Of a stretch of 47,138 bases of DNA, positions 1 to 47,138 are shown piece after piece. The number at the start of each line of letters is the position of its first letter. The first letter of the stretch is position 1. Made by a program: the position numbers and the translations under genes. Under the pieces are notes generated by a model. It was not told the origin of the DNA and did not search any database. It saw only the letters and a list, made by a program, of their open reading frames with translations. This DNA is from Candidatus Cybelea tumulisoli (lineage in GTDB: Bacteria > Vulcanimicrobiota > Vulcanimicrobiia > Vulcanimicrobiales > Vulcanimicrobiaceae), in the NCBI GenBank assembly GCA_003167155.1, contig PMTY01000175.1, forward strand, positions 1 through 47,138. The letters are read 5' to 3'.

Positions 1-2
1 CG

Positions 3-845
3 CTGCGCCTCAGCGCGTTGGAAGGTCTATCGCCGGCGCGAACGCTGCGCCGCGCCAACACCGCGCTGATGCTCAATGACGAGCATCCCCTGATCACTGC
101 AATCCACGGGATCCTCGACATCGAGCGCTCGACCTTCCGTTACTCCTGCGCGGGCCATCCGCCACCGGCAGTTGCTCCGCTCTCCGGCGTCGCGCGTTAT
201 ATCGAGGGTGGCGGCATTCCGATGGGCGTCGAGTTTGATCCCATATTCCCGGCGCACGAAATCAAGCTGGATCCGTACGCGACGCTGCTGCTCTACACCG
301 ACGGCTTGATCGAGTTCGACCGAAACATCGAACGCGAATCCGGCCGCCTTCTCGAGGCGCTGAGCGAGCGCGTCCATGAGACTAGCTCGGACGGCGCGGG
401 TAGGCTGCTGCGCCACGTGCTCAATAATCGCCAGCTCGACGACATCGCCGTGCTCTCCGCCACGATTCTTCCGGCCCGGCCCAGCGCCGTCGAACTCAGA
501 CTGCCGGCTAATCCGTTGTCGGCGACGATCGCGCGACGCTTCGTTTCGCGGTACGCGCGCGTCGCCCAACTGGGGCCCGAGCGTACCTTCGATCTCGTCT
601 TGGCCGTCGGCGAAGCGGTCGCCAACGCCGTCGAGCACGCCTATCGCGGTGCGGCTGGCGATTTCGTTCTTCGCCTGTCCACGAGCGAGGGCAAGATTTT
701 CGGAGAAGTGCAAGACCTCGGCACCTGGCGCGAGGATCGCCCGTCGCCCGAACGCGGCCGTGGCTTGGCGATCCTACGTGCGACCACGCGGCGCCTCGAG
801 CTCAACCGCAGCAGCCGCGGAACGATCGTCGCCTTCGCCCTGTAA
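3..845 (+). CDS. SpoIIE-type PP2C phosphatase with C-terminal HATPase (anti-sigma kinase) domain, 5' truncated
   Basis: The frame is open to the left edge of the window, so the N-terminus is missing; the TTG at 18 is only the first start-like codon. Seen: SpoIIE/PP2C motifs SCAGHPPP, LLLYTDGLIE and DDIAVLSA, followed after about residue 155 by a GHKL ATPase domain with an N-box (AVGEAVANAVEHAY) and a G2-like box (GRGLAIL). In this family the phosphatase dephosphorylates an anti-sigma antagonist and the HATPase part is RsbW-like, so the role is partner-switching control of sigma factors or stress signalling. The lost N-terminus probably carried sensor domains (inference). The 3' end overlaps the convergent nuclease/helicase gene by 72 bp. 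Confidence 0.88.
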   Translation: MRLSALEGLSPARTLRRANTALMLNDEHPLITAIHGILDIERSTFRYSCAGHPPPAVAPLSGVARYIEGGGIPMGVEFDPIFPAHEIKLDPYATLLLYTDGLIEFDRNIERESGRLLEALSERVHETSSDGAGRLLRHVLNNRQLDDIAVLSATILPARPSAVELRLPANPLSATIARRFVSRYARVAQLGPERTFDLVLAVGEAVANAVEHAYRGAAGDFVLRLSTSEGKIFGEVQDLGTWREDRPSPERGRGLAILRATTRRLELNRSSRGTIVAFAL

Positions 846-3800
846 GGGCTTCGCACACTCGACGAACGCGCAGAGAAGATTTGCAAGCGCCATCTCTTCG
901 GGCGACCGGCACGCGATGTCGAGCAATCGCGGACTGCAAACCAGCACGCTGACCGCACGCGCCCGAGAGATCGCCACGTTAAAACGATTACGCTCGAAGA
1001 GAAACTCCATCGTGCGCGGCACCTCGTCGCCGCTCGACGTTGCCATCGAATAGAAGACGATTGCGGCCTCTTGGCCTTGAAACTTGTCGACCGTGCCGAC
1101 CTCGATGCCGGTGCTCGCTTCAACGTCGAAGCCGGCGGAGCGAAGTTTGTGCTGAATTAAGCGGCGCTGCGCGTTGTACGGGGTGACGACGATGATGTCG
1201 CGATCGGTCAAGGGGCGCGCGACGCCGGCGCGCTCGGGCGGCTTTGAATCGACCAGCATGCCTCGCCCGCGCAAGCGCGCGACCTGTGCGACGATCTCGT
1301 CGGCCTCTTCTTCGGAGTGCGAGCTGTTGCCGGCATGCTCGACCTCGACGCGGTACAGGCCCGCAAGCTCTTTGGCCCCCGCGATAACGCGATGTTCTTG
1401 CGTCGAGTCCGCCGCGCGTAGCCGTCGCTCGTACATCGCCTCGGAGATGAAGGTACAGATGGCCGGCTGCATGCGATACGAAACGTCCAGAAAGATCCCG
1501 CGATGCGGCGGAACGGTTTGCTCCTCGCCCAGCAGGTGCTCCAGAACCGAATCGCCGGCGTGAAGCGGCTGTTGCCCCTGGCCCACCTGCGCGAGCTGCG
1601 CCGGATCGCCTAGCAGCACGACGTTCCTGGCGCATGTGGAGAGGGCGAGGGCGTCGGCGAGCGCCATTTGTCCGGCTTCGTCGATGAAGAGGTAGTCGAA
1701 CTTTCCGGCAAGCTCTTCGCGTGCGAAGAGCCATCCGGTACCGCCGGCGAGCACGTAATCGTCGCCATAGAAGTCATCGTTGGACTCGTACGACTGGATA
1801 AATGTCGAATTGCGGTACTGCGACTCCGGGTTTTGTTTCGTGTGCTTGTAACGGCCGTGGAAGCTCCCGCCGCGTCCCGCCATGCATTCTTCGACCTTGC
1901 GCAGCAAGTTGTGAATCGCCTTATGACTGTTGCTGGTGACTGCAACCCGCTGCCCGCATTGCAGAAGATCGCAGATCACTTGCGATCCGTACGTGCTCTT
2001 CCCGCTACCGGGCGGCCCCTGGATGAAGAGGTAGCTGTTGTCGAGCGCCGCCACCGTCCCGGAGAGGCTTTTGGCGTCGACGACTGGGGGTTGCAAGGTG
2101 CGGGCACCAACGACCCGAGGGTCTCGGTTCGCCAGCAAATCGTGGGTTGCCGCGTATTCGCTCGACAGATTCCCGTCCAAAAACGACCGTGCGATTCGCG
2201 CCAGCGCGTCGCGCTGCACGTTCGCGGGCCACGGGGGGCGCGGGATTAACTCGGCGATGGCGCGCACGGCCTCGATCGGTGCGGTCGTCTTGAGCCCGAG
2301 CAATCTCGTCTCGTGGTCGAGCGAAAGGATCGTTCCGGCCTGCTTGCGGGTGCGCGGGTTATAGACGTCGCTACCCGCTGCCAACTTGTGCTGCTGCTCC
2401 GGAAACTCGTACGTGTAAATGATGCTTCGATTGATCTCCTGCGGCGGAATGTCTTCGCGCAGGGCGAGGCCGCCGATGGACTCCTTATCGAACTCGCGCA
2501 GCCCGTCCAGGTTTTCGCACCGGTCGAAAAATGCCCACCACTCCGGCTTCTCTTCGCGGCGGTGATAGGCTAAAAGCGCCGCCATGAGATACCGCATTCT
2601 CCCCTGCGGATTCATCGAGCGATACTCGTCTTCCGATTGCGGTGCCGGAATGCTGCCGAGCAGCGTTCGCTCCAGATCGCTGCGCCGGGCCTCCTCGCGT
2701 TCCTCCTTTTGGCGCGTCACGCATTTCTTGCACGCCGCCGTAAACTCGGCGTGGCAAGGCTCGTCCGGAGCTTTCACGGGGCGCAGCGGCAGATCGACGC
2801 CGTGCTTCTCGATCGCTTCGAGGCGCCGGTCGAGCAGCCAGTCGCGCAGCCGGTGCGTCGAACGGCAGTCGTCCCGATTGTAGTTCTCGATGTCGTCCAG
2901 AATGCGCCGATCTCTTCCGAGCAGCCAGAGTTCGAACATCACGATGGATTCGTCGCCCTTGCGGACGTCGGTCTCGCGCTCGAGTTTGTAGAGGCGCTCG
3001 ACCTTCTTGAGTCCGTAGCCGTCTTCAGAGATCGCGAGCGCCTGGCGGACGACCGCGAAGAGATCGACCAGCACTTCCCCGCGTAACAGCACGTCGATCT
3101 CCGCTTCGCGCGTGCAATGCGCTTGCGCAAGCCGCCGCAGCGCAGATTTCTCATAGTTTGCATAATGATAGACGTGCAATCCCGGATAACGCTTGCGCCG
3201 CTCCATTATGAAATCGACGAACTCCTCGAACGCGCGTCGCTCCCCGGCGCGATCGAGCCCCCAAAAGGCGCGAAACGGCGGGTCGTCGCCGGGCATCCAG
3301 CAGCCAAAGAGATACTCGAGGCTGCGGCCGGGCTCGTAGAGCGGGTCGCCCTCGATATCGAAGAAGACGTCACCCGGCGACGGCTGCGGAAGCGACGCGA
3401 AACCGAGCGGCGGTTCGTGCGCGAGCAGCTCGTAGATCGGCTCGGCGCTATCACGTCCCCGGACTTGCAGCGAGGCTTGACGCCGAAGCTTGATAAAAGT
3501 GTCGGGATTCATGGCGTTCGGCCGCCGCCCGTCGGTGGCGCCTGCGAGGTGCGTGACACGTTCGATGCCGTCGCTTTCGAACTTGGCGATCTGGTCGCGC
3601 CGCATCCCCGCGACTAAGCTCAAGTGATCGTCGTCCACGCGTCGTTTGGCGCAGGCATCGTCCCACGGACAGATTTCGCAGTGGCCGCAGCGAAACGGAT
3701 AGGTCGCGGCCTCGTCGGCTTGGTCGAACTCCGGATTGTTAACGCCGTCCAAGAACGCTCTTTTCAGATGGCGGTAGTACGCCATGTAATCGTTCATGCG

Positions 3801-4349
3801 GAAGCGCTGCTCTTCGCCGTTGCCGAAAACGACGTGCCCAAACTCCGGCAAGCAGTCCTGGAGCCTCTGTAAGTGTTCGCTGTAGTTGCAGAGCTGCACT
3901 AAGTAGTAGGCTTTAGGTGCCAGCGCGAGCTTCGTGTCGACGACTTCGTATCCATAATCGCCTAGGCCCGACGGCTTCTCGACGCGCCTCAGGAAATCGG
4001 CGTGCCCGATGAACTGGCCGTCGAAAAAGGTCGCTTGGTAAATGACGCGCATTCCGCGCTGCATCGCTTCCAGCGTCGCCAACTCGGCTTGACGATACTG
4101 CTCCACGCCCGGCTGCGCGCGACCGAACTGCACCACTTCACCGGGATAGCGCTCGATCAAGGCCTCGAGGTGCCGCTGCTCGTGCTCTTCGCCCTTGCGG
4201 CGGATCAGCTCGGCGCGTTTGTCTTGCGGGTCGGGGCGAAGAAGCTTCTTTCGCGCCACCAGCGCCTCGAGCTCGGTGAGCCGCTTACACTCGAGGTAGT
4301 CGTTGAGATCGCTGGCGGAATAAACATAGCATCCGTCGAGGCGTTGCAT
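774..4349 (-). CDS. TM0106-family RecB-like nuclease fused to SF1 (Dna2/Sen1-like) helicase
   Basis: About 1191 aa with three visible parts. First, a RecB-like PD-(D/E)XK nuclease (YEVVDTKLA near residue 140) followed by a Cys cluster (CGHCEICPWDDAC) that may hold an Fe-S cluster. Second, an RNase H/DnaQ-like exonuclease segment (VFFDIEGDPLY, YHYANYEKSAL, NYNRDDC). Third, an SF1 helicase with Walker A GPPGSGKST, Walker B LFIDEAGQ, LLGDPAQL, SYRMQP, DKFQGQEA and NVAISRA. The likely role is DNA or RNA end processing or repair. The ORF could start at a GTG at 4415, only 2 bp from the divergent MFS start; I prefer the ATG at 4349, which places the conserved YSASDLNDYLECKRL segment near the N-terminus. 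No clear ribosome site supports either start. Confidence 0.9.
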   Translation of the reverse strand: MQRLDGCYVYSASDLNDYLECKRLTELEALVARKKLLRPDPQDKRAELIRRKGEEHEQRHLEALIERYPGEVVQFGRAQPGVEQYRQAELATLEAMQRGMRVIYQATFFDGQFIGHADFLRRVEKPSGLGDYGYEVVDTKLALAPKAYYLVQLCNYSEHLQRLQDCLPEFGHVVFGNGEEQRFRMNDYMAYYRHLKRAFLDGVNNPEFDQADEAATYPFRCGHCEICPWDDACAKRRVDDDHLSLVAGMRRDQIAKFESDGIERVTHLAGATDGRRPNAMNPDTFIKLRRQASLQVRGRDSAEPIYELLAHEPPLGFASLPQPSPGDVFFDIEGDPLYEPGRSLEYLFGCWMPGDDPPFRAFWGLDRAGERRAFEEFVDFIMERRKRYPGLHVYHYANYEKSALRRLAQAHCTREAEIDVLLRGEVLVDLFAVVRQALAISEDGYGLKKVERLYKLERETDVRKGDESIVMFELWLLGRDRRILDDIENYNRDDCRSTHRLRDWLLDRRLEAIEKHGVDLPLRPVKAPDEPCHAEFTAACKKCVTRQKEEREEARRSDLERTLLGSIPAPQSEDEYRSMNPQGRMRYLMAALLAYHRREEKPEWWAFFDRCENLDGLREFDKESIGGLALREDIPPQEINRSIIYTYEFPEQQHKLAAGSDVYNPRTRKQAGTILSLDHETRLLGLKTTAPIEAVRAIAELIPRPPWPANVQRDALARIARSFLDGNLSSEYAATHDLLANRDPRVVGARTLQPPVVDAKSLSGTVAALDNSYLFIQGPPGSGKSTYGSQVICDLLQCGQRVAVTSNSHKAIHNLLRKVEECMAGRGGSFHGRYKHTKQNPESQYRNSTFIQSYESNDDFYGDDYVLAGGTGWLFAREELAGKFDYLFIDEAGQMALADALALSTCARNVVLLGDPAQLAQVGQGQQPLHAGDSVLEHLLGEEQTVPPHRGIFLDVSYRMQPAICTFISEAMYERRLRAADSTQEHRVIAGAKELAGLYRVEVEHAGNSSHSEEEADEIVAQVARLRGRGMLVDSKPPERAGVARPLTDRDIIVVTPYNAQRRLIQHKLRSAGFDVEASTGIEVGTVDKFQGQEAAIVFYSMATSSGDEVPRTMEFLFERNRFNVAISRARAVSVLVCSPRLLDIACRSPEEMALANLLCAFVECAKPLQGEGDDRSAAAAVELEAPRGRT

Positions 4350-4417
4350 CTTGGCCGAGCCGTATTCGAATTTTGCAAGGGTAAGGCCTTTGGCGTGAAC
4401 GAACGAATCGCGCACTC

Positions 4418-5599
4418 ATGGAACGCAGCCCGATGTCAAAAATAGCCATGCGCTTTGTCATCGTCATGGGGGTGGTCAATCTCTTCGCGGATATGACGTA
4501 TGAAGGCGCGCGCGGTGTAGCCGGCGCCTTTCTCGGCCATCTCGGCGCAAATGGTGCGGCGGTCGGCGTCATCGCCGGCGGTGGCGAGCTGGCAGGCTAC
4601 CTCATTCGCTCCGTGAGCGGAGCGATCGCCGATCGCACCGGACGGTATTGGATCAACGCGTGGGTCGGTTATGCGATCAACATGCTCTGCGTTCCGGCAC
4701 TGGCTTTCGCCGGAAGCTGGCCTGCCGCAGCGGGCCTTCTGATTGGCGAGCGCGTCGGGCGCGGCATTCGAAAACCGGTCATCGCGGCGGCGCTCTCAGA
4801 AGCGGGGCGCCATGTCGGCGGCGGTCGCGCGTTCGGCATCAACGAGGCTCTCGATCAAATCGGCGCGACCGCCGGCCCGCTCATCGTCGCCTTTGCCGTG
4901 GCGCGCGGCAGCTACGCAATGGGGTTTGGCATTCTGATCGTGCCGGCATTGGCGACCTTAGCGTTTCTCGGCCTTGCCGCGTCGGCAGGACGAACCGTCA
5001 TTCCGCCTGCCGACGAGGGCGAAGCCTCCATCGTGCGCGATTGGCCGGCACTGCGGCGCTATGCGATCGGTGGCGGGCTCTTCGCGGCCGGCTACGTGGA
5101 TTTTGCCTTGATCGCGTTTCACTTCCAGCGCAACCACGTAATGAGCGTGCCCGCGATATCGATTTCGTTCGCCGCCGCGATGGCGGTTGGAGCGGTTGCC
5201 GCGCCTCTGCTCGGGCGCCTCTTCGATCGCGTGGGGAAGCCGGTAATTGGGCTTGCACTAGCGACCACGGCGCTGGCGACGCCGCTTGCATTTCTCGGGC
5301 ATGGGACGCTCGCAGTGATTGGGGCGGCGCTTTGGGGCGTGGGTATCGCGGTTCAAGATGCGCTCTTGCTTGCGCTCGTCTCGACCGCTATCGCGCGCAA
5401 AAAAGCCACGGCCTTTGGGCTCTACGATCTTGTCTTCGGCATCGCGTGGTTCGCGGGGAGCGTTGTCAGCGGCGTGCTCCTCGACCGATCGGTCTTGACT
5501 CTGGTGATCTTTTCGACACTCCTACAGCTCTGCGCTATTCCGTTCTTTGCCGGCGGAAATATGGGCAACGATGCCAGGATGGCGACCAAGGGGCGGTGA
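4418..5599 (+). CDS. MFS transporter
   Basis: About 393 aa, strongly hydrophobic, with roughly 11-12 membrane segments. A typical major facilitator loop between TM2 and TM3 is visible (SGAIADRTGRYW), and a second related loop follows the midpoint (LLGRLFDRVGKPV). It is an inner-membrane proton-coupled permease or exporter; the substrate cannot be read from the sequence. In-frame ATGs at 4418, 4433 and 4448 are all possible starts and none has a good Shine-Dalgarno. It is divergent from the nuclease/helicase gene and ends 13 bp before the phosphoesterase lipoprotein gene, so co-transcription with that gene is likely. Confidence 0.88.
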   Translation: MERSPMSKIAMRFVIVMGVVNLFADMTYEGARGVAGAFLGHLGANGAAVGVIAGGGELAGYLIRSVSGAIADRTGRYWINAWVGYAINMLCVPALAFAGSWPAAAGLLIGERVGRGIRKPVIAAALSEAGRHVGGGRAFGINEALDQIGATAGPLIVAFAVARGSYAMGFGILIVPALATLAFLGLAASAGRTVIPPADEGEASIVRDWPALRRYAIGGGLFAAGYVDFALIAFHFQRNHVMSVPAISISFAAAMAVGAVAAPLLGRLFDRVGKPVIGLALATTALATPLAFLGHGTLAVIGAALWGVGIAVQDALLLALVSTAIARKKATAFGLYDLVFGIAWFAGSVVSGVLLDRSVLTLVIFSTLLQLCAIPFFAGGNMGNDARMATKGR

Positions 5600-5612
5600 A
5601 AGATTTTCGCCG

Positions 5613-6959
5613 ATGACTTTTCGGCGACTCGCCGTCGCAATGTCGGCGCTCGCATCGATGGTTTCATGGCCGGGGTGCACGAGCAGCACGACCCCCGGCG
5701 CACCGCCCGCTCCGGTGCCGTTAGGCAAGTACATTCAACACGTTGTCATCATCATCCAAGAGAATCGCAGCTTTGACAATATGTTCGCTGGTTTCCCCGG
5801 CGCGGAGGCGCCGCGATTCGGTTACCAAGGCGAGAAAAAGATCGCCCTTCATGCCACGCCGCTCGAAGACCCGGGCAATATCGAGAACAACTGGCGCGAC
5901 TCGATCGACGGCTGGAACAACGGAAAGATGAGCGGGTTTGCCCACGAGCATTTCTACGGCGGCCCGCGCGATTATGCATATGCTTACGTGCCGCGCGCCG
6001 AATCGGCACCGTATTGGGCGATGGCGGAGCAGTTCGTGCTCGCGGATCACATGTTTCCGACGGAGTTCGGGCCAAGCTTTACGGCGCATTTGAGTTTGAT
6101 CGCCGGAAATACCGACATCAAGGAGGGGCCGATTGCCGAAGTCGATGCCCCCAATCGCATTACCTGGGGATGCGAAGCACCTCCGGGCACGCGGTCGTTT
6201 ACCCTCGACGTGCATCGCGTCGAGCGGTTTAACGGGCCGTTCCCCTGTTTCAACCACTTCGCGACGCTCGCCGACGTGCTCGACGCTGCCGGCGTTTCCT
6301 GGAAGTATTACGCGGCGCCGCTGAACCGCATCGGCGGTAAAGTGTGGTCTGAGTTCAGTGCGATTCGAGCGGTTCGTTATGGGCCGGACTGGAAGAACGT
6401 AATCTCGCCGCAGACGCGAATTCTCGACGACGTTCCCGGCGGCACCCTCGCGGGCGTGTCCTGGGTGACGCCGGACTGGAAAGACTCGGATCACACCGGC
6501 AGCGGCTACAACGACGGCCCGTCGTGGGTCGCTTCGATCGTCAACGCGATCGGAGAAAGCTCGTATTGGGACTCGACGGCGATCGTGGTACTCTGGGACG
6601 ATTGGGGCGGCTGGTACGATAACGTGCCGCCGCCTCAGCTCGATTTTCGCGGCTTGGGCATTCGCGTCGGGTGCATCATCATCTCACCGTACGCGCGGAT
6701 TGCGCCGGGCGCTAAGGCGGGCTACGTCTCACATACGCAGTATGAGTACGGCAGCATCCTAAAGTTCGTCGAACAGGTTTTCAACCTGCCGCCGGTCGGA
6801 GCGTCATCGGCGGGTTTCACCGACACGCGCGCGACCAGCATCCTGGACAGCTTCGATTTCACGCAAGCGCCGCGCCCGTTTGGCGCCATTGCGTCGCGCT
6901 ATCCGGAATCGCACTTCCGCTCCGAGCGGCCGTCCTTCATCCCACCGGACAGCGAATGA
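5613..6959 (+). CDS. Phospholipase C/acid phosphatase-type phosphoesterase lipoprotein (PF04185-like)
   Basis: About 448 aa from the ATG at 5613. This start gives a lipoprotein signal peptide with lipobox SWPGC; a longer frame from 5547 would overlap the MFS gene and bury the signal. Family motifs: HVVIIIQENRSFDNMF just after the signal peptide and WDDWGGWYDNV near residue 330, both metal-binding segments of the phosphoesterase family that includes non-specific phospholipases C. It is probably anchored in an envelope membrane and hydrolyses phosphate esters or phospholipids. The stop overlaps the next start (ATGA), so it is translationally coupled to an RsbW-like kinase, an unusual partner for a secreted hydrolase. 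Confidence 0.9.
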   Translation: MTFRRLAVAMSALASMVSWPGCTSSTTPGAPPAPVPLGKYIQHVVIIIQENRSFDNMFAGFPGAEAPRFGYQGEKKIALHATPLEDPGNIENNWRDSIDGWNNGKMSGFAHEHFYGGPRDYAYAYVPRAESAPYWAMAEQFVLADHMFPTEFGPSFTAHLSLIAGNTDIKEGPIAEVDAPNRITWGCEAPPGTRSFTLDVHRVERFNGPFPCFNHFATLADVLDAAGVSWKYYAAPLNRIGGKVWSEFSAIRAVRYGPDWKNVISPQTRILDDVPGGTLAGVSWVTPDWKDSDHTGSGYNDGPSWVASIVNAIGESSYWDSTAIVVLWDDWGGWYDNVPPPQLDFRGLGIRVGCIIISPYARIAPGAKAGYVSHTQYEYGSILKFVEQVFNLPPVGASSAGFTDTRATSILDSFDFTQAPRPFGAIASRYPESHFRSERPSFIPPDSE

Positions 6960-7333
6960 TGCACGCCTGGATGTTTGCCTCCGAAGACGCGCGCACGGCG
7001 GTCGACGCGCGCACGCAGTTCGTCGAGTTTCTACGCAGCATCGGAACCGGCGACGAGCTCGTCTATAAGGCCGAGCTCGTCTTTGGCGAACTGCTCGGCA
7101 ACGTCGTTCGTCACGCGCCGGGCCCGGTGGAGATCTCGTTCGACCTAGATTCCGGCGCCGGGATTCTCCACGTCATCGACTCCGGCCCCGAGTTTCCTTT
7201 GACCGCACGCCATCTTCCCGACGACGTGCTCAGCGAACTAGGGCGCGGCCTCTTTATCGTGCAACAACTCGCAACCGACGTGCGTGTCGAACATATTCCA
7301 GACCGCGGAAACCACACGATCGTAAAGCTGTAA
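6956..7333 (+). CDS. RsbW-like anti-sigma factor / GHKL ATP-binding protein
   Basis: 125 aa. N-box ELVFGELLGNVVRHA, G1-like VIDSGPEF and G2-like GRGLFIVQQLA identify a stand-alone HATPase_c domain of the anti-sigma serine-kinase type. The family phosphorylates an STAS antagonist or binds a sigma factor in the cytoplasm. Translation starts inside the ATGA overlap with the phosphoesterase gene; a second ATG at 6959 is equally possible. No sigma factor or STAS gene lies beside it, but the SpoIIE/HATPase gene is 6 kb upstream. Confidence 0.85.
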   Translation: MMHAWMFASEDARTAVDARTQFVEFLRSIGTGDELVYKAELVFGELLGNVVRHAPGPVEISFDLDSGAGILHVIDSGPEFPLTARHLPDDVLSELGRGLFIVQQLATDVRVEHIPDRGNHTIVKL

Positions 7334-7337
7334 CCAG

Positions 7338-8690
7338 CTAAAGCGTGACGGTCGTGCCTCGTTGCGCTACGGTTGCCGCGAATCCGTGTTCTTTCAGGAT
7401 CGTCGCGAAGCTTTGGGCGCTTGGCGGGTCCGCGTGCACGATATAGACGTGCGGCATCGTCGAGCCTAAGGTTTGCAGCCAGCGCAGCAGTTCGTCCTGG
7501 CCGGCGTGCGCGCTGAACCCGGAGAGATGGTCGATGGCGGCGCGAACGGTCAACTCGTCGCCGAAGATTCGAACCGGGCTCGTGCCGTTGATGATGGCGC
7601 GCCCAAGCGTTCCCTGCCCCTGATAACCGGGAAAGACGATCGTCGCTTTTGGGTTTTGTAGATTTCGATAGAGATGGTAGAGGATGCGACCGCCGGTTGC
7701 CATTCCGCTGGAGGCAATGACGATCGCCGGTGCGTTAAGGTCGTTGAGCTGCTTTGACTGGTCGCTGCTAACATGAAGCGTGAGATTGCGGCAGCCGAAC
7801 GGCGCGCCGGGGGTTTCGGGCAGTTCGCGGTATGCGTCGCGATGCTTGGCAAAGACGCCATCAACCTTGATGGCCATCGGGCTGTCGAGATGCACCGGAA
7901 GCCGCGCGATCTGGGCGTCCATATCTTGGAGGCGCCCAATTGCGAAGAGCATATCTTGCGAGCGTTCGACGGCAAAAGTCGGCATCACGATCGGGCCGCC
8001 GCGTTCGATTCCCGCGAGCAGCGTCGCGCGCAGCTCCGCAAGGGAATCGGGAGGATGCACGCGATCGCCGTACGTCGCTTCGCAGACCACGGTGTCGGCC
8101 GATTCGAGCGGCGTCGGATCGAAGAGCAAGGCCGCATTGTACCGGCCTAGGTCTCCCGAGAATATCGTACGCCGGCCGCCAATCCGCATGTCGACGTAGG
8201 CTGCGCCGACGATGTGCCCGGCGTAGTGATAGCGTACGGCCGCTCCGCAGACGTTGAAGTCGGTCTCGATCGGAACCGTCTTCACTAGGCGGAGCGCGGC
8301 GCTAACGTCCTGCGTGGTGAAGAAGGGCGCCAAGCTATGCGAGCGCTCGTGGTTGAATCCGCGGTCGTGCATGTGGCTCTGAATATGCGCCGCATCCTCC
8401 AACACAATCTCCATGACGTCGGCCGTCGCCGGCGTGCAGTAGATCGGCCCGCGATATCCGTCCGCAACGAGTTTGGGAAGATATCCGACGTGATCGAGAT
8501 GGCCGTGCGTGATGATGACGGCTTCCATCTGCGCTGCGGGAACGGGCAATGGCGCGAGATTGAGGGCTTCGACGTCGCGCGGGCCTTGGTAGAGCCCGCA
8601 ATCGACGAAAAGATGATGACCATCGATAGAGACCAGATGTTTGCTTCCGGTTACGGTACCGGCCGCGCCGACAAACGTTAACTCAGTCAC
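7338..8690 (-). CDS. MBL-fold metallo-hydrolase with beta-CASP domain (CPSF73/RNase J-like)
   Basis: About 450 aa from a GTG at 8690, giving V-T-E-L-T-F-V-G-A-A-G-T-V-T-G-S as the N-terminus, which fits the family; the frame itself extends to 8738. Seen: HxHxDH metal motif in THGHLDHVGYLP, the aspartate in FSGDLGRY, beta-CASP motif SSGMATGGRILYHL and the C-terminal His region LSGFSAHAGQDELL. Members are zinc-dependent RNA exo/endonucleases acting in the cytoplasm. The GTG overlaps the 3' end of the upstream LOG-like gene by 8 bp, indicating coupling. Confidence 0.9.
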   Translation of the reverse strand: MTELTFVGAAGTVTGSKHLVSIDGHHLFVDCGLYQGPRDVEALNLAPLPVPAAQMEAVIITHGHLDHVGYLPKLVADGYRGPIYCTPATADVMEIVLEDAAHIQSHMHDRGFNHERSHSLAPFFTTQDVSAALRLVKTVPIETDFNVCGAAVRYHYAGHIVGAAYVDMRIGGRRTIFSGDLGRYNAALLFDPTPLESADTVVCEATYGDRVHPPDSLAELRATLLAGIERGGPIVMPTFAVERSQDMLFAIGRLQDMDAQIARLPVHLDSPMAIKVDGVFAKHRDAYRELPETPGAPFGCRNLTLHVSSDQSKQLNDLNAPAIVIASSGMATGGRILYHLYRNLQNPKATIVFPGYQGQGTLGRAIINGTSPVRIFGDELTVRAAIDHLSGFSAHAGQDELLRWLQTLGSTMPHVYIVHADPPSAQSFATILKEHGFAATVAQRGTTVTL

Positions 8691-9306
8691 GGGGCAGGCT
8701 TTCGAAGGCGAAGGCGCTGGGGCGCTCGTCGGCCGCATAGCATTGCGCGCAGCGGTCGATTAGGCGCTCCGGATCGGCGTCCTCGAGTATCAGCGCGCCG
8801 GTTTGTTTGCGAAAGAGCGCTGCAATCTCGCTGTAGCTGTCGGACAAGCCGCCCGAGTTCCTTAGGACCCCGATGAGCTTACCCTCGTCGTAGGCGATGC
8901 AAAACTCGCCGAGCGTTCCGGTGCGGCCGCCGACGAAGATCACGAAATCGGAGCTGTGGATGTTATAAACCTCGCGCCCCATCAGCCCCGATCCGGTGAA
9001 GACCATCGCTGTATAGGGATTGAGCGGAGACTCGTACAGCCCGACGTGCTCTTCCCGAGAGTGCGCGGGCGAAACGCCCAGACTCTTGCCCCCCTCCGCG
9101 TGGGCTCCGAGAACCGCGGCATGAGGAAGCCCCGGACACGCACCCGTGACGATCAACGCTCCGCGGCGCGCGATGCACGCGCCCACGCGCCGCGCCAGCT
9201 CGCACTCTTGGTCGGTAATTACGCCGCCGGCGGATCCCATGACGCCGATCTGGAGTTTCACGGCAGACTCAGTGCTGCGCGAGCGCTCGGAAGCCTCTTT
9301 AGGCAA
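8683..9306 (-). CDS. LOG/TIGR00725-like Rossmann protein
   Basis: Up to 207 aa. Nucleotide-binding fold of the lysine-decarboxylase-like (LOG/SLOG) superfamily: GVMGSAGG at the N-terminus, ALIVTGACPGLPHAA, and VGGRTGTLGEF, which corresponds to the PGGxGTxxE signature with a leading Val instead of Pro. Relatives bind or cleave nucleotides, for example release of cytokinin base from its riboside monophosphate; the substrate here is unknown. The ORF starts at TTG 9306; a GTG at 9261 just before KLQIGVMGS may be the true start. It forms a two-gene operon with the beta-CASP hydrolase. Confidence 0.75.
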   Translation of the reverse strand: MPKEASERSRSTESAVKLQIGVMGSAGGVITDQECELARRVGACIARRGALIVTGACPGLPHAAVLGAHAEGGKSLGVSPAHSREEHVGLYESPLNPYTAMVFTGSGLMGREVYNIHSSDFVIFVGGRTGTLGEFCIAYDEGKLIGVLRNSGGLSDSYSEIAALFRKQTGALILEDADPERLIDRCAQCYAADERPSAFAFESLPRD

Positions 9307-9380
9307 TGGGCCGCGCAGCTGAGCCGAGGCTTCGAGCGGACTGCCCCGAACTACCCCGGTCGCGAATCCGTTCGGACTTC

Positions 9381-9393
9381 AGGAGACGCAATT
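9381..9393 (+). promoter_or_regulatory. Shine-Dalgarno deciding an ATT start
   Basis: AGGAGA (9381-9386) is followed by CGCA and then ATT (9391-9393). This is the only good ribosome site in front of the signal peptide of the lipoprotein gene, and the spacing is normal. It favours initiation at ATT, a start codon known from infC, or marks a one-base change from ATG. Confidence 0.45.
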
Positions 9394-10431
9394 ACCATTT
9401 CACGTTCGGGCCGCTTTGCACTATGGAGCTGCGTGGCGGCGGCATTGCTCGCAGGGTGCGGCGCGTCGCAGTCCGTCGGCGGACCGGGCACGATGCCACA
9501 AACCTCTGCCATCCGAACCCACGCCGATCGCGGCAAGTCGTGGATGTCACCAGATACGCCAAACATAAAAAAACTGCTGTATGTGTCGGATGCGGCTACC
9601 GACGATGTGTTCGTGTATAACTATGACTCCGGAGAGGAAGTTGGGAAACTCACGGGCTTCGATGACCCGGGGGCTCAGTGCGTCGACAAAATGGGCAACG
9701 TCTATATAGCGACCGAGTCCGGATTAAACATCTACAGCCACGCCGGGCACTTCATCGGTATTGAGGGCTACGGACCCATGACGGGCTGCGCCTTCAGCCG
9801 CAAACAGTCCGGGGTCAACTACCCCTACCAAGGTGGTCCAGGCGTTATCTGCATTCCACATCCAAGGAGAAAGATGACGTTGTGCAACTATGACGAGGCC
9901 GCCTGCTATACGATGTGGCCGGGCGGCTTCGACTCCGACGGCCCCTACGTTGTAGAAGGCGAGACCGACGGTGTCGTTTCAATATGCGCAACTGGGGGTG
10001 GGCACCAGTCGATAAAGGCTGCATTGGGGGAGGACGCGTTAGCTGTGCTCTCGTTCAACGGGACGATCTACGCACCGGGCTCGGTAATGTGGGACGGCAA
10101 GTACCTCGCGCTGACGGATCAAGAGGCTGGCGGCGCCTACCAAACCGGTATCTATCAAGCGACGCTATCCCGCGCGACGCTGACGTCGCAAGGTGAAACG
10201 ATCCTTAGCGATCCGTGCGACTCGGGTCTCACCGACGTCATCCAGCCCTTTATCGTCGGCGCCAAAAATACTCCGAACACCAAGATGCAAGGAACGGTCG
10301 TGGTCGGCGGTAACGCGTTTTGCCCGGGAACGTTCGACTACTGGAAGTATCCCGCCGGCGGCGACCCGATCAAGACGCTGCCCTCAGCACCGCAAGAGCC
10401 TGTGGGTCAGTCCGTCAGCATCGCTCCGTAG
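9391..10431 (+). CDS. SWM-PD propeller lipoprotein, paralog A, probable ATT start
   Basis: About 346 aa. The frame contains a complete lipoprotein signal (SGRFALWSCVAAALLAGC) but no ATG, GTG or TTG close before it; the nearest in-frame canonical start (a TTG near 9211) lies inside the opposite-strand LOG gene. AGGAGA at 9381-9386 sits 5 nt before an ATT at 9391, which I take as the start. The mature part has an SWMSPD motif, LLYVSDAATDDVFVYNY, WDGKYLALTD and a C-terminal YPAGGDP, all shared with the proteins at 19993 and 22722. The pattern fits an NHL/SMP-30-like beta-propeller on the outer face of a membrane. Function unknown. Confidence 0.7.
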   Translation: MTISRSGRFALWSCVAAALLAGCGASQSVGGPGTMPQTSAIRTHADRGKSWMSPDTPNIKKLLYVSDAATDDVFVYNYDSGEEVGKLTGFDDPGAQCVDKMGNVYIATESGLNIYSHAGHFIGIEGYGPMTGCAFSRKQSGVNYPYQGGPGVICIPHPRRKMTLCNYDEAACYTMWPGGFDSDGPYVVEGETDGVVSICATGGGHQSIKAALGEDALAVLSFNGTIYAPGSVMWDGKYLALTDQEAGGAYQTGIYQATLSRATLTSQGETILSDPCDSGLTDVIQPFIVGAKNTPNTKMQGTVVVGGNAFCPGTFDYWKYPAGGDPIKTLPSAPQEPVGQSVSIAP

Positions 10432-10462
10432 CTCCCCCAAACCGTAACGGCGCCGTCCATAG

Positions 10463-11299
10463 TTAGGGAGTCACCGCAAACACCGTCCCTTGCGAAGGAT
10501 TGCCGCCGCCTTGGGTGGTGCCGTAAAGCGTGCCGTTGACATCCACAACGACGTCCTTCGGTTGTTCACCGTCGGCTTCGGTGAAGCTGTGGAGTACGCT
10601 TTCCGCTCCGGATGCCTCGATCGCGAAGACGGCTCCCAGGCCGTTGATGCCGCCTTCCGCCGTCGTGCCGTAAAAGGTACCGCGAGCGTAGGTCAAGCCG
10701 GCTTGCGGATCGCTGGCGTCGCCTGATGCTCCGAACTGGTGAAGCACGGTTATGCTCCCGGAGGGGGTCATCTTAAAGACGGATCCGGCACCGCGCGATC
10801 CGGCATTGCTCGACGTTGTCCCGTAGAGTTCACCCTTAACGGCCACGAGGCTCCCAAGCGGATATGCGCCGTCCGAACCGCCGGTAAAGCTATACAGCGC
10901 GCTTTCCCTGCCCGACGAAGTGACTTTGAATACCGTTCCGTAACCGTCCGTGCCACCGTTTTCCGTCGTGCCGTAAAGCGCGCCTTTGAAGCGAATTAGG
11001 CCCGCCACGAGGGTTGCGCCGTCGGGGTTATTTTGGAAACGCCGGATCCGCTGCACCCCGTACCGCCGGTCGAAGTCGTGCCGTAGAGCGTGCCATTCAC
11101 GTCGATCAGGCCTGCCTCCGGGATCGAACCGTCGGGTGCGCCTTGAAAACTGTAGATGGACGCAAAGCTCACCGAATTACGCACGGGCATGCGTTGCGCG
11201 TCACCGTTGGCCCCCCGAACTCACCGGCACGGTGCCGGCAGCGCCGCTCGAACAACCGGCGAGCAGCGCGCAACACAAGTGCAGATAGTAGCTTCGCAT
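10463..11299 (-). pseudogene. GloVer-repeat lipoprotein, broken by two lesions
   Basis: Reading from ATG 11299 (preceded by GGAGGA at 11303-11308), the product begins with a lipoprotein signal (LCCALLAGCSSG) and stops at TGA 11203-11201 just after a six-G run at 11216-11211. A one-base change in that run would join it to the next frame (11190-10996), which carries SFQGAPDGS and LYGTTSTGG. That frame ends after GVSKITP, and homology resumes in a third frame (to 10463) at FQNNPDGATL, then continues through four more YGTT-type units to GTVFAVTP. The intact relative at 14381 has seven such units; five remain here. The second lesion looks like an internal out-of-frame deletion. Assembly error is the alternative. 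Confidence 0.75.
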
Positions 11300-11441
11300 G
11301 ACTCCTCCTTATCGACATGACGCGCGGCAGACCTCGACGGTTAGCGTGAGCCCCGGCAGCGACGTGCGCAGAGGTATGATCCTGTCAACAGAATGCGCTT
11401 GCTCCAGGCCCGCGTCTAAGCGTGGAAACACGACTTTGCTT
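11300..11441. other. Intergenic region between LuxR-type gene and GloVer pseudogene
   Basis: 142 bp. It contains the Shine-Dalgarno of the GloVer pseudogene next to its start; the rest lies downstream of the LuxR-type gene on the same strand. I see no convincing promoter, terminator or small gene. Confidence 0.4.
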
Positions 11442-14174
11442 TCACGTGCGCCCCAGGAGCCGTCCGAGTTGCAAGCGCGAGCGTAAGTTCAGTTTCTCGA
11501 GAGCCGACGAGACGTGCTTTTCGACGGTTCGCGGACTGATGTGCAGGATCGCCGCGACCTCGTCGTTCGAATGACCCGACGCGACGAGTTGTCCGACCTC
11601 GCGTTCCCGCGGCGAGAGGACGGCGATGGTGGCGTCGGAGCGGCCCACTTCCATGCGCCGAAGATCGCGCAGCGCAGCGATGGCCTGGTACGTTTCGAGC
11701 GCGCGCTTGGGTTCGCCGCCGAGCTCGTAGGCGCGCGCGGCCAGCCACGGCCAACCGATGGCTTCAAATGCCGCCGCGGCGCAAAGCGCACTCGCCTGCG
11801 CGTCGCCGTCGCCCAGGCCGCGTTGGGCCGCGAAGGCGTCGAAAAGACCGAGCGCGGCCTTATTGACACGGTCTTGCGGATTCGACGCCGCTTCGAAAAG
11901 CAGACGACGCAACGCAACGACGTCGCTGCGGTCTCCGAATTGCGCCGCGGCGAGAAATGCAAACAGAAAGCGGTGCGGTCCCGGCAACACCTTGGCGATG
12001 CGGCGAATCCAAGCGGCAGCGTCGTCGACCTCGCCGCGCAGGCCGAGTGCCCAGGCATAGGGTCCGCCGAGCACTCCGATTGCCAGCTTCATACCGCGCT
12101 CCACAACGTATTGCAGAAACGACTCGGCATCGTCGCGGCGCAGCCGCGCGTCGTCGCCGGCGCAGATGCCGAGTGCGAAGTTGGCGCTCTTGACATGCAC
12201 CAGCAGCGCGTAGCGCTGTTCTGACGCAATACTGGCCGTTCCCAGAAGCGTTGCCGCGGTCGCAAAATCGCCCCGCAGCGTGTGTTCGAACGCCGAAGCC
12301 GCGTACGCCAGCGATCGGCTCCCGAAGTCTCGCTCGCGTTCGACGGAAATTCCCGTGCGCAAGTGATCGCGTGCGCGTTGCACCTCGCCCAGCGCAATCG
12401 CATCGAGGGCGATCTGACAGTGCGTCTGGCAAAGCCGGTTTCCGTCGTCGGCAACCCGTCCGGCTTCTTCGAGAGCGCGTCGAGCGTAGATCTGCCAGCC
12501 TTCGAGATCGCCGCGCATCGCCGCGACCTTGAATCGCGCTTGATGTGCGAAGGTCGCGGTTACCGGGTCGGCGATCGGTTCGTCCATTTCGTTCACGAGC
12601 TCCAGCGCGGACTCGAAGTCCAGCGCGGCGAGGTAGTCGAAGGCCACACGCGCCCGCAACAGGTCGACGGTCGCGCCGGAGAGCTTCGAGCCGAGCGTGT
12701 CGATCGTTCGGCGGCCGAGATCCATCGCGGCCGCAGTATCGCCGGCGTTGTATAGTTGGTCGGCGAGCGCCGATGCATTTCTTGCAATACCCTCGAGATC
12801 GCCGGCCTTGGAGTACAGCTCGCCGGCGCGCCGAAGCCGCTCGATGCCGGCACTTAAGCGGAAGAGAGCACCGAGTGAAACCCCGATCTTGTGTTCGAGG
12901 CCGGCGACGCCGGCACCATCGGCTTTACGTTCCGGTAGCGCGCGCTCGTAATACGAGACCGCGTCGGCCATCGCGCCAATCGCGAACGCCCGATCGCCCG
13001 CAAGCTCGGCATACGTGGCGGCTCGTTTCGTGTCGCCGGCACGCAACCAATGATGAGCCAACTCCACGCTGACGGCGTTGCGGTCGGGACGCCGTTCCAG
13101 CTCGAGGCCGATCGCTTCGTGCAGCGGACGCACGCGCTCCGCGAGCAACTCTCCGTACAACACCTCCTGCGTGAGCGCGTGCCGAAAGGCCAGCTCGCCG
13201 GGCGTGCTCCGCCGTTCGTAGACGAGATGGAGCGCTTGCGCGCGCTCGAGCGCAAGCAGCACGTCCTCTCGCGAGCCGTCGAAGAGCGCCACCAGACGTT
13301 CGATCTGGAAGCGTTCGCCAAGGACGGCGGCCAGCGACAATATCTTCCGCTGCGCGTCAGAGAGCAGCGCGGCCCGCGCTAAGACGGCGCCCCGAATCGA
13401 GAGCGGCAGTTGTTGGTGCGAGTCGCTCGGGCTTCGCTCGAGGACGCTCTTGAGTAGCTCTTCGGCAAAGAATGGATTGCCTTGGCTGCGCCGCACGATA
13501 TCGGCGACGGTCGCGGCATCGAGAGCGTCTGGATGCGGGAGTTCAAGCTGGATCAAGGCCTGCGTAGCACGCTCGTCGAGCGGCCCGAGCGTTACCTGCG
13601 ATATCGATTCTTTCGCCAGCAGCCCGGCAAAATCGCCCAGGCGCGAATGGTCTGCATCTACTTCGTCGCAGCGATACGTCGCGACGACGAGCATGCGCCG
13701 CGACGCGATACGATCCGACAGGTAGGTAAGGAAGCTGAGCGTCGAACGATCCGCCCAGTGCACGTCCTCTATCAGAAGGACGACGGTGCCCCGCTGCGCG
13801 TGCCGCGCAAACGCGGCATCGATGGATTCCAACAGCCAGCTCGCCGGCTGCGCGGGCATCCCCTCGGCACCGCGTTCAAACGAAAGCCGCTCGAGCAACG
13901 CCCGTGCTCCCGCATCGCGCGCCAGGGAACTATTGCGCTCGATCTGCTTGAGCAGCTCGCGGAGCGGACCGAGTGGCGTTTGGATGAACTCGACGCAGCG
14001 AGTGGAGGCGGAGACGGCACGGCCACCGTCCACGCTCTGCTCGAACTGGCGCAGTAGACTGGACTTGCCGACGCCGGCTTCGCCCGAGATCAGTACGATG
14101 CGCCCGCGGCCGGCGGCCGCTTTGCGGCGGTACCCCGCGAGAAGGCTCGTCTCGCGTTCGCGAGCCACGAGCAC
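11442..14174 (-). CDS. LuxR-family regulator with N-terminal AAA ATPase (LAL/MalT type)
   Basis: 910 aa from a GTG at 14174. N-terminal ATPase with Walker A SGEAGVGKSSLL (about residues 30-42) and Walker B LLIEDVHWADRS (about 150). A long helical, TPR-like middle follows, then a C-terminal LuxR helix-turn-helix (LSPREREVGQLVASGHSNDEVA and ISPRTVEKHVSSAL). Such large ATP-binding regulators are signal-dependent transcription activators in the cytoplasm. It is divergent from the intact GloVer gene, with 206 bp between the two starts, and the broken GloVer gene follows on the same strand, so control of GloVer genes is plausible but not shown. Confidence 0.92.
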   Translation of the reverse strand: MLVARERETSLLAGYRRKAAAGRGRIVLISGEAGVGKSSLLRQFEQSVDGGRAVSASTRCVEFIQTPLGPLRELLKQIERNSSLARDAGARALLERLSFERGAEGMPAQPASWLLESIDAAFARHAQRGTVVLLIEDVHWADRSTLSFLTYLSDRIASRRMLVVATYRCDEVDADHSRLGDFAGLLAKESISQVTLGPLDERATQALIQLELPHPDALDAATVADIVRRSQGNPFFAEELLKSVLERSPSDSHQQLPLSIRGAVLARAALLSDAQRKILSLAAVLGERFQIERLVALFDGSREDVLLALERAQALHLVYERRSTPGELAFRHALTQEVLYGELLAERVRPLHEAIGLELERRPDRNAVSVELAHHWLRAGDTKRAATYAELAGDRAFAIGAMADAVSYYERALPERKADGAGVAGLEHKIGVSLGALFRLSAGIERLRRAGELYSKAGDLEGIARNASALADQLYNAGDTAAAMDLGRRTIDTLGSKLSGATVDLLRARVAFDYLAALDFESALELVNEMDEPIADPVTATFAHQARFKVAAMRGDLEGWQIYARRALEEAGRVADDGNRLCQTHCQIALDAIALGEVQRARDHLRTGISVERERDFGSRSLAYAASAFEHTLRGDFATAATLLGTASIASEQRYALLVHVKSANFALGICAGDDARLRRDDAESFLQYVVERGMKLAIGVLGGPYAWALGLRGEVDDAAAWIRRIAKVLPGPHRFLFAFLAAAQFGDRSDVVALRRLLFEAASNPQDRVNKAALGLFDAFAAQRGLGDGDAQASALCAAAAFEAIGWPWLAARAYELGGEPKRALETYQAIAALRDLRRMEVGRSDATIAVLSPREREVGQLVASGHSNDEVAAILHISPRTVEKHVSSALEKLNLRSRLQLGRLLGRT

Positions 14175-14380
14175 ACCGGGGATGTCTGCGGTCAGCGCTT
14201 TGAGATCGTACGACAGAAGGAAGCCCTACTCTGGAAAGAATGGGCTGGCGTAATTCCCCGCGCTACCCGGCCGAACCCCCGATAAAGTGGTGTTTTCCCG
14301 CATATGCGTCGCGTCGGACCTGGGGCATCCTTAGCCTGAGGGGCGTGAATGGCGCCTCATCTTGCGTGAAGGAGCTAACC
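14175..14380. other. Divergent promoter region between LuxR-type regulator and GloVer lipoprotein
   Basis: 206 bp between two divergent starts. Apart from the ribosome site for the GloVer gene I could not identify a convincing -35/-10 pair or an inverted repeat. Both promoters should lie here. Confidence 0.4.
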
Positions 14381-15598
14381 ATGCCCGAATTTCTACCGAT
14401 TTCATCCGCTCGCAAAAGCAGCGGCCTGCTGCTGCTCTTGTGCTCGGCGCTCATCGCGGGTTGCGCCCAGGGGGGCGCCGGCAGCATCCCGCCGACTGCC
14501 GCGAACGTCGGCTCGGCGATCGGAGCTAAGCGACACACTCAGCCGAACTGCCCAACCGCCTACAACTTCAAAGGCTACCCCGACGGCTCTCGACCTGAAG
14601 CGGCCCTCTTCAACCTCAACGGCACGCTCTACGGCACAACGGCCACGGGCGGTAGCAGTTACCTCGGCATGGTCTATACGACCAGCGGGGGCTCCGTGAG
14701 CGTGGTCCACAGTTTCACTGGAACACCGGACGGCTCGAGCCCGTACGCCGGATTGATCGCCGTTGGAAACGCGCTCTACGGCACGACTATCCACGGCGGT
14801 GCGCACGGGGACGGGGCCGTCTTCAAGATCTCAAAAGCCGGGAAACTCAGCATCATCTACAGTTTTAACGGCACTCCAGACGGCGCAGAGCCCGCTGCCG
14901 GACTGATTAACGACGGCGGGACGCTCTACGGCACGACGCCCATCGGTGGGACGACGGGCAACGGAACGGTGTTCTCCGTCACGACGTCCGGCGTTGAAAA
15001 GGTGGTCTACAGCTTTGCAAATGGGTCGGACGGGGCGGGCCCAATAGCGAACCTGGTTCGCTTCAGAGGCGCGCTCTACGGCACGACGCAAGGTGGCGGC
15101 ACGGACGGTTACGGAACCGTCTTCAAGGTGACTACGTCAGGGCAGGAAAGCGTGGTTCACAGCTTTGCCGGTTCCCCCGATGGCGCTTCGCCGACTGCCG
15201 GATTGATTAATGTTAGCGGCGCGCTCTACGGCACCACGCCCAACGGCGGAGCGGTCCGCTCTGCTGCAGGGGGAACGTTCTTCAAGATCACTGCCGCAGG
15301 GAAGGAAACCGTGCTTTACAGCTTTGGAACGGCCGGCGACGCCGAAAATCCGAACGCGGACTTGCTCGACGTCAAAGGCACACTTTACGGCACGTCGACC
15401 ATGGGTGGCCAAGTCGGCATTGGAACGGTCTTCTCCATCACGACCTCCGGCTCAGAATCCGTACTCTGCTCCTGGGCCTCGGAGACCGGCGGCGAGGAAC
15501 CGATGGCGGGTGTCACCGATGTTGGTGGTACGCTCTACGGCACCACCCAGGCCGGCGGCACGGAGAACCAGGGAACGGTTTTCGCCGTGCCATTGTGA
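14381..15598 (+). CDS. GloVer-repeat lipoprotein (Gloeo/Verruco repeat), intact
   Basis: About 405 aa. Start chosen at ATG 14381, preceded by AAGGAG at 14369-14374; the signal peptide ends in lipobox LIAGC. The mature protein is built of seven units of about 50 residues, each with a YSF-x-G-DG-x-P segment, a LYGT-T-x-x-GG motif and GTVF-x-I-T-x-SG. The LYGT motif appears seven times (TATGG, TIHGG, TPIGG, TQGGG, TPNGG, STMGG, TQAGG). This is the 'choice-of-anchor tandem repeat GloVer' family of unknown function. Seven repeats suggest a seven-bladed beta-propeller (inference). Confidence 0.88.
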   Translation: MPEFLPISSARKSSGLLLLLCSALIAGCAQGGAGSIPPTAANVGSAIGAKRHTQPNCPTAYNFKGYPDGSRPEAALFNLNGTLYGTTATGGSSYLGMVYTTSGGSVSVVHSFTGTPDGSSPYAGLIAVGNALYGTTIHGGAHGDGAVFKISKAGKLSIIYSFNGTPDGAEPAAGLINDGGTLYGTTPIGGTTGNGTVFSVTTSGVEKVVYSFANGSDGAGPIANLVRFRGALYGTTQGGGTDGYGTVFKVTTSGQESVVHSFAGSPDGASPTAGLINVSGALYGTTPNGGAVRSAAGGTFFKITAAGKETVLYSFGTAGDAENPNADLLDVKGTLYGTSTMGGQVGIGTVFSITTSGSESVLCSWASETGGEEPMAGVTDVGGTLYGTTQAGGTENQGTVFAVPL

Positions 15599-15830
15599 TT
15601 AGCGGATAATCCGGGTTTTCCATCCGTACAGGGCGGCGGAGCGTTTAATAAGTATGCGACTCATGGTCTTTGGCGTTCTGCTGTTCGTGGCCGTCGGGAT
15701 GGTTCAACTGGTGCAAAGTTTGCCCGGGGGAGAACGCGGTCTGCTCCTATTTGAAAGGGCTTGCCCCGTTCACAGCAGTTCAAAATAGCCCGCGTAGGAT
15801 TGCGGACCAACGTCTGGGTATAGGTCCGCC
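15599..15830. other. Intergenic region with a possible 44-codon ORF (15654-15788, plus)
   Basis: 232 bp between the GloVer gene and the glycosidase. An ATG at 15654 opens a 44-codon frame ending in TAG at 15788; its first 20 residues are hydrophobic (LMVFGVLLFVAVGMVQLV), so a small membrane protein is possible. The only upstream GGAG is about 12 nt away, too far for a good ribosome site, so I do not call it as a gene. No terminator is obvious. Confidence 0.3.
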
Positions 15831-18368
15831 ATGCATGCGCTCTCCGGCGCGCAAGGCTTGGCGGGACGCCCAACCTTGCCCACATTTCGACTGACCGATT
15901 CCGAACTTGGTATGGGCGCGAGTTTAGGGAACAGCGCGATTTGGATCAATACCAAAAGCACGGGCGCGGTGGAGCGCGTCTTCTCGAACGCGTTGGCGCA
16001 GAGCTTGATCGGCACGATCTCGGTGCGGTATGGCGGTTATGGGCTGTCGCCGGGCCTGCTTGGGGATCTTGCCGGCTCGTCGAGGTCACGTTACATCGCG
16101 CTCCGCCCGGACGCCGGGCATCTAAACTTCGAAATTCACCCCGCGTACCAACGGGTTTCATTTACGCTTGGCGGTGTCGTAGACATCAGTGAAACCACAT
16201 TTGTCCCTCTGGAGGCCACGGCGTCGGCCGACGGCGACGCGCCGATGGCATACATCGTCGTTCGTCTGCGCAATACCGACGCCGTCGACCATTGCATTCG
16301 GGTCGCCGGCGCCGCCCGTTTGCGCGGCAGCATGACGCCCGACGTGCAGTCGCGTTTTGACGTAACCCGCCAGGCGCTGGTAGCGTGGAACGTTTCGCAG
16401 CCGCAAGCGGTTCGTATGTTCGGCCTTTCGGAACCGTCCTCACGCTTTGCGACCACATTCGATTTTGGCAGAGTCTATGACCCGAAGCACGTCCATGCCC
16501 TCGACAATGAAATTGTGGGCGTTGGCGACATCCTGGGGCAGTTGCAGCTCGACCTCGCGCTGGAGCCCGGCGAGCAGCGCACGATTTGTTTCACGGCCGG
16601 AGCGTTCGCGGAGGGTGAAGAGCGTGCGCTGGAATCATTTGCAGCGGCGCCGGGACACCAGACGGCACTCGCACGAACGATCGAAGCCTTGGAGGAGGTA
16701 CTGTGCCGCAGCCAAGTGCTTACGCCGGATTCGCTGATCAATCAGGCCGCGCTTTGGAGCAAAGTCAACATGCGTCGCGTGATGGCCAAGTACCCTCAAG
16801 GCCCCGCGTTTAGTAACGATCCTGGAAACTATGCAAATGTGGTCGGTCGAGACAGCGCCTGGTTCGTCTATGGTTGCGACCACTTCATGCCGGAGTTTTC
16901 GCGTAAGCTGCTCGAAGACTTCGCAGCGCGTCAGTACGCCAGCGGCAAGCTGCCGGAATACTATGATGCCGTAACCGGTCGGGTGGAGGACGATGGCTTG
17001 AACATCAACGACGACACGCCGTTGTATATCCTCGCGGTCAATCATCATTTTCGCTCCACCGGCGACGCGGCGTGGCTGAAGGAAGTGTATCCCAAAGTTG
17101 CCGCTGCGGCACGGTATATCGTCGCTCAGATCGACGACCGCGGGCTCGTCTTTTGCTCGGCGAACGATCCGCGCGGAAACGTTTGGTCGATTGCCGGCTG
17201 GCGTAACATTATCGAGTTGTATAGCATCAACGGAGCGGTCACCGAGATCAACGCCGAATGCGTCGCCGCACTTCGGGCAGTTGCCCATCTGGCGGATAAT
17301 CTTGGCCGGCCGGAGGCTGAAGAGCAAGAGTTCGCCGGCGCGGCGCAACGTCTTCAATCGGCCATGGATAAATATCTGATCAACCCCGATAACGGCTTGT
17401 ACTACTTAAACATCGACGTCGACGGAAACGTGCACACCGATGTAACCGGCGATGAGATCTTCCCGGTGATCTTTCGCGCCTGCGATGACGAGACGGGCTT
17501 TCGCATCATAAGCCGGCTGAACGCGCCCGACTTTTGGACGGCAGCCGGGCTTCGAACGGTTTCGCGCAACGACCCACTTTACGATCCGTCGCACTACGCG
17601 GGACTGATGGGCGGGGTGTGGCCGGGATTGACATGGTGGTATGCGTTCGCAGCGGCGCGTTACCATCCGGAGTTCATGGTGCGAGCCTTGCGGTCGTCAT
17701 TCGAGCACTACGCTGCCGATCCCAAGAAAAATAACACCGTTCCGGGCCAGTTCAGCGAATGGTTCGACGGTGAAAGCTTAACAAACAGAGGGATGCGGCT
17801 CTCGCCGTGGGAGCCGCCCCGGTTTTTCTGGGCGGCGATCGAGGGCGTCTGCGGCCTTATGCTTACCCCCGGTGAACCGCAAATCAACCCGCTGATCCCA
17901 GGGCACTGGTCGTGGGTCGGCATTCGGCGGTTACGCTACCATGGCGGGTCGCTCTCGTACTTTGCCGTGCGGCAAAGCGGCGGCCGGCCAGCCATCTACT
18001 CGACCGCCCCGATCAAGAGCGATTACGAAGTTTCCCTTTTTGACTGCGACGTCTCCGAGCGTCTCCGTGTGTTCTCGGACTCCGCCGTCGTCATCGCGCT
18101 CGCGAGCGAAAAGCGAACCGTGATTCTCCTGGGAAATACCGAGCCGAACACGGTTTCGATTCCGATCAACGTCAGCGACGTCGTCGATCTATCGCGGACC
18201 TACACGTTACGTCTCTACAACAGCGAAAGGCGCGATTGGGACGCGCCGGTGATGCGCGGCGGGGAAGAGCTGACGGGCCTTGCGGTGCTGATCGAGACCA
18301 ACGGATTCCGCATAATCGAACTTACCGCCGGTGGCGCGGGAACTGGACGCGACGCCGCGCCGAAATAA
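15831..18368 (+). CDS. Six-hairpin (alpha/alpha-6) glycosidase-like protein, GH94/GH63/debranching-enzyme type
   Basis: 845 aa, no signal peptide visible. The N-terminal ~270 residues look like a beta-sandwich domain. The central part carries features of (alpha/alpha)6-barrel glycosidases: GRDSAWFVYGCDHF, ASGKLPEYY, INDDTPLYILAVNHHF, a conserved GGVWPGLTWWYAFA and a late WEPPRFFWAAIEG. A C-terminal beta-domain follows. Relatives hydrolyse or phosphorolyse alpha-glucans or disaccharides. I cannot assign the exact GH family or catalytic acids by eye. It stands alone: GloVer gene upstream, convergent TetR gene 10 bp downstream. Confidence 0.75.
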   Translation: MHALSGAQGLAGRPTLPTFRLTDSELGMGASLGNSAIWINTKSTGAVERVFSNALAQSLIGTISVRYGGYGLSPGLLGDLAGSSRSRYIALRPDAGHLNFEIHPAYQRVSFTLGGVVDISETTFVPLEATASADGDAPMAYIVVRLRNTDAVDHCIRVAGAARLRGSMTPDVQSRFDVTRQALVAWNVSQPQAVRMFGLSEPSSRFATTFDFGRVYDPKHVHALDNEIVGVGDILGQLQLDLALEPGEQRTICFTAGAFAEGEERALESFAAAPGHQTALARTIEALEEVLCRSQVLTPDSLINQAALWSKVNMRRVMAKYPQGPAFSNDPGNYANVVGRDSAWFVYGCDHFMPEFSRKLLEDFAARQYASGKLPEYYDAVTGRVEDDGLNINDDTPLYILAVNHHFRSTGDAAWLKEVYPKVAAAARYIVAQIDDRGLVFCSANDPRGNVWSIAGWRNIIELYSINGAVTEINAECVAALRAVAHLADNLGRPEAEEQEFAGAAQRLQSAMDKYLINPDNGLYYLNIDVDGNVHTDVTGDEIFPVIFRACDDETGFRIISRLNAPDFWTAAGLRTVSRNDPLYDPSHYAGLMGGVWPGLTWWYAFAAARYHPEFMVRALRSSFEHYAADPKKNNTVPGQFSEWFDGESLTNRGMRLSPWEPPRFFWAAIEGVCGLMLTPGEPQINPLIPGHWSWVGIRRLRYHGGSLSYFAVRQSGGRPAIYSTAPIKSDYEVSLFDCDVSERLRVFSDSAVVIALASEKRTVILLGNTEPNTVSIPINVSDVVDLSRTYTLRLYNSERRDWDAPVMRGGEELTGLAVLIETNGFRIIELTAGGAGTGRDAAPK

Positions 18369-18378
18369 ACTGCGGAAC

Positions 18379-18945
18379 TCACTTGGCTGCGGTCACTGCC
18401 TTCAGTTCGTTGAGCGAATCTCTGATGACTTCCCCGAGTTCTCGATGCTCGGACTCGTCGATCCAGCGTTCGAACGCGACTCTGAAGACGGCGATTCCAG
18501 CCTCGCCGGCCAGGATCGCAGTCGAGGCGGCGACGCCGCGTCGACGCAGCCCGTCCGCGAGTGCGCGAGCAAGTGAGGCGAGCTTGATGCGTTCGCGCTC
18601 TTGGAGCTCGGCGTTGGCCGTGATGATCGCTTGGCGTCGCCGGGCGTAATCCCGCCGCTGGCCAAGCAGCGCGGCAGCCGCTTCTAGCGCTTCGCCTACC
18701 GCGTCGATTGCCGACAAGGAAACGGGCGCGCTGTCCAGTGCGGCGGCGATTTGATCTTGCAATCCGACGGCGCCCGAGAACAGGACCTCGCGCTTGTCGG
18801 CAAAGTGGCGAAAGAACGTTCGCTCGGTAAGCCCTGCCCGCTCGGCGATCTCCGCCACCGTGACCGCTTGGAAGCCGCGCTGCCCATATAGTTCCAGCGC
18901 CGCCTCCGCGAGGCGAGTACGCGCGTCGGGCTGCCATCGACCCAT
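18379..18945 (-). CDS. TetR/AcrR-family transcriptional regulator
   Basis: 188 aa from ATG 18945; the frame extends to 19011 but would then run into the operator region. The N-terminal helix-turn-helix is typical ([20 protein letters not shown] followed by [12 protein letters not shown]), with a helical ligand-binding C-terminus. It is divergent from an SDR/epimerase gene, and the 85 bp between them hold three copies of a 9-bp half-site, so autoregulation and control of the SDR gene are very likely. The inducing ligand is unknown. Confidence 0.92.
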
Positions 18946-18975
18946 GGCACCAGTATACAACGTGATGACAGTGCT

Positions 18976-19014
18976 TGACATCAGTGCTATGCTGATGTCA
19001 GTAAATGACATCAG
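18976..19014. promoter_or_regulatory. TetR operator: three alternating half-sites forming two overlapping palindromes
   Basis: TGACATCAG (18976-18984), CTGATGTCA (18992-19000) and TGACATCAG (19006-19014). The first and second form a perfect inverted repeat with a 7-nt spacer; the second and third form another with a 5-nt spacer. A consensus -35 TTGACA (18975-18980) overlaps the first half-site, so repressor binding would block the promoter of the SDR gene. The -10 box for that direction is not clear. Confidence 0.75.
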
Positions 19015-19030
19015 TGAATGGAGGTTTCCT

Positions 19031-19939
19031 ATGCAGATCTTTGTGACCGGAGCGACTGGCTTCGTCGGCTCCGCCGTCGTGAGGGAACTGGTTACCGCGG
19101 GCCATCAGGTCCTCGGCCTGGCGCGGTCCGACGATTCCGCCACCTCGCTCGTTGCCGCCGGCGCCCAGGTCCACCGCGGCTCGCTTCACGATCTCGACAG
19201 CTTGCGGGCGGGTGCGAAGGCGTCAGACGGCGTCATCCACACCGCCTTCATCCACGATTTCGCCAACTTTCCAGCTGCGGCCGAGACGGACCAGCTCGCG
19301 ATCGAGGCCCTCGGCGAAGCGCTCGCGGGGTCCGAGCGTCTCTTGCTCGTCACCTCGGGGACGGCGCTGCTCGCACCGGGGAGAGTTGCGACGGAAGAAG
19401 ACGCGGCCGATGGAAGTTTGACCGCCGAGTGGCCTCGGAGATCCGAAGAGACGGCTTTTGCGATGGCGGCGCGCGGCGCGCGCGCTTCGATAGTGCGCCT
19501 TCCGCCCTCGGTGCACAGCGAAGGCGATCACGGATTCGTTCCGTTTCTCATCGGTATCGCGCGCGAAAAGCGTGTCTCCGCGTACGTGGGCGACGGTCTT
19601 AATCGTTGGCCCGCGGTGCACCGGCTCGATGCCGCGCGCCTCTTCAGGCTCGCGATCGAAAACGGTTCCGCGGGAGTGCGGTATCATGCCGTCGGCGACG
19701 AGGGCGTGCCGTTTCGAGAGATCGCCGGCGCGATCGGACGGCACTTGAACGTGCCGGTCGTCTCGAAATCCCCCGCGGAGGCCGCCGAACATTTCGGTTG
19801 GCTCGCCCGCTTCGCCGCAATCGACGTGCCGGCATCGAGTGCGCGGACGCAAGCGCTCCTCGGGTGGCACCCGACTCAACGCGGACTTCTCGACGACCTG
19901 GATTGCGGGAATTATTTCGAAATCGCAGTGGTCGCGTAG
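19031..19939 (+). CDS. SDR/NAD-dependent epimerase-dehydratase family protein
   Basis: 302 aa from ATG 19031, with GGAGG at 19020-19024. The Rossmann motif [11 protein letters not shown] opens the protein, followed by GLARSDDSA, the cofactor-selecting segment of extended (atypical) SDRs. The usual YxxxK catalytic pair is not obvious; R-S-E-E-T-A-F stands near the expected place. It may reduce or isomerise a small carbonyl compound in the cytoplasm. Expression is probably repressed by the divergent TetR protein through the operator at 18976-19014. Confidence 0.88.
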
Positions 19940-19992
19940 CCGCCAACGCTTTGTAGGATCGACATCGCGATAGGCTAAAGGTTGCGGGGGCT

Positions 19993-21018
19993 GTGAAGTC
20001 CGCATCGTGCGTGGCCGCGATCGCCCTCGCCCCCTGCGGAAGCGGCGCGGTGCAGCCCGTGCATGCGAACCTTCCTCTTGCGCCGAGCTTTCGTGCCGCC
20101 GGCCCGATGCCGGCGCGGCAGGCGCGCTCGCGCGTGCAAAGCTCCTGGATGTCTCCCGACGCAAAGAGTATCAAGAGCTTGCTGTACGTCTCTGGCGCGG
20201 GTACGGGTACCGTTTACGTCTACGATTTCAAGACTCACCAGCTCGTCGGCGAACTATCGGGCTTCGATCAGCCCGACGGTGAGTGCGTCGACGGTATCGG
20301 CGACATTTGGATTACAGACTATATGGGAGGAACGGTCAGCGAGTACGCTCACGGCGGATCCACTGCGCTCAAGACGTTGCGCGCGGGCACCTTTCAGACG
20401 GCTTGCTCGATCGATCCGACGACCGGGAACTTGGCCGTAGGCTCCTTTTCTCCCGGAGAAATTTATGTGTGGAAAAAGGCGCGCGGGACGCCGAAGCTCT
20501 TCTCGTCGACCGCGTGTCCGAGTCTCTGGGGACCGGGTTACGACGATAAGGGAAACCTCTTCGTTGAAGCCGCAACTTCCGGAAGCGCGGTATTCATCTG
20601 CTGGTTGCCGCATCGTGGAAATTCGTTGACGGTCATTCCGTTCAATCAGACGATCGGCTATGGCGCCGACGTCATGTGGGACGGCAAGTACATCACGTTT
20701 GCCGATCAGTCGTTTGGCGGTTCCGAGCTTCAGGCCGGCGTCTATCAAGCCGAGTTGAATTCGTCCGGAAGCCTGGTACTCGCAGGAAAAACGGCGCTGC
20801 CCGATCCCTGCGGGCATAGCGACGTGCTTCAGCCTTTCATCGCCGGGCGCAAGAATACGCCGGACAACAAGAAGCAAGGCTACGCCGCAACCGGCAGCAA
20901 CAACTCGTGCCTTACCAACGTCGACATATGGCCGTATCCCGCCGGGGGAGACCCAAGCTACGTCATCAAGGCGCCCGAAAAGGTGACGTTCGGCACCGCA
21001 GTAAGCATCAAAGAGTAA
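19993..21018 (+). CDS. SWM-PD propeller lipoprotein-like protein, paralog B
   Basis: 341 aa from a GTG at 19993; a stop at 19954 limits the frame upstream. The N-terminus (SCVAAIALAPCGSG) matches the lipoprotein signal of paralog A (SCVAAALLAGCGAS), but the n-region is very short and the residue before Cys is Pro, which is atypical for a lipobox. The mature part has SSWMSPDAKS, LLYVSGAGTGTVYVYDF, EYAHGG, VMWDGKYITFADQ and YPAGGDP. It is probably a secreted NHL/SMP-30-like propeller of unknown function. No good ribosome site is visible; a damaged or unusual N-terminus is possible. Confidence 0.75.
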   Translation: MKSASCVAAIALAPCGSGAVQPVHANLPLAPSFRAAGPMPARQARSRVQSSWMSPDAKSIKSLLYVSGAGTGTVYVYDFKTHQLVGELSGFDQPDGECVDGIGDIWITDYMGGTVSEYAHGGSTALKTLRAGTFQTACSIDPTTGNLAVGSFSPGEIYVWKKARGTPKLFSSTACPSLWGPGYDDKGNLFVEAATSGSAVFICWLPHRGNSLTVIPFNQTIGYGADVMWDGKYITFADQSFGGSELQAGVYQAELNSSGSLVLAGKTALPDPCGHSDVLQPFIAGRKNTPDNKKQGYAATGSNNSCLTNVDIWPYPAGGDPSYVIKAPEKVTFGTAVSIKE

Positions 21019-21050
21019 CCCGTGCGTTGCCGAGGAGTCCTTTTGCGATC

Positions 21051-22667
21051 GTGAAACAGTTTTGGGCATCTATGGCACGTCGCATGGTTACAGTCCTCAC
21101 GATAGCAGCGCTTGGCGCATGTTCCGGCGCCGCGCTGCTCTCCCATACCCCCGCATTTGTCCCTACTACGGGGTTCGAAGGCGTGCTAATGTGGCACAAC
21201 GATCTCGCGCGGACTGGCCAGAACCGGGACGAGACCGCGCTCACGCCGGCGAATGTGGGCGCGGCGTCGTTCGGAAAACGCTTCGCGCGGCCGGTCGACG
21301 GAATGATCTATGCACAGCCGCTGTACGTCCCGCGAGTGAACGTCGCGCGAATCGGGATGGTCGACGTCGTGGTCGTCGCGACGGAGCACGACAGCGTGTA
21401 CGCGTTCGACGCGAGCGGCAAACGTGCGCGACCCTTGTGGCACGCGAGCTTCATCGATCCAAAACGAGGCATCACCACGGTGCCCTGCACAAATAAGCGA
21501 CAGCCCGAGTGCGACCCGACGATTCTTGCTCCCGAGCATGGCATCACCGGCACGCCCGTGGTGGATCCGTCGATGAAGACGGTCTTCGTCTACGCCAAGA
21601 CGCTGGATCGCGGGAAGTACTTCTGGCACCTGCACGCACTCGACATCAGAAGCGGTGCGGAACGTCCGGAAAGCCCAGTCGCGGTTGAAGCGTCGGCGCA
21701 CGGCTATCCCGGGGTGCGATTTGACCCGGAGAGCGGGTTTGGGCGATCCGGCCTCGCACTGTCGCGCGGCACGCTGTACGTCGCTTTTGCATCGAACGAT
21801 GACGCGCGCGGCTGGCTCATCGGGTACGACGCCTCCACGCTCGCGCAGACCTTCGCGCTATGCATCGCGCCGAAGGGCAACCTCGGCGGCATCTGGATGT
21901 CCGGCGCAGCGCCCGCGGCCGATGACGCCGGAAACCTGTACGCTACCACCGGGAACGGTTCGTTCGATGCCGACCGCGGCGGCCCAAACTATGGAATGTC
22001 GTTGCTGCGAGTGACGCCTTCGCTCGCCGTTACCGATTATTTCGCGCCGTTCGACGAACGCGTTGAGTCGAGGCACGATCTCGACTTTGCCTCGACCGGC
22101 GTCATGCTGCTCCCGGAAACGCAGGGGCCGCATCCGCATGAGGCGGTGAGCGCCGATAAGCACGGTTGGATCTTCGTCGTCGATCGCGACCATCTCGGTG
22201 GCTTTCATCGAGATCGTAATGATATCGTGCAGCAACTGGACGGCAATCTCGGCGGCGGCCAGATGTATAGCAACCCAGCCTATTTCGACGGCGCCGTCTA
22301 CTACGCGCCGCCCGGCGCGCATCTGCGCCGCTACGTGCTCCGCAAAGGCCGCTTGTCGCAACAGCCGGTCTCACAGAGCGGCGATACGTTCAACTATCCC
22401 GGTGCGACGCCGGCGATCTCGTCCAACGGCGATGCCGACGCCATCGTGTGGACGATCGCTGTTAGCGGGCGCGTGCGGGGCGGCCCGCCGGCAGAGTTGC
22501 GCGCGTACGACGCGCGCGACGTTTCGATCGAACTGTACGACAGCGGGCGTGCCGGCAGGCGCGATCAGCCTGCTCCCGGCACCAAGTTCTCGGTCCCGAT
22601 CGTTGCCAACGGCATGGTCTACTTCGGCACTCAGACGGCACTGGAGGCGTACGGCCTCCCCCGATAG
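21051..22667 (+). CDS. PQQ-binding-like beta-propeller repeat lipoprotein
   Basis: About 538 aa from GTG 21051 (GAGGAG at 21032-21037); ATG 21072 is the alternative. Lipobox ALGAC. The mature N-terminus, WHNDLARTGQNRDETALTP followed by ANVG, is typical of PQQ-repeat/quinoprotein-like proteins. Further blades: DSVYAFDA, GITGTPVVDP, HALDI, NLYATTGNG, GWIFVVDRDHL and MVYFGTQTALEAY. It lacks a recognisable alcohol-dehydrogenase active site or heme motif, so it may be a structural or binding propeller rather than an enzyme. It starts 32 bp after paralog B and is probably co-transcribed with it. Confidence 0.85.
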   Translation: MKQFWASMARRMVTVLTIAALGACSGAALLSHTPAFVPTTGFEGVLMWHNDLARTGQNRDETALTPANVGAASFGKRFARPVDGMIYAQPLYVPRVNVARIGMVDVVVVATEHDSVYAFDASGKRARPLWHASFIDPKRGITTVPCTNKRQPECDPTILAPEHGITGTPVVDPSMKTVFVYAKTLDRGKYFWHLHALDIRSGAERPESPVAVEASAHGYPGVRFDPESGFGRSGLALSRGTLYVAFASNDDARGWLIGYDASTLAQTFALCIAPKGNLGGIWMSGAAPAADDAGNLYATTGNGSFDADRGGPNYGMSLLRVTPSLAVTDYFAPFDERVESRHDLDFASTGVMLLPETQGPHPHEAVSADKHGWIFVVDRDHLGGFHRDRNDIVQQLDGNLGGGQMYSNPAYFDGAVYYAPPGAHLRRYVLRKGRLSQQPVSQSGDTFNYPGATPAISSNGDADAIVWTIAVSGRVRGGPPAELRAYDARDVSIELYDSGRAGRRDQPAPGTKFSVPIVANGMVYFGTQTALEAYGLPR

Positions 22668-22721
22668 CCACGTTCCATCACGATCGGCGCACTCGCCATC
22701 GGGGCATTTCGGATCGGCCAC

Positions 22722-23717
22722 TCACTTTTTCGACTGGCTGACGACTGCAGACCACGGGTAGTTCTGTGTCAACGTCAGGGTTGCCGAACCCCCGGCCGGG
22801 TAACTGAAGAAGCCGATGTCGCCGCCACTGGTTGCGATGGCGGTCTTACCCTGGCGAGCTTTACCCTTGGCGTTGGCTGCGACCCAATAGGTTGGCATTC
22901 GCGTAAATCCGCTCAGCATCGTTGTGCCGGCAAGAGTTGCGCTCGAGCCGCTGATGTTGAACTGAAAGATCAAGCCGTTTTCCGAGCTCGCACTTCCGAG
23001 CGTTACGTATTTTCCGTCCCATTGAACGCCGCCGGGCGGCGTGCCGGCGCCGTCGGGTACGGAGATCGCCGTGAACTTGCTGCTGCCCGAGGGAAGTTCG
23101 GCGAACGAGAAGTGAAAGCCGGACTGGATGAGTTCACCGTCGATGAAAAGGTTGCCCTTATTATCGTAACTGCACCAATACGGGAGTTCGAGGTCCGGCA
23201 AGTCCTGAAGCACTTGGCCGTTACCCTTCGCCTTGGTGAAGATCGAAATGTTGCCGTAACCTCCGCTCGGGCTCATCTCATTTGCGACGGCGAGGTTTCC
23301 CGTGCTCGGGTCGATGGAGCACCCGATCGGCTGGCCGGCATCGTAAAGGCTTTGGATCGGGCTGGTTCCGCCGTGAGCGTATTCGAGCACCTCCTGTCCG
23401 TTGTACTCGGTGACAAAAATGTCGCCTTTTTTGTCTACGCAGAGGCCCGTCGGTGAGCCGTACGCGGTATCGAGCGTGCCGGCCAGGATGCCCGACGGAT
23501 AATCATAGACGTAGACGTTGTAGTTGCCTTCGTCGGTAACGTAGAGCAGGTCGCTCTTCTTTGCATCGGGCTTCATCCAAGAGCCGGTGTGACCGGACAA
23601 AACGCTCTGCTGCGCGGCGATCGGAGCAGACGTTTGCGCCGTCGGACCACCGCATGCAGCGAGCGTTACGAGGGCGGCGCAAACCCAAAATGCGCCGGTT
23701 GAAATTGAAAGCTTCAT
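22722..23717 (-). CDS. SWM-PD propeller lipoprotein, paralog C
   Basis: 331 aa from ATG 23717; GGAG about 8 nt upstream favours this start over the TTG at 23723. Clean lipoprotein signal with lipobox LAAC. The mature part shows GSWMKPDAKK, LLYVTDEGNYNVYVYDY, LCVDKKGDIFVTEYNG, LEYAHGG, VQWDGKYVTL and FFSYPAGG, the same order of motifs as the proteins at 9391 and 19993. Of the three copies this one has the most canonical N-terminus. It probably folds as a six- or seven-bladed propeller outside the cytoplasm. Function unknown. Confidence 0.88.
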   Translation of the reverse strand: MKLSISTGAFWVCAALVTLAACGGPTAQTSAPIAAQQSVLSGHTGSWMKPDAKKSDLLYVTDEGNYNVYVYDYPSGILAGTLDTAYGSPTGLCVDKKGDIFVTEYNGQEVLEYAHGGTSPIQSLYDAGQPIGCSIDPSTGNLAVANEMSPSGGYGNISIFTKAKGNGQVLQDLPDLELPYWCSYDNKGNLFIDGELIQSGFHFSFAELPSGSSKFTAISVPDGAGTPPGGVQWDGKYVTLGSASSENGLIFQFNISGSSATLAGTTMLSGFTRMPTYWVAANAKGKARQGKTAIATSGGDIGFFSYPAGGSATLTLTQNYPWSAVVSQSKK

Positions 23718-23958
23718 GTGCAAATCTCCGTTAGACGTATTCGGGACGTGGGGGCGGATTGACGAGCGAAGCTGCGGCGGAATTCCGCGCGGGCGCCCGA
23801 TTCCCTACGACGCCTAAGCGGCTCGATGGACTGGCGAGCCTCGCCTACTCACTGTTCTCATTAGAACTTCCGAAGAATCGGTTACCTAGCGCCCCTGGCC
23901 GGGGAAGACTATGCGGCCGCAGGCCGTCTTTACGACGCCTTGCAGGCGTGGAGGGTCC
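23718..23958. other. Divergent intergenic region upstream of paralog C and the YXWGXW protein
   Basis: 241 bp between divergent starts. It contains the ribosome site for paralog C and GGAGG (23950-23954) for the plus-strand gene. I could not identify convincing -35/-10 boxes, repeats or a small gene. Confidence 0.4.
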
Positions 23959-25068
23959 ATGAAAGCTCACGAAGCAATTCCCGCGATACTCTTGACGCTG
24001 ATCGTCGCAGCCGTGCCTTTGGCGGCGCAAGCTCAGTTTGACCCATGCGTCAGCGCGGCGGTAAGCGTCCCGCCCCCTGCCCTTCCCGAATACCAGCAGC
24101 AACCGCCGGCGCTGGGACCCAGCGATATGTGGAATCCCGGCTACTGGGCGTGGAATTCGTATGGATACTACTGGGTGCCGGGCGTATGGGTCGCGGCGCC
24201 CGCCGTCGGCCTGTATTGGACGCCAGGCTACTGGGGCTACTCGCTCTCGGGTTATGTCTGGAATCAGGGTTATTGGGGACCGGACGTTGGTTTCTACGGC
24301 GGAGTCAACTACGGTTTCGGCTATTTCGGTATCGGCTACGTGGGCGGGGTTTGGGCCGGTGGGGCATTCAATTATAATACCGCCGTTTCGAACGTGAATC
24401 GAACCGTCATCCATAACGTGTACTCTAACCGGACCGTTATCAACAATCATTTCGTCACGCACGGTCGCGTAAGCTATAATGGCGGTCACGGCGGAATATC
24501 CGCAAGGCCGAGCCATGGGCAGATCGTTGCGGCTCGCGAAAGGCGTTTTGGTGCGACGCAGGTGCAAACGAGGCACGCCGCCGTAGCCGGCACGAACCGC
24601 AACAACCTCGTGGCGTTTAATCGTGGCAAACCGCCCGTCACCGCCGTGCAGAAGGCGAGCGGTACGATACACGGCCAGCCGGGCTTCAAAGCGCTCACGG
24701 CGCACGACCGAAATGTGGCGCGAGGCCAAGCGATGAGCCGCGTGCGCGTGGCAAATGCGCCGATAACTCATGCGCAAGCCGCCAGTCGCGGCACGATAAG
24801 CTCGGCGACGTCGCGCGAACAATCCGCACATCACGGTACCACGAGCGCGCCGGCATACCACGGGTCGCAAGGTGGCTTCCATGGATCGCAAGGCGGCTTT
24901 CATGGATCGCAAGGCGGCTTTCATGGATCGCAAGGTGGCTCTCATGGATCGCAAGTTGGTTTCCACGGGCCGCAAGGTGGCTTCCACGGCGATAGTTCCG
25001 GCCATGGGGATTCCGGATCGGGGCACGGAGGGCGTCCGCCGCACTACAACCCGTTGCATACTGCGTAA
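23959..25068 (+). CDS. YXWGXW-repeat secreted protein with C-terminal Gly/His-rich tandem repeats
   Basis: 369 aa from ATG 23959, preceded by GGAGG. Cleavable signal peptide ending near PLAAQAQ. Residues about 50-110 contain aromatic repeats of the YXWGXW type (PGYWAWNSYGYYWVPGVW, YWTPGYWGYS, GYVWNQGYWGP). The middle is basic and low complexity. The C-terminus has six in-frame 7-residue repeats (HGSQGGF-type) and a Gly/His tail, a possible metal-binding or wall/EPS-associated segment (inference). YXWGXW proteins are envelope proteins of unknown function. Confidence 0.85.
   Translation: MKAHEAIPAILLTLIVAAVPLAAQAQFDPCVSAAVSVPPPALPEYQQQPPALGPSDMWNPGYWAWNSYGYYWVPGVWVAAPAVGLYWTPGYWGYSLSGYVWNQGYWGPDVGFYGGVNYGFGYFGIGYVGGVWAGGAFNYNTAVSNVNRTVIHNVYSNRTVINNHFVTHGRVSYNGGHGGISARPSHGQIVAARERRFGATQVQTRHAAVAGTNRNNLVAFNRGKPPVTAVQKASGTIHGQPGFKALTAHDRNVARGQAMSRVRVANAPITHAQAASRGTISSATSREQSAHHGTTSAPAYHGSQGGFHGSQGGFHGSQGGFHGSQGGSHGSQVGFHGPQGGFHGDSSGHGDSGSGHGGRPPHYNPLHTA
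24859..24984 (+). repeat. Six tandem 21-bp coding repeats (HGSQGGF)
   Basis: Six head-to-tail units of 21 bp, starting CA(C/T)GG and encoding H-G-S-Q-G-G-F with small changes (unit 4 ends GGS, unit 5 has QVGF, unit 6 has HGPQ). Units 2 and 3 are nearly identical at DNA level, which implies recent slippage expansion; copy number may vary between strains. Confidence 0.9.
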
Positions 25069-25139
25069 ATCCGCGCGTTTCAGACTTCCTTCATCCGGAA
25101 GCCTTAGAGTTTGGGGAACCAAGCTTTTTCGAGGATTTT

Positions 25140-25781
25140 ATGATCAGAAAACACATGGCCGCCGCGCTCGCGCTCGCCGCGCTCGTGGTCGTCGCCTGTA
25201 GCGGTCACGTCGGGAGCAGCAACGTTATGCCGGGCACCACCGTGAGGCTGCCGGGAATCGGTAAAGACCTCGTGATGTACGCCACGATGCCGAAAGACGC
25301 TATCGGCGAGGAACTAGGGAGCGAGGGGCTGGGAACGGTCGACTCGGCCGAATGGAAGACAGATTTGAGCGGATTTACCCAGGAGCAACGTTCGCAGTCG
25401 CTCGCCTTTCCGCCGGGCACGAAGATCACCATCCACAATCTTTCGAAGAGCGTGACGCACACGCTAGACGTGGTGAAAGTGATCACCAAGCCGCCGGCGG
25501 TCTTTCCCAAGGGCGTAACGCTTTCGAAATCGCCGAAGGGCGACGGCAAGCTCGAGGCCGGCTATGCCAGCGGCGAGATCAAGCCGGGCCATTCGGTGAC
25601 CGTCACGCTGGTGAAAGAAGGCATGTACCTGATCGGCTGCGCCTTCCACTACGGCCAAGGGATGCACGACGTACTGGTGGTCAGCAAGACCGCCAAGCCC
25701 GGGCCGCAAGCGACGGCTCCCAGGGCGACGGCGACGCCGACGTGGGGATCGGGCAGCGGAGGCGGATGGGGCGGCCCGTAA
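25140..25781 (+). CDS. Cupredoxin-like lipoprotein, copy 1
   Basis: 213 aa from ATG 25140 (GAGGA at 25131). Lipobox VVVAC. The mature domain has the type-1 copper ligand pattern: His in SVTHTLDVVKV and then Cys, His and Met in IGCAFHYGQGM. This matches plastocyanin/amicyanin-type folds, so it likely carries electrons or binds copper outside the cytoplasm. The C-terminus is a Pro/Thr/Gly linker. The protein at 34554 is a close paralog with the same ligands and the same IGEEL and GDGKLEAGYASG segments. Confidence 0.88.
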   Translation: MIRKHMAAALALAALVVVACSGHVGSSNVMPGTTVRLPGIGKDLVMYATMPKDAIGEELGSEGLGTVDSAEWKTDLSGFTQEQRSQSLAFPPGTKITIHNLSKSVTHTLDVVKVITKPPAVFPKGVTLSKSPKGDGKLEAGYASGEIKPGHSVTVTLVKEGMYLIGCAFHYGQGMHDVLVVSKTAKPGPQATAPRATATPTWGSGSGGGWGGP

Positions 25782-25792
25782 AGGCCGCGGTG

Positions 25793-26929
25793 CTATCCGC
25801 CGGACAAGGTACGTTCGGCTACCGCCAGCCAGGTGCTCAGCAGCTCTTCAAGTCGCTGCATCGCGACTGCGTACCAGTCGCGGCCTACGCCTAAAGCGAT
25901 GCGAAAATGATCCTGCACGCCGAAGCAGTCGCCCGGCGCAAACAACAGCCCTTGCGTGGCAGCATAATCGCAGAAACTCCGCGAATCGGCGCCCGATATA
26001 AGCCATGGAAATGCGGTCATTCCGCCGCGCGGACGAATCCAGTCTACAACGCCGGTGTGTTCTTTAAGCACCCGCTCCAGAAGCTTAAGGTGCGTTTGGG
26101 CCACTTCGCGCGTACGGTCGAGAATGGCCCGGCGATGACGAACGGCGATCTCCCCGAGAAACTCAGTGATCGGCGAATTCGAGACCGTGCAGTATTCGCG
26201 TGCCGTCAAATAGCGCTCGCGTCGCCGTTCGTCCGATTCGACGATCCAGCCGACGCGCAAACCGCTTAGTGAAAATGCCTTCGACAAATCTCCGACAATC
26301 GTAGCGTTTGCAAGGCGCGAGGCCGAAGCCATAGCCGTGCCGTGATAGATTGGATGGTATACCTCGTCGCAGACAAACTGCACTCCGCGTTCTGCCGCGA
26401 AGTCGTGGAGCGCTTCCATCGCCCTATCATCGAGAACGCTGCCCGTAGGATTATGCGGCGAATTCACGAGGATAAGCTTCGTCTGCGGATCGGTGAGCCG
26501 CCGTATTTCATCGAGATCGATCTCATAGGAGTCTTCACGGCGTAATCGGTACGTGCGCACTTCCAGGCCGAGCGCCTCGGGCACGGCGATGTACGGAGGA
26601 AAGCATGGCGTAGGCACAATGACATTGGCGCCCGGCTCCACGGCGGCGGAAAAGATGTGGCTCAAGGCTTCGCCGGCGCCCGTCATGATAAGAACGTGTT
26701 CCATCGGAACGTCCTGCATTTGCGCAATGGCCTGGCGCAGCGGCGTCGCTCCAGCTGCTCGCGAATAGAGGACATCGGATTCGAGCATGCGCTCGAGGCT
26801 CGAGCGCCCGTCCAGTTCGAGCAGATCCCTTAGCGTCCAGACCGGACCGGTACTTCCACCCAGGGGAAACTCTGGCATCGGCTCGGCATGTGCTTCCAGC
26901 CAGTCCTCGAGCAAGAACGATTTCAGCAT
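25793..26929 (-). CDS. PLP-dependent aminotransferase, class I/II
   Basis: 378 aa, normal family length. Fold-type I hallmarks: NSPHNPTGSVL, FVCDEVYHPIYH and the PLP-lysine region GDLSKAFSLSGLRVGW (Lys near residue 215), plus a C-terminal Arg in HFRIALGVG that binds the substrate carboxylate. It transfers an amino group between an amino acid and a 2-oxo acid; the substrate cannot be assigned. It starts 16 bp after the stop of the upstream NAD-dependent epimerase gene on the same strand, so the two are probably co-transcribed. Confidence 0.92.
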   Translation of the reverse strand: MLKSFLLEDWLEAHAEPMPEFPLGGSTGPVWTLRDLLELDGRSSLERMLESDVLYSRAAGATPLRQAIAQMQDVPMEHVLIMTGAGEALSHIFSAAVEPGANVIVPTPCFPPYIAVPEALGLEVRTYRLRREDSYEIDLDEIRRLTDPQTKLILVNSPHNPTGSVLDDRAMEALHDFAAERGVQFVCDEVYHPIYHGTAMASASRLANATIVGDLSKAFSLSGLRVGWIVESDERRRERYLTAREYCTVSNSPITEFLGEIAVRHRRAILDRTREVAQTHLKLLERVLKEHTGVVDWIRPRGGMTAFPWLISGADSRSFCDYAATQGLLFAPGDCFGVQDHFRIALGVGRDWYAVAMQRLEELLSTWLAVAERTLSGG

Positions 26930-26945
26930 CGGCGCGGATACCTTG

Positions 26946-27881
26946 TCACGACGAGCGCGCGATGCGTTGACATGACTGTGCCGTGATTCGGATGCCTTCG
27001 GAATAGGGTGTTCCGGCGAAGCCGAACTCCGTGGCGAATTTGCTTGCGTCGAAGAGATACGGGCTATCGCTCTGATAGAGCATTTCGTACGACTCGCGAA
27101 TGCGCGGGTCGAACAATCCCGCCGCGCGTAGCATCGGCTTACTTAATACGCGATACTTGGGTCGGACGCCGAACTCCGCTGCGGCCATCTCGATGAACTC
27201 TTTACCGGTCGGTGGAGCAGGCGAGGTAGGGAGATGCCAGACTTGGTTCCAGGCCGTTTCGCGCGCCGCCAGCATTGCCAAGCCGCGCCCCGCATCGGGA
27301 GTAAACGTCAGCGAGTGCGGCACCGTGGCGTTCACGAGCCACGAGGCCGTAGCCCCTTTCGCGAACGGCTCGAAGACCAGGGCATTTGGTATGCTGTTGC
27401 CGGTACCCGGCCCATAGAAATCTGCCGACCGCGCGATCATCGCAACGAGATTGCCCGCTTTGACTTCTTCCATGAGTGCAGTCGCGATCTGCGCGCGGAC
27501 TGCCCCCTTCTTGCTGCAGGGTGCATACGGCGTTTGCTCCGTCATTGGACCCTCGACCCTTCCGTACATGTACACGTTGTCGAAGAAGAGCAGCTTTGCT
27601 TGCGTTTGTTTACAGGCCTCGATCGTGTTTGCCATGATCCGCGGCCAGAGTTCTTTCCAGGTCGCCAGATCGTATTTGAGCCCAACGAGGAGACACACTA
27701 CGGTCGCACCCGATACGGCCGCAACGGTCTGCGCAAGATCGGAGAGGTCAGCCGCGAATACTTCCGCCCTACCGACCGGCCGGGGGTTTCGTCCCACTAA
27801 GCGGAACGGCGTGTTTCTTTCAGCGAGAATAGCGGCAAGTTCATTTCCGATCACGCCGCCGGCACCAAGAATCGCAATCAT
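26946..27881 (-). CDS. NAD(P)-dependent epimerase/dehydratase family protein
   Basis: 311 aa. Begins with the Rossmann motif ILGAGGVIGNELA (an extended-SDR GxGxxG variant), then LVGRNPRP. The centre has DNVYMYGRVEGPM and YAPCSKKG, where a Tyr-x3/4-Lys pair could be the catalytic residues, and YGPGTGNS. It is likely a cytoplasmic NAD(P)-dependent oxidoreductase or epimerase of unknown substrate. It lies between the SDR gene (41 bp upstream) and the aminotransferase gene (16 bp downstream) in one minus-strand run. Confidence 0.88.
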   Translation of the reverse strand: MIAILGAGGVIGNELAAILAERNTPFRLVGRNPRPVGRAEVFAADLSDLAQTVAAVSGATVVCLLVGLKYDLATWKELWPRIMANTIEACKQTQAKLLFFDNVYMYGRVEGPMTEQTPYAPCSKKGAVRAQIATALMEEVKAGNLVAMIARSADFYGPGTGNSIPNALVFEPFAKGATASWLVNATVPHSLTFTPDAGRGLAMLAARETAWNQVWHLPTSPAPPTGKEFIEMAAAEFGVRPKYRVLSKPMLRAAGLFDPRIRESYEMLYQSDSPYLFDASKFATEFGFAGTPYSEGIRITAQSCQRIARSS

Positions 27882-27922
27882 TGGGTCAGCCTATCTTGTT
27901 GGCCGCGGCGAAACCTTTTTCT

Positions 27923-28612
27923 TTAGCTGACGCGGGCGCGTACCTCGCCGCGAGATTGATAGAGGTCCCAGAATTTGTCTGCGACGATGGACGGATCGAT
28001 GCCACTGCCGGAATCCGTCGATGTGACCTTGATTGTGCCGTAGATCGTGACCTCGCCGACATAGACGCCATCGGCCTTTAGCCTCTGCGCAAGCAAACCG
28101 GCCAGCTTCTGCTTTGCGGCATTCGCGAGCGCGATGCCCATAGCGTTGGCTGTGGTGACATACTCGTCGGTCTCCGGGGATAGATCGCCGAATCCACCAT
28201 TTGTTATCAGAACCGCGCCGTCGCCGGCCGCTTTAAGGTCTGGAAGTGCTGCGCCGACAGCGGTGAGAAGCCCAAAGACCGCCACGTCGAAAACGCGACG
28301 CACTGCGGCGGAGTCGGCGGTGAGAATATCCCCGACGTCGTCGCCCCCGGACGCGTTCCAGTGAATCACGGTGATGGGCCCCAGTTCGGCTCGTAAACCG
28401 CTAATCGCCGCACGAATCGCGACGGGGTCTGCGGCGTCGGCCGGAAACGCGGATGCGGCGATACCTCGCGCTTTGAGCGCCGAAACCCCCGCGGCGAGAC
28501 GCGCTTCGTTCCGGCCGACGAGCCCAACGGAGAAGCCTTCCGCACCGAACTTCTCGGCCATAGCGGTTGCGTTGCCCGGTCCGAAACCGATCACCACAAT
28601 GTTCTTTGGCAT
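27923..28612 (-). CDS. SDR-family oxidoreductase
   Basis: 229 aa from ATG 28612, which has AAGGAG just upstream; the frame extends further only into non-homologous sequence. The glycine motif VVIGFGPGNATAMAEKF is an atypical SDR nucleotide-binding loop, and LVGRNEARL follows. The catalytic Tyr-x3-Lys is not in its usual form (DEYVTTANAM has Tyr without Lys), so activity is uncertain. It lies between the YceI gene and the epimerase gene on the same strand. Confidence 0.85.
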   Translation of the reverse strand: MPKNIVVIGFGPGNATAMAEKFGAEGFSVGLVGRNEARLAAGVSALKARGIAASAFPADAADPVAIRAAISGLRAELGPITVIHWNASGGDDVGDILTADSAAVRRVFDVAVFGLLTAVGAALPDLKAAGDGAVLITNGGFGDLSPETDEYVTTANAMGIALANAAKQKLAGLLAQRLKADGVYVGEVTIYGTIKVTSTDSGSGIDPSIVADKFWDLYQSRGEVRARVS

Positions 28613-28650
28613 GGCTTCTCCTTTTGAATGTACCTCTTGCCTAAGAGGCC

Positions 28651-29208
28651 TCAGCGGCCGGAAGCGGGATCGAGCACGGCCTCGACGTTCAACTCGATGC
28701 GAACCTCGTCGCCGACGACAACGCCCCCGGTCTCGAGCGCGGTGTTCCAAGTCAGGTCAAAGTCCTTGCGGTTAATCGTGCCATGCGCGGCGTAGCCGAC
28801 ACGCACGCCGCCCCACGGATCGGTCGCGCGTCCTTCGAAGCTTCCGCTCAGCTTCACGTCGCGCGTGACGCCGTGGATCGTTAGTTTGCCGTCCACCGTA
28901 AACTGCTCCGGCGTTCCATCGATTCGTTCGCTTTCGAACATTAGTTCCGGATACTTCTCGACCTCGAAGAAGTCGGCGGAACGCAGGTGGCCATCGCGCT
29001 GCGCTTCCCCGGTGTCGATGGAGCCGGCGTCGATGGTGGCGGTAATCGTTTCCGGCAGATCGCTGCCGGGCGCTAACTCGATTTGCCCGTTAAATGCGGC
29101 GAAGCGGCCGCGCACCTTTGTGATCATGAGGTGGCGCACCACGAATTCGACGGTTGTGTGGGTGCGGTCGAGTGCGTAGATGGTCTTCTGTTGCAGTTGG
29201 GTAGGCAT
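28651..29208 (-). CDS. YceI-family protein
   Basis: 185 aa, normal family length, with an AAAGGAG ribosome site. YceI signatures: YALDRTHTTVEFVVRHL at the N-terminus, VRGRFAAFNGQIEL, a D-GEAQRDGHLRSADFFEVEK block, and GKLTIHGVTRDVKL. The fold is a lipocalin-like barrel that binds long polyisoprenoid or amide lipids. No signal peptide is present, so it is probably cytoplasmic. It is divergent from a TetR gene with 141 bp between the starts. Confidence 0.95.
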   Translation of the reverse strand: MPTQLQQKTIYALDRTHTTVEFVVRHLMITKVRGRFAAFNGQIELAPGSDLPETITATIDAGSIDTGEAQRDGHLRSADFFEVEKYPELMFESERIDGTPEQFTVDGKLTIHGVTRDVKLSGSFEGRATDPWGGVRVGYAAHGTINRKDFDLTWNTALETGGVVVGDEVRIELNVEAVLDPASGR

Positions 29209-29349
29209 CGTTTCTCCTTTGCATCTGTTGCTGCTTTAGCAACATATGTGGTATAGTCGTTTGGTGTTGCGTATCATACGGCTGTTGGGTGCCTCGGTCA
29301 ACCGACAAATTAGCGAAAGTGTCGCTTTTCCAACGAGAGGGAGAAACTG
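29209..29349. promoter_or_regulatory. Divergent YceI/TetR promoter region with short inverted repeats
   Basis: Three symmetric elements: GTTGCT-N5-AGCAAC (29227-29243), CGTAT-C-ATACG (29270-29280) and AGCGA-N5-TCGCT (29312-29326). Any could be the operator of the TetR protein. On the minus strand TATACC and on the plus strand several AT-rich hexamers could be -10 boxes; I cannot choose. Confidence 0.4.
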
Positions 29350-29901
29350 ATGGTTAGCAGCGTTGTCGAGCGCCCGCCGCGCGCGGACCCGCGCGTAACG
29401 CGAACCCGCAAGCTGATCCGCGACTCGCTCATCTCTCTCCTCGCGGAAAAGAGCTTCGAATCGATCAGCGTGCAAGACATCGCCGAGCGGGCGACGATCA
29501 ACCGCGCAACCTTCTACGCGCACTTTACCGACAAGTTTGCGTTGCTCGACGCGCTGATTCGTGAAGACGTGGCCGCCCGTCTCTCGGAAGGCGATCCGCT
29601 GAGCGTCTCCAACACGCGCGCGATGCTGCTGGCGGTCGGCAAGAATGTCTTCGCCTTCGTGGGCTCGCACCGGAAGTGCCGAGTCGACCGCGATTTCGAG
29701 CCGCAGTTCCAGCGCACCATCGAAGGGGAGCTGACCGATTTTCTGTCACGGGACTTCGGACATTGCTCGGCGATGCTCATCGCTTCGGCGCTCGTCGGCG
29801 CGGCGATGAACTGGCGGCATCAGGCGCCGAAATCGCCGTCGGAACCGATCGTTACGAACATCGTTGAAATCCTCGTCGACGGTGTCAAGGGAAAAAGCTA
29901 G
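29350..29901 (+). CDS. TetR/AcrR-family transcriptional regulator
   Basis: 183 aa, with a GAGGGAG ribosome site. The N-terminal helix-turn-helix reads FESISVQDIAERATINRATF then YAHFTDKFALLDALI, typical of TetR. It is divergent from the YceI gene, so it probably represses the YceI-SDR-epimerase-aminotransferase run and itself. The 3' end overlaps the convergent DsbA/FrnE-like gene by 17 bp. Confidence 0.92.
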   Translation: MVSSVVERPPRADPRVTRTRKLIRDSLISLLAEKSFESISVQDIAERATINRATFYAHFTDKFALLDALIREDVAARLSEGDPLSVSNTRAMLLAVGKNVFAFVGSHRKCRVDRDFEPQFQRTIEGELTDFLSRDFGHCSAMLIASALVGAAMNWRHQAPKSPSEPIVTNIVEILVDGVKGKS

Positions 29902-30499
29902 CGTGGCTGTTTCGAAGTAGAATCACGAGCTCGGCCGCCGGCATCATTCCAACGATCGCGCGCCGATGCGGCCACGCCATGGCCGGGACGCCGGTGGCGC
30001 CGGCCACGCGGGCCTCTTCGATGAACGCGTCGACTGTGGGAGAAAACCGGCGATCTCGCCACGCGGCTTCCACGTCTGAAGCGGAGATGCCGAAGCGTTG
30101 TGCGATCGGGACGATGACCTCGCGTTTCGAGATATCGGCTCGTTGTGCGAAGAATGCTCGCGAAACGAGGTGATAAAAGGCGCCCGCTTTGTCGTCGCCC
30201 TTTTGAGCGCGCACGACTTCGGCCGTCTCGAGCGCGAAACGGGAGTTGACGTTACGCTGCGGCGGATCGATGGGAAGCCCGACTTCGCGCGCTAGATGTT
30301 CGAGCCTCGCCCGAACCTGCGGCCAGTCCTCGGGCGGAAACGGCTTCGGTGCGCCTTCGGGCGGCGTATCCGGATGGATCTCAAAGGGAAGCCAACGCAG
30401 GTCACCTTGCAGTTCTCTCGCAGCCTCTTCGGCCCAGACCGAGCCGAGATAGCAAAACGGTCAAATAACGTCGGCCCAGATGTTGATGATACGACTCAT
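29885..30499 (-). CDS. DsbA/FrnE-like thiol-disulfide oxidoreductase, probable selenoprotein (TGA at codon 13)
   Basis: 204 codons from ATG 30499. The frame is open throughout except for one TGA at 30463-30461. Around it the translation reads IINIWADVI-[TGA]-PFCYLGS; FrnE/2-hydroxychromene-2-carboxylate isomerase-type DsbA proteins have DV(I/V)CPWCY there, so the TGA replaces the N-terminal, nucleophilic Cys of the CPxC motif. After it the family pattern is intact: LRWLPFEIHPDTPPEG, NSRFALETAEVVRAQ, FYHLVSRAFFAQ, DISKREV, GVPAM. A SECIS-like hairpin follows the TGA at bacterial spacing. The gene ends in its own TGA without such a hairpin. I infer Sec13-x-x-Cys16 and a cytoplasmic redox role (no signal peptide). 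It follows the DUF427 gene by 3 bp. Alternative: a nonsense mutation or sequencing error. Confidence 0.7.
30426..30463 (-). promoter_or_regulatory. In-frame TGA and bacterial-type SECIS-like hairpin with GGUCU loop
   Basis: On the minus strand the TGA (30463-30461) is followed after 11 nt by the arm UCUCGGCUC (30449-30441), loop GGUCU (30440-30436) and arm GGGCCGAAGA (30435-30426). Nine pairs form, one of them U-G, with a single bulged A at 30428. The loop begins 20 nt after the TGA. In E. coli fdhF the SelB-binding loop is also GGUCU at about 18 nt (from memory). The hairpin lies inside the coding region, as bacterial SECIS elements do. Confidence 0.6.
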
Positions 30500-30502
30500 A
30501 TA

Positions 30503-30892
30503 TTAGGCGACTCCGTTGCTGGAGGGCGTTTCTTCGATCGAGTCCACCCGATCGGGATAGAAGGCCAGGTACTCTTTGATTTCGGCAACGGCGTCGTACG
30601 GCGCCTCGTAGGTCCACGCCGCGTTTTTGCTGCGACCGCCGCCGGCTGTGACGCTGTAATACGCAGCGTCGCCCTTGTACGGGCAGTAGCTTTGGTTGTC
30701 GCTTCGCTCCAGCTGCGACATATCCACGTCGTCGCGCGGGACGTACTGGACGGGCGGATAGTCGCTCTCTCGCAGGGTTAAGGCGCGCGTCGTGTCGGCG
30801 ACAACGCGTCCGTTGACGGTGACCCGAAGGCGCGAGCGGCTACGCTCGATAGTAATGGGATGTTCCGAGTTCGGGATTTTAACGGTTTTCAT
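30503..30892 (-). CDS. DUF427 domain-containing protein
   Basis: 129 aa. DUF427 signatures: VVADTTRALTLRES, PPVQYVPRDDVDM, SYCPYKGDAAYYSV and AAWTYEAPYDAV. The family folds as a small beta-barrel/tent-like domain of unknown biochemical function, often annotated as a nucleotidyltransferase-like protein. GGAGGAG lies about 11 nt before the ATG. The stop is 3 bp before the start of the DsbA/FrnE-like gene, so the two form an operon. Confidence 0.92.
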   Translation of the reverse strand: MKTVKIPNSEHPITIERSRSRLRVTVNGRVVADTTRALTLRESDYPPVQYVPRDDVDMSQLERSDNQSYCPYKGDAAYYSVTAGGGRSKNAAWTYEAPYDAVAEIKEYLAFYPDRVDSIEETPSSNGVA

Positions 30893-31011
30893 GACGCGGT
30901 GACTCCTCCGTTCACGTCGATGATCTGTCGGGTGATCAGTGCGGCCTTCTCAACCGCCCCAAGAGACTTGAAGTTGCAACCCTTAACCTTGCGAGTGCCT
31001 TTGATGCGGAT

Positions 31012-31647
31012 ATGCAGACGACATCAGAGTTAAACCGCCGCCCCTCGCCGGCAAACCGTCCGTTCGGGCTGGCAAAGTTCGAAGGAAGCCTTTGGATGGG
31101 ATCGTGGGAAACCGACCGCTTGTACATTATCGACCCACAGAGCCTGCAGGTTCGCGACGAAATCCAGGCGCCCGGGAGGCCGTACGGCATGGCAGCGGTC
31201 GGGGGCGAGCTGCGCGCCGTCGTCGCGCACGGCGACGAGGACGACCGCTATCTCTATCGCGTGCGCAATGGCGCGTTCGATCTCGCCAGCAAGACGCCGT
31301 GCCCGGATCTCACAGGTTCATTCATGACCGCTCGAGGCTCGACCATCTACCTCGGGCAGATGCATTATCAGCGCATCCTCGAGATGAGTTCGGATTACGC
31401 CATACAACGTGAGATCGCGCTGCCCACGCGATGCGCAGGTTTTGCTTTTGGGCCCGATGGGCGCTTCTACATGATCTCAGCCGATGCCGAGTTCGAGAAT
31501 TTGAGCTTCGGAACGCTCGACGTCACGCAAGATCGCCCGCAATTCGAGAGCATCCGAGCCCTGCCCGATGAGGCGCGCTATCTGCTCCACGACGGTTCGA
31601 CGTGGTGGACGTCGCTGCGCGATTCCAACGAGATCGCGACGTTCTAG
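31012..31647 (+). CDS. Propeller-like protein of unknown function
   Basis: 211 aa, no signal peptide. Repeated strand patterns such as GLAKFEGSLWMGSWETDRLY, LYIIDPQSLQV, GMAAVGGELRAVV, STIYLGQMHYQRI and GFAFGPDGRFYMIS resemble WD40/SMP-30-type propeller blades, though there is room for only about five. Probably cytoplasmic and of unknown role. No good ribosome site is seen at the ATG. Its 3' end overlaps the convergent broken gene by 4 bp. Confidence 0.7.
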   Translation: MQTTSELNRRPSPANRPFGLAKFEGSLWMGSWETDRLYIIDPQSLQVRDEIQAPGRPYGMAAVGGELRAVVAHGDEDDRYLYRVRNGAFDLASKTPCPDLTGSFMTARGSTIYLGQMHYQRILEMSSDYAIQREIALPTRCAGFAFGPDGRFYMISADAEFENLSFGTLDVTQDRPQFESIRALPDEARYLLHDGSTWWTSLRDSNEIATF

Positions 31648-32001
31648 CGAGCGTAGGTCATCGTCCAAACGGCTCTGTCGCCTGGGCGATACTCATTCCC
31701 ATCCCACGGTGAGCCACATACATGGAGATGCGCGTAGGGCGTGCCCGCAAACATCACCAAGGTTCCCGCGTCGCGCATTACTGTTGGCAGACCGGCGCCC
31801 TTCGCGTCGAAAGGCCAGATGATCATCCAATGCGGGCCAATTGGGATGGGCGGGCGGATCAGCCCCGGCTCGCAGGACGGTCAACTTACCTTGAGGATCC
31901 ATTTCCGCAACTGTGGCCTCTTTCGTGACGCTCTCGGGCCCGGATAAGAGCGCTCGTCGAATCTTGGCTCCCACTATTTCATCGGAGATGCTGCTGTTCA
32001 C
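31644..32001 (-). pseudogene. Broken small conserved protein with internal out-of-frame deletion
   Basis: The N-terminal piece starts at GTG 32001 and reads IRRALLSGPESVTKEATVAE then GKLTVLRAG; after that the frame turns to nonsense. The C-terminal piece is in another frame, with IGPHWMIIWPFDAKG and FAGTPYAHLHVCG down to 31644. I recognise both pieces as the two ends of one uncharacterised family in which roughly 60 residues normally stand between LREG and GPHxM. The middle therefore appears deleted out of frame at about 31860-31875. It lies last in the operon after the two tandem lipoprotein genes. Confidence 0.6.
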
Positions 32002-32012
32002 TACGCTATCCT

Positions 32013-32048
32013 CTCAACTTACGGTGTACGCTCAACTTACGGTGTACG
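32013..32048. repeat. Tandem 18-bp direct repeat followed by a 12-bp palindrome
   Basis: CTCAACTTACGGTGTACG occurs at 32013-32030 and again, identical, at 32031-32048. Just beyond it TCGAACGTTCGA (32050-32061) is a perfect palindrome. The block lies in the gap between the lipoprotein gene ending at 32095 and the broken gene starting at 32001. It could be a regulatory site or a recent slippage duplication. Confidence 0.75.
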
Positions 32049-32094
32049 CTCGAACGTTCGAACGCGAAACGGAGTGAGCCTTCCGCGGGAATCC

Positions 32095-33303
32095 TTAGTA
32101 AGAGAACTCCTGGAGTTGGTCTACCTGCGGCCCATTCACCCAACCGGTCCGTGATGTGGGGTTGATGGAGATGCGCACCGGAATGACGGTACTGGCGTCG
32201 GAGAAGCTGAAGCCATTGATGGACTCTTCGAGGGTTCCGCTCTCGTTATAAACCTGGATGCTGCTGCCCGAACCCGTGGTCGAGACGGGCTGGGCAACGA
32301 GAAAGAGTCCGTTGACCGCGTCGTTGGCAACAAAGGCACCTGAAGAGAGTTGGCTGGCGTTGTTAGGCAGCTGCACGCGAGTGCCCGTTTCCTTGGCCAC
32401 GTTGTAGAACTCCACTCCGGCGTCGAGCTCGGTGGTCGTGCACGCAATGCCGGTTCTCGAGTCGTAGCCGATGCCGTTGGCGTAGCCGCACCCGACCGAC
32501 CCCGGACAGCTGACGCCTGAGAAATGCGTCTTCTTGCCGGACTTGAGATCGATCGTCCAGATGACCGGCGGCGGTCCGCCGGCCGCGCCGAAACTCGGCG
32601 AAGTCGCCATGACGGCGAGATTGTTGACGGTATCCTCCGCAAGCTGCGGCTGCGTACCGAGTGCGAAGTCGGTCTCGTTTAAGCCGATGACTTTACCGAA
32701 CGTATTCTTACCGACGTCGGAGACGATGAGGTCCAACGGATCGGATCCTTCGCGCTGGTACCCAAAGACCACGCTCGTCTCCGTACTTTGATTGGGCGCC
32801 CACTCGAGCACGTTAAAGAGTTTAAGCGGTGGAATCCACCTGCCGTTGAGGCGGTTCTTCGTTACCGGATTCAAGAGGTGGTACATGTCTTTTGTCGGCG
32901 TCTGGCCAGGTATCCCCGCCTTTTGAAAATCCACCAGCCCAACGTCGCCGGCGAAGATGCCGTCGGCAACGTAATCGTCACCTTTCACAACCTTCTTCCC
33001 GCTAATCGAGCCGATGGTTTTTGTGATCGAACCTGTCTTTTCGTCGAACGTCTGCACGGAGATTTCACCGGTTAGGGCCGAAGCGAGGAGGCCGTCGTTG
33101 CCGTTTGAGTTGATGTCAAAGCCGAAAATCTGGCCATGGTCGGAGGTCGTCAGCACGGGGCCGAGTGAGCCGCCGTCGCGGACGGCCGTGAAATGGGTGA
33201 GATGCGTGGCCGGAGTAACTCCTCCGGCCGTCGTCGTCCCGGCGCATGCGCAAAGCGCAAGCAGTACGAGACAAGAGCTTGTTGATATCAATGAGCGATT
33301 CAT
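32095..33303 (-). CDS. Tandem paralogous lipoprotein, copy 2, probable beta-propeller
   Basis: 402 aa. Lipobox LCAC. Shares with its upstream neighbour at 33340 the segments GQIFGFDI-x-x-NG-DG-LA, a GDVGLV block, LAEDTVNNLAVMATSP, ACTTTELDAGVEFYN, a VNGLFLV block and a C-terminal QLQEFSY. The regular repeats suggest a propeller, outside the cytoplasm. No enzyme motif is visible. It starts 36 bp after its paralog and is the third gene of an operon headed by the cupredoxin at 35189. Confidence 0.82.
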   Translation of the reverse strand: MNRSLISTSSCLVLLALCACAGTTTAGGVTPATHLTHFTAVRDGGSLGPVLTTSDHGQIFGFDINSNGNDGLLASALTGEISVQTFDEKTGSITKTIGSISGKKVVKGDDYVADGIFAGDVGLVDFQKAGIPGQTPTKDMYHLLNPVTKNRLNGRWIPPLKLFNVLEWAPNQSTETSVVFGYQREGSDPLDLIVSDVGKNTFGKVIGLNETDFALGTQPQLAEDTVNNLAVMATSPSFGAAGGPPPVIWTIDLKSGKKTHFSGVSCPGSVGCGYANGIGYDSRTGIACTTTELDAGVEFYNVAKETGTRVQLPNNASQLSSGAFVANDAVNGLFLVAQPVSTTGSGSSIQVYNESGTLEESINGFSFSDASTVIPVRISINPTSRTGWVNGPQVDQLQEFSY

Positions 33304-33339
33304 TCGAGCATTCTGCCTTCCATTTATGAAAGAATAAGC

Positions 33340-34530
33340 CTAGTAAAAGAACTGCTGAAGTTGGTTGAAGCCCGGGCCGAAGGCCCAGCCCATGCGTTTG
33401 GCGGGATTGATCGCCGGCGCGGGCTCTCCGAGCGCAAACTTGAACCCGGTAATCGTCTCGACCAGATTACCTTTTTCGTCGTAGACGACGATTGCGCTGC
33501 CCTGGCTGCCACTGCAATAGGACGGATCGGTCACCAAGAACAACCCGTTCACCGGATCGTTAGCGATGCCGGCGCCGCTGTTCCCCTGGGACGTGTCGCC
33601 GGTGCAGGGAAGCTGTGCGGCCACGCCCGTCTGCTGTGCGAGGTCGTAAAACTCGACCTGGGCGTTGAGCTCGGTCGTAGTGGCCGCAATGCCCGTGCTC
33701 GAATCGACGGCTAAGCCGTTGACGAAGCCCGCACCAAATTCCCCGTTGTTTAAGCCGGTGAACTGCGTCTGCTTGCCGGTCTGGAGATTGACGAGTACGT
33801 TGATCGGCGCGGTGCCCTGGACACGCCCTCCGTCGGGAGAGGTTGCGATGACCGCTTCGTTTGTCGCCGTATCTTGCGCGACTTGCGGCAGATTCCCCAC
33901 CCCAAACGTGCGCGGATTGAGATGGAACACCTTGCCGAACTCGTTCTTAGCGACGTTCGACTCAAACAGGTCGGGAATATCGTTCTTCTCGAGCTCGATC
34001 GCGAAGATGGCCGTCATGCCGGTTGTTTGATTTGGACCGGCCGCCTCGACCTCGATGTCTTTGATGGGCGGCGTCCATTTGCCGGTGAACTTACCCTTGA
34101 CTGGATCCATCAGATCGTAGAAACGCTTGGCGAAGGGCGACCCCTTCGGCATGACCTCGCGGGTGACGAGACCGACGTCGCCGGTAACGATTGCATCAAA
34201 AACATAGGACGTTCCGCTCTGAGGCGACTTCGGGAACGTCTTGCGAATCGCTCCGCTGTCCTGGTCGAACGTCTCCACGTTGGTGGACGTGGCGAGCGCG
34301 CCGTCGCCGCCGTTGCGGTCGATATCGAACCCGAAGATCTGCCCGGCGTTGCTCGAGAGGATCTTTCCGAGCCCCACCGTCTGGCGTGTCGCTCGCAACG
34401 CCGGCTGCGATGTCGACCGCAACGGGGTCAGCGGCGGCGCCGAAGCGCCGCTGCTGCAACCCGCTATGATCAGTGCCGCCGCGCAGGCGTAGAGTAGTTT
34501 CGTCGTTCGAGCACCTTGGGGACTTTGCAT
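33340..34530 (-). CDS. Tandem paralogous lipoprotein, copy 1, probable beta-propeller
   Basis: 396 aa from ATG 34530, with GGAGG 5 nt upstream; the frame reaches 34563 but would then overlap the cupredoxin stop. Lipobox IIAGC. Conserved segments with the next gene: GQIFGFDIDRNGGDG, VTGDVGLV, VAQDTATNEAVIATSPDGG, AATTTELNAQVEFYDL, DPVNGLFLVTDP and the terminal NQLQQFFY. The two genes are clearly a tandem duplication. Function unknown; surface exposure and a link with the upstream copper protein are inferences from the operon. Confidence 0.84.
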   Translation of the reverse strand: MQSPQGARTTKLLYACAAALIIAGCSSGASAPPLTPLRSTSQPALRATRQTVGLGKILSSNAGQIFGFDIDRNGGDGALATSTNVETFDQDSGAIRKTFPKSPQSGTSYVFDAIVTGDVGLVTREVMPKGSPFAKRFYDLMDPVKGKFTGKWTPPIKDIEVEAAGPNQTTGMTAIFAIELEKNDIPDLFESNVAKNEFGKVFHLNPRTFGVGNLPQVAQDTATNEAVIATSPDGGRVQGTAPINVLVNLQTGKQTQFTGLNNGEFGAGFVNGLAVDSSTGIAATTTELNAQVEFYDLAQQTGVAAQLPCTGDTSQGNSGAGIANDPVNGLFLVTDPSYCSGSQGSAIVVYDEKGNLVETITGFKFALGEPAPAINPAKRMGWAFGPGFNQLQQFFY

Positions 34531-34553
34531 GGAGGCCTCCGTAGAGAGAGTGT

Positions 34554-35189
34554 TTAGTGCCACGGAGTCGGGGTTGCCTTGGGACTTGGTGGTGTCGCTT
34601 GCGGCCCAGGCTTCGCGCCGTCTTTAACAACGAGCACGTCGCGCATGCCTTCGCCATAGTGGAAGGCGCAGCCGATCTCGTAAGTGCCGGCTTTCACTAG
34701 CGTTACGGTGACAGATTTGCCGGGGCTAATCGGGCCGCTCGCATAACCGGCTTCGAGTTTGCCGTCGCCTTTTGCCGGTATCGAGAGGTTCGGGTTCGAC
34801 GGAAAGACGGCCGGTGGTCCGGAGATCACTTTGACCACGTCGAGCGTGTGCGTGATGCTCGAGGATAAGTTGTGAATCGTGATCTTGGTCCCGGGAGGGA
34901 ACGCGAGCGACTGCGTGCGCTGCGTTTGCGTGAATCCGCCCAGCGTCGCCTTCCAAACCGACGACTTAATCGATCCGACGCCTTCTTCGGGGAGTTCTTC
35001 GCCGATGCTGTCTTTTGGAAGGGTAGCGGTCATTGCCAAATCCGAGTCGACAGCGGGAAGGGAGTACGTGGTGCCATTCATTGGTGCGGTGTTGCCGGCG
35101 CCGACGCTGCCCGCTCCGCACGCAGCGAGCGCGAGAGCGACAAACGTAACAGCGAGGGCACTGAATTTCTTGGAACTAAATTTAGACAT
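34554..35189 (-). CDS. Cupredoxin-like lipoprotein, copy 2
   Basis: 211 aa, GAGGATTC just before the ATG. Lipobox LAAC. Type-1 copper ligands are present: His in SITHTLDVVKV and Cys/His/Met in IGCAFHYGEGM. It is closely similar to the protein at 25140 over the whole domain (IGEEL, TQSLAFPPGTKITIHNL, GDGKLEAGYASG). It is probably an extracytoplasmic electron carrier or copper-binding protein, and the first gene of the operon continuing through the two tandem lipoproteins at 34530-32095. Confidence 0.88.
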   Translation of the reverse strand: MSKFSSKKFSALAVTFVALALAACGAGSVGAGNTAPMNGTTYSLPAVDSDLAMTATLPKDSIGEELPEEGVGSIKSSVWKATLGGFTQTQRTQSLAFPPGTKITIHNLSSSITHTLDVVKVISGPPAVFPSNPNLSIPAKGDGKLEAGYASGPISPGKSVTVTLVKAGTYEIGCAFHYGEGMRDVLVVKDGAKPGPQATPPSPKATPTPWH

Positions 35190-35295
35190 GAATCCTCCGA
35201 CAGTGTGTGTGTTTTGCGGAAGTCTACCGTTTCGATATGAATAAAATGTAAAGCGCGAGCGCGTCGTTTAAAAACGGCTTCGTCGCTTCACTCCC

Positions 35296-36444
35296 CTACT
35301 TGACGCTCGTGAAGGGCGATGCCCACCAAATCGTGTAAGCCCAGCCCGGCGTCGTGCGCGCGCCAAAATACTCCTCGACGTAGGCGCGCAAGAACCGCGC
35401 AATTGGATAGCTGAAGTTGACATTTCCGGTTTGCCCGAGCGTTCCTAATCCGTCGTTGGTCCACTCCTTACGAAGCGAGACCAACCCCTCATCGAAGACG
35501 GGCTGGTAAAGTTCGAGCGTCGTGGCAGCGCTGTTTGCTGGACCGAGTGGAGAGAGCGTCCCGCTCGGGAGCGTTGTAAAGCCCGGGTTGCCGTCGTAGG
35601 CCCGCTGATAGATGGCCAATACTCCGGGAACTCCATGGATTGGATCGCGTTCGACGTACGGCGCGACCGACCAGTATTGATCGTAACCGCCTTCGGCTAA
35701 GGGCCAGGACCCGCGCGAGCCGTAGATACCCGCTTCAATCGGATAATTTGGATTAGCATAGGCGGCCTTGTATTGAAAGGTCTTGTCGGTGTTCGAAAAA
35801 TTGCTGCTCGCGCCCCAAACCGATGGCCCACCGTTCCCCGCGTAGAGCCAGCCGGCTTCGAGATCGAGGTCGCCGTGAACGTAGTTGAACTTAGCGCCCC
35901 AGCGGTTTGCGTCGAGTTCGTAAGCGTGCTCGCCGACGGTAATTTCGGACGTGGTAAAGCCCGTAATATCCATCCATTGGCTAAACGGCGAAGGCGCCGG
36001 CGCCTGCACCAGCCCCGCGAAGACGTGGCCGCTTCGGTCGAACAAGTTGTTGTATGCCAGCCAAAACGTGTCCAGGTCGCCGGCTTTGTTATTTTGCAAA
36101 ATCCACTGTTGAAAATGATACGTCACGTCGGTGCCGAGAAAGCCGACGGCGTGGATTGCCATGTTGCCGACCTGCGTTCGCGGCGACTGGTTGTTATCGT
36201 AGCGGATTTGTTGATCCCACCAGAAAGGAAGCGCGCGATTGAGCGTGTGCGGGTCGAGCCCGCCGTACCCGGTACGCTGAATGTATCGTCCGTACGTGTT
36301 CAGCGCCGGCGGAAAGACGTGGCAAATCGAGCACTTTGCGGCATAAGCCTGTGCGAAAGCCGGCATCGCGTCGGCGCGGGACGCGCAGGCAAAAAGAAGG
36401 GCTGTCGCAGTGCTTGCGACAGCCAATGGCGTTAGGCGAGACAC
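35296..36444 (-). CDS. Secreted mono-heme (CxxCH) protein, possible porin-like barrel
   Basis: 382 aa from GTG 36444; no ATG lies nearby. Cleavable signal peptide ending ...SRADA. A single c-type heme motif CSICH follows within about 15 residues (AYAAKCSICHVFPPALN). The remaining ~340 residues alternate aromatic and polar residues (WGAKFNYVHGDLDLEAGWLY, QYKAAYANPNYPIEAGIYG, FLRAYVEEYFG), as in outer-membrane beta-barrels. A heme-tagged outer-membrane barrel for electron transfer is an inference. It starts 6 bp after the CuA-protein stop. Confidence 0.75.
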   Translation of the reverse strand: MSRLTPLAVASTATALLFACASRADAMPAFAQAYAAKCSICHVFPPALNTYGRYIQRTGYGGLDPHTLNRALPFWWDQQIRYDNNQSPRTQVGNMAIHAVGFLGTDVTYHFQQWILQNNKAGDLDTFWLAYNNLFDRSGHVFAGLVQAPAPSPFSQWMDITGFTTSEITVGEHAYELDANRWGAKFNYVHGDLDLEAGWLYAGNGGPSVWGASSNFSNTDKTFQYKAAYANPNYPIEAGIYGSRGSWPLAEGGYDQYWSVAPYVERDPIHGVPGVLAIYQRAYDGNPGFTTLPSGTLSPLGPANSAATTLELYQPVFDEGLVSLRKEWTNDGLGTLGQTGNVNFSYPIARFLRAYVEEYFGARTTPGWAYTIWWASPFTSVK

Positions 36445-36450
36445 GCTTGG

Positions 36451-36801
36451 CTACACGACGGTGACGGTGATCGTCATGCTCTCATGACCCGGGCCGCAAA
36501 ACATCTGGCAGTGCAGCACGTACGTACCGGCCCTTTTCGGCGTTACGAGAACGGTAGCGATCGATCCGGGGCGAATCGTCGTCATCGGAATGCCGAGATC
36601 GTCGGACTTGAGCCAGTGCACGCCCTCGGTGGAGGTAAGGTGCAGCGTCGTCGTTTCACCGGCGTGCAGTTCGATGGCGTTTGGTGCGAAACTACCCATG
36701 GAGGCGGCGAGACTAACGTCGGAATCGGCATACGATTTTGCGGGAAAGGTCAGGAATGCGAGCGCGCCGAGCACGGCGAGGAGTTGAAATGTGCGTTTCA
36801 T
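36451..36801 (-). CDS. Stand-alone CuA-type cupredoxin (COX2-like domain)
   Basis: 116 aa with a cleavable signal peptide ending PAKSYA. The C-terminus has C-QMF-C-GPG-H-ES-M, the exact CxxxCxxxHxxM spacing of the dinuclear CuA site of cytochrome oxidase subunit II and nitrous oxide reductase, with an upstream His in VHWLKSDDLG. It lacks transmembrane helices other than the signal peptide, so it is a soluble periplasmic electron carrier or a copper-handling protein. It is directly followed by the CxxCH protein gene and is preceded by the anti-sigma/ECF sigma pair. Confidence 0.88.
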   Translation of the reverse strand: MKRTFQLLAVLGALAFLTFPAKSYADSDVSLAASMGSFAPNAIELHAGETTTLHLTSTEGVHWLKSDDLGIPMTTIRPGSIATVLVTPKRAGTYVLHCQMFCGPGHESMTITVTVV

Positions 36802-36877
36802 GAACGCATCGTAGGGTGCGAATGTGAAAAAAGCTTAAAGGCTCGTGCGATGAGGAACCTTCAGACTTTCTTTACAA

Positions 36878-37525
36878 TCAGTACGTTAGTTTAGCCGAAG
36901 CAACGTTCGTACCGGCGCGCTGCAGGGTGATCGTTACGATGCGCTCGCGCGGATGCGCGAGGAGCGTTGCCGTCTCGCCGCTGCTCGTTAACGCGCCGAG
37001 ATCGGTCGTGGCCGACGCCGTTCGCGCGATCGCGTGCAAGGCGCCGCCGGGCTTATCGGCGATGATGTAAATCCACGAGCCGTCTCGCGCGTAGAGAATC
37101 TTCGCGGCAACCGGGTTCGCCGATTGCGGCGCCATCGAGACGTGGTTGAAATGGCTGTGGACCATCGTTACGAGCGCGACGTCGTCGCTCTGGAGCCGTT
37201 CGCGGAGCACGAGCGCCTGCCACCCGAGGCCGAGAAAGGCCAGTGCGAATGCTGCCGCAAGTGCGAAGGGCAAAAGGCTCGCGCGGAGTTTGGCGGCCTG
37301 CCGTGGTCGTACGGATTCGCGCAGGCGACGCTCCAAGGCCGGAGATGGCATGGCCCGCGGTAGCGCCGCTGCCAGCGAAGCCGCTACGGCTTGTGCCTGC
37401 GCGACCCGCTGCGCGCAGTCCGAGCACAGGGCGATGTGAAGTTCGACGTTGCGCGCCGCATCGTCGTCGAGGATCCCAAGCGGATAGAGTTCCGCGTCTT
37501 CGCTTAAATGATGTTCGGTCACCAA
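36878..37525 (-). CDS. Anti-sigma factor with N-terminal zinc-finger (RskA-like)
   Basis: 215 aa. N-terminal ZAS/zf-HC2 motif H-x3-C-x2-C in VELHIALCSDCAQRV, one membrane helix (LLPFALAAAFALAFLGLGW, about residues 85-103) and an extracytoplasmic C-terminal domain of the RskA type. It should hold the ECF sigma factor inactive until an envelope signal triggers its release. The start overlaps the sigma gene by 7 bp, indicating translational coupling. Confidence 0.92.
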   Translation of the reverse strand: MVTEHHLSEDAELYPLGILDDDAARNVELHIALCSDCAQRVAQAQAVAASLAAALPRAMPSPALERRLRESVRPRQAAKLRASLLPFALAAAFALAFLGLGWQALVLRERLQSDDVALVTMVHSHFNHVSMAPQSANPVAAKILYARDGSWIYIIADKPGGALHAIARTASATTDLGALTSSGETATLLAHPRERIVTITLQRAGTNVASAKLTY

Positions 37526-38058
37526 CGGTTCCCTCCGGGGCTTGCCAGTTCCGCGTGCAACTTGCGCATCGCCATGGAGATACGGCTCTTGATCGTGCCC
37601 AGTGGAGCGTCGACCTCCTTCGCAATCTCGACCTGCGTCTTGTTTCCGTAGTACGCGAGCATGAGCGCAATCCGCTGATCCTCGGGTAGGCGCGCCAGCG
37701 CGCCTTGCAATCGCTGCGTCTCAACGGGGTCGACGCTCGGTGCATCGACCGCCGGCACCGGATCCAACCGGGCAGCCTTTAGCGCGCGCGCATCGTGCCG
37801 GCTTTCACGTCGAAGCGTTGTGAGCGCTTCGTTCCGTACGCACGCAACCAAGTACCCCTTCAACATCTCTCGGCTCCCAGAGAAGCGGTTGGGAGCGCGC
37901 CATACGCGCAGGAGCGCGTCGTGCACGCAATCTTCAGCGTTCGCCCTATCCGAAATGATATGGCGAGCAACGCTAAGGAATAGAGGCGACCACAGCGCAT
38001 ACGCCTGCTCTAGGCCCGAGGGCCTGCGCTCGGCAAAGGCCTCGACGAGCTCGTCCAT
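37519..38058 (-). CDS. ECF RNA polymerase sigma factor
   Basis: 179 aa. Region 2: AYALWSPLFLSVARHI, ANAEDCVHDALLRVW and LKGYLVACVRNEAL. Region 4: LARLPEDQRIALMLAYYGNKTQVEIA followed by LGTIKSRISMAMRKL. This is a typical sigma-70 ECF protein that directs polymerase to stress-response promoters. With the coupled anti-sigma gene it likely controls the surrounding copper/electron-transfer genes; its start and the divergent cupredoxin start are separated by 110 bp. Confidence 0.95.
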   Translation of the reverse strand: MDELVEAFAERRPSGLEQAYALWSPLFLSVARHIISDRANAEDCVHDALLRVWRAPNRFSGSREMLKGYLVACVRNEALTTLRRESRHDARALKAARLDPVPAVDAPSVDPVETQRLQGALARLPEDQRIALMLAYYGNKTQVEIAKEVDAPLGTIKSRISMAMRKLHAELASPGGNRW

Positions 38059-38097
38059 CTAACGGCTGACATACGGCCCTGTGCGTTTCACGACCTT

Positions 38098-38124
38098 GGA
38101 ACGCCGCCGAGACCGGTTTCGGAT
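38098..38124 (+). promoter_or_regulatory. Possible ECF-type promoter ahead of the cupredoxin gene
   Basis: GGAAC (38098-38102), a hallmark of ECF -35 elements, stands 17 nt before CGGAT (38120-38124), which could serve as the -10. Transcription would begin about 40 nt before the cupredoxin start. This is a weak pattern match; a matching site in front of the sigma gene itself was not found. Confidence 0.25.
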
Positions 38125-38168
38125 GGCCCGACTCATCCGCACGGGCCCGCGGCGGCATATGCACCCAC

Positions 38169-38522
38169 ATGAGTAGATTATTTACGGGCCTGCAAGCCGC
38201 ACTGCTGGCCGTCACCCTCACCACCGGCGCCAACGCCGCCGTTCCACCGCTGCTCCCGGCCGTCGCGACGGTCCACATCAAGGATTTCAAATACAATCTG
38301 CCGGCACTGGCCGTCCACATGGGCGATCGCGTCACATTCGTCAACGACGACGACGAAGCGCACACGGTGACCGCAACCGACAAGTCGTTTGATTCCGAAG
38401 GGCTCGACACCGCCGGTACGTGGCAGCACGTGTTTACCAAACCCGGAACCTATCATTATTTTTGCGAGCTGCATCCGTACATGAAGGCAACGATCGTCGT
38501 CCTGCCGGCTGCAGCAAAGTAA
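38169..38522 (+). CDS. Plastocyanin/amicyanin-like cupredoxin
   Basis: 117 aa with a cleavable signal peptide (about 23 residues, ending ANA). Type-1 copper ligands: His in DEAHTVTATD, then Cys, His and Met in YFCELHPYM. It should be a periplasmic blue-copper electron carrier. The gene is divergent from the ECF sigma operon and lies 12 bp before the metallophosphoesterase gene. Together with the CuA protein and the CxxCH protein it completes a local electron-transfer set. Confidence 0.92.
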   Translation: MSRLFTGLQAALLAVTLTTGANAAVPPLLPAVATVHIKDFKYNLPALAVHMGDRVTFVNDDDEAHTVTATDKSFDSEGLDTAGTWQHVFTKPGTYHYFCELHPYMKATIVVLPAAAK

Positions 38523-38534
38523 AGGAGCCCAAAC

Positions 38535-39413
38535 ATGAAACGAGACGACTTCCTCAAGCACGTTGCCTGGACCGGGACCGGTATCGCCTGGTCCTTGTCC
38601 GGCACGGGTCTCTTCAGCGCCGGGGCGCTCGCCGCGGACGGCGGCATTTCGTTCGTTCAGATTAGCGATAGTCATATCGGCTTTTCGCACCCCGAAAACC
38701 CGGATGTGATCGGGACCCTTCAACAAACCATCGGCGCGATCAATGCGATGCCGGTGCAGCCGTCGTTCGTGGTCCACACCGGCGACGTGACGCATCTCGC
38801 CAAACCAGCGCAGTTCGATACGGCCAAACAACTACTTGGCACGCTCAAGGCGCCGCTCATCGTGCTGCCCGGCGAACACGACGTCATCGGCACCTCGGAC
38901 GCGTTCTTCGCGGCATTTCGCCGCAGCGATGCCCCGCAAGGATGGTTCTCGTGGGATCAGGGCGGCGTGCACTTCCTCTCGCTGGTCAACGTCTTCAACT
39001 TCGAAATCGACGGCAAGCTCGGCACCGAGCAGCTCGATTTCGTCGAGAAAGACCTCGCCGCGCAGAAAAAGTCGACGCCGATCGTCGTCTTCGCTCACGT
39101 TCCGCTCTACGCGCTCTTTCCGCCGTGGGGCTGGACGACGGAGGACGGCTCGCGCGTCTTGGCAGCGCTCCGGCGGTTCAATGCCGTCACGGTACTCAAC
39201 GGGCACATCCATCAGATCGTCCAGCACACCGACGGCAATATCCGCTTCGCGACCGCTGCCTCCACAGCATACCCGCAACCCGCACCGGGCACCGCCGACA
39301 AACCTGGGCCGTTGAAAGTCCCCAGCAGCAAGTTACTCAGCGTGTTGGGCTACCGCAGCGTCGAAATCGCCCGCAATGCGGCAACGATCGCCGATCACGC
39401 ACTCCAAGCGTAG
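38535..39413 (+). CDS. Calcineurin-type metallophosphoesterase, probably exported
   Basis: 292 aa. AAAGGAG precedes the ATG. Metal-site motifs: ISDSHIG, VVHTGDVTHLA, PGEHDVIG, FAHVPLY and LNGHIHQ, the full set for a binuclear phosphoesterase, with Glu-His replacing Asn-His in the third motif (GEHD instead of GNHD). The N-terminus resembles a signal or Tat-like leader ending GALAADG (no twin Arg, but MKRDDFLKH). Probably periplasmic; the substrate is unknown. Co-transcribed with the cupredoxin. Confidence 0.9.
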   Translation: MKRDDFLKHVAWTGTGIAWSLSGTGLFSAGALAADGGISFVQISDSHIGFSHPENPDVIGTLQQTIGAINAMPVQPSFVVHTGDVTHLAKPAQFDTAKQLLGTLKAPLIVLPGEHDVIGTSDAFFAAFRRSDAPQGWFSWDQGGVHFLSLVNVFNFEIDGKLGTEQLDFVEKDLAAQKKSTPIVVFAHVPLYALFPPWGWTTEDGSRVLAALRRFNAVTVLNGHIHQIVQHTDGNIRFATAASTAYPQPAPGTADKPGPLKVPSSKLLSVLGYRSVEIARNAATIADHALQA

Positions 39414-39504
39414 CAATCACACTTTTCTGATACGCCTAGCCCATACTACAAACGTCAAAACATACGCGACACTTAAACCACACAACACCCTTAAGGAGAA
39501 TCAC

Positions 39505-40509
39505 ATGAAACCACCCTATCACATTGGAGCCGTCTGCGTAGCCATGGCGCTCGCAGCCTGTTCCGGCGCGCAATCCGGCGTTACGCCAAATGCGCTTCCC
39601 GCGGCCGGCGCGCCGCAGACCGCTTCTTTCACAGGCGCCCACAAGGTGACTACGCCACTCATTCTCGTCGCCAACGAAGGCGCCGGCTTAGGCGGCACGA
39701 TCAGCGAATTTGCCGAAACCGCGAACGGAAACGTCGCGCCGGCCTCGCTCATCTCGACCCATACTCAACCGCTTGCCATCGCCTTCAGCGCAAAAGAAGG
39801 CATCGGCGTTGCGGACGGGAACATCAACTCGCCTGGCGAGTTCGGTGCCAAAACGTTCTCGCTGACCGGCGATTTCTTGACGGGGATCACGTGCTTCCCG
39901 AAACCCAGTTCGACGCGTGGCGTGGCTTTCGATAGTGCCGGCCGGCTCTTCGTTTCTGCGTCCTTACCCGAGGGCGGCCGCGCCATCGACGTCTTCAAGC
40001 CGGGAGCCAACAACTGCGCCAAGCCGAAGCGCACGATCTCCGACGAGGGCGGTCTTGCGATCGATAGCAACAACCTTCTCTACGTCGCGAATAGTACGAC
40101 CGCAACGATCGACATCTTCCCCCCGGGTTCGTCCGCCATGGAGGCCCAAATCGGCGGAAGCAACACCGGCCTGGTGGCGCCCGGCACGGTCGCCGTTGAT
40201 GCCGCGCTCAACGTTTACGTCTTCGACACTAAGACGGTGACGATCAGCGAGTTCGCCGCCGGAGCGACCGGCAACGTCGCGCCGATCCGCACCATCTCCG
40301 GCTCTAAAACCGGGCTGGCTGGAGGGAACGGTTTCAGCTTCGGACTCGCAGTCAGTAAGGCGAGCGGTGAGATATTCGTCTCTAACCCAGGCTCGAACGC
40401 CGTCCTTGGCTTTGCAGCGAACGCAACCGGTAACGTTGCGCCAATCCAAACGATCGCCGGTAGCGCCACGAGGCTTTCCGACCCACTGGGCATTACGGTA
40501 ACGGAGTAG
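39505..40509 (+). CDS. NHL-repeat-like lipoprotein
   Basis: 334 aa from ATG 39505, with AAGGAGA at 39493-39499. Lipobox LAAC. Internal repeats include ISEFAETANGNVAP, ISEFAAGATGNVAPIRTISG, LGFAANATGNVAPIQTIAG, and short strands such as GVAFDSAGRLFVS, GLAIDSNNLLYVAN and TVAVDAALNVYVF. This is the NHL/SMP-30 type of beta-propeller, secreted and lipid-anchored. It is more distant from the SWM-PD proteins. Function unknown; it stands alone between the metallophosphoesterase and the zinc-finger gene. Confidence 0.85.
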   Translation: MKPPYHIGAVCVAMALAACSGAQSGVTPNALPAAGAPQTASFTGAHKVTTPLILVANEGAGLGGTISEFAETANGNVAPASLISTHTQPLAIAFSAKEGIGVADGNINSPGEFGAKTFSLTGDFLTGITCFPKPSSTRGVAFDSAGRLFVSASLPEGGRAIDVFKPGANNCAKPKRTISDEGGLAIDSNNLLYVANSTTATIDIFPPGSSAMEAQIGGSNTGLVAPGTVAVDAALNVYVFDTKTVTISEFAAGATGNVAPIRTISGSKTGLAGGNGFSFGLAVSKASGEIFVSNPGSNAVLGFAANATGNVAPIQTIAGSATRLSDPLGITVTE

Positions 40510-40585
40510 TCGCTTACTACTCACCTGGCGCGCGATCCGCGCGCCGATAGGTCAAGAGCCGCCAAATTAAGAACAGGCGACGAAC

Positions 40586-40939
40586 GTGGACGGCAGAGTA
40601 GACGGCATCGACCCAGCAGCCAAGCCGAGCGGGATGGGCTGCGTCGAATGTCTGGCGTCAAGCGGCTGGTGGCTACATCTGCGCCGCTGCGCCAAATGCG
40701 GTCACATTGGCTGCTGCGACACCTCGCCGAGCCAGCATGCCACGAAGCACAATCAGCGCACCGGTCATCCGGTGATCGCAAGCTTCGAGCCTGGAGAGAG
40801 CTGGTTCTATGATTATGCATCCGAAGAGTTCTTTGAGGGTCCAAGGTTATCGCCGCCGGATACGCATCCGTTGGATCAGCCTGTTCCGGGGCCGGTGGGC
40901 CGCGTACCCAGAGACTGGAAGAGTTTATTGCACGAATAA
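40586..40939 (+). CDS. UBP-type zinc-finger domain protein
   Basis: 117 aa from GTG 40586. Zinc-ligand pattern of the UBP/ZnF family: GCVECL, RRCAKCGHIGCCD, SQHATKH and GHPV, covering residues about 18-66. In eukaryotes this domain binds ubiquitin C-termini; bacterial versions of this size are common in soil bacteria and their role is unknown. The stop is 6 bp before the FUSC-like gene, so the two are probably co-transcribed. Confidence 0.9.
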   Translation: MDGRVDGIDPAAKPSGMGCVECLASSGWWLHLRRCAKCGHIGCCDTSPSQHATKHNQRTGHPVIASFEPGESWFYDYASEEFFEGPRLSPPDTHPLDQPVPGPVGRVPRDWKSLLHE

Positions 40940-40945
40940 GGCGCA

Positions 40946-41425
40946 GTGATCCGGACGGCTTTCTTCTTCGCGCTTGCGGCCGGCCTCGCGCTCTTCGTCG
41001 CCCGGAAGCTGCACGTCGATCTCGGCGGACTCTGGGTCGTGCTTTCCGCCGTCACCATCCTGAAGCCGAAGGCGGGCGAGACGCTAAACATCGCCCGAAA
41101 TCAGTTGCTCGGCACCGCCGTCGGAGTATCTTTAGGCGCGGTGTTCGGATTGATGAACCTGCCGGTTACCGGCGTGGCATTAGCCGTCTTTTCAACCGCC
41201 CTTGTCTGCTCGATCCCGATCTTGCGCGGTGTCGTAAATATCTCGTGCGTCGCCGCAGCGATCGTCATTCTGCTGCCGCTAGGGGGGCCAACGTACGTAA
41301 CGGCATTGCACCGCTTCGTCGACACGATCATCGGCGCCGCCATCGCATTACTGGTTGCCGCGTTGGCCGCGCAGTCGTACCGCAGGTGGCCGGCCACAAC
41401 TTTCGCCAAGAAGGCGGCTAAGTAA
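40946..41425 (+). CDS. FUSC/aromatic-acid-exporter-like small membrane protein
   Basis: 159 aa from GTG 40946. About four to five membrane segments with the FUSC-type pattern WVVLSAVTILKPKAGET, ARNQLLGTAVGVSLGAVFG, and a later LHRFVDTIIGAAIALLVAAL. Full-length family members are much longer, so this is the compact, membrane-only form. It probably functions in export or as part of an envelope complex; the substrate is unknown. Confidence 0.82.
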   Translation: MIRTAFFFALAAGLALFVARKLHVDLGGLWVVLSAVTILKPKAGETLNIARNQLLGTAVGVSLGAVFGLMNLPVTGVALAVFSTALVCSIPILRGVVNISCVAAAIVILLPLGGPTYVTALHRFVDTIIGAAIALLVAALAAQSYRRWPATTFAKKAAK

Positions 41426-41512
41426 CGAGGGATTGACGGCGAGAACGGACTAAGCTACTAGCTGTTTTTTAGGTGCTGTGAAACCGCATAGGAGATGTTA
41501 TGGAGTTGCAAG

Positions 41513-41686
41513 GTGATTCGCCTCGGTGATCGTGTTGTCGTGAAGGGCCAGGACGAGGAAGCGATCGTTACCGCCGTGCATCCCGACTCGCAGGTCGAAA
41601 TCGAGTTCCTTCACGCATCGGAAGGAGGGCCGCGGCGCCGGCGCTATGCCGCCGAGGCGCTCGAGAAGATCTCGCGGACCTCTTAG
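41513..41686 (+). CDS. Small protein of unknown function
   Basis: 57 aa from GTG 41513. GGAG (41502-41505) is 7 nt before this GTG, which decides the start; the ATG at 41495 has GGAG directly against it, too close to work. The product is V-I-R-L-G-D-R-V-V-V-K-G then an AIVTAVHPDSQVEIEFLH strand, like a KOW/SH3-type small barrel. It stands 6 bp before the LLM oxidoreductase gene and is probably co-transcribed with it. Function unknown. Confidence 0.7.
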   Translation: MIRLGDRVVVKGQDEEAIVTAVHPDSQVEIEFLHASEGGPRRRRYAAEALEKISRTS

Positions 41687-41692
41687 CCTCGT

Positions 41693-42724
41693 ATGGCGCA
41701 CAATCTCGAACTTGGCTTGGATACGTTCGGCGACGTCACGGCCGATTCGGCCGGCGGGTTGTTGCCTCATGCCCAGGTGATACGAAACGTCGTTGAAGAG
41801 GCGGTGCTTGCCGACGGGCTCGGCGTCGACTTTATTGGCGTTGGCGAGCATCACCGCGGCGACTTTGCGATATCTTCGCCGGAGGTGGTGCTCGCGGGGA
41901 TTGCGGGTCGCACGCATCGCATTCGCCTCGGCTCTGCCGTCACGGTGTTGAGTTCGGACGACCCAGTTCGCGTGTTCCAACGGTTCGCTACGCTCGACGC
42001 TATCTCGCGAGGACGAGCCGAAGTTATTCTAGGGCGGGGTTCGTTTACCGAGTCGTTCCCGTTGTTCGGATACGATCTCAGCCAGTACGAGGAGCTCTTT
42101 GCGGAGAAGCTCGATCTCTTCGCAGCCTTGATCACGCAAGAACCGGTGACCTGGCACGGCAGAACGCGTGCCGCCTTGACGACGCAGCGTGTCTTTCCGA
42201 CGATCGAGTCGGGCTCGCTTAAGACGTGGATCGGTGTCGGGGGCAGTCCCGAGTCGGTCGTCCGCGCGGCGCGTTACGGCATGCCGATGATGCTCGCAAT
42301 TATAGGCGGCGATCCGAAGCGGTTCAAGCCGTACGTCGATCTCTATCACCGCACGCTCGAGCAGCTCGGGAAGCCGACGTTACCGATCGGCGTCCACTCA
42401 CCAGGTTACGTCGCGCAAACCGACGCACAGGCAAAAGACGAGCTTTGGCCGGCGTTTAAGATCATGCGCGATCGGATCGGAGCCGAGCGGGGTTGGGGTC
42501 CGATCGAACGCGCAGACTTCGACCAGGAGGCCGATCGAGGCTCGCTCTATTGCGGTTCGCCCGAAACGGTGGCGCAGAGGATCGCCGCAACCGCGAGGAC
42601 CCTCGGCATCGCCCGGTTCGACCTGAAATACAGCGCAGGTCCATTGTCGCACGAGAAGCTCATGCACAGCATCGAGCTCTACGGCAGGAGAGTTATTCCA
42701 CTCGTTCGCGAGATGCTCGCCTGA
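41693..42724 (+). CDS. LLM-class (luciferase-like) flavin-dependent oxidoreductase
   Basis: 343 aa. Luciferase-like monooxygenase features: GVDFIGVGEHHRGDFA, IRLGSAVTVLSSDDPVRVFQ, GRAEVILGRGSFTESFPLFG, a VGGSPESVVRAARYG motif and SLYCGSPETVAQRI. The fold is an F420- or FMN-dependent TIM barrel; the local sequence does not decide the cofactor. Cytoplasmic. It converges with the ferritin-like gene, 7 bp apart. Confidence 0.92.
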   Translation: MAHNLELGLDTFGDVTADSAGGLLPHAQVIRNVVEEAVLADGLGVDFIGVGEHHRGDFAISSPEVVLAGIAGRTHRIRLGSAVTVLSSDDPVRVFQRFATLDAISRGRAEVILGRGSFTESFPLFGYDLSQYEELFAEKLDLFAALITQEPVTWHGRTRAALTTQRVFPTIESGSLKTWIGVGGSPESVVRAARYGMPMMLAIIGGDPKRFKPYVDLYHRTLEQLGKPTLPIGVHSPGYVAQTDAQAKDELWPAFKIMRDRIGAERGWGPIERADFDQEADRGSLYCGSPETVAQRIAATARTLGIARFDLKYSAGPLSHEKLMHSIELYGRRVIPLVREMLA

Positions 42725-42731
42725 TCTCGCG

Positions 42732-43322
42732 TCAGGCTTTGAACGGTTTGCTAACCGAATCGCCGCTGAACTGCTCGACCGTCTTGCCCGTCTTTGGGTC
42801 GACCGTGTAGAGCAGGTCGGCGATCTCGTCGGCATGATCTTCTTCGTCCTTGAGAATTTCCTCGAACATCCGCCGGCTGACCGGATCCTCTTTGCCGAAG
42901 AACTTGACGATGTCGCCGTAGATCTTGATGACGACGCGCTCGGCAAGGAGATCTTCGCGCAACAGATCCGCCAGCGTGTGACCGCTCTCGAAGGATGAAA
43001 AGGCTCGCTTGCTGATACCGTTTGGATCGAGGTTTGGGACACCACCGAGCTGTTTGATGCGATCGGCGATGAGTTCCAGATGCTTCTCTTCATCGAGCCA
43101 GTGCTCTTTGAAGAGTCCTTGCAGCTGCTCCTGATGAATCGACGTGGTCATATAATAATGCTGCTTGTAGCGCAGCACGCAGATGATCTCCGAGGCCAGC
43201 GCCGCGTTGAGCACTTCGTAAACCTTGTCGAGCGGCAACGTGTAGTACGGTGTGACTGGACCGTTCTCCATGGCCTCACGTACCTTGGCCTGGATCTCTT
43301 TGACATCGGATAGAATCGACAT
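42732..43322 (-). CDS. Ferritin-like/bacterioferritin-type protein
   Basis: 196 aa from ATG 43322 with AGAGGTG upstream; the open frame extends further but without homology. A four-helix ferritin-like pattern is seen: LNAALASEIICVLRYKQHYY, FKEHWLDEEKHLELIADRI, LREDLLAERVVIKIYGDIV and MFEEILKDEEDHADEIADLL, with paired Glu and ExxH ligands for a di-iron site. It may store iron or detoxify peroxide. It is the last gene of a minus-strand operon, 29 bp after the DUF6510-like gene. Confidence 0.9.
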   Translation of the reverse strand: MSILSDVKEIQAKVREAMENGPVTPYYTLPLDKVYEVLNAALASEIICVLRYKQHYYMTTSIHQEQLQGLFKEHWLDEEKHLELIADRIKQLGGVPNLDPNGISKRAFSSFESGHTLADLLREDLLAERVVIKIYGDIVKFFGKEDPVSRRMFEEILKDEEDHADEIADLLYTVDPKTGKTVEQFSGDSVSKPFKA

Positions 43323-43351
43323 GTTCACCTCTCTTGAGCGGTAATGGATTC

Positions 43352-43633
43352 TCAGACGTTCTGGCCGTTGGGTACTTCCAACTGCAGGTAGACCAGACCC
43401 CGCATGTCGAGCCAAATGCGGCCTCGGTCTTTTACGAGCCGAACCAGCGGATGCTCGCAGGCGGCGCAACGAACCACTATCCCCGGTTCAAATGCGTAGA
43501 GATGCCCTTGCGCCAGCGAACGGATCGCGCCGCACGCCGCGCACTGACCGGTTGCGGCGGTGATATCCATGGCAAACACCTCGCGCAGCTCGCCTGCGGC
43601 GGCACTTCCGTCAAGATAGGAACGAGTGCTCAT
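43352..43633 (-). CDS. DUF6510-like zinc-ribbon protein
   Basis: 93 aa. Two CAAC motifs (GQCAACGAIRS and VRCAACEHPLVRL) form a zinc-ribbon-like pair; the C-terminus reads WLDMRGLVYLQLEVP. The ATG overlaps the stop of the ferredoxin-reductase-like segment (ATGA), which matches the known linkage of this family with sulfite-oxidase-like and ferredoxin-reductase genes. Function unknown. Confidence 0.85.
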   Translation of the reverse strand: MSTRSYLDGSAAAGELREVFAMDITAATGQCAACGAIRSLAQGHLYAFEPGIVVRCAACEHPLVRLVKDRGRIWLDMRGLVYLQLEVPNGQNV

Positions 43634-44725
43634 GGTGTCCCTCCACTGGGCCCGAAGCGTTCGGTTTTAATGCGGGAGGCATCGTAGCCGGCCTCCCCGA
43701 GAAACCCCGCAGCGGCTTCAACGAAGGCGGTCGGCCCACAGACGAAACAGGCTGGGTTTTGCTTCGCGGGTAAGGCGCTTTCGCCAATCAGCACGGCGTC
43801 GACGCGCTGCGCAGCTCGCGACCAGCCGGGCGGCGTCGCACGAGTATAAACGTAGGATACGGCCAGGCCATCGTCCTCGGCAGCACGTTGCCGTAACTCG
43901 GCCGAGTAAATCGTCGCTTCCGGCATACGCACCGAATAGATTAAGCTAAAAGGCGCGTGAAGATGCGTTTGCGCCCGCGTGCGGATCATCGCCATCAGCG
44001 GCACGATGCCCGAGCCGCCTGCAACGAGCTGCACCGGCTCCAGCGAGACGGGGCGCCAGACGAACCACCCGCCCAGCGGTCCGCGGATCTCCAACGGGTC
44101 GCGTGGCGAGAGCGTGTGAACGAGATAGGGAGAGACCTCGCCGCCACGGATCACCATAGTTGTTGTAACCCAGGCTCTCCCAAAAGCCCGGGGTGTCTTT
44201 GAGCATGAGGGTGATGCCGTTGACCCATTTGGCGCTCTTCCACAGGTACAAATGTGGAACGAGCAATCGCGCCGGGCCACCGTGCTCGGGCGCGAGCTCC
44301 GCGCCGTCGTAGCGAAATGCAATCCACGCCTTGCCGTCGCGCAAGTCCGCCAGCGGCAGATTGGCCGTGTAGCCGCCGTACGAATGCGCCATCGCAAAGT
44401 CCGCGGACGTTTGTACGCCTTCCAGCAAGGTGTCGACCGAGACGCCCTCCCACATCGTGTTCAGCTTCGACCAGCGTGTGACGCAGTGAATATCCGTCGT
44501 GATCGGCACGGCGGGTAGAGAACTGAACTCCTTCCAACTCCACTTGCGGACCTCGCCACTCTCCGTGGTGAGCGCAAACTCCCACGCCTCGCGTTGCACG
44601 TGCGGCGTCGGGCCCGCGGAAAGCACCGGAAAATCTGCGGTGAGGTATTGACCAGGCGGAAGACCAGCGCCGGCGGTGCGCCGCCGGCCGACGAATCCCG
44701 GCGAGACGATCTTCTCGTCACTCAT
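43630..44725 (-). pseudogene. Sulfite-oxidase-like molybdoprotein and ferredoxin reductase joined by an out-of-frame deletion
   Basis: From ATG 44725 the first frame encodes a sulfite-oxidase-like protein: YLTADFPVL, ITTDIHCVTRWSKLN with the molybdopterin Cys, SYGGYTANLPL and GFWESLGYNNYGDPW. It then becomes nonsense. At 44157 a second frame continues with GGEVSPYLVHTLSPRDPLEI, GPLGGWFVW, LVAGGSGIVPLMAM and FVCGPTAFVEAAA, that is the FAD/NAD domain of a ferredoxin reductase, to 43630. The C-terminal tail of the first protein and the first ~65 residues of the second are absent. In related operons these are two complete genes. Genuine deletion or assembly loss. Confidence 0.7.
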
Positions 44726-44733
44726 GGCGGCGG

Positions 44734-44931
44734 CTACACGACGTCGTCGGGTTCTCCATGATGGACATCCCACTGATCTTGGCGGTTTTCGTCGAGGCTG
44801 CTCTCGCCGTACTTCTCCTGTTCCCGCCGCGCAGCTTGGGAGGGCTCGAGCGGCAGCTCCTTTTGCGAGGCCACATCGGGTGCGATCTCTTCGACCTCGT
44901 CGTCCGGGTAGGGCAGATTGTCATCGTTCAT
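44734..44931 (-). CDS. Small acidic protein of unknown function
   Basis: 65 aa, GAGGTGAC directly before the ATG. Acidic throughout (DDNLPYPDDEVEEIAPD, then a Q/E/R-rich helix), no membrane segment and no known motif. It is the first gene of the minus-strand operon leading to the molybdoprotein, ferredoxin-reductase, DUF6510-like and ferritin-like genes, with 8 bp to the next start. Function unknown. Confidence 0.6.
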   Translation of the reverse strand: MNDDNLPYPDDEVEEIAPDVASQKELPLEPSQAARREQEKYGESSLDENRQDQWDVHHGEPDDVV

Positions 44932-45073
44932 GTCACCTCACATCCGCAACAGCCCAAGGCGATTCCTGTATTGGATTTCTACGCGTCCAGTCGAAGAGCC
45001 CGCATCCATATCCCAAGGGCTCCCAGTTCGAATTTGAGAAAGCGCTGCAAATGCCGCCGAGAGCAGGCTCGCG
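44932..45073. other. Divergent promoter region
   Basis: 142 bp between the small acidic protein gene (minus) and the ABC permease gene (plus). It must hold promoters for both; no convincing boxes or inverted repeats were identified. Confidence 0.35.
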
Positions 45074-46870
45074 ATGGGCGCCGTTCCGGTACGGGACGCC
45101 GATCCTATCGCGTCCGATCGACCATCGAGACGAAGCAGCCGAGTGATACGCAACGCGTCGAATGCCGCGGCTACGCGAGACGTTCCGTTTGGTTTCGCCG
45201 ACGTAGCCGTCACGCTCGGTGTATTGACGCTGCTCGCCACGATCGCGAAAGTTGGCGCCGGCGCGTTCGTACCGTTTACGGCGAAGATCGTGCCGCACGT
45301 CGACCTCGACCCGCGTAACCTTCCATACTACGCCGCGCGGTCGACGCTGCGCATGTTCGTAGCGCTGGTGTGGTCGACGCTCTTCACGCTCGTCTACGGC
45401 TATTTCGCCGCGCGCAGCAAACGCGCCGAACGAGTTCTCATCCCGCTGCTCGACATTCTGCAGTCGGTGCCGGTGCTCGGCTACCTTTCCGTCATTATCA
45501 CGGCCTTCATCGCGCTATTTCGCGGCAGTCTGCTCGGCCTTGAGTTTGCCGCCATCTTCGCGATCTTCACGAGCCAAGTATGGAACATGACGTTTTCGTT
45601 CTACCAGTCGCTAAAGTCGATCCCGTACGAGTTGCAGGAAGCGGCTGCGCTCTATCGTCTATCCGGTTGGCAACGATTCGTTCAGCTCGACGTCCCCTTC
45701 GCTACGATTGGACTCGTGTGGAACGCCATGATCAGCTTTGGAGGTGGCTGGTTCTTTCTCGCCGCGAGCGAAGCGATTACGGTACTGAATCATAACTACA
45801 CCTTACCCGGCGTGGGATCGTACGTGGCGGCCGCTATCGCAGCGCAAGACATGAGCGCATTGGGCTGGGCGATCGTCACTATCGCGGTAGTGATCGTGCT
45901 AGTCGACCAACTCTTCTGGCGTCCTGTCGTCGCATGGGCGGATCGCTTTCGCTTTGAGCAGAGTGCAGCCGCGGAGGCGCCTCGCTCGTGGGTCTTCGAC
46001 GTGATTCGCGCGGCAAACGTTCCCGTGCTGCTGGGACGAGCCTTGGCGCCTGCCGCCGATAGCGTCGGCCGGCTCCTCTCCGCCGTCACGGATGCCCGGT
46101 TTGCGTTGCGACGGCCGGCCGGAGAAGGGACGCGAGGCGAACGGCTCTTCAATGCGGCGGTGATCGGAGTCGTGATCGTTCTCTGCGCCGTAGCCCTACG
46201 TTTCATTTTGACGACCGTGGGATTCGGAGAGATCCCCAAAGTCTTCGGACTGGGGCTGGCTACGATGGCCCGCGTCGCCGTACTCGTCGCGTTCGCGACC
46301 ATCGTGTGGACTCCGATCGGCGTCGCGATTGGGTTCAACCCGCGCCTCGCGAGCACGCTTCAACCCGTCGTTCAGTTTCTCTCCTCGTTTCCAGCGAATT
46401 TCATCTTTCCTTTTGCAACCCTTGCGTTCATTCGGCTCGGCGTTCCGATCAATCTCGGAGCTATTCTGTTGATGGCACTAGGTTCGCAGTGGTACATTCT
46501 TTTCAATGCAATCGCCGGTGCGCAGAGCGTCCCCACCGACCTTCGGGAGATGTGTGACGATTGCGACTTGCAGGGCTGGCGTCGATGGCGACGGCTCATC
46601 GTTCCGGGCATCTTTGCCTCACTCGTCACCGGCGCGATTACGGCGAGCGGCGGCGCGTGGAACGCCTCGATCGTCTCGGAGGTCGTCTCTTGGGGCGGCA
46701 CGACCCTGACCGCTACCGGACTTGGAACCTATATCACCGAAGCGACAACCGGCGGCGATTGGCCGCGCATCATTCTCGGGGTTAGCATGATGAGCGTATT
46801 TGTCGTGGCCGTCAATCGGATGGTCTGGCGCCCGCTCTACGGTTATGCGCAGAAACGGTTTACGCAATGA
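45074..46870 (+). CDS. ABC transporter permease with two BPD_transp_1 modules (NrtB/SsuC-like)
   Basis: 598 aa with about 11-12 membrane segments in two halves. Each half carries an EAA-type loop: EAAALYRLSGWQRFVQLDVP (about residue 195) and EMCDDCDLQGWRRWRRLIVP (about residue 497). The second loop is divergent, Cys-rich and lacks the normal EAA start. The fused double permease is typical of some nitrate/sulfonate/taurine-type importers. It is translationally coupled (ATGA) to the ATPase gene. Substrate unknown; no binding protein lies in the window. Confidence 0.9.
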   Translation: MGAVPVRDADPIASDRPSRRSSRVIRNASNAAATRDVPFGFADVAVTLGVLTLLATIAKVGAGAFVPFTAKIVPHVDLDPRNLPYYAARSTLRMFVALVWSTLFTLVYGYFAARSKRAERVLIPLLDILQSVPVLGYLSVIITAFIALFRGSLLGLEFAAIFAIFTSQVWNMTFSFYQSLKSIPYELQEAAALYRLSGWQRFVQLDVPFATIGLVWNAMISFGGGWFFLAASEAITVLNHNYTLPGVGSYVAAAIAAQDMSALGWAIVTIAVVIVLVDQLFWRPVVAWADRFRFEQSAAAEAPRSWVFDVIRAANVPVLLGRALAPAADSVGRLLSAVTDARFALRRPAGEGTRGERLFNAAVIGVVIVLCAVALRFILTTVGFGEIPKVFGLGLATMARVAVLVAFATIVWTPIGVAIGFNPRLASTLQPVVQFLSSFPANFIFPFATLAFIRLGVPINLGAILLMALGSQWYILFNAIAGAQSVPTDLREMCDDCDLQGWRRWRRLIVPGIFASLVTGAITASGGAWNASIVSEVVSWGGTTLTATGLGTYITEATTGGDWPRIILGVSMMSVFVVAVNRMVWRPLYGYAQKRFTQ

Positions 46871-47138
46871 GCGATGAGTTGATCCGCTGCGAGCACGTCT
46901 ATAAGCGCTTTCCACTTCCCGGTGGAAAGGGTGAGTTCACCGCGTTGAGCGACGTTTCGCTCTGCGTGTGCAGCGGCGAAGTGCTGGCGCTCCTCGGGCG
47001 CAGCGGCAGCGGAAAGAGTACGCTTTTGCGAATCATGGCGGGTCTCATTCCGCCGAGTTCGGGAGAGGTACTTAGCGGCGGCGAGCCGGTCACGGGCGCG
47101 AACCCCGACGTCGCGATGGTCTTCCAGACGTTCGCGCT
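46867..47138 (+). CDS. ABC transporter ATP-binding protein, 3' truncated by window end
   Basis: The first 90 residues are visible: ALSDVSLCVCSGEVLALLGR, Walker A GRSGSGKSTLL, GLIPPSSGEV and the start of the Q-loop VAMVFQTFA. This is a NrtD/SsuB-type ATPase. ATG 46867 overlaps the permease stop. It powers the permease encoded just upstream. Confidence 0.93.
   Translation, partial: MSDELIRCEHVYKRFPLPGGKGEFTALSDVSLCVCSGEVLALLGRSGSGKSTLLRIMAGLIPPSSGEVLSGGEPVTGANPDVAMVFQTFA

Follow-up and report, generated by a model that had tools for sequence, protein, structure and literature searches.

We identified in the window, by which we mean the whole 47,138-nucleotide stretch of DNA that was analyzed, a gene that very probably encodes a DsbA-family, FrnE-like oxidoreductase with selenocysteine (Sec) at residue 13 (UPxC), made by SelB/SECIS recoding of an in-frame TGA. 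We favor this reading because the TGA is conserved among orthologs, the nearest homologs without TGA carry Cys at the same position, the second cysteine is kept, a SECIS-like hairpin follows, and the Sec machinery is present in relatives. An earlier interpretation, made from the DNA alone (the sequence-only reading), had proposed a selenoprotein with Sec in place of the first active-site Cys, and the comparative tests on the gene support that proposal. The window is contig C86 of genome G000, whose assembly comprises 3.7 Mb in 201 contigs and is 91.65% complete.

An in-frame TGA at the active site of a DsbA-family gene

Coordinates of the gene and the other features are collected in Table 1. 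Read with TGA as U, the minus-strand frame spans 204 codons, and its sole internal stop is the TGA at codon 13, which falls at the first Cys position of the DsbA-family CPxC motif. The translation of 29885–30499 (−) is MSRIINIWADVI-U-PFCYLGSVW...ASFFP-stop, with Cys or Sec only at positions 13 and 16 of the 204-residue protein. This retranslation confirmed the frame and the retained Cys16 as the sequence-only reading had given them. That reading had also held that TGA is otherwise a normal stop here, which is borne out: TGA is the gene’s own stop and, in a mechanical count of the window that covers both strands and includes non-genes, the terminator of 16 out of 40 stop-to-stop frames of at least 250 codons. 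Because of these terminators, we rejected a general reassignment of UGA. Its further expectation, that gene callers would overlook the true start and begin at a GTG, holds for the mechanical ORF listing of the window, which reports only a 109-aa piece from GTG 30214 for this gene; for gene callers it is plausible.

Co-transcription of the gene with the DUF427 gene that precedes it in the window is possible; no DUF427 gene was seen directly upstream of the other 13 orthologs described below. For each genome, at most four ORFs, picked mechanically, entered a by-eye comparison of neighborhoods, in which no gene neighbor common to all 14 orthologs was seen. Neighbors were shared only between close relatives, as with a large ORF upstream of the gene in both G003 and G010; G010 also has a DUF427-like ORF ~1.1 kb downstream. 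In two genomes of one genus, the gene lies within ~3 kb of an EF-Tu-like match (G061:C67 and G062:C25), and in G062 an ORF that resembles ribosomal protein L3 by eye follows. Elsewhere in the window, two pairs of secreted- or lipoprotein-like ORFs appear by eye to be paralogs: 32095–33303 and 33340–34563 (−; 402 and 407 aa), and 25140–25781 (+) and 34554–35189 (−; 213 and 211 aa). Pfam was silent on one member of the latter pair and gave a sub-cut-off Copper-bind match for the other.

Table 1. Coordinates of the gene, its predicted elements and neighbors in the window, and of the reference genes in G003
Feature	Sequence	Position	Strand	Basis
Predicted gene for a Sec-containing DsbA/FrnE-like oxidoreductase, 204 residues with U13	Window	29885..30499	−	ATG at 30499, TGA stop 29887–29885, PF01323 86.8 bits, orthologs
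In-frame TGA at codon 13, predicted to encode Sec as the first residue of UPFC	Window	30461..30463	−	TGA in 14/14 close orthologs; TGC/TGT in 9 readable of 10 distant
Codon 16 TGC, retained second Cys of UPxC, proposed resolving Cys	Window	30452..30454	−	TGC 13, TGT 1 among 14
Val171-Pro172	Window	29984..29989	−	Invariant in 17 aligned homologs
Predicted SECIS-like hairpin	Window	30421..30455	−	Outer helix columns 9–13/39–43; inner 7-bp stem columns 17–23/29–35 (window 30447–30429)
Apical loop GGUCU, begins 20 nt after UGA	Window	30436..30440	−	13/14 GGUCU; AGUUU in G014 only
DUF427 (PF04248) gene, 3 bases upstream, same strand	Window	30503..30892	−	ORF listing and Pfam
TetR-type regulator, convergent, overlaps the gene’s last 17 bases	Window	29350..29901	+	ORF listing and Pfam
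G003 gyrA	L055	5675–8179		1088 bits
G003 selA	L055	8550–9899		518 bits
G003 selB	L068	2425–4524		301 bits

Conservation of the TGA codon across the phylum

To place the gene in its phylum, we compared it with 149 genomes of Eremiobacterota/WPS-2-like bacteria, counting matches at E up to 1e-10. The query protein of the Pfam, NCBIfam, contig and plasmid searches, and of a separate genome search that gave the weaker matches described below, carried one extra terminal C in place of the final TGA. Matches were found in 24 genomes, 14 of them close (51–100% identity) and 10 distant (25–42% identity). Alignment at codon 13, the check that the sequence-only reading had suggested, gave TGA at the same column in all 14 close orthologs, and TGC or TGT in the nine distant matches that reach the active site (CPWC; CPFC in G143), in agreement with its claim that the codon stands where homologs have the first Cys of CPxC. 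The tenth distant match (G036) lies at a contig end and comprises only a C-terminal fragment; lacking the active site, it is uninformative. Outside this count lie six weaker matches with E from 2e-6 to 8e-4 (G097, the second match of G050, G054, G069, G072 and G077), which read CPYC in G097 and STYS in the other five, one of which (G072) has an internal TAA; none has TGA. Among the 149 genomes, no close ortholog with Cys at codon 13 was seen. In-frame TAG codons in the G014 and G024 matches proved to be the gene’s own end, beyond which the match had run.

The orthologs come from two families and six genera and include assemblies of few contigs: G014 (9), G022 (4) and G127 (7). Over the frame, dN is 0.073 and dS 0.35 against G003, and 0.249 and 1.47 against G022; the nine codons before the TGA show zero non-synonymous differences from G003 or G010. 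By these substitution rates, the frame is under purifying selection. Together with the conservation of TGA in all 14 orthologs, the rates exclude, on comparative grounds, sequencing error as the explanation for the family, and they argue strongly against pseudogene status.

The distribution of the gene is patchy, with 14 of the 149 genomes and 4 of the 18 genomes of the window’s genus carrying it. In a tree built from 17 proteins, resolution near the base is weak and one Cys row (G143) sits on a long branch, so the tree does not distinguish loss from transfer. A wider contig scan returned two loci, 89% identical, which are the orthologs of G003 and G010 and thus no independent evidence, and a plasmid collection returned 143 records, all below 60% identity (24–30% in the 15 matches listed).

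A SECIS-like hairpin downstream of the TGA

The DNA directly 3′ of the TGA is near-invariant in the 14 orthologs. We scanned their codon alignment with RNAalifold in 185 windows of 39 nt, dropping windows with more than 10% gaps. The best consensus energy of the 185, −15.26 kcal/mol, belongs to the window starting at codon +2, and each of the eight top-ranked windows overlaps the hairpin. Every one of the 14 sequences can form all seven inner-stem pairs; when both helices are counted, 98.2% of the 168 pair cells are paired, versus 22–54% with slid partners. One pair shows a compensatory change (C-G to U-A, in G133), and another is GC in seven sequences and GU in seven. At fully conserved residues, same-codon identity is 0.74 in codons +1 to +12 (8 columns) versus 0.55 elsewhere (48 columns; permutation p 0.014), a difference that is partly expected, codon usage and residue composition alone predicting 0.49 versus 0.44. 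At the same place in the Cys homologs, 3–7 of the seven inner pairs are possible, and the consensus fold of the nine Cys homologs there has an energy of −7.2.

Bacterial SECIS elements are described as stem-loops that follow the UGA directly and carry a G in a small apical loop (PMC1088965), and the hairpin after codon 13 fits this description. Other measures do not make it stand out: its covariation was equaled by 61 of 500 shuffles, the 62-nt fold of the single sequence does not exceed shuffles in stability (z 0.30), and by mean single-sequence energy, windows at codons +149 to +156 are more stable (down to −18.47 versus −16.25). In codons +1 to +12, dS against G014 is 0.89, above the 0.58 found further downstream, with only 7.7 sites, and an Rfam scan of 30300–30560 returned 0 matches. 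Because position, loop and conservation agree while shuffles and single folds do not stand out, we consider that the hairpin resembles a SECIS element, mainly on the strength of its conserved sequence and with slight covariation support.

Protein family and predicted fold

The window protein matches the Pfam DSBA family (PF01323) with 86.8 bits against a gathering cut-off of 25.6, over residues 5–185 and thus spanning the TGA, and all 14 orthologs match PF01323 at E up to 0.001. Among the NCBIfam models, none came near its cut-off, and the protein is therefore filed as DsbA-like (PF01323) rather than as FrnE, although it would work like FrnE. Inspection by eye shows no signal peptide, and the protein is probably cytoplasmic.

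Thioredoxin-fold proteins have a CxxC motif opening helix 1 and a conserved Val-Pro before a strand. An AlphaFold model built from the 14-sequence alignment, with U13 as Cys (pLDDT 84.7, pTM 0.84), has this layout: strand 3–9, residue 13, helix 14–29, V171-P172, and then strand 173–175. Val171-Pro172 presumably occupies the place of the thioredoxin-fold cis-Pro. Among PDB folds, the best are FrnE of Deinococcus radiodurans and Streptomyces coelicolor SCO1869, followed by others that include HCCA-isomerase-like and kappa-GST proteins.

D. radiodurans FrnE (DR_0659; PDB 5cnw, 5co3, 5coh, 5cp1, 5xwh) is both the best PDB sequence match (E 2e-6) and the best fold by E-value (TM 0.80), and it shares with the window protein the DsbA fold and the place of its CP(W/F)C motif. 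It differs in having Cys instead of Sec, and identity over the fold alignment is ~21%. FrnE proteins are described as predicted cytoplasmic DsbA-family thiol oxidoreductases; those of Deinococcus carry CP(W/F)C, and many FrnE proteins, though not all, also have a C-terminal CXXXXC, which in D. radiodurans FrnE is described as serving regeneration (PMC8945050). The window protein lacks this second motif, so its regeneration would differ from that of FrnE. SCO1869 (3gl5) and the HCCA isomerase-like 3fz5 have the same fold (TM 0.84 and, for 3fz5_B, 0.79) with weak sequence similarity, at ~20–22% identity.

Selenocysteine machinery in the host and its relatives

The sequence-only reading had further held that the host makes Sec, tying this to a search of the genome for selA, selB, selD and tRNA-Sec and counting a lack of SelB or tRNA-Sec against it. 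That search gave a divided answer in G000: selD is present (380 bits), and selA, selB and tRNA-Sec were not found in the genome as assembled. Taken literally, the assembly thus shows the lack that was to count against Sec synthesis; selD, together with selA, selB and tRNA-Sec in relatives, speaks for it, and we read the lack as a gap in the assembly, on grounds set out below. Weaker matches were rejected. All six selB matches in G000 fall below the cut-off of 242: the best (191 bits) is an EF-Tu of 399 residues, next to a gene resembling EF-G, both named by eye, another lies in a TypA-like gene on contig C174, and the rest score 67 bits or less. The seven tRNA-Sec matches, none above 39 bits, proved to be ordinary tRNAs with the specificities Trp, Gly, Ser (2), Leu, Tyr and Pro.

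Among 98 relatives, a set that includes G000 and holds 8 of the 14 genomes with the TGA gene, selA is over its cut-off in 80, including seven of those eight (all except G000). Because of this breadth, Sec use looks, from gene content, like a general trait of the phylum. tRNA-Sec exceeds its gathering score in 70 of the 98 and scores above 60 bits in 65; among the eight, six exceed 60 bits, and it is missing in G000 and G010 (68% complete). ARAGORN called tRNA-SeC(tca) in the five relative loci checked that had a strong match (L047, L050, L069, L070 and L071). Over all 14 TGA-gene genomes, selB is above cut-off in nine and not in G000, G010, G024, G128 and G134, which are draft assemblies of 68–99% completeness. 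It directly follows selA in G022, G061 and G062; in G024, selA lies at C243:19-1386 on the minus strand, and the place of selB beyond it would fall off the contig.

Two genomes of the window’s genus, G003 and G014, contain selA, selB and tRNA-Sec. On contig C23 of G003, gyrA, selA and selB lie within ~17 kb, and a tRNA-SeC follows ~17 kb further along, at 250016. About 1.3 kb upstream of this selB, L068:1063-1104 (G003:C23 ~230063–230104) is a dispersed short repeat of ~25–42 bases, which matches 18 places on many G000 contigs at 90–100% identity.

DNA comparison found no match in G000 to the gyrA-selA stretch of G003 among the 40 of 217 first-look candidates scored. A profile search likewise did not find gyrA in G000; the same search was positive in 12 of 14 control genomes. 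The gene is essential in bacteria. From its base 1, contig C174 of G000 matches G003 at 89% (40 of 222 first-look candidates scored); the match starts at G003:C23:240146, which is ~6.6 kb past selB and within an open frame. Because gyrA, the neighbor of selA in G003, is missing as well, and C174 begins in mid-frame shortly past the place of selB, the simplest reading of the missing selA and selB is an unassembled stretch, as judged from synteny with G003. The missing tRNA-Sec is an absence separate from that of the gyrA-selA-selB stretch: the matches of C174 to G003 stop at 246799, short of the tRNA-Sec place, and ARAGORN found no tRNA in the C174 pieces examined. In the same contig, two N bases (G000:C174:19848-19849) lie in the TypA-like GTPase gene, whose frame is apparently broken, which suggests a scaffolded contig. 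Furthermore, ~14 kb (G000:C174 ~4273–18529) lies between two points whose G003 counterparts almost adjoin (C23:244059 and 244065); either G000 has an insertion here relative to G003, or G003 has lost the stretch.

Alternative explanations and proposed mechanism

The machinery missing from G000, with selD remaining, would also fit a history in which the selenoprotein family is real and this genome has lost SelA, SelB and tRNA-Sec, its own copy being a dead or truncated relic. We consider this very unlikely, given that the absence extends to the essential gyrA adjoining selA in G003, that C174 starts at a point syntenic to ~6.6 kb past selB, that the same-genus genomes G003 and G014 have all three components, and that the G000 copy itself has an intact TGA and hairpin and evolves under purifying selection. 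Another view would make the TGA a sequencing error or an inactivating TGC-to-TGA mutation of an ordinary CPFC DsbA gene, the two codons being one base apart and the assembly fragmented; with the same TGA in all 14 orthologs, which span two families and include few-contig assemblies, this is barely credible.

UGA 13 might also be read through in another way, with a near-cognate Trp or Cys rather than Sec, and the five TGA-gene genomes without selB over cut-off could be taken to point in that direction. These five are drafts, however; selB adjoins selA in three other genomes, and in G024 the corresponding place would fall off the contig. The Cys codons of the nearest non-TGA homologs, the SECIS-like hairpin and the wide occurrence of selA also speak against such readthrough, which we regard as extremely improbable.

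We therefore return to Sec insertion as the preferred reading. SelA would make Sec-tRNA(Sec) with selenophosphate supplied by SelD, and SelB, held by the hairpin that closely follows the UGA, would deliver it so that codon 13 is read as Sec. The predicted product is a 204-residue thiol-disulfide oxidoreductase, probably cytoplasmic, with a fold closest to FrnE and the active site U13-P-F-C16. The selenolate of U13 may be the nucleophile that attacks the substrate, a disulfide, peroxide or comparable electrophile, and the intermediate would then be resolved by C16.

Relation to known selenoproteins and implications

Sec-containing DsbA-like proteins had been reported from metagenomes, as the sequence-only reading stated: nine Sargasso Sea sequences with UXXC are given under COG2761 (PMC1088965), and the GOS survey gives 63 sequences as DsbA 1 (PMC2398784). 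A 2006 survey lists such proteins in Anaeromyxobacter, Desulfovibrio and Desulfotomaculum (PMC1794560), PF01323 has a row among the selenoproteins of PMC9312934, and Table 1 of a 2026 paper includes a ‘DsbA-like protein form 1’ (PF01323, UxxC), with Asgard archaea among the holders of Sec-DsbA-like proteins (PMC13188914). As described in PMC1088965 and PMC13188914, form 1 has the features of the window protein, namely the Pfam domain, UxxC with Sec for the first Cys, and a G-loop hairpin after the UGA. Its published members, from marine metagenomes, Anaeromyxobacter, Desulfovibrio, Desulfotomaculum and Asgard archaea, are compared with the window clade here by description only. Because Sec-containing PF01323 proteins with UxxC are already published, we regard the window protein as of a known kind and not a new type; no description of it was found in this phylum. 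In the open-access literature, we found no report of a selenoprotein from Eremiobacterota/WPS-2 (for WPS-2 with selenium, by title among the matches listed), and none on point by title that links selenoproteins with FrnE.

Eremiobacterota/WPS-2 are largely known from soil metagenomes. To this phylum, our analysis adds a well-supported selenoprotein and the occurrence of selA in 80 of 98 genomes, and it shows that ORF callers can truncate such genes. We see the evidence as evenly balanced on whether the 14 orthologs, with TGA in every one and Cys in none, spread over six genera and sharing neighbors only among close relatives, form a Sec-only FrnE/DsbA branch in Eremiobacterota, one that would supply this soil phylum, in which selA is widespread, with a cytoplasmic redox enzyme dependent on selenium. 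With such a Sec-only pattern, the benefit of Sec to an FrnE-like enzyme becomes testable through a Sec/Cys pair.
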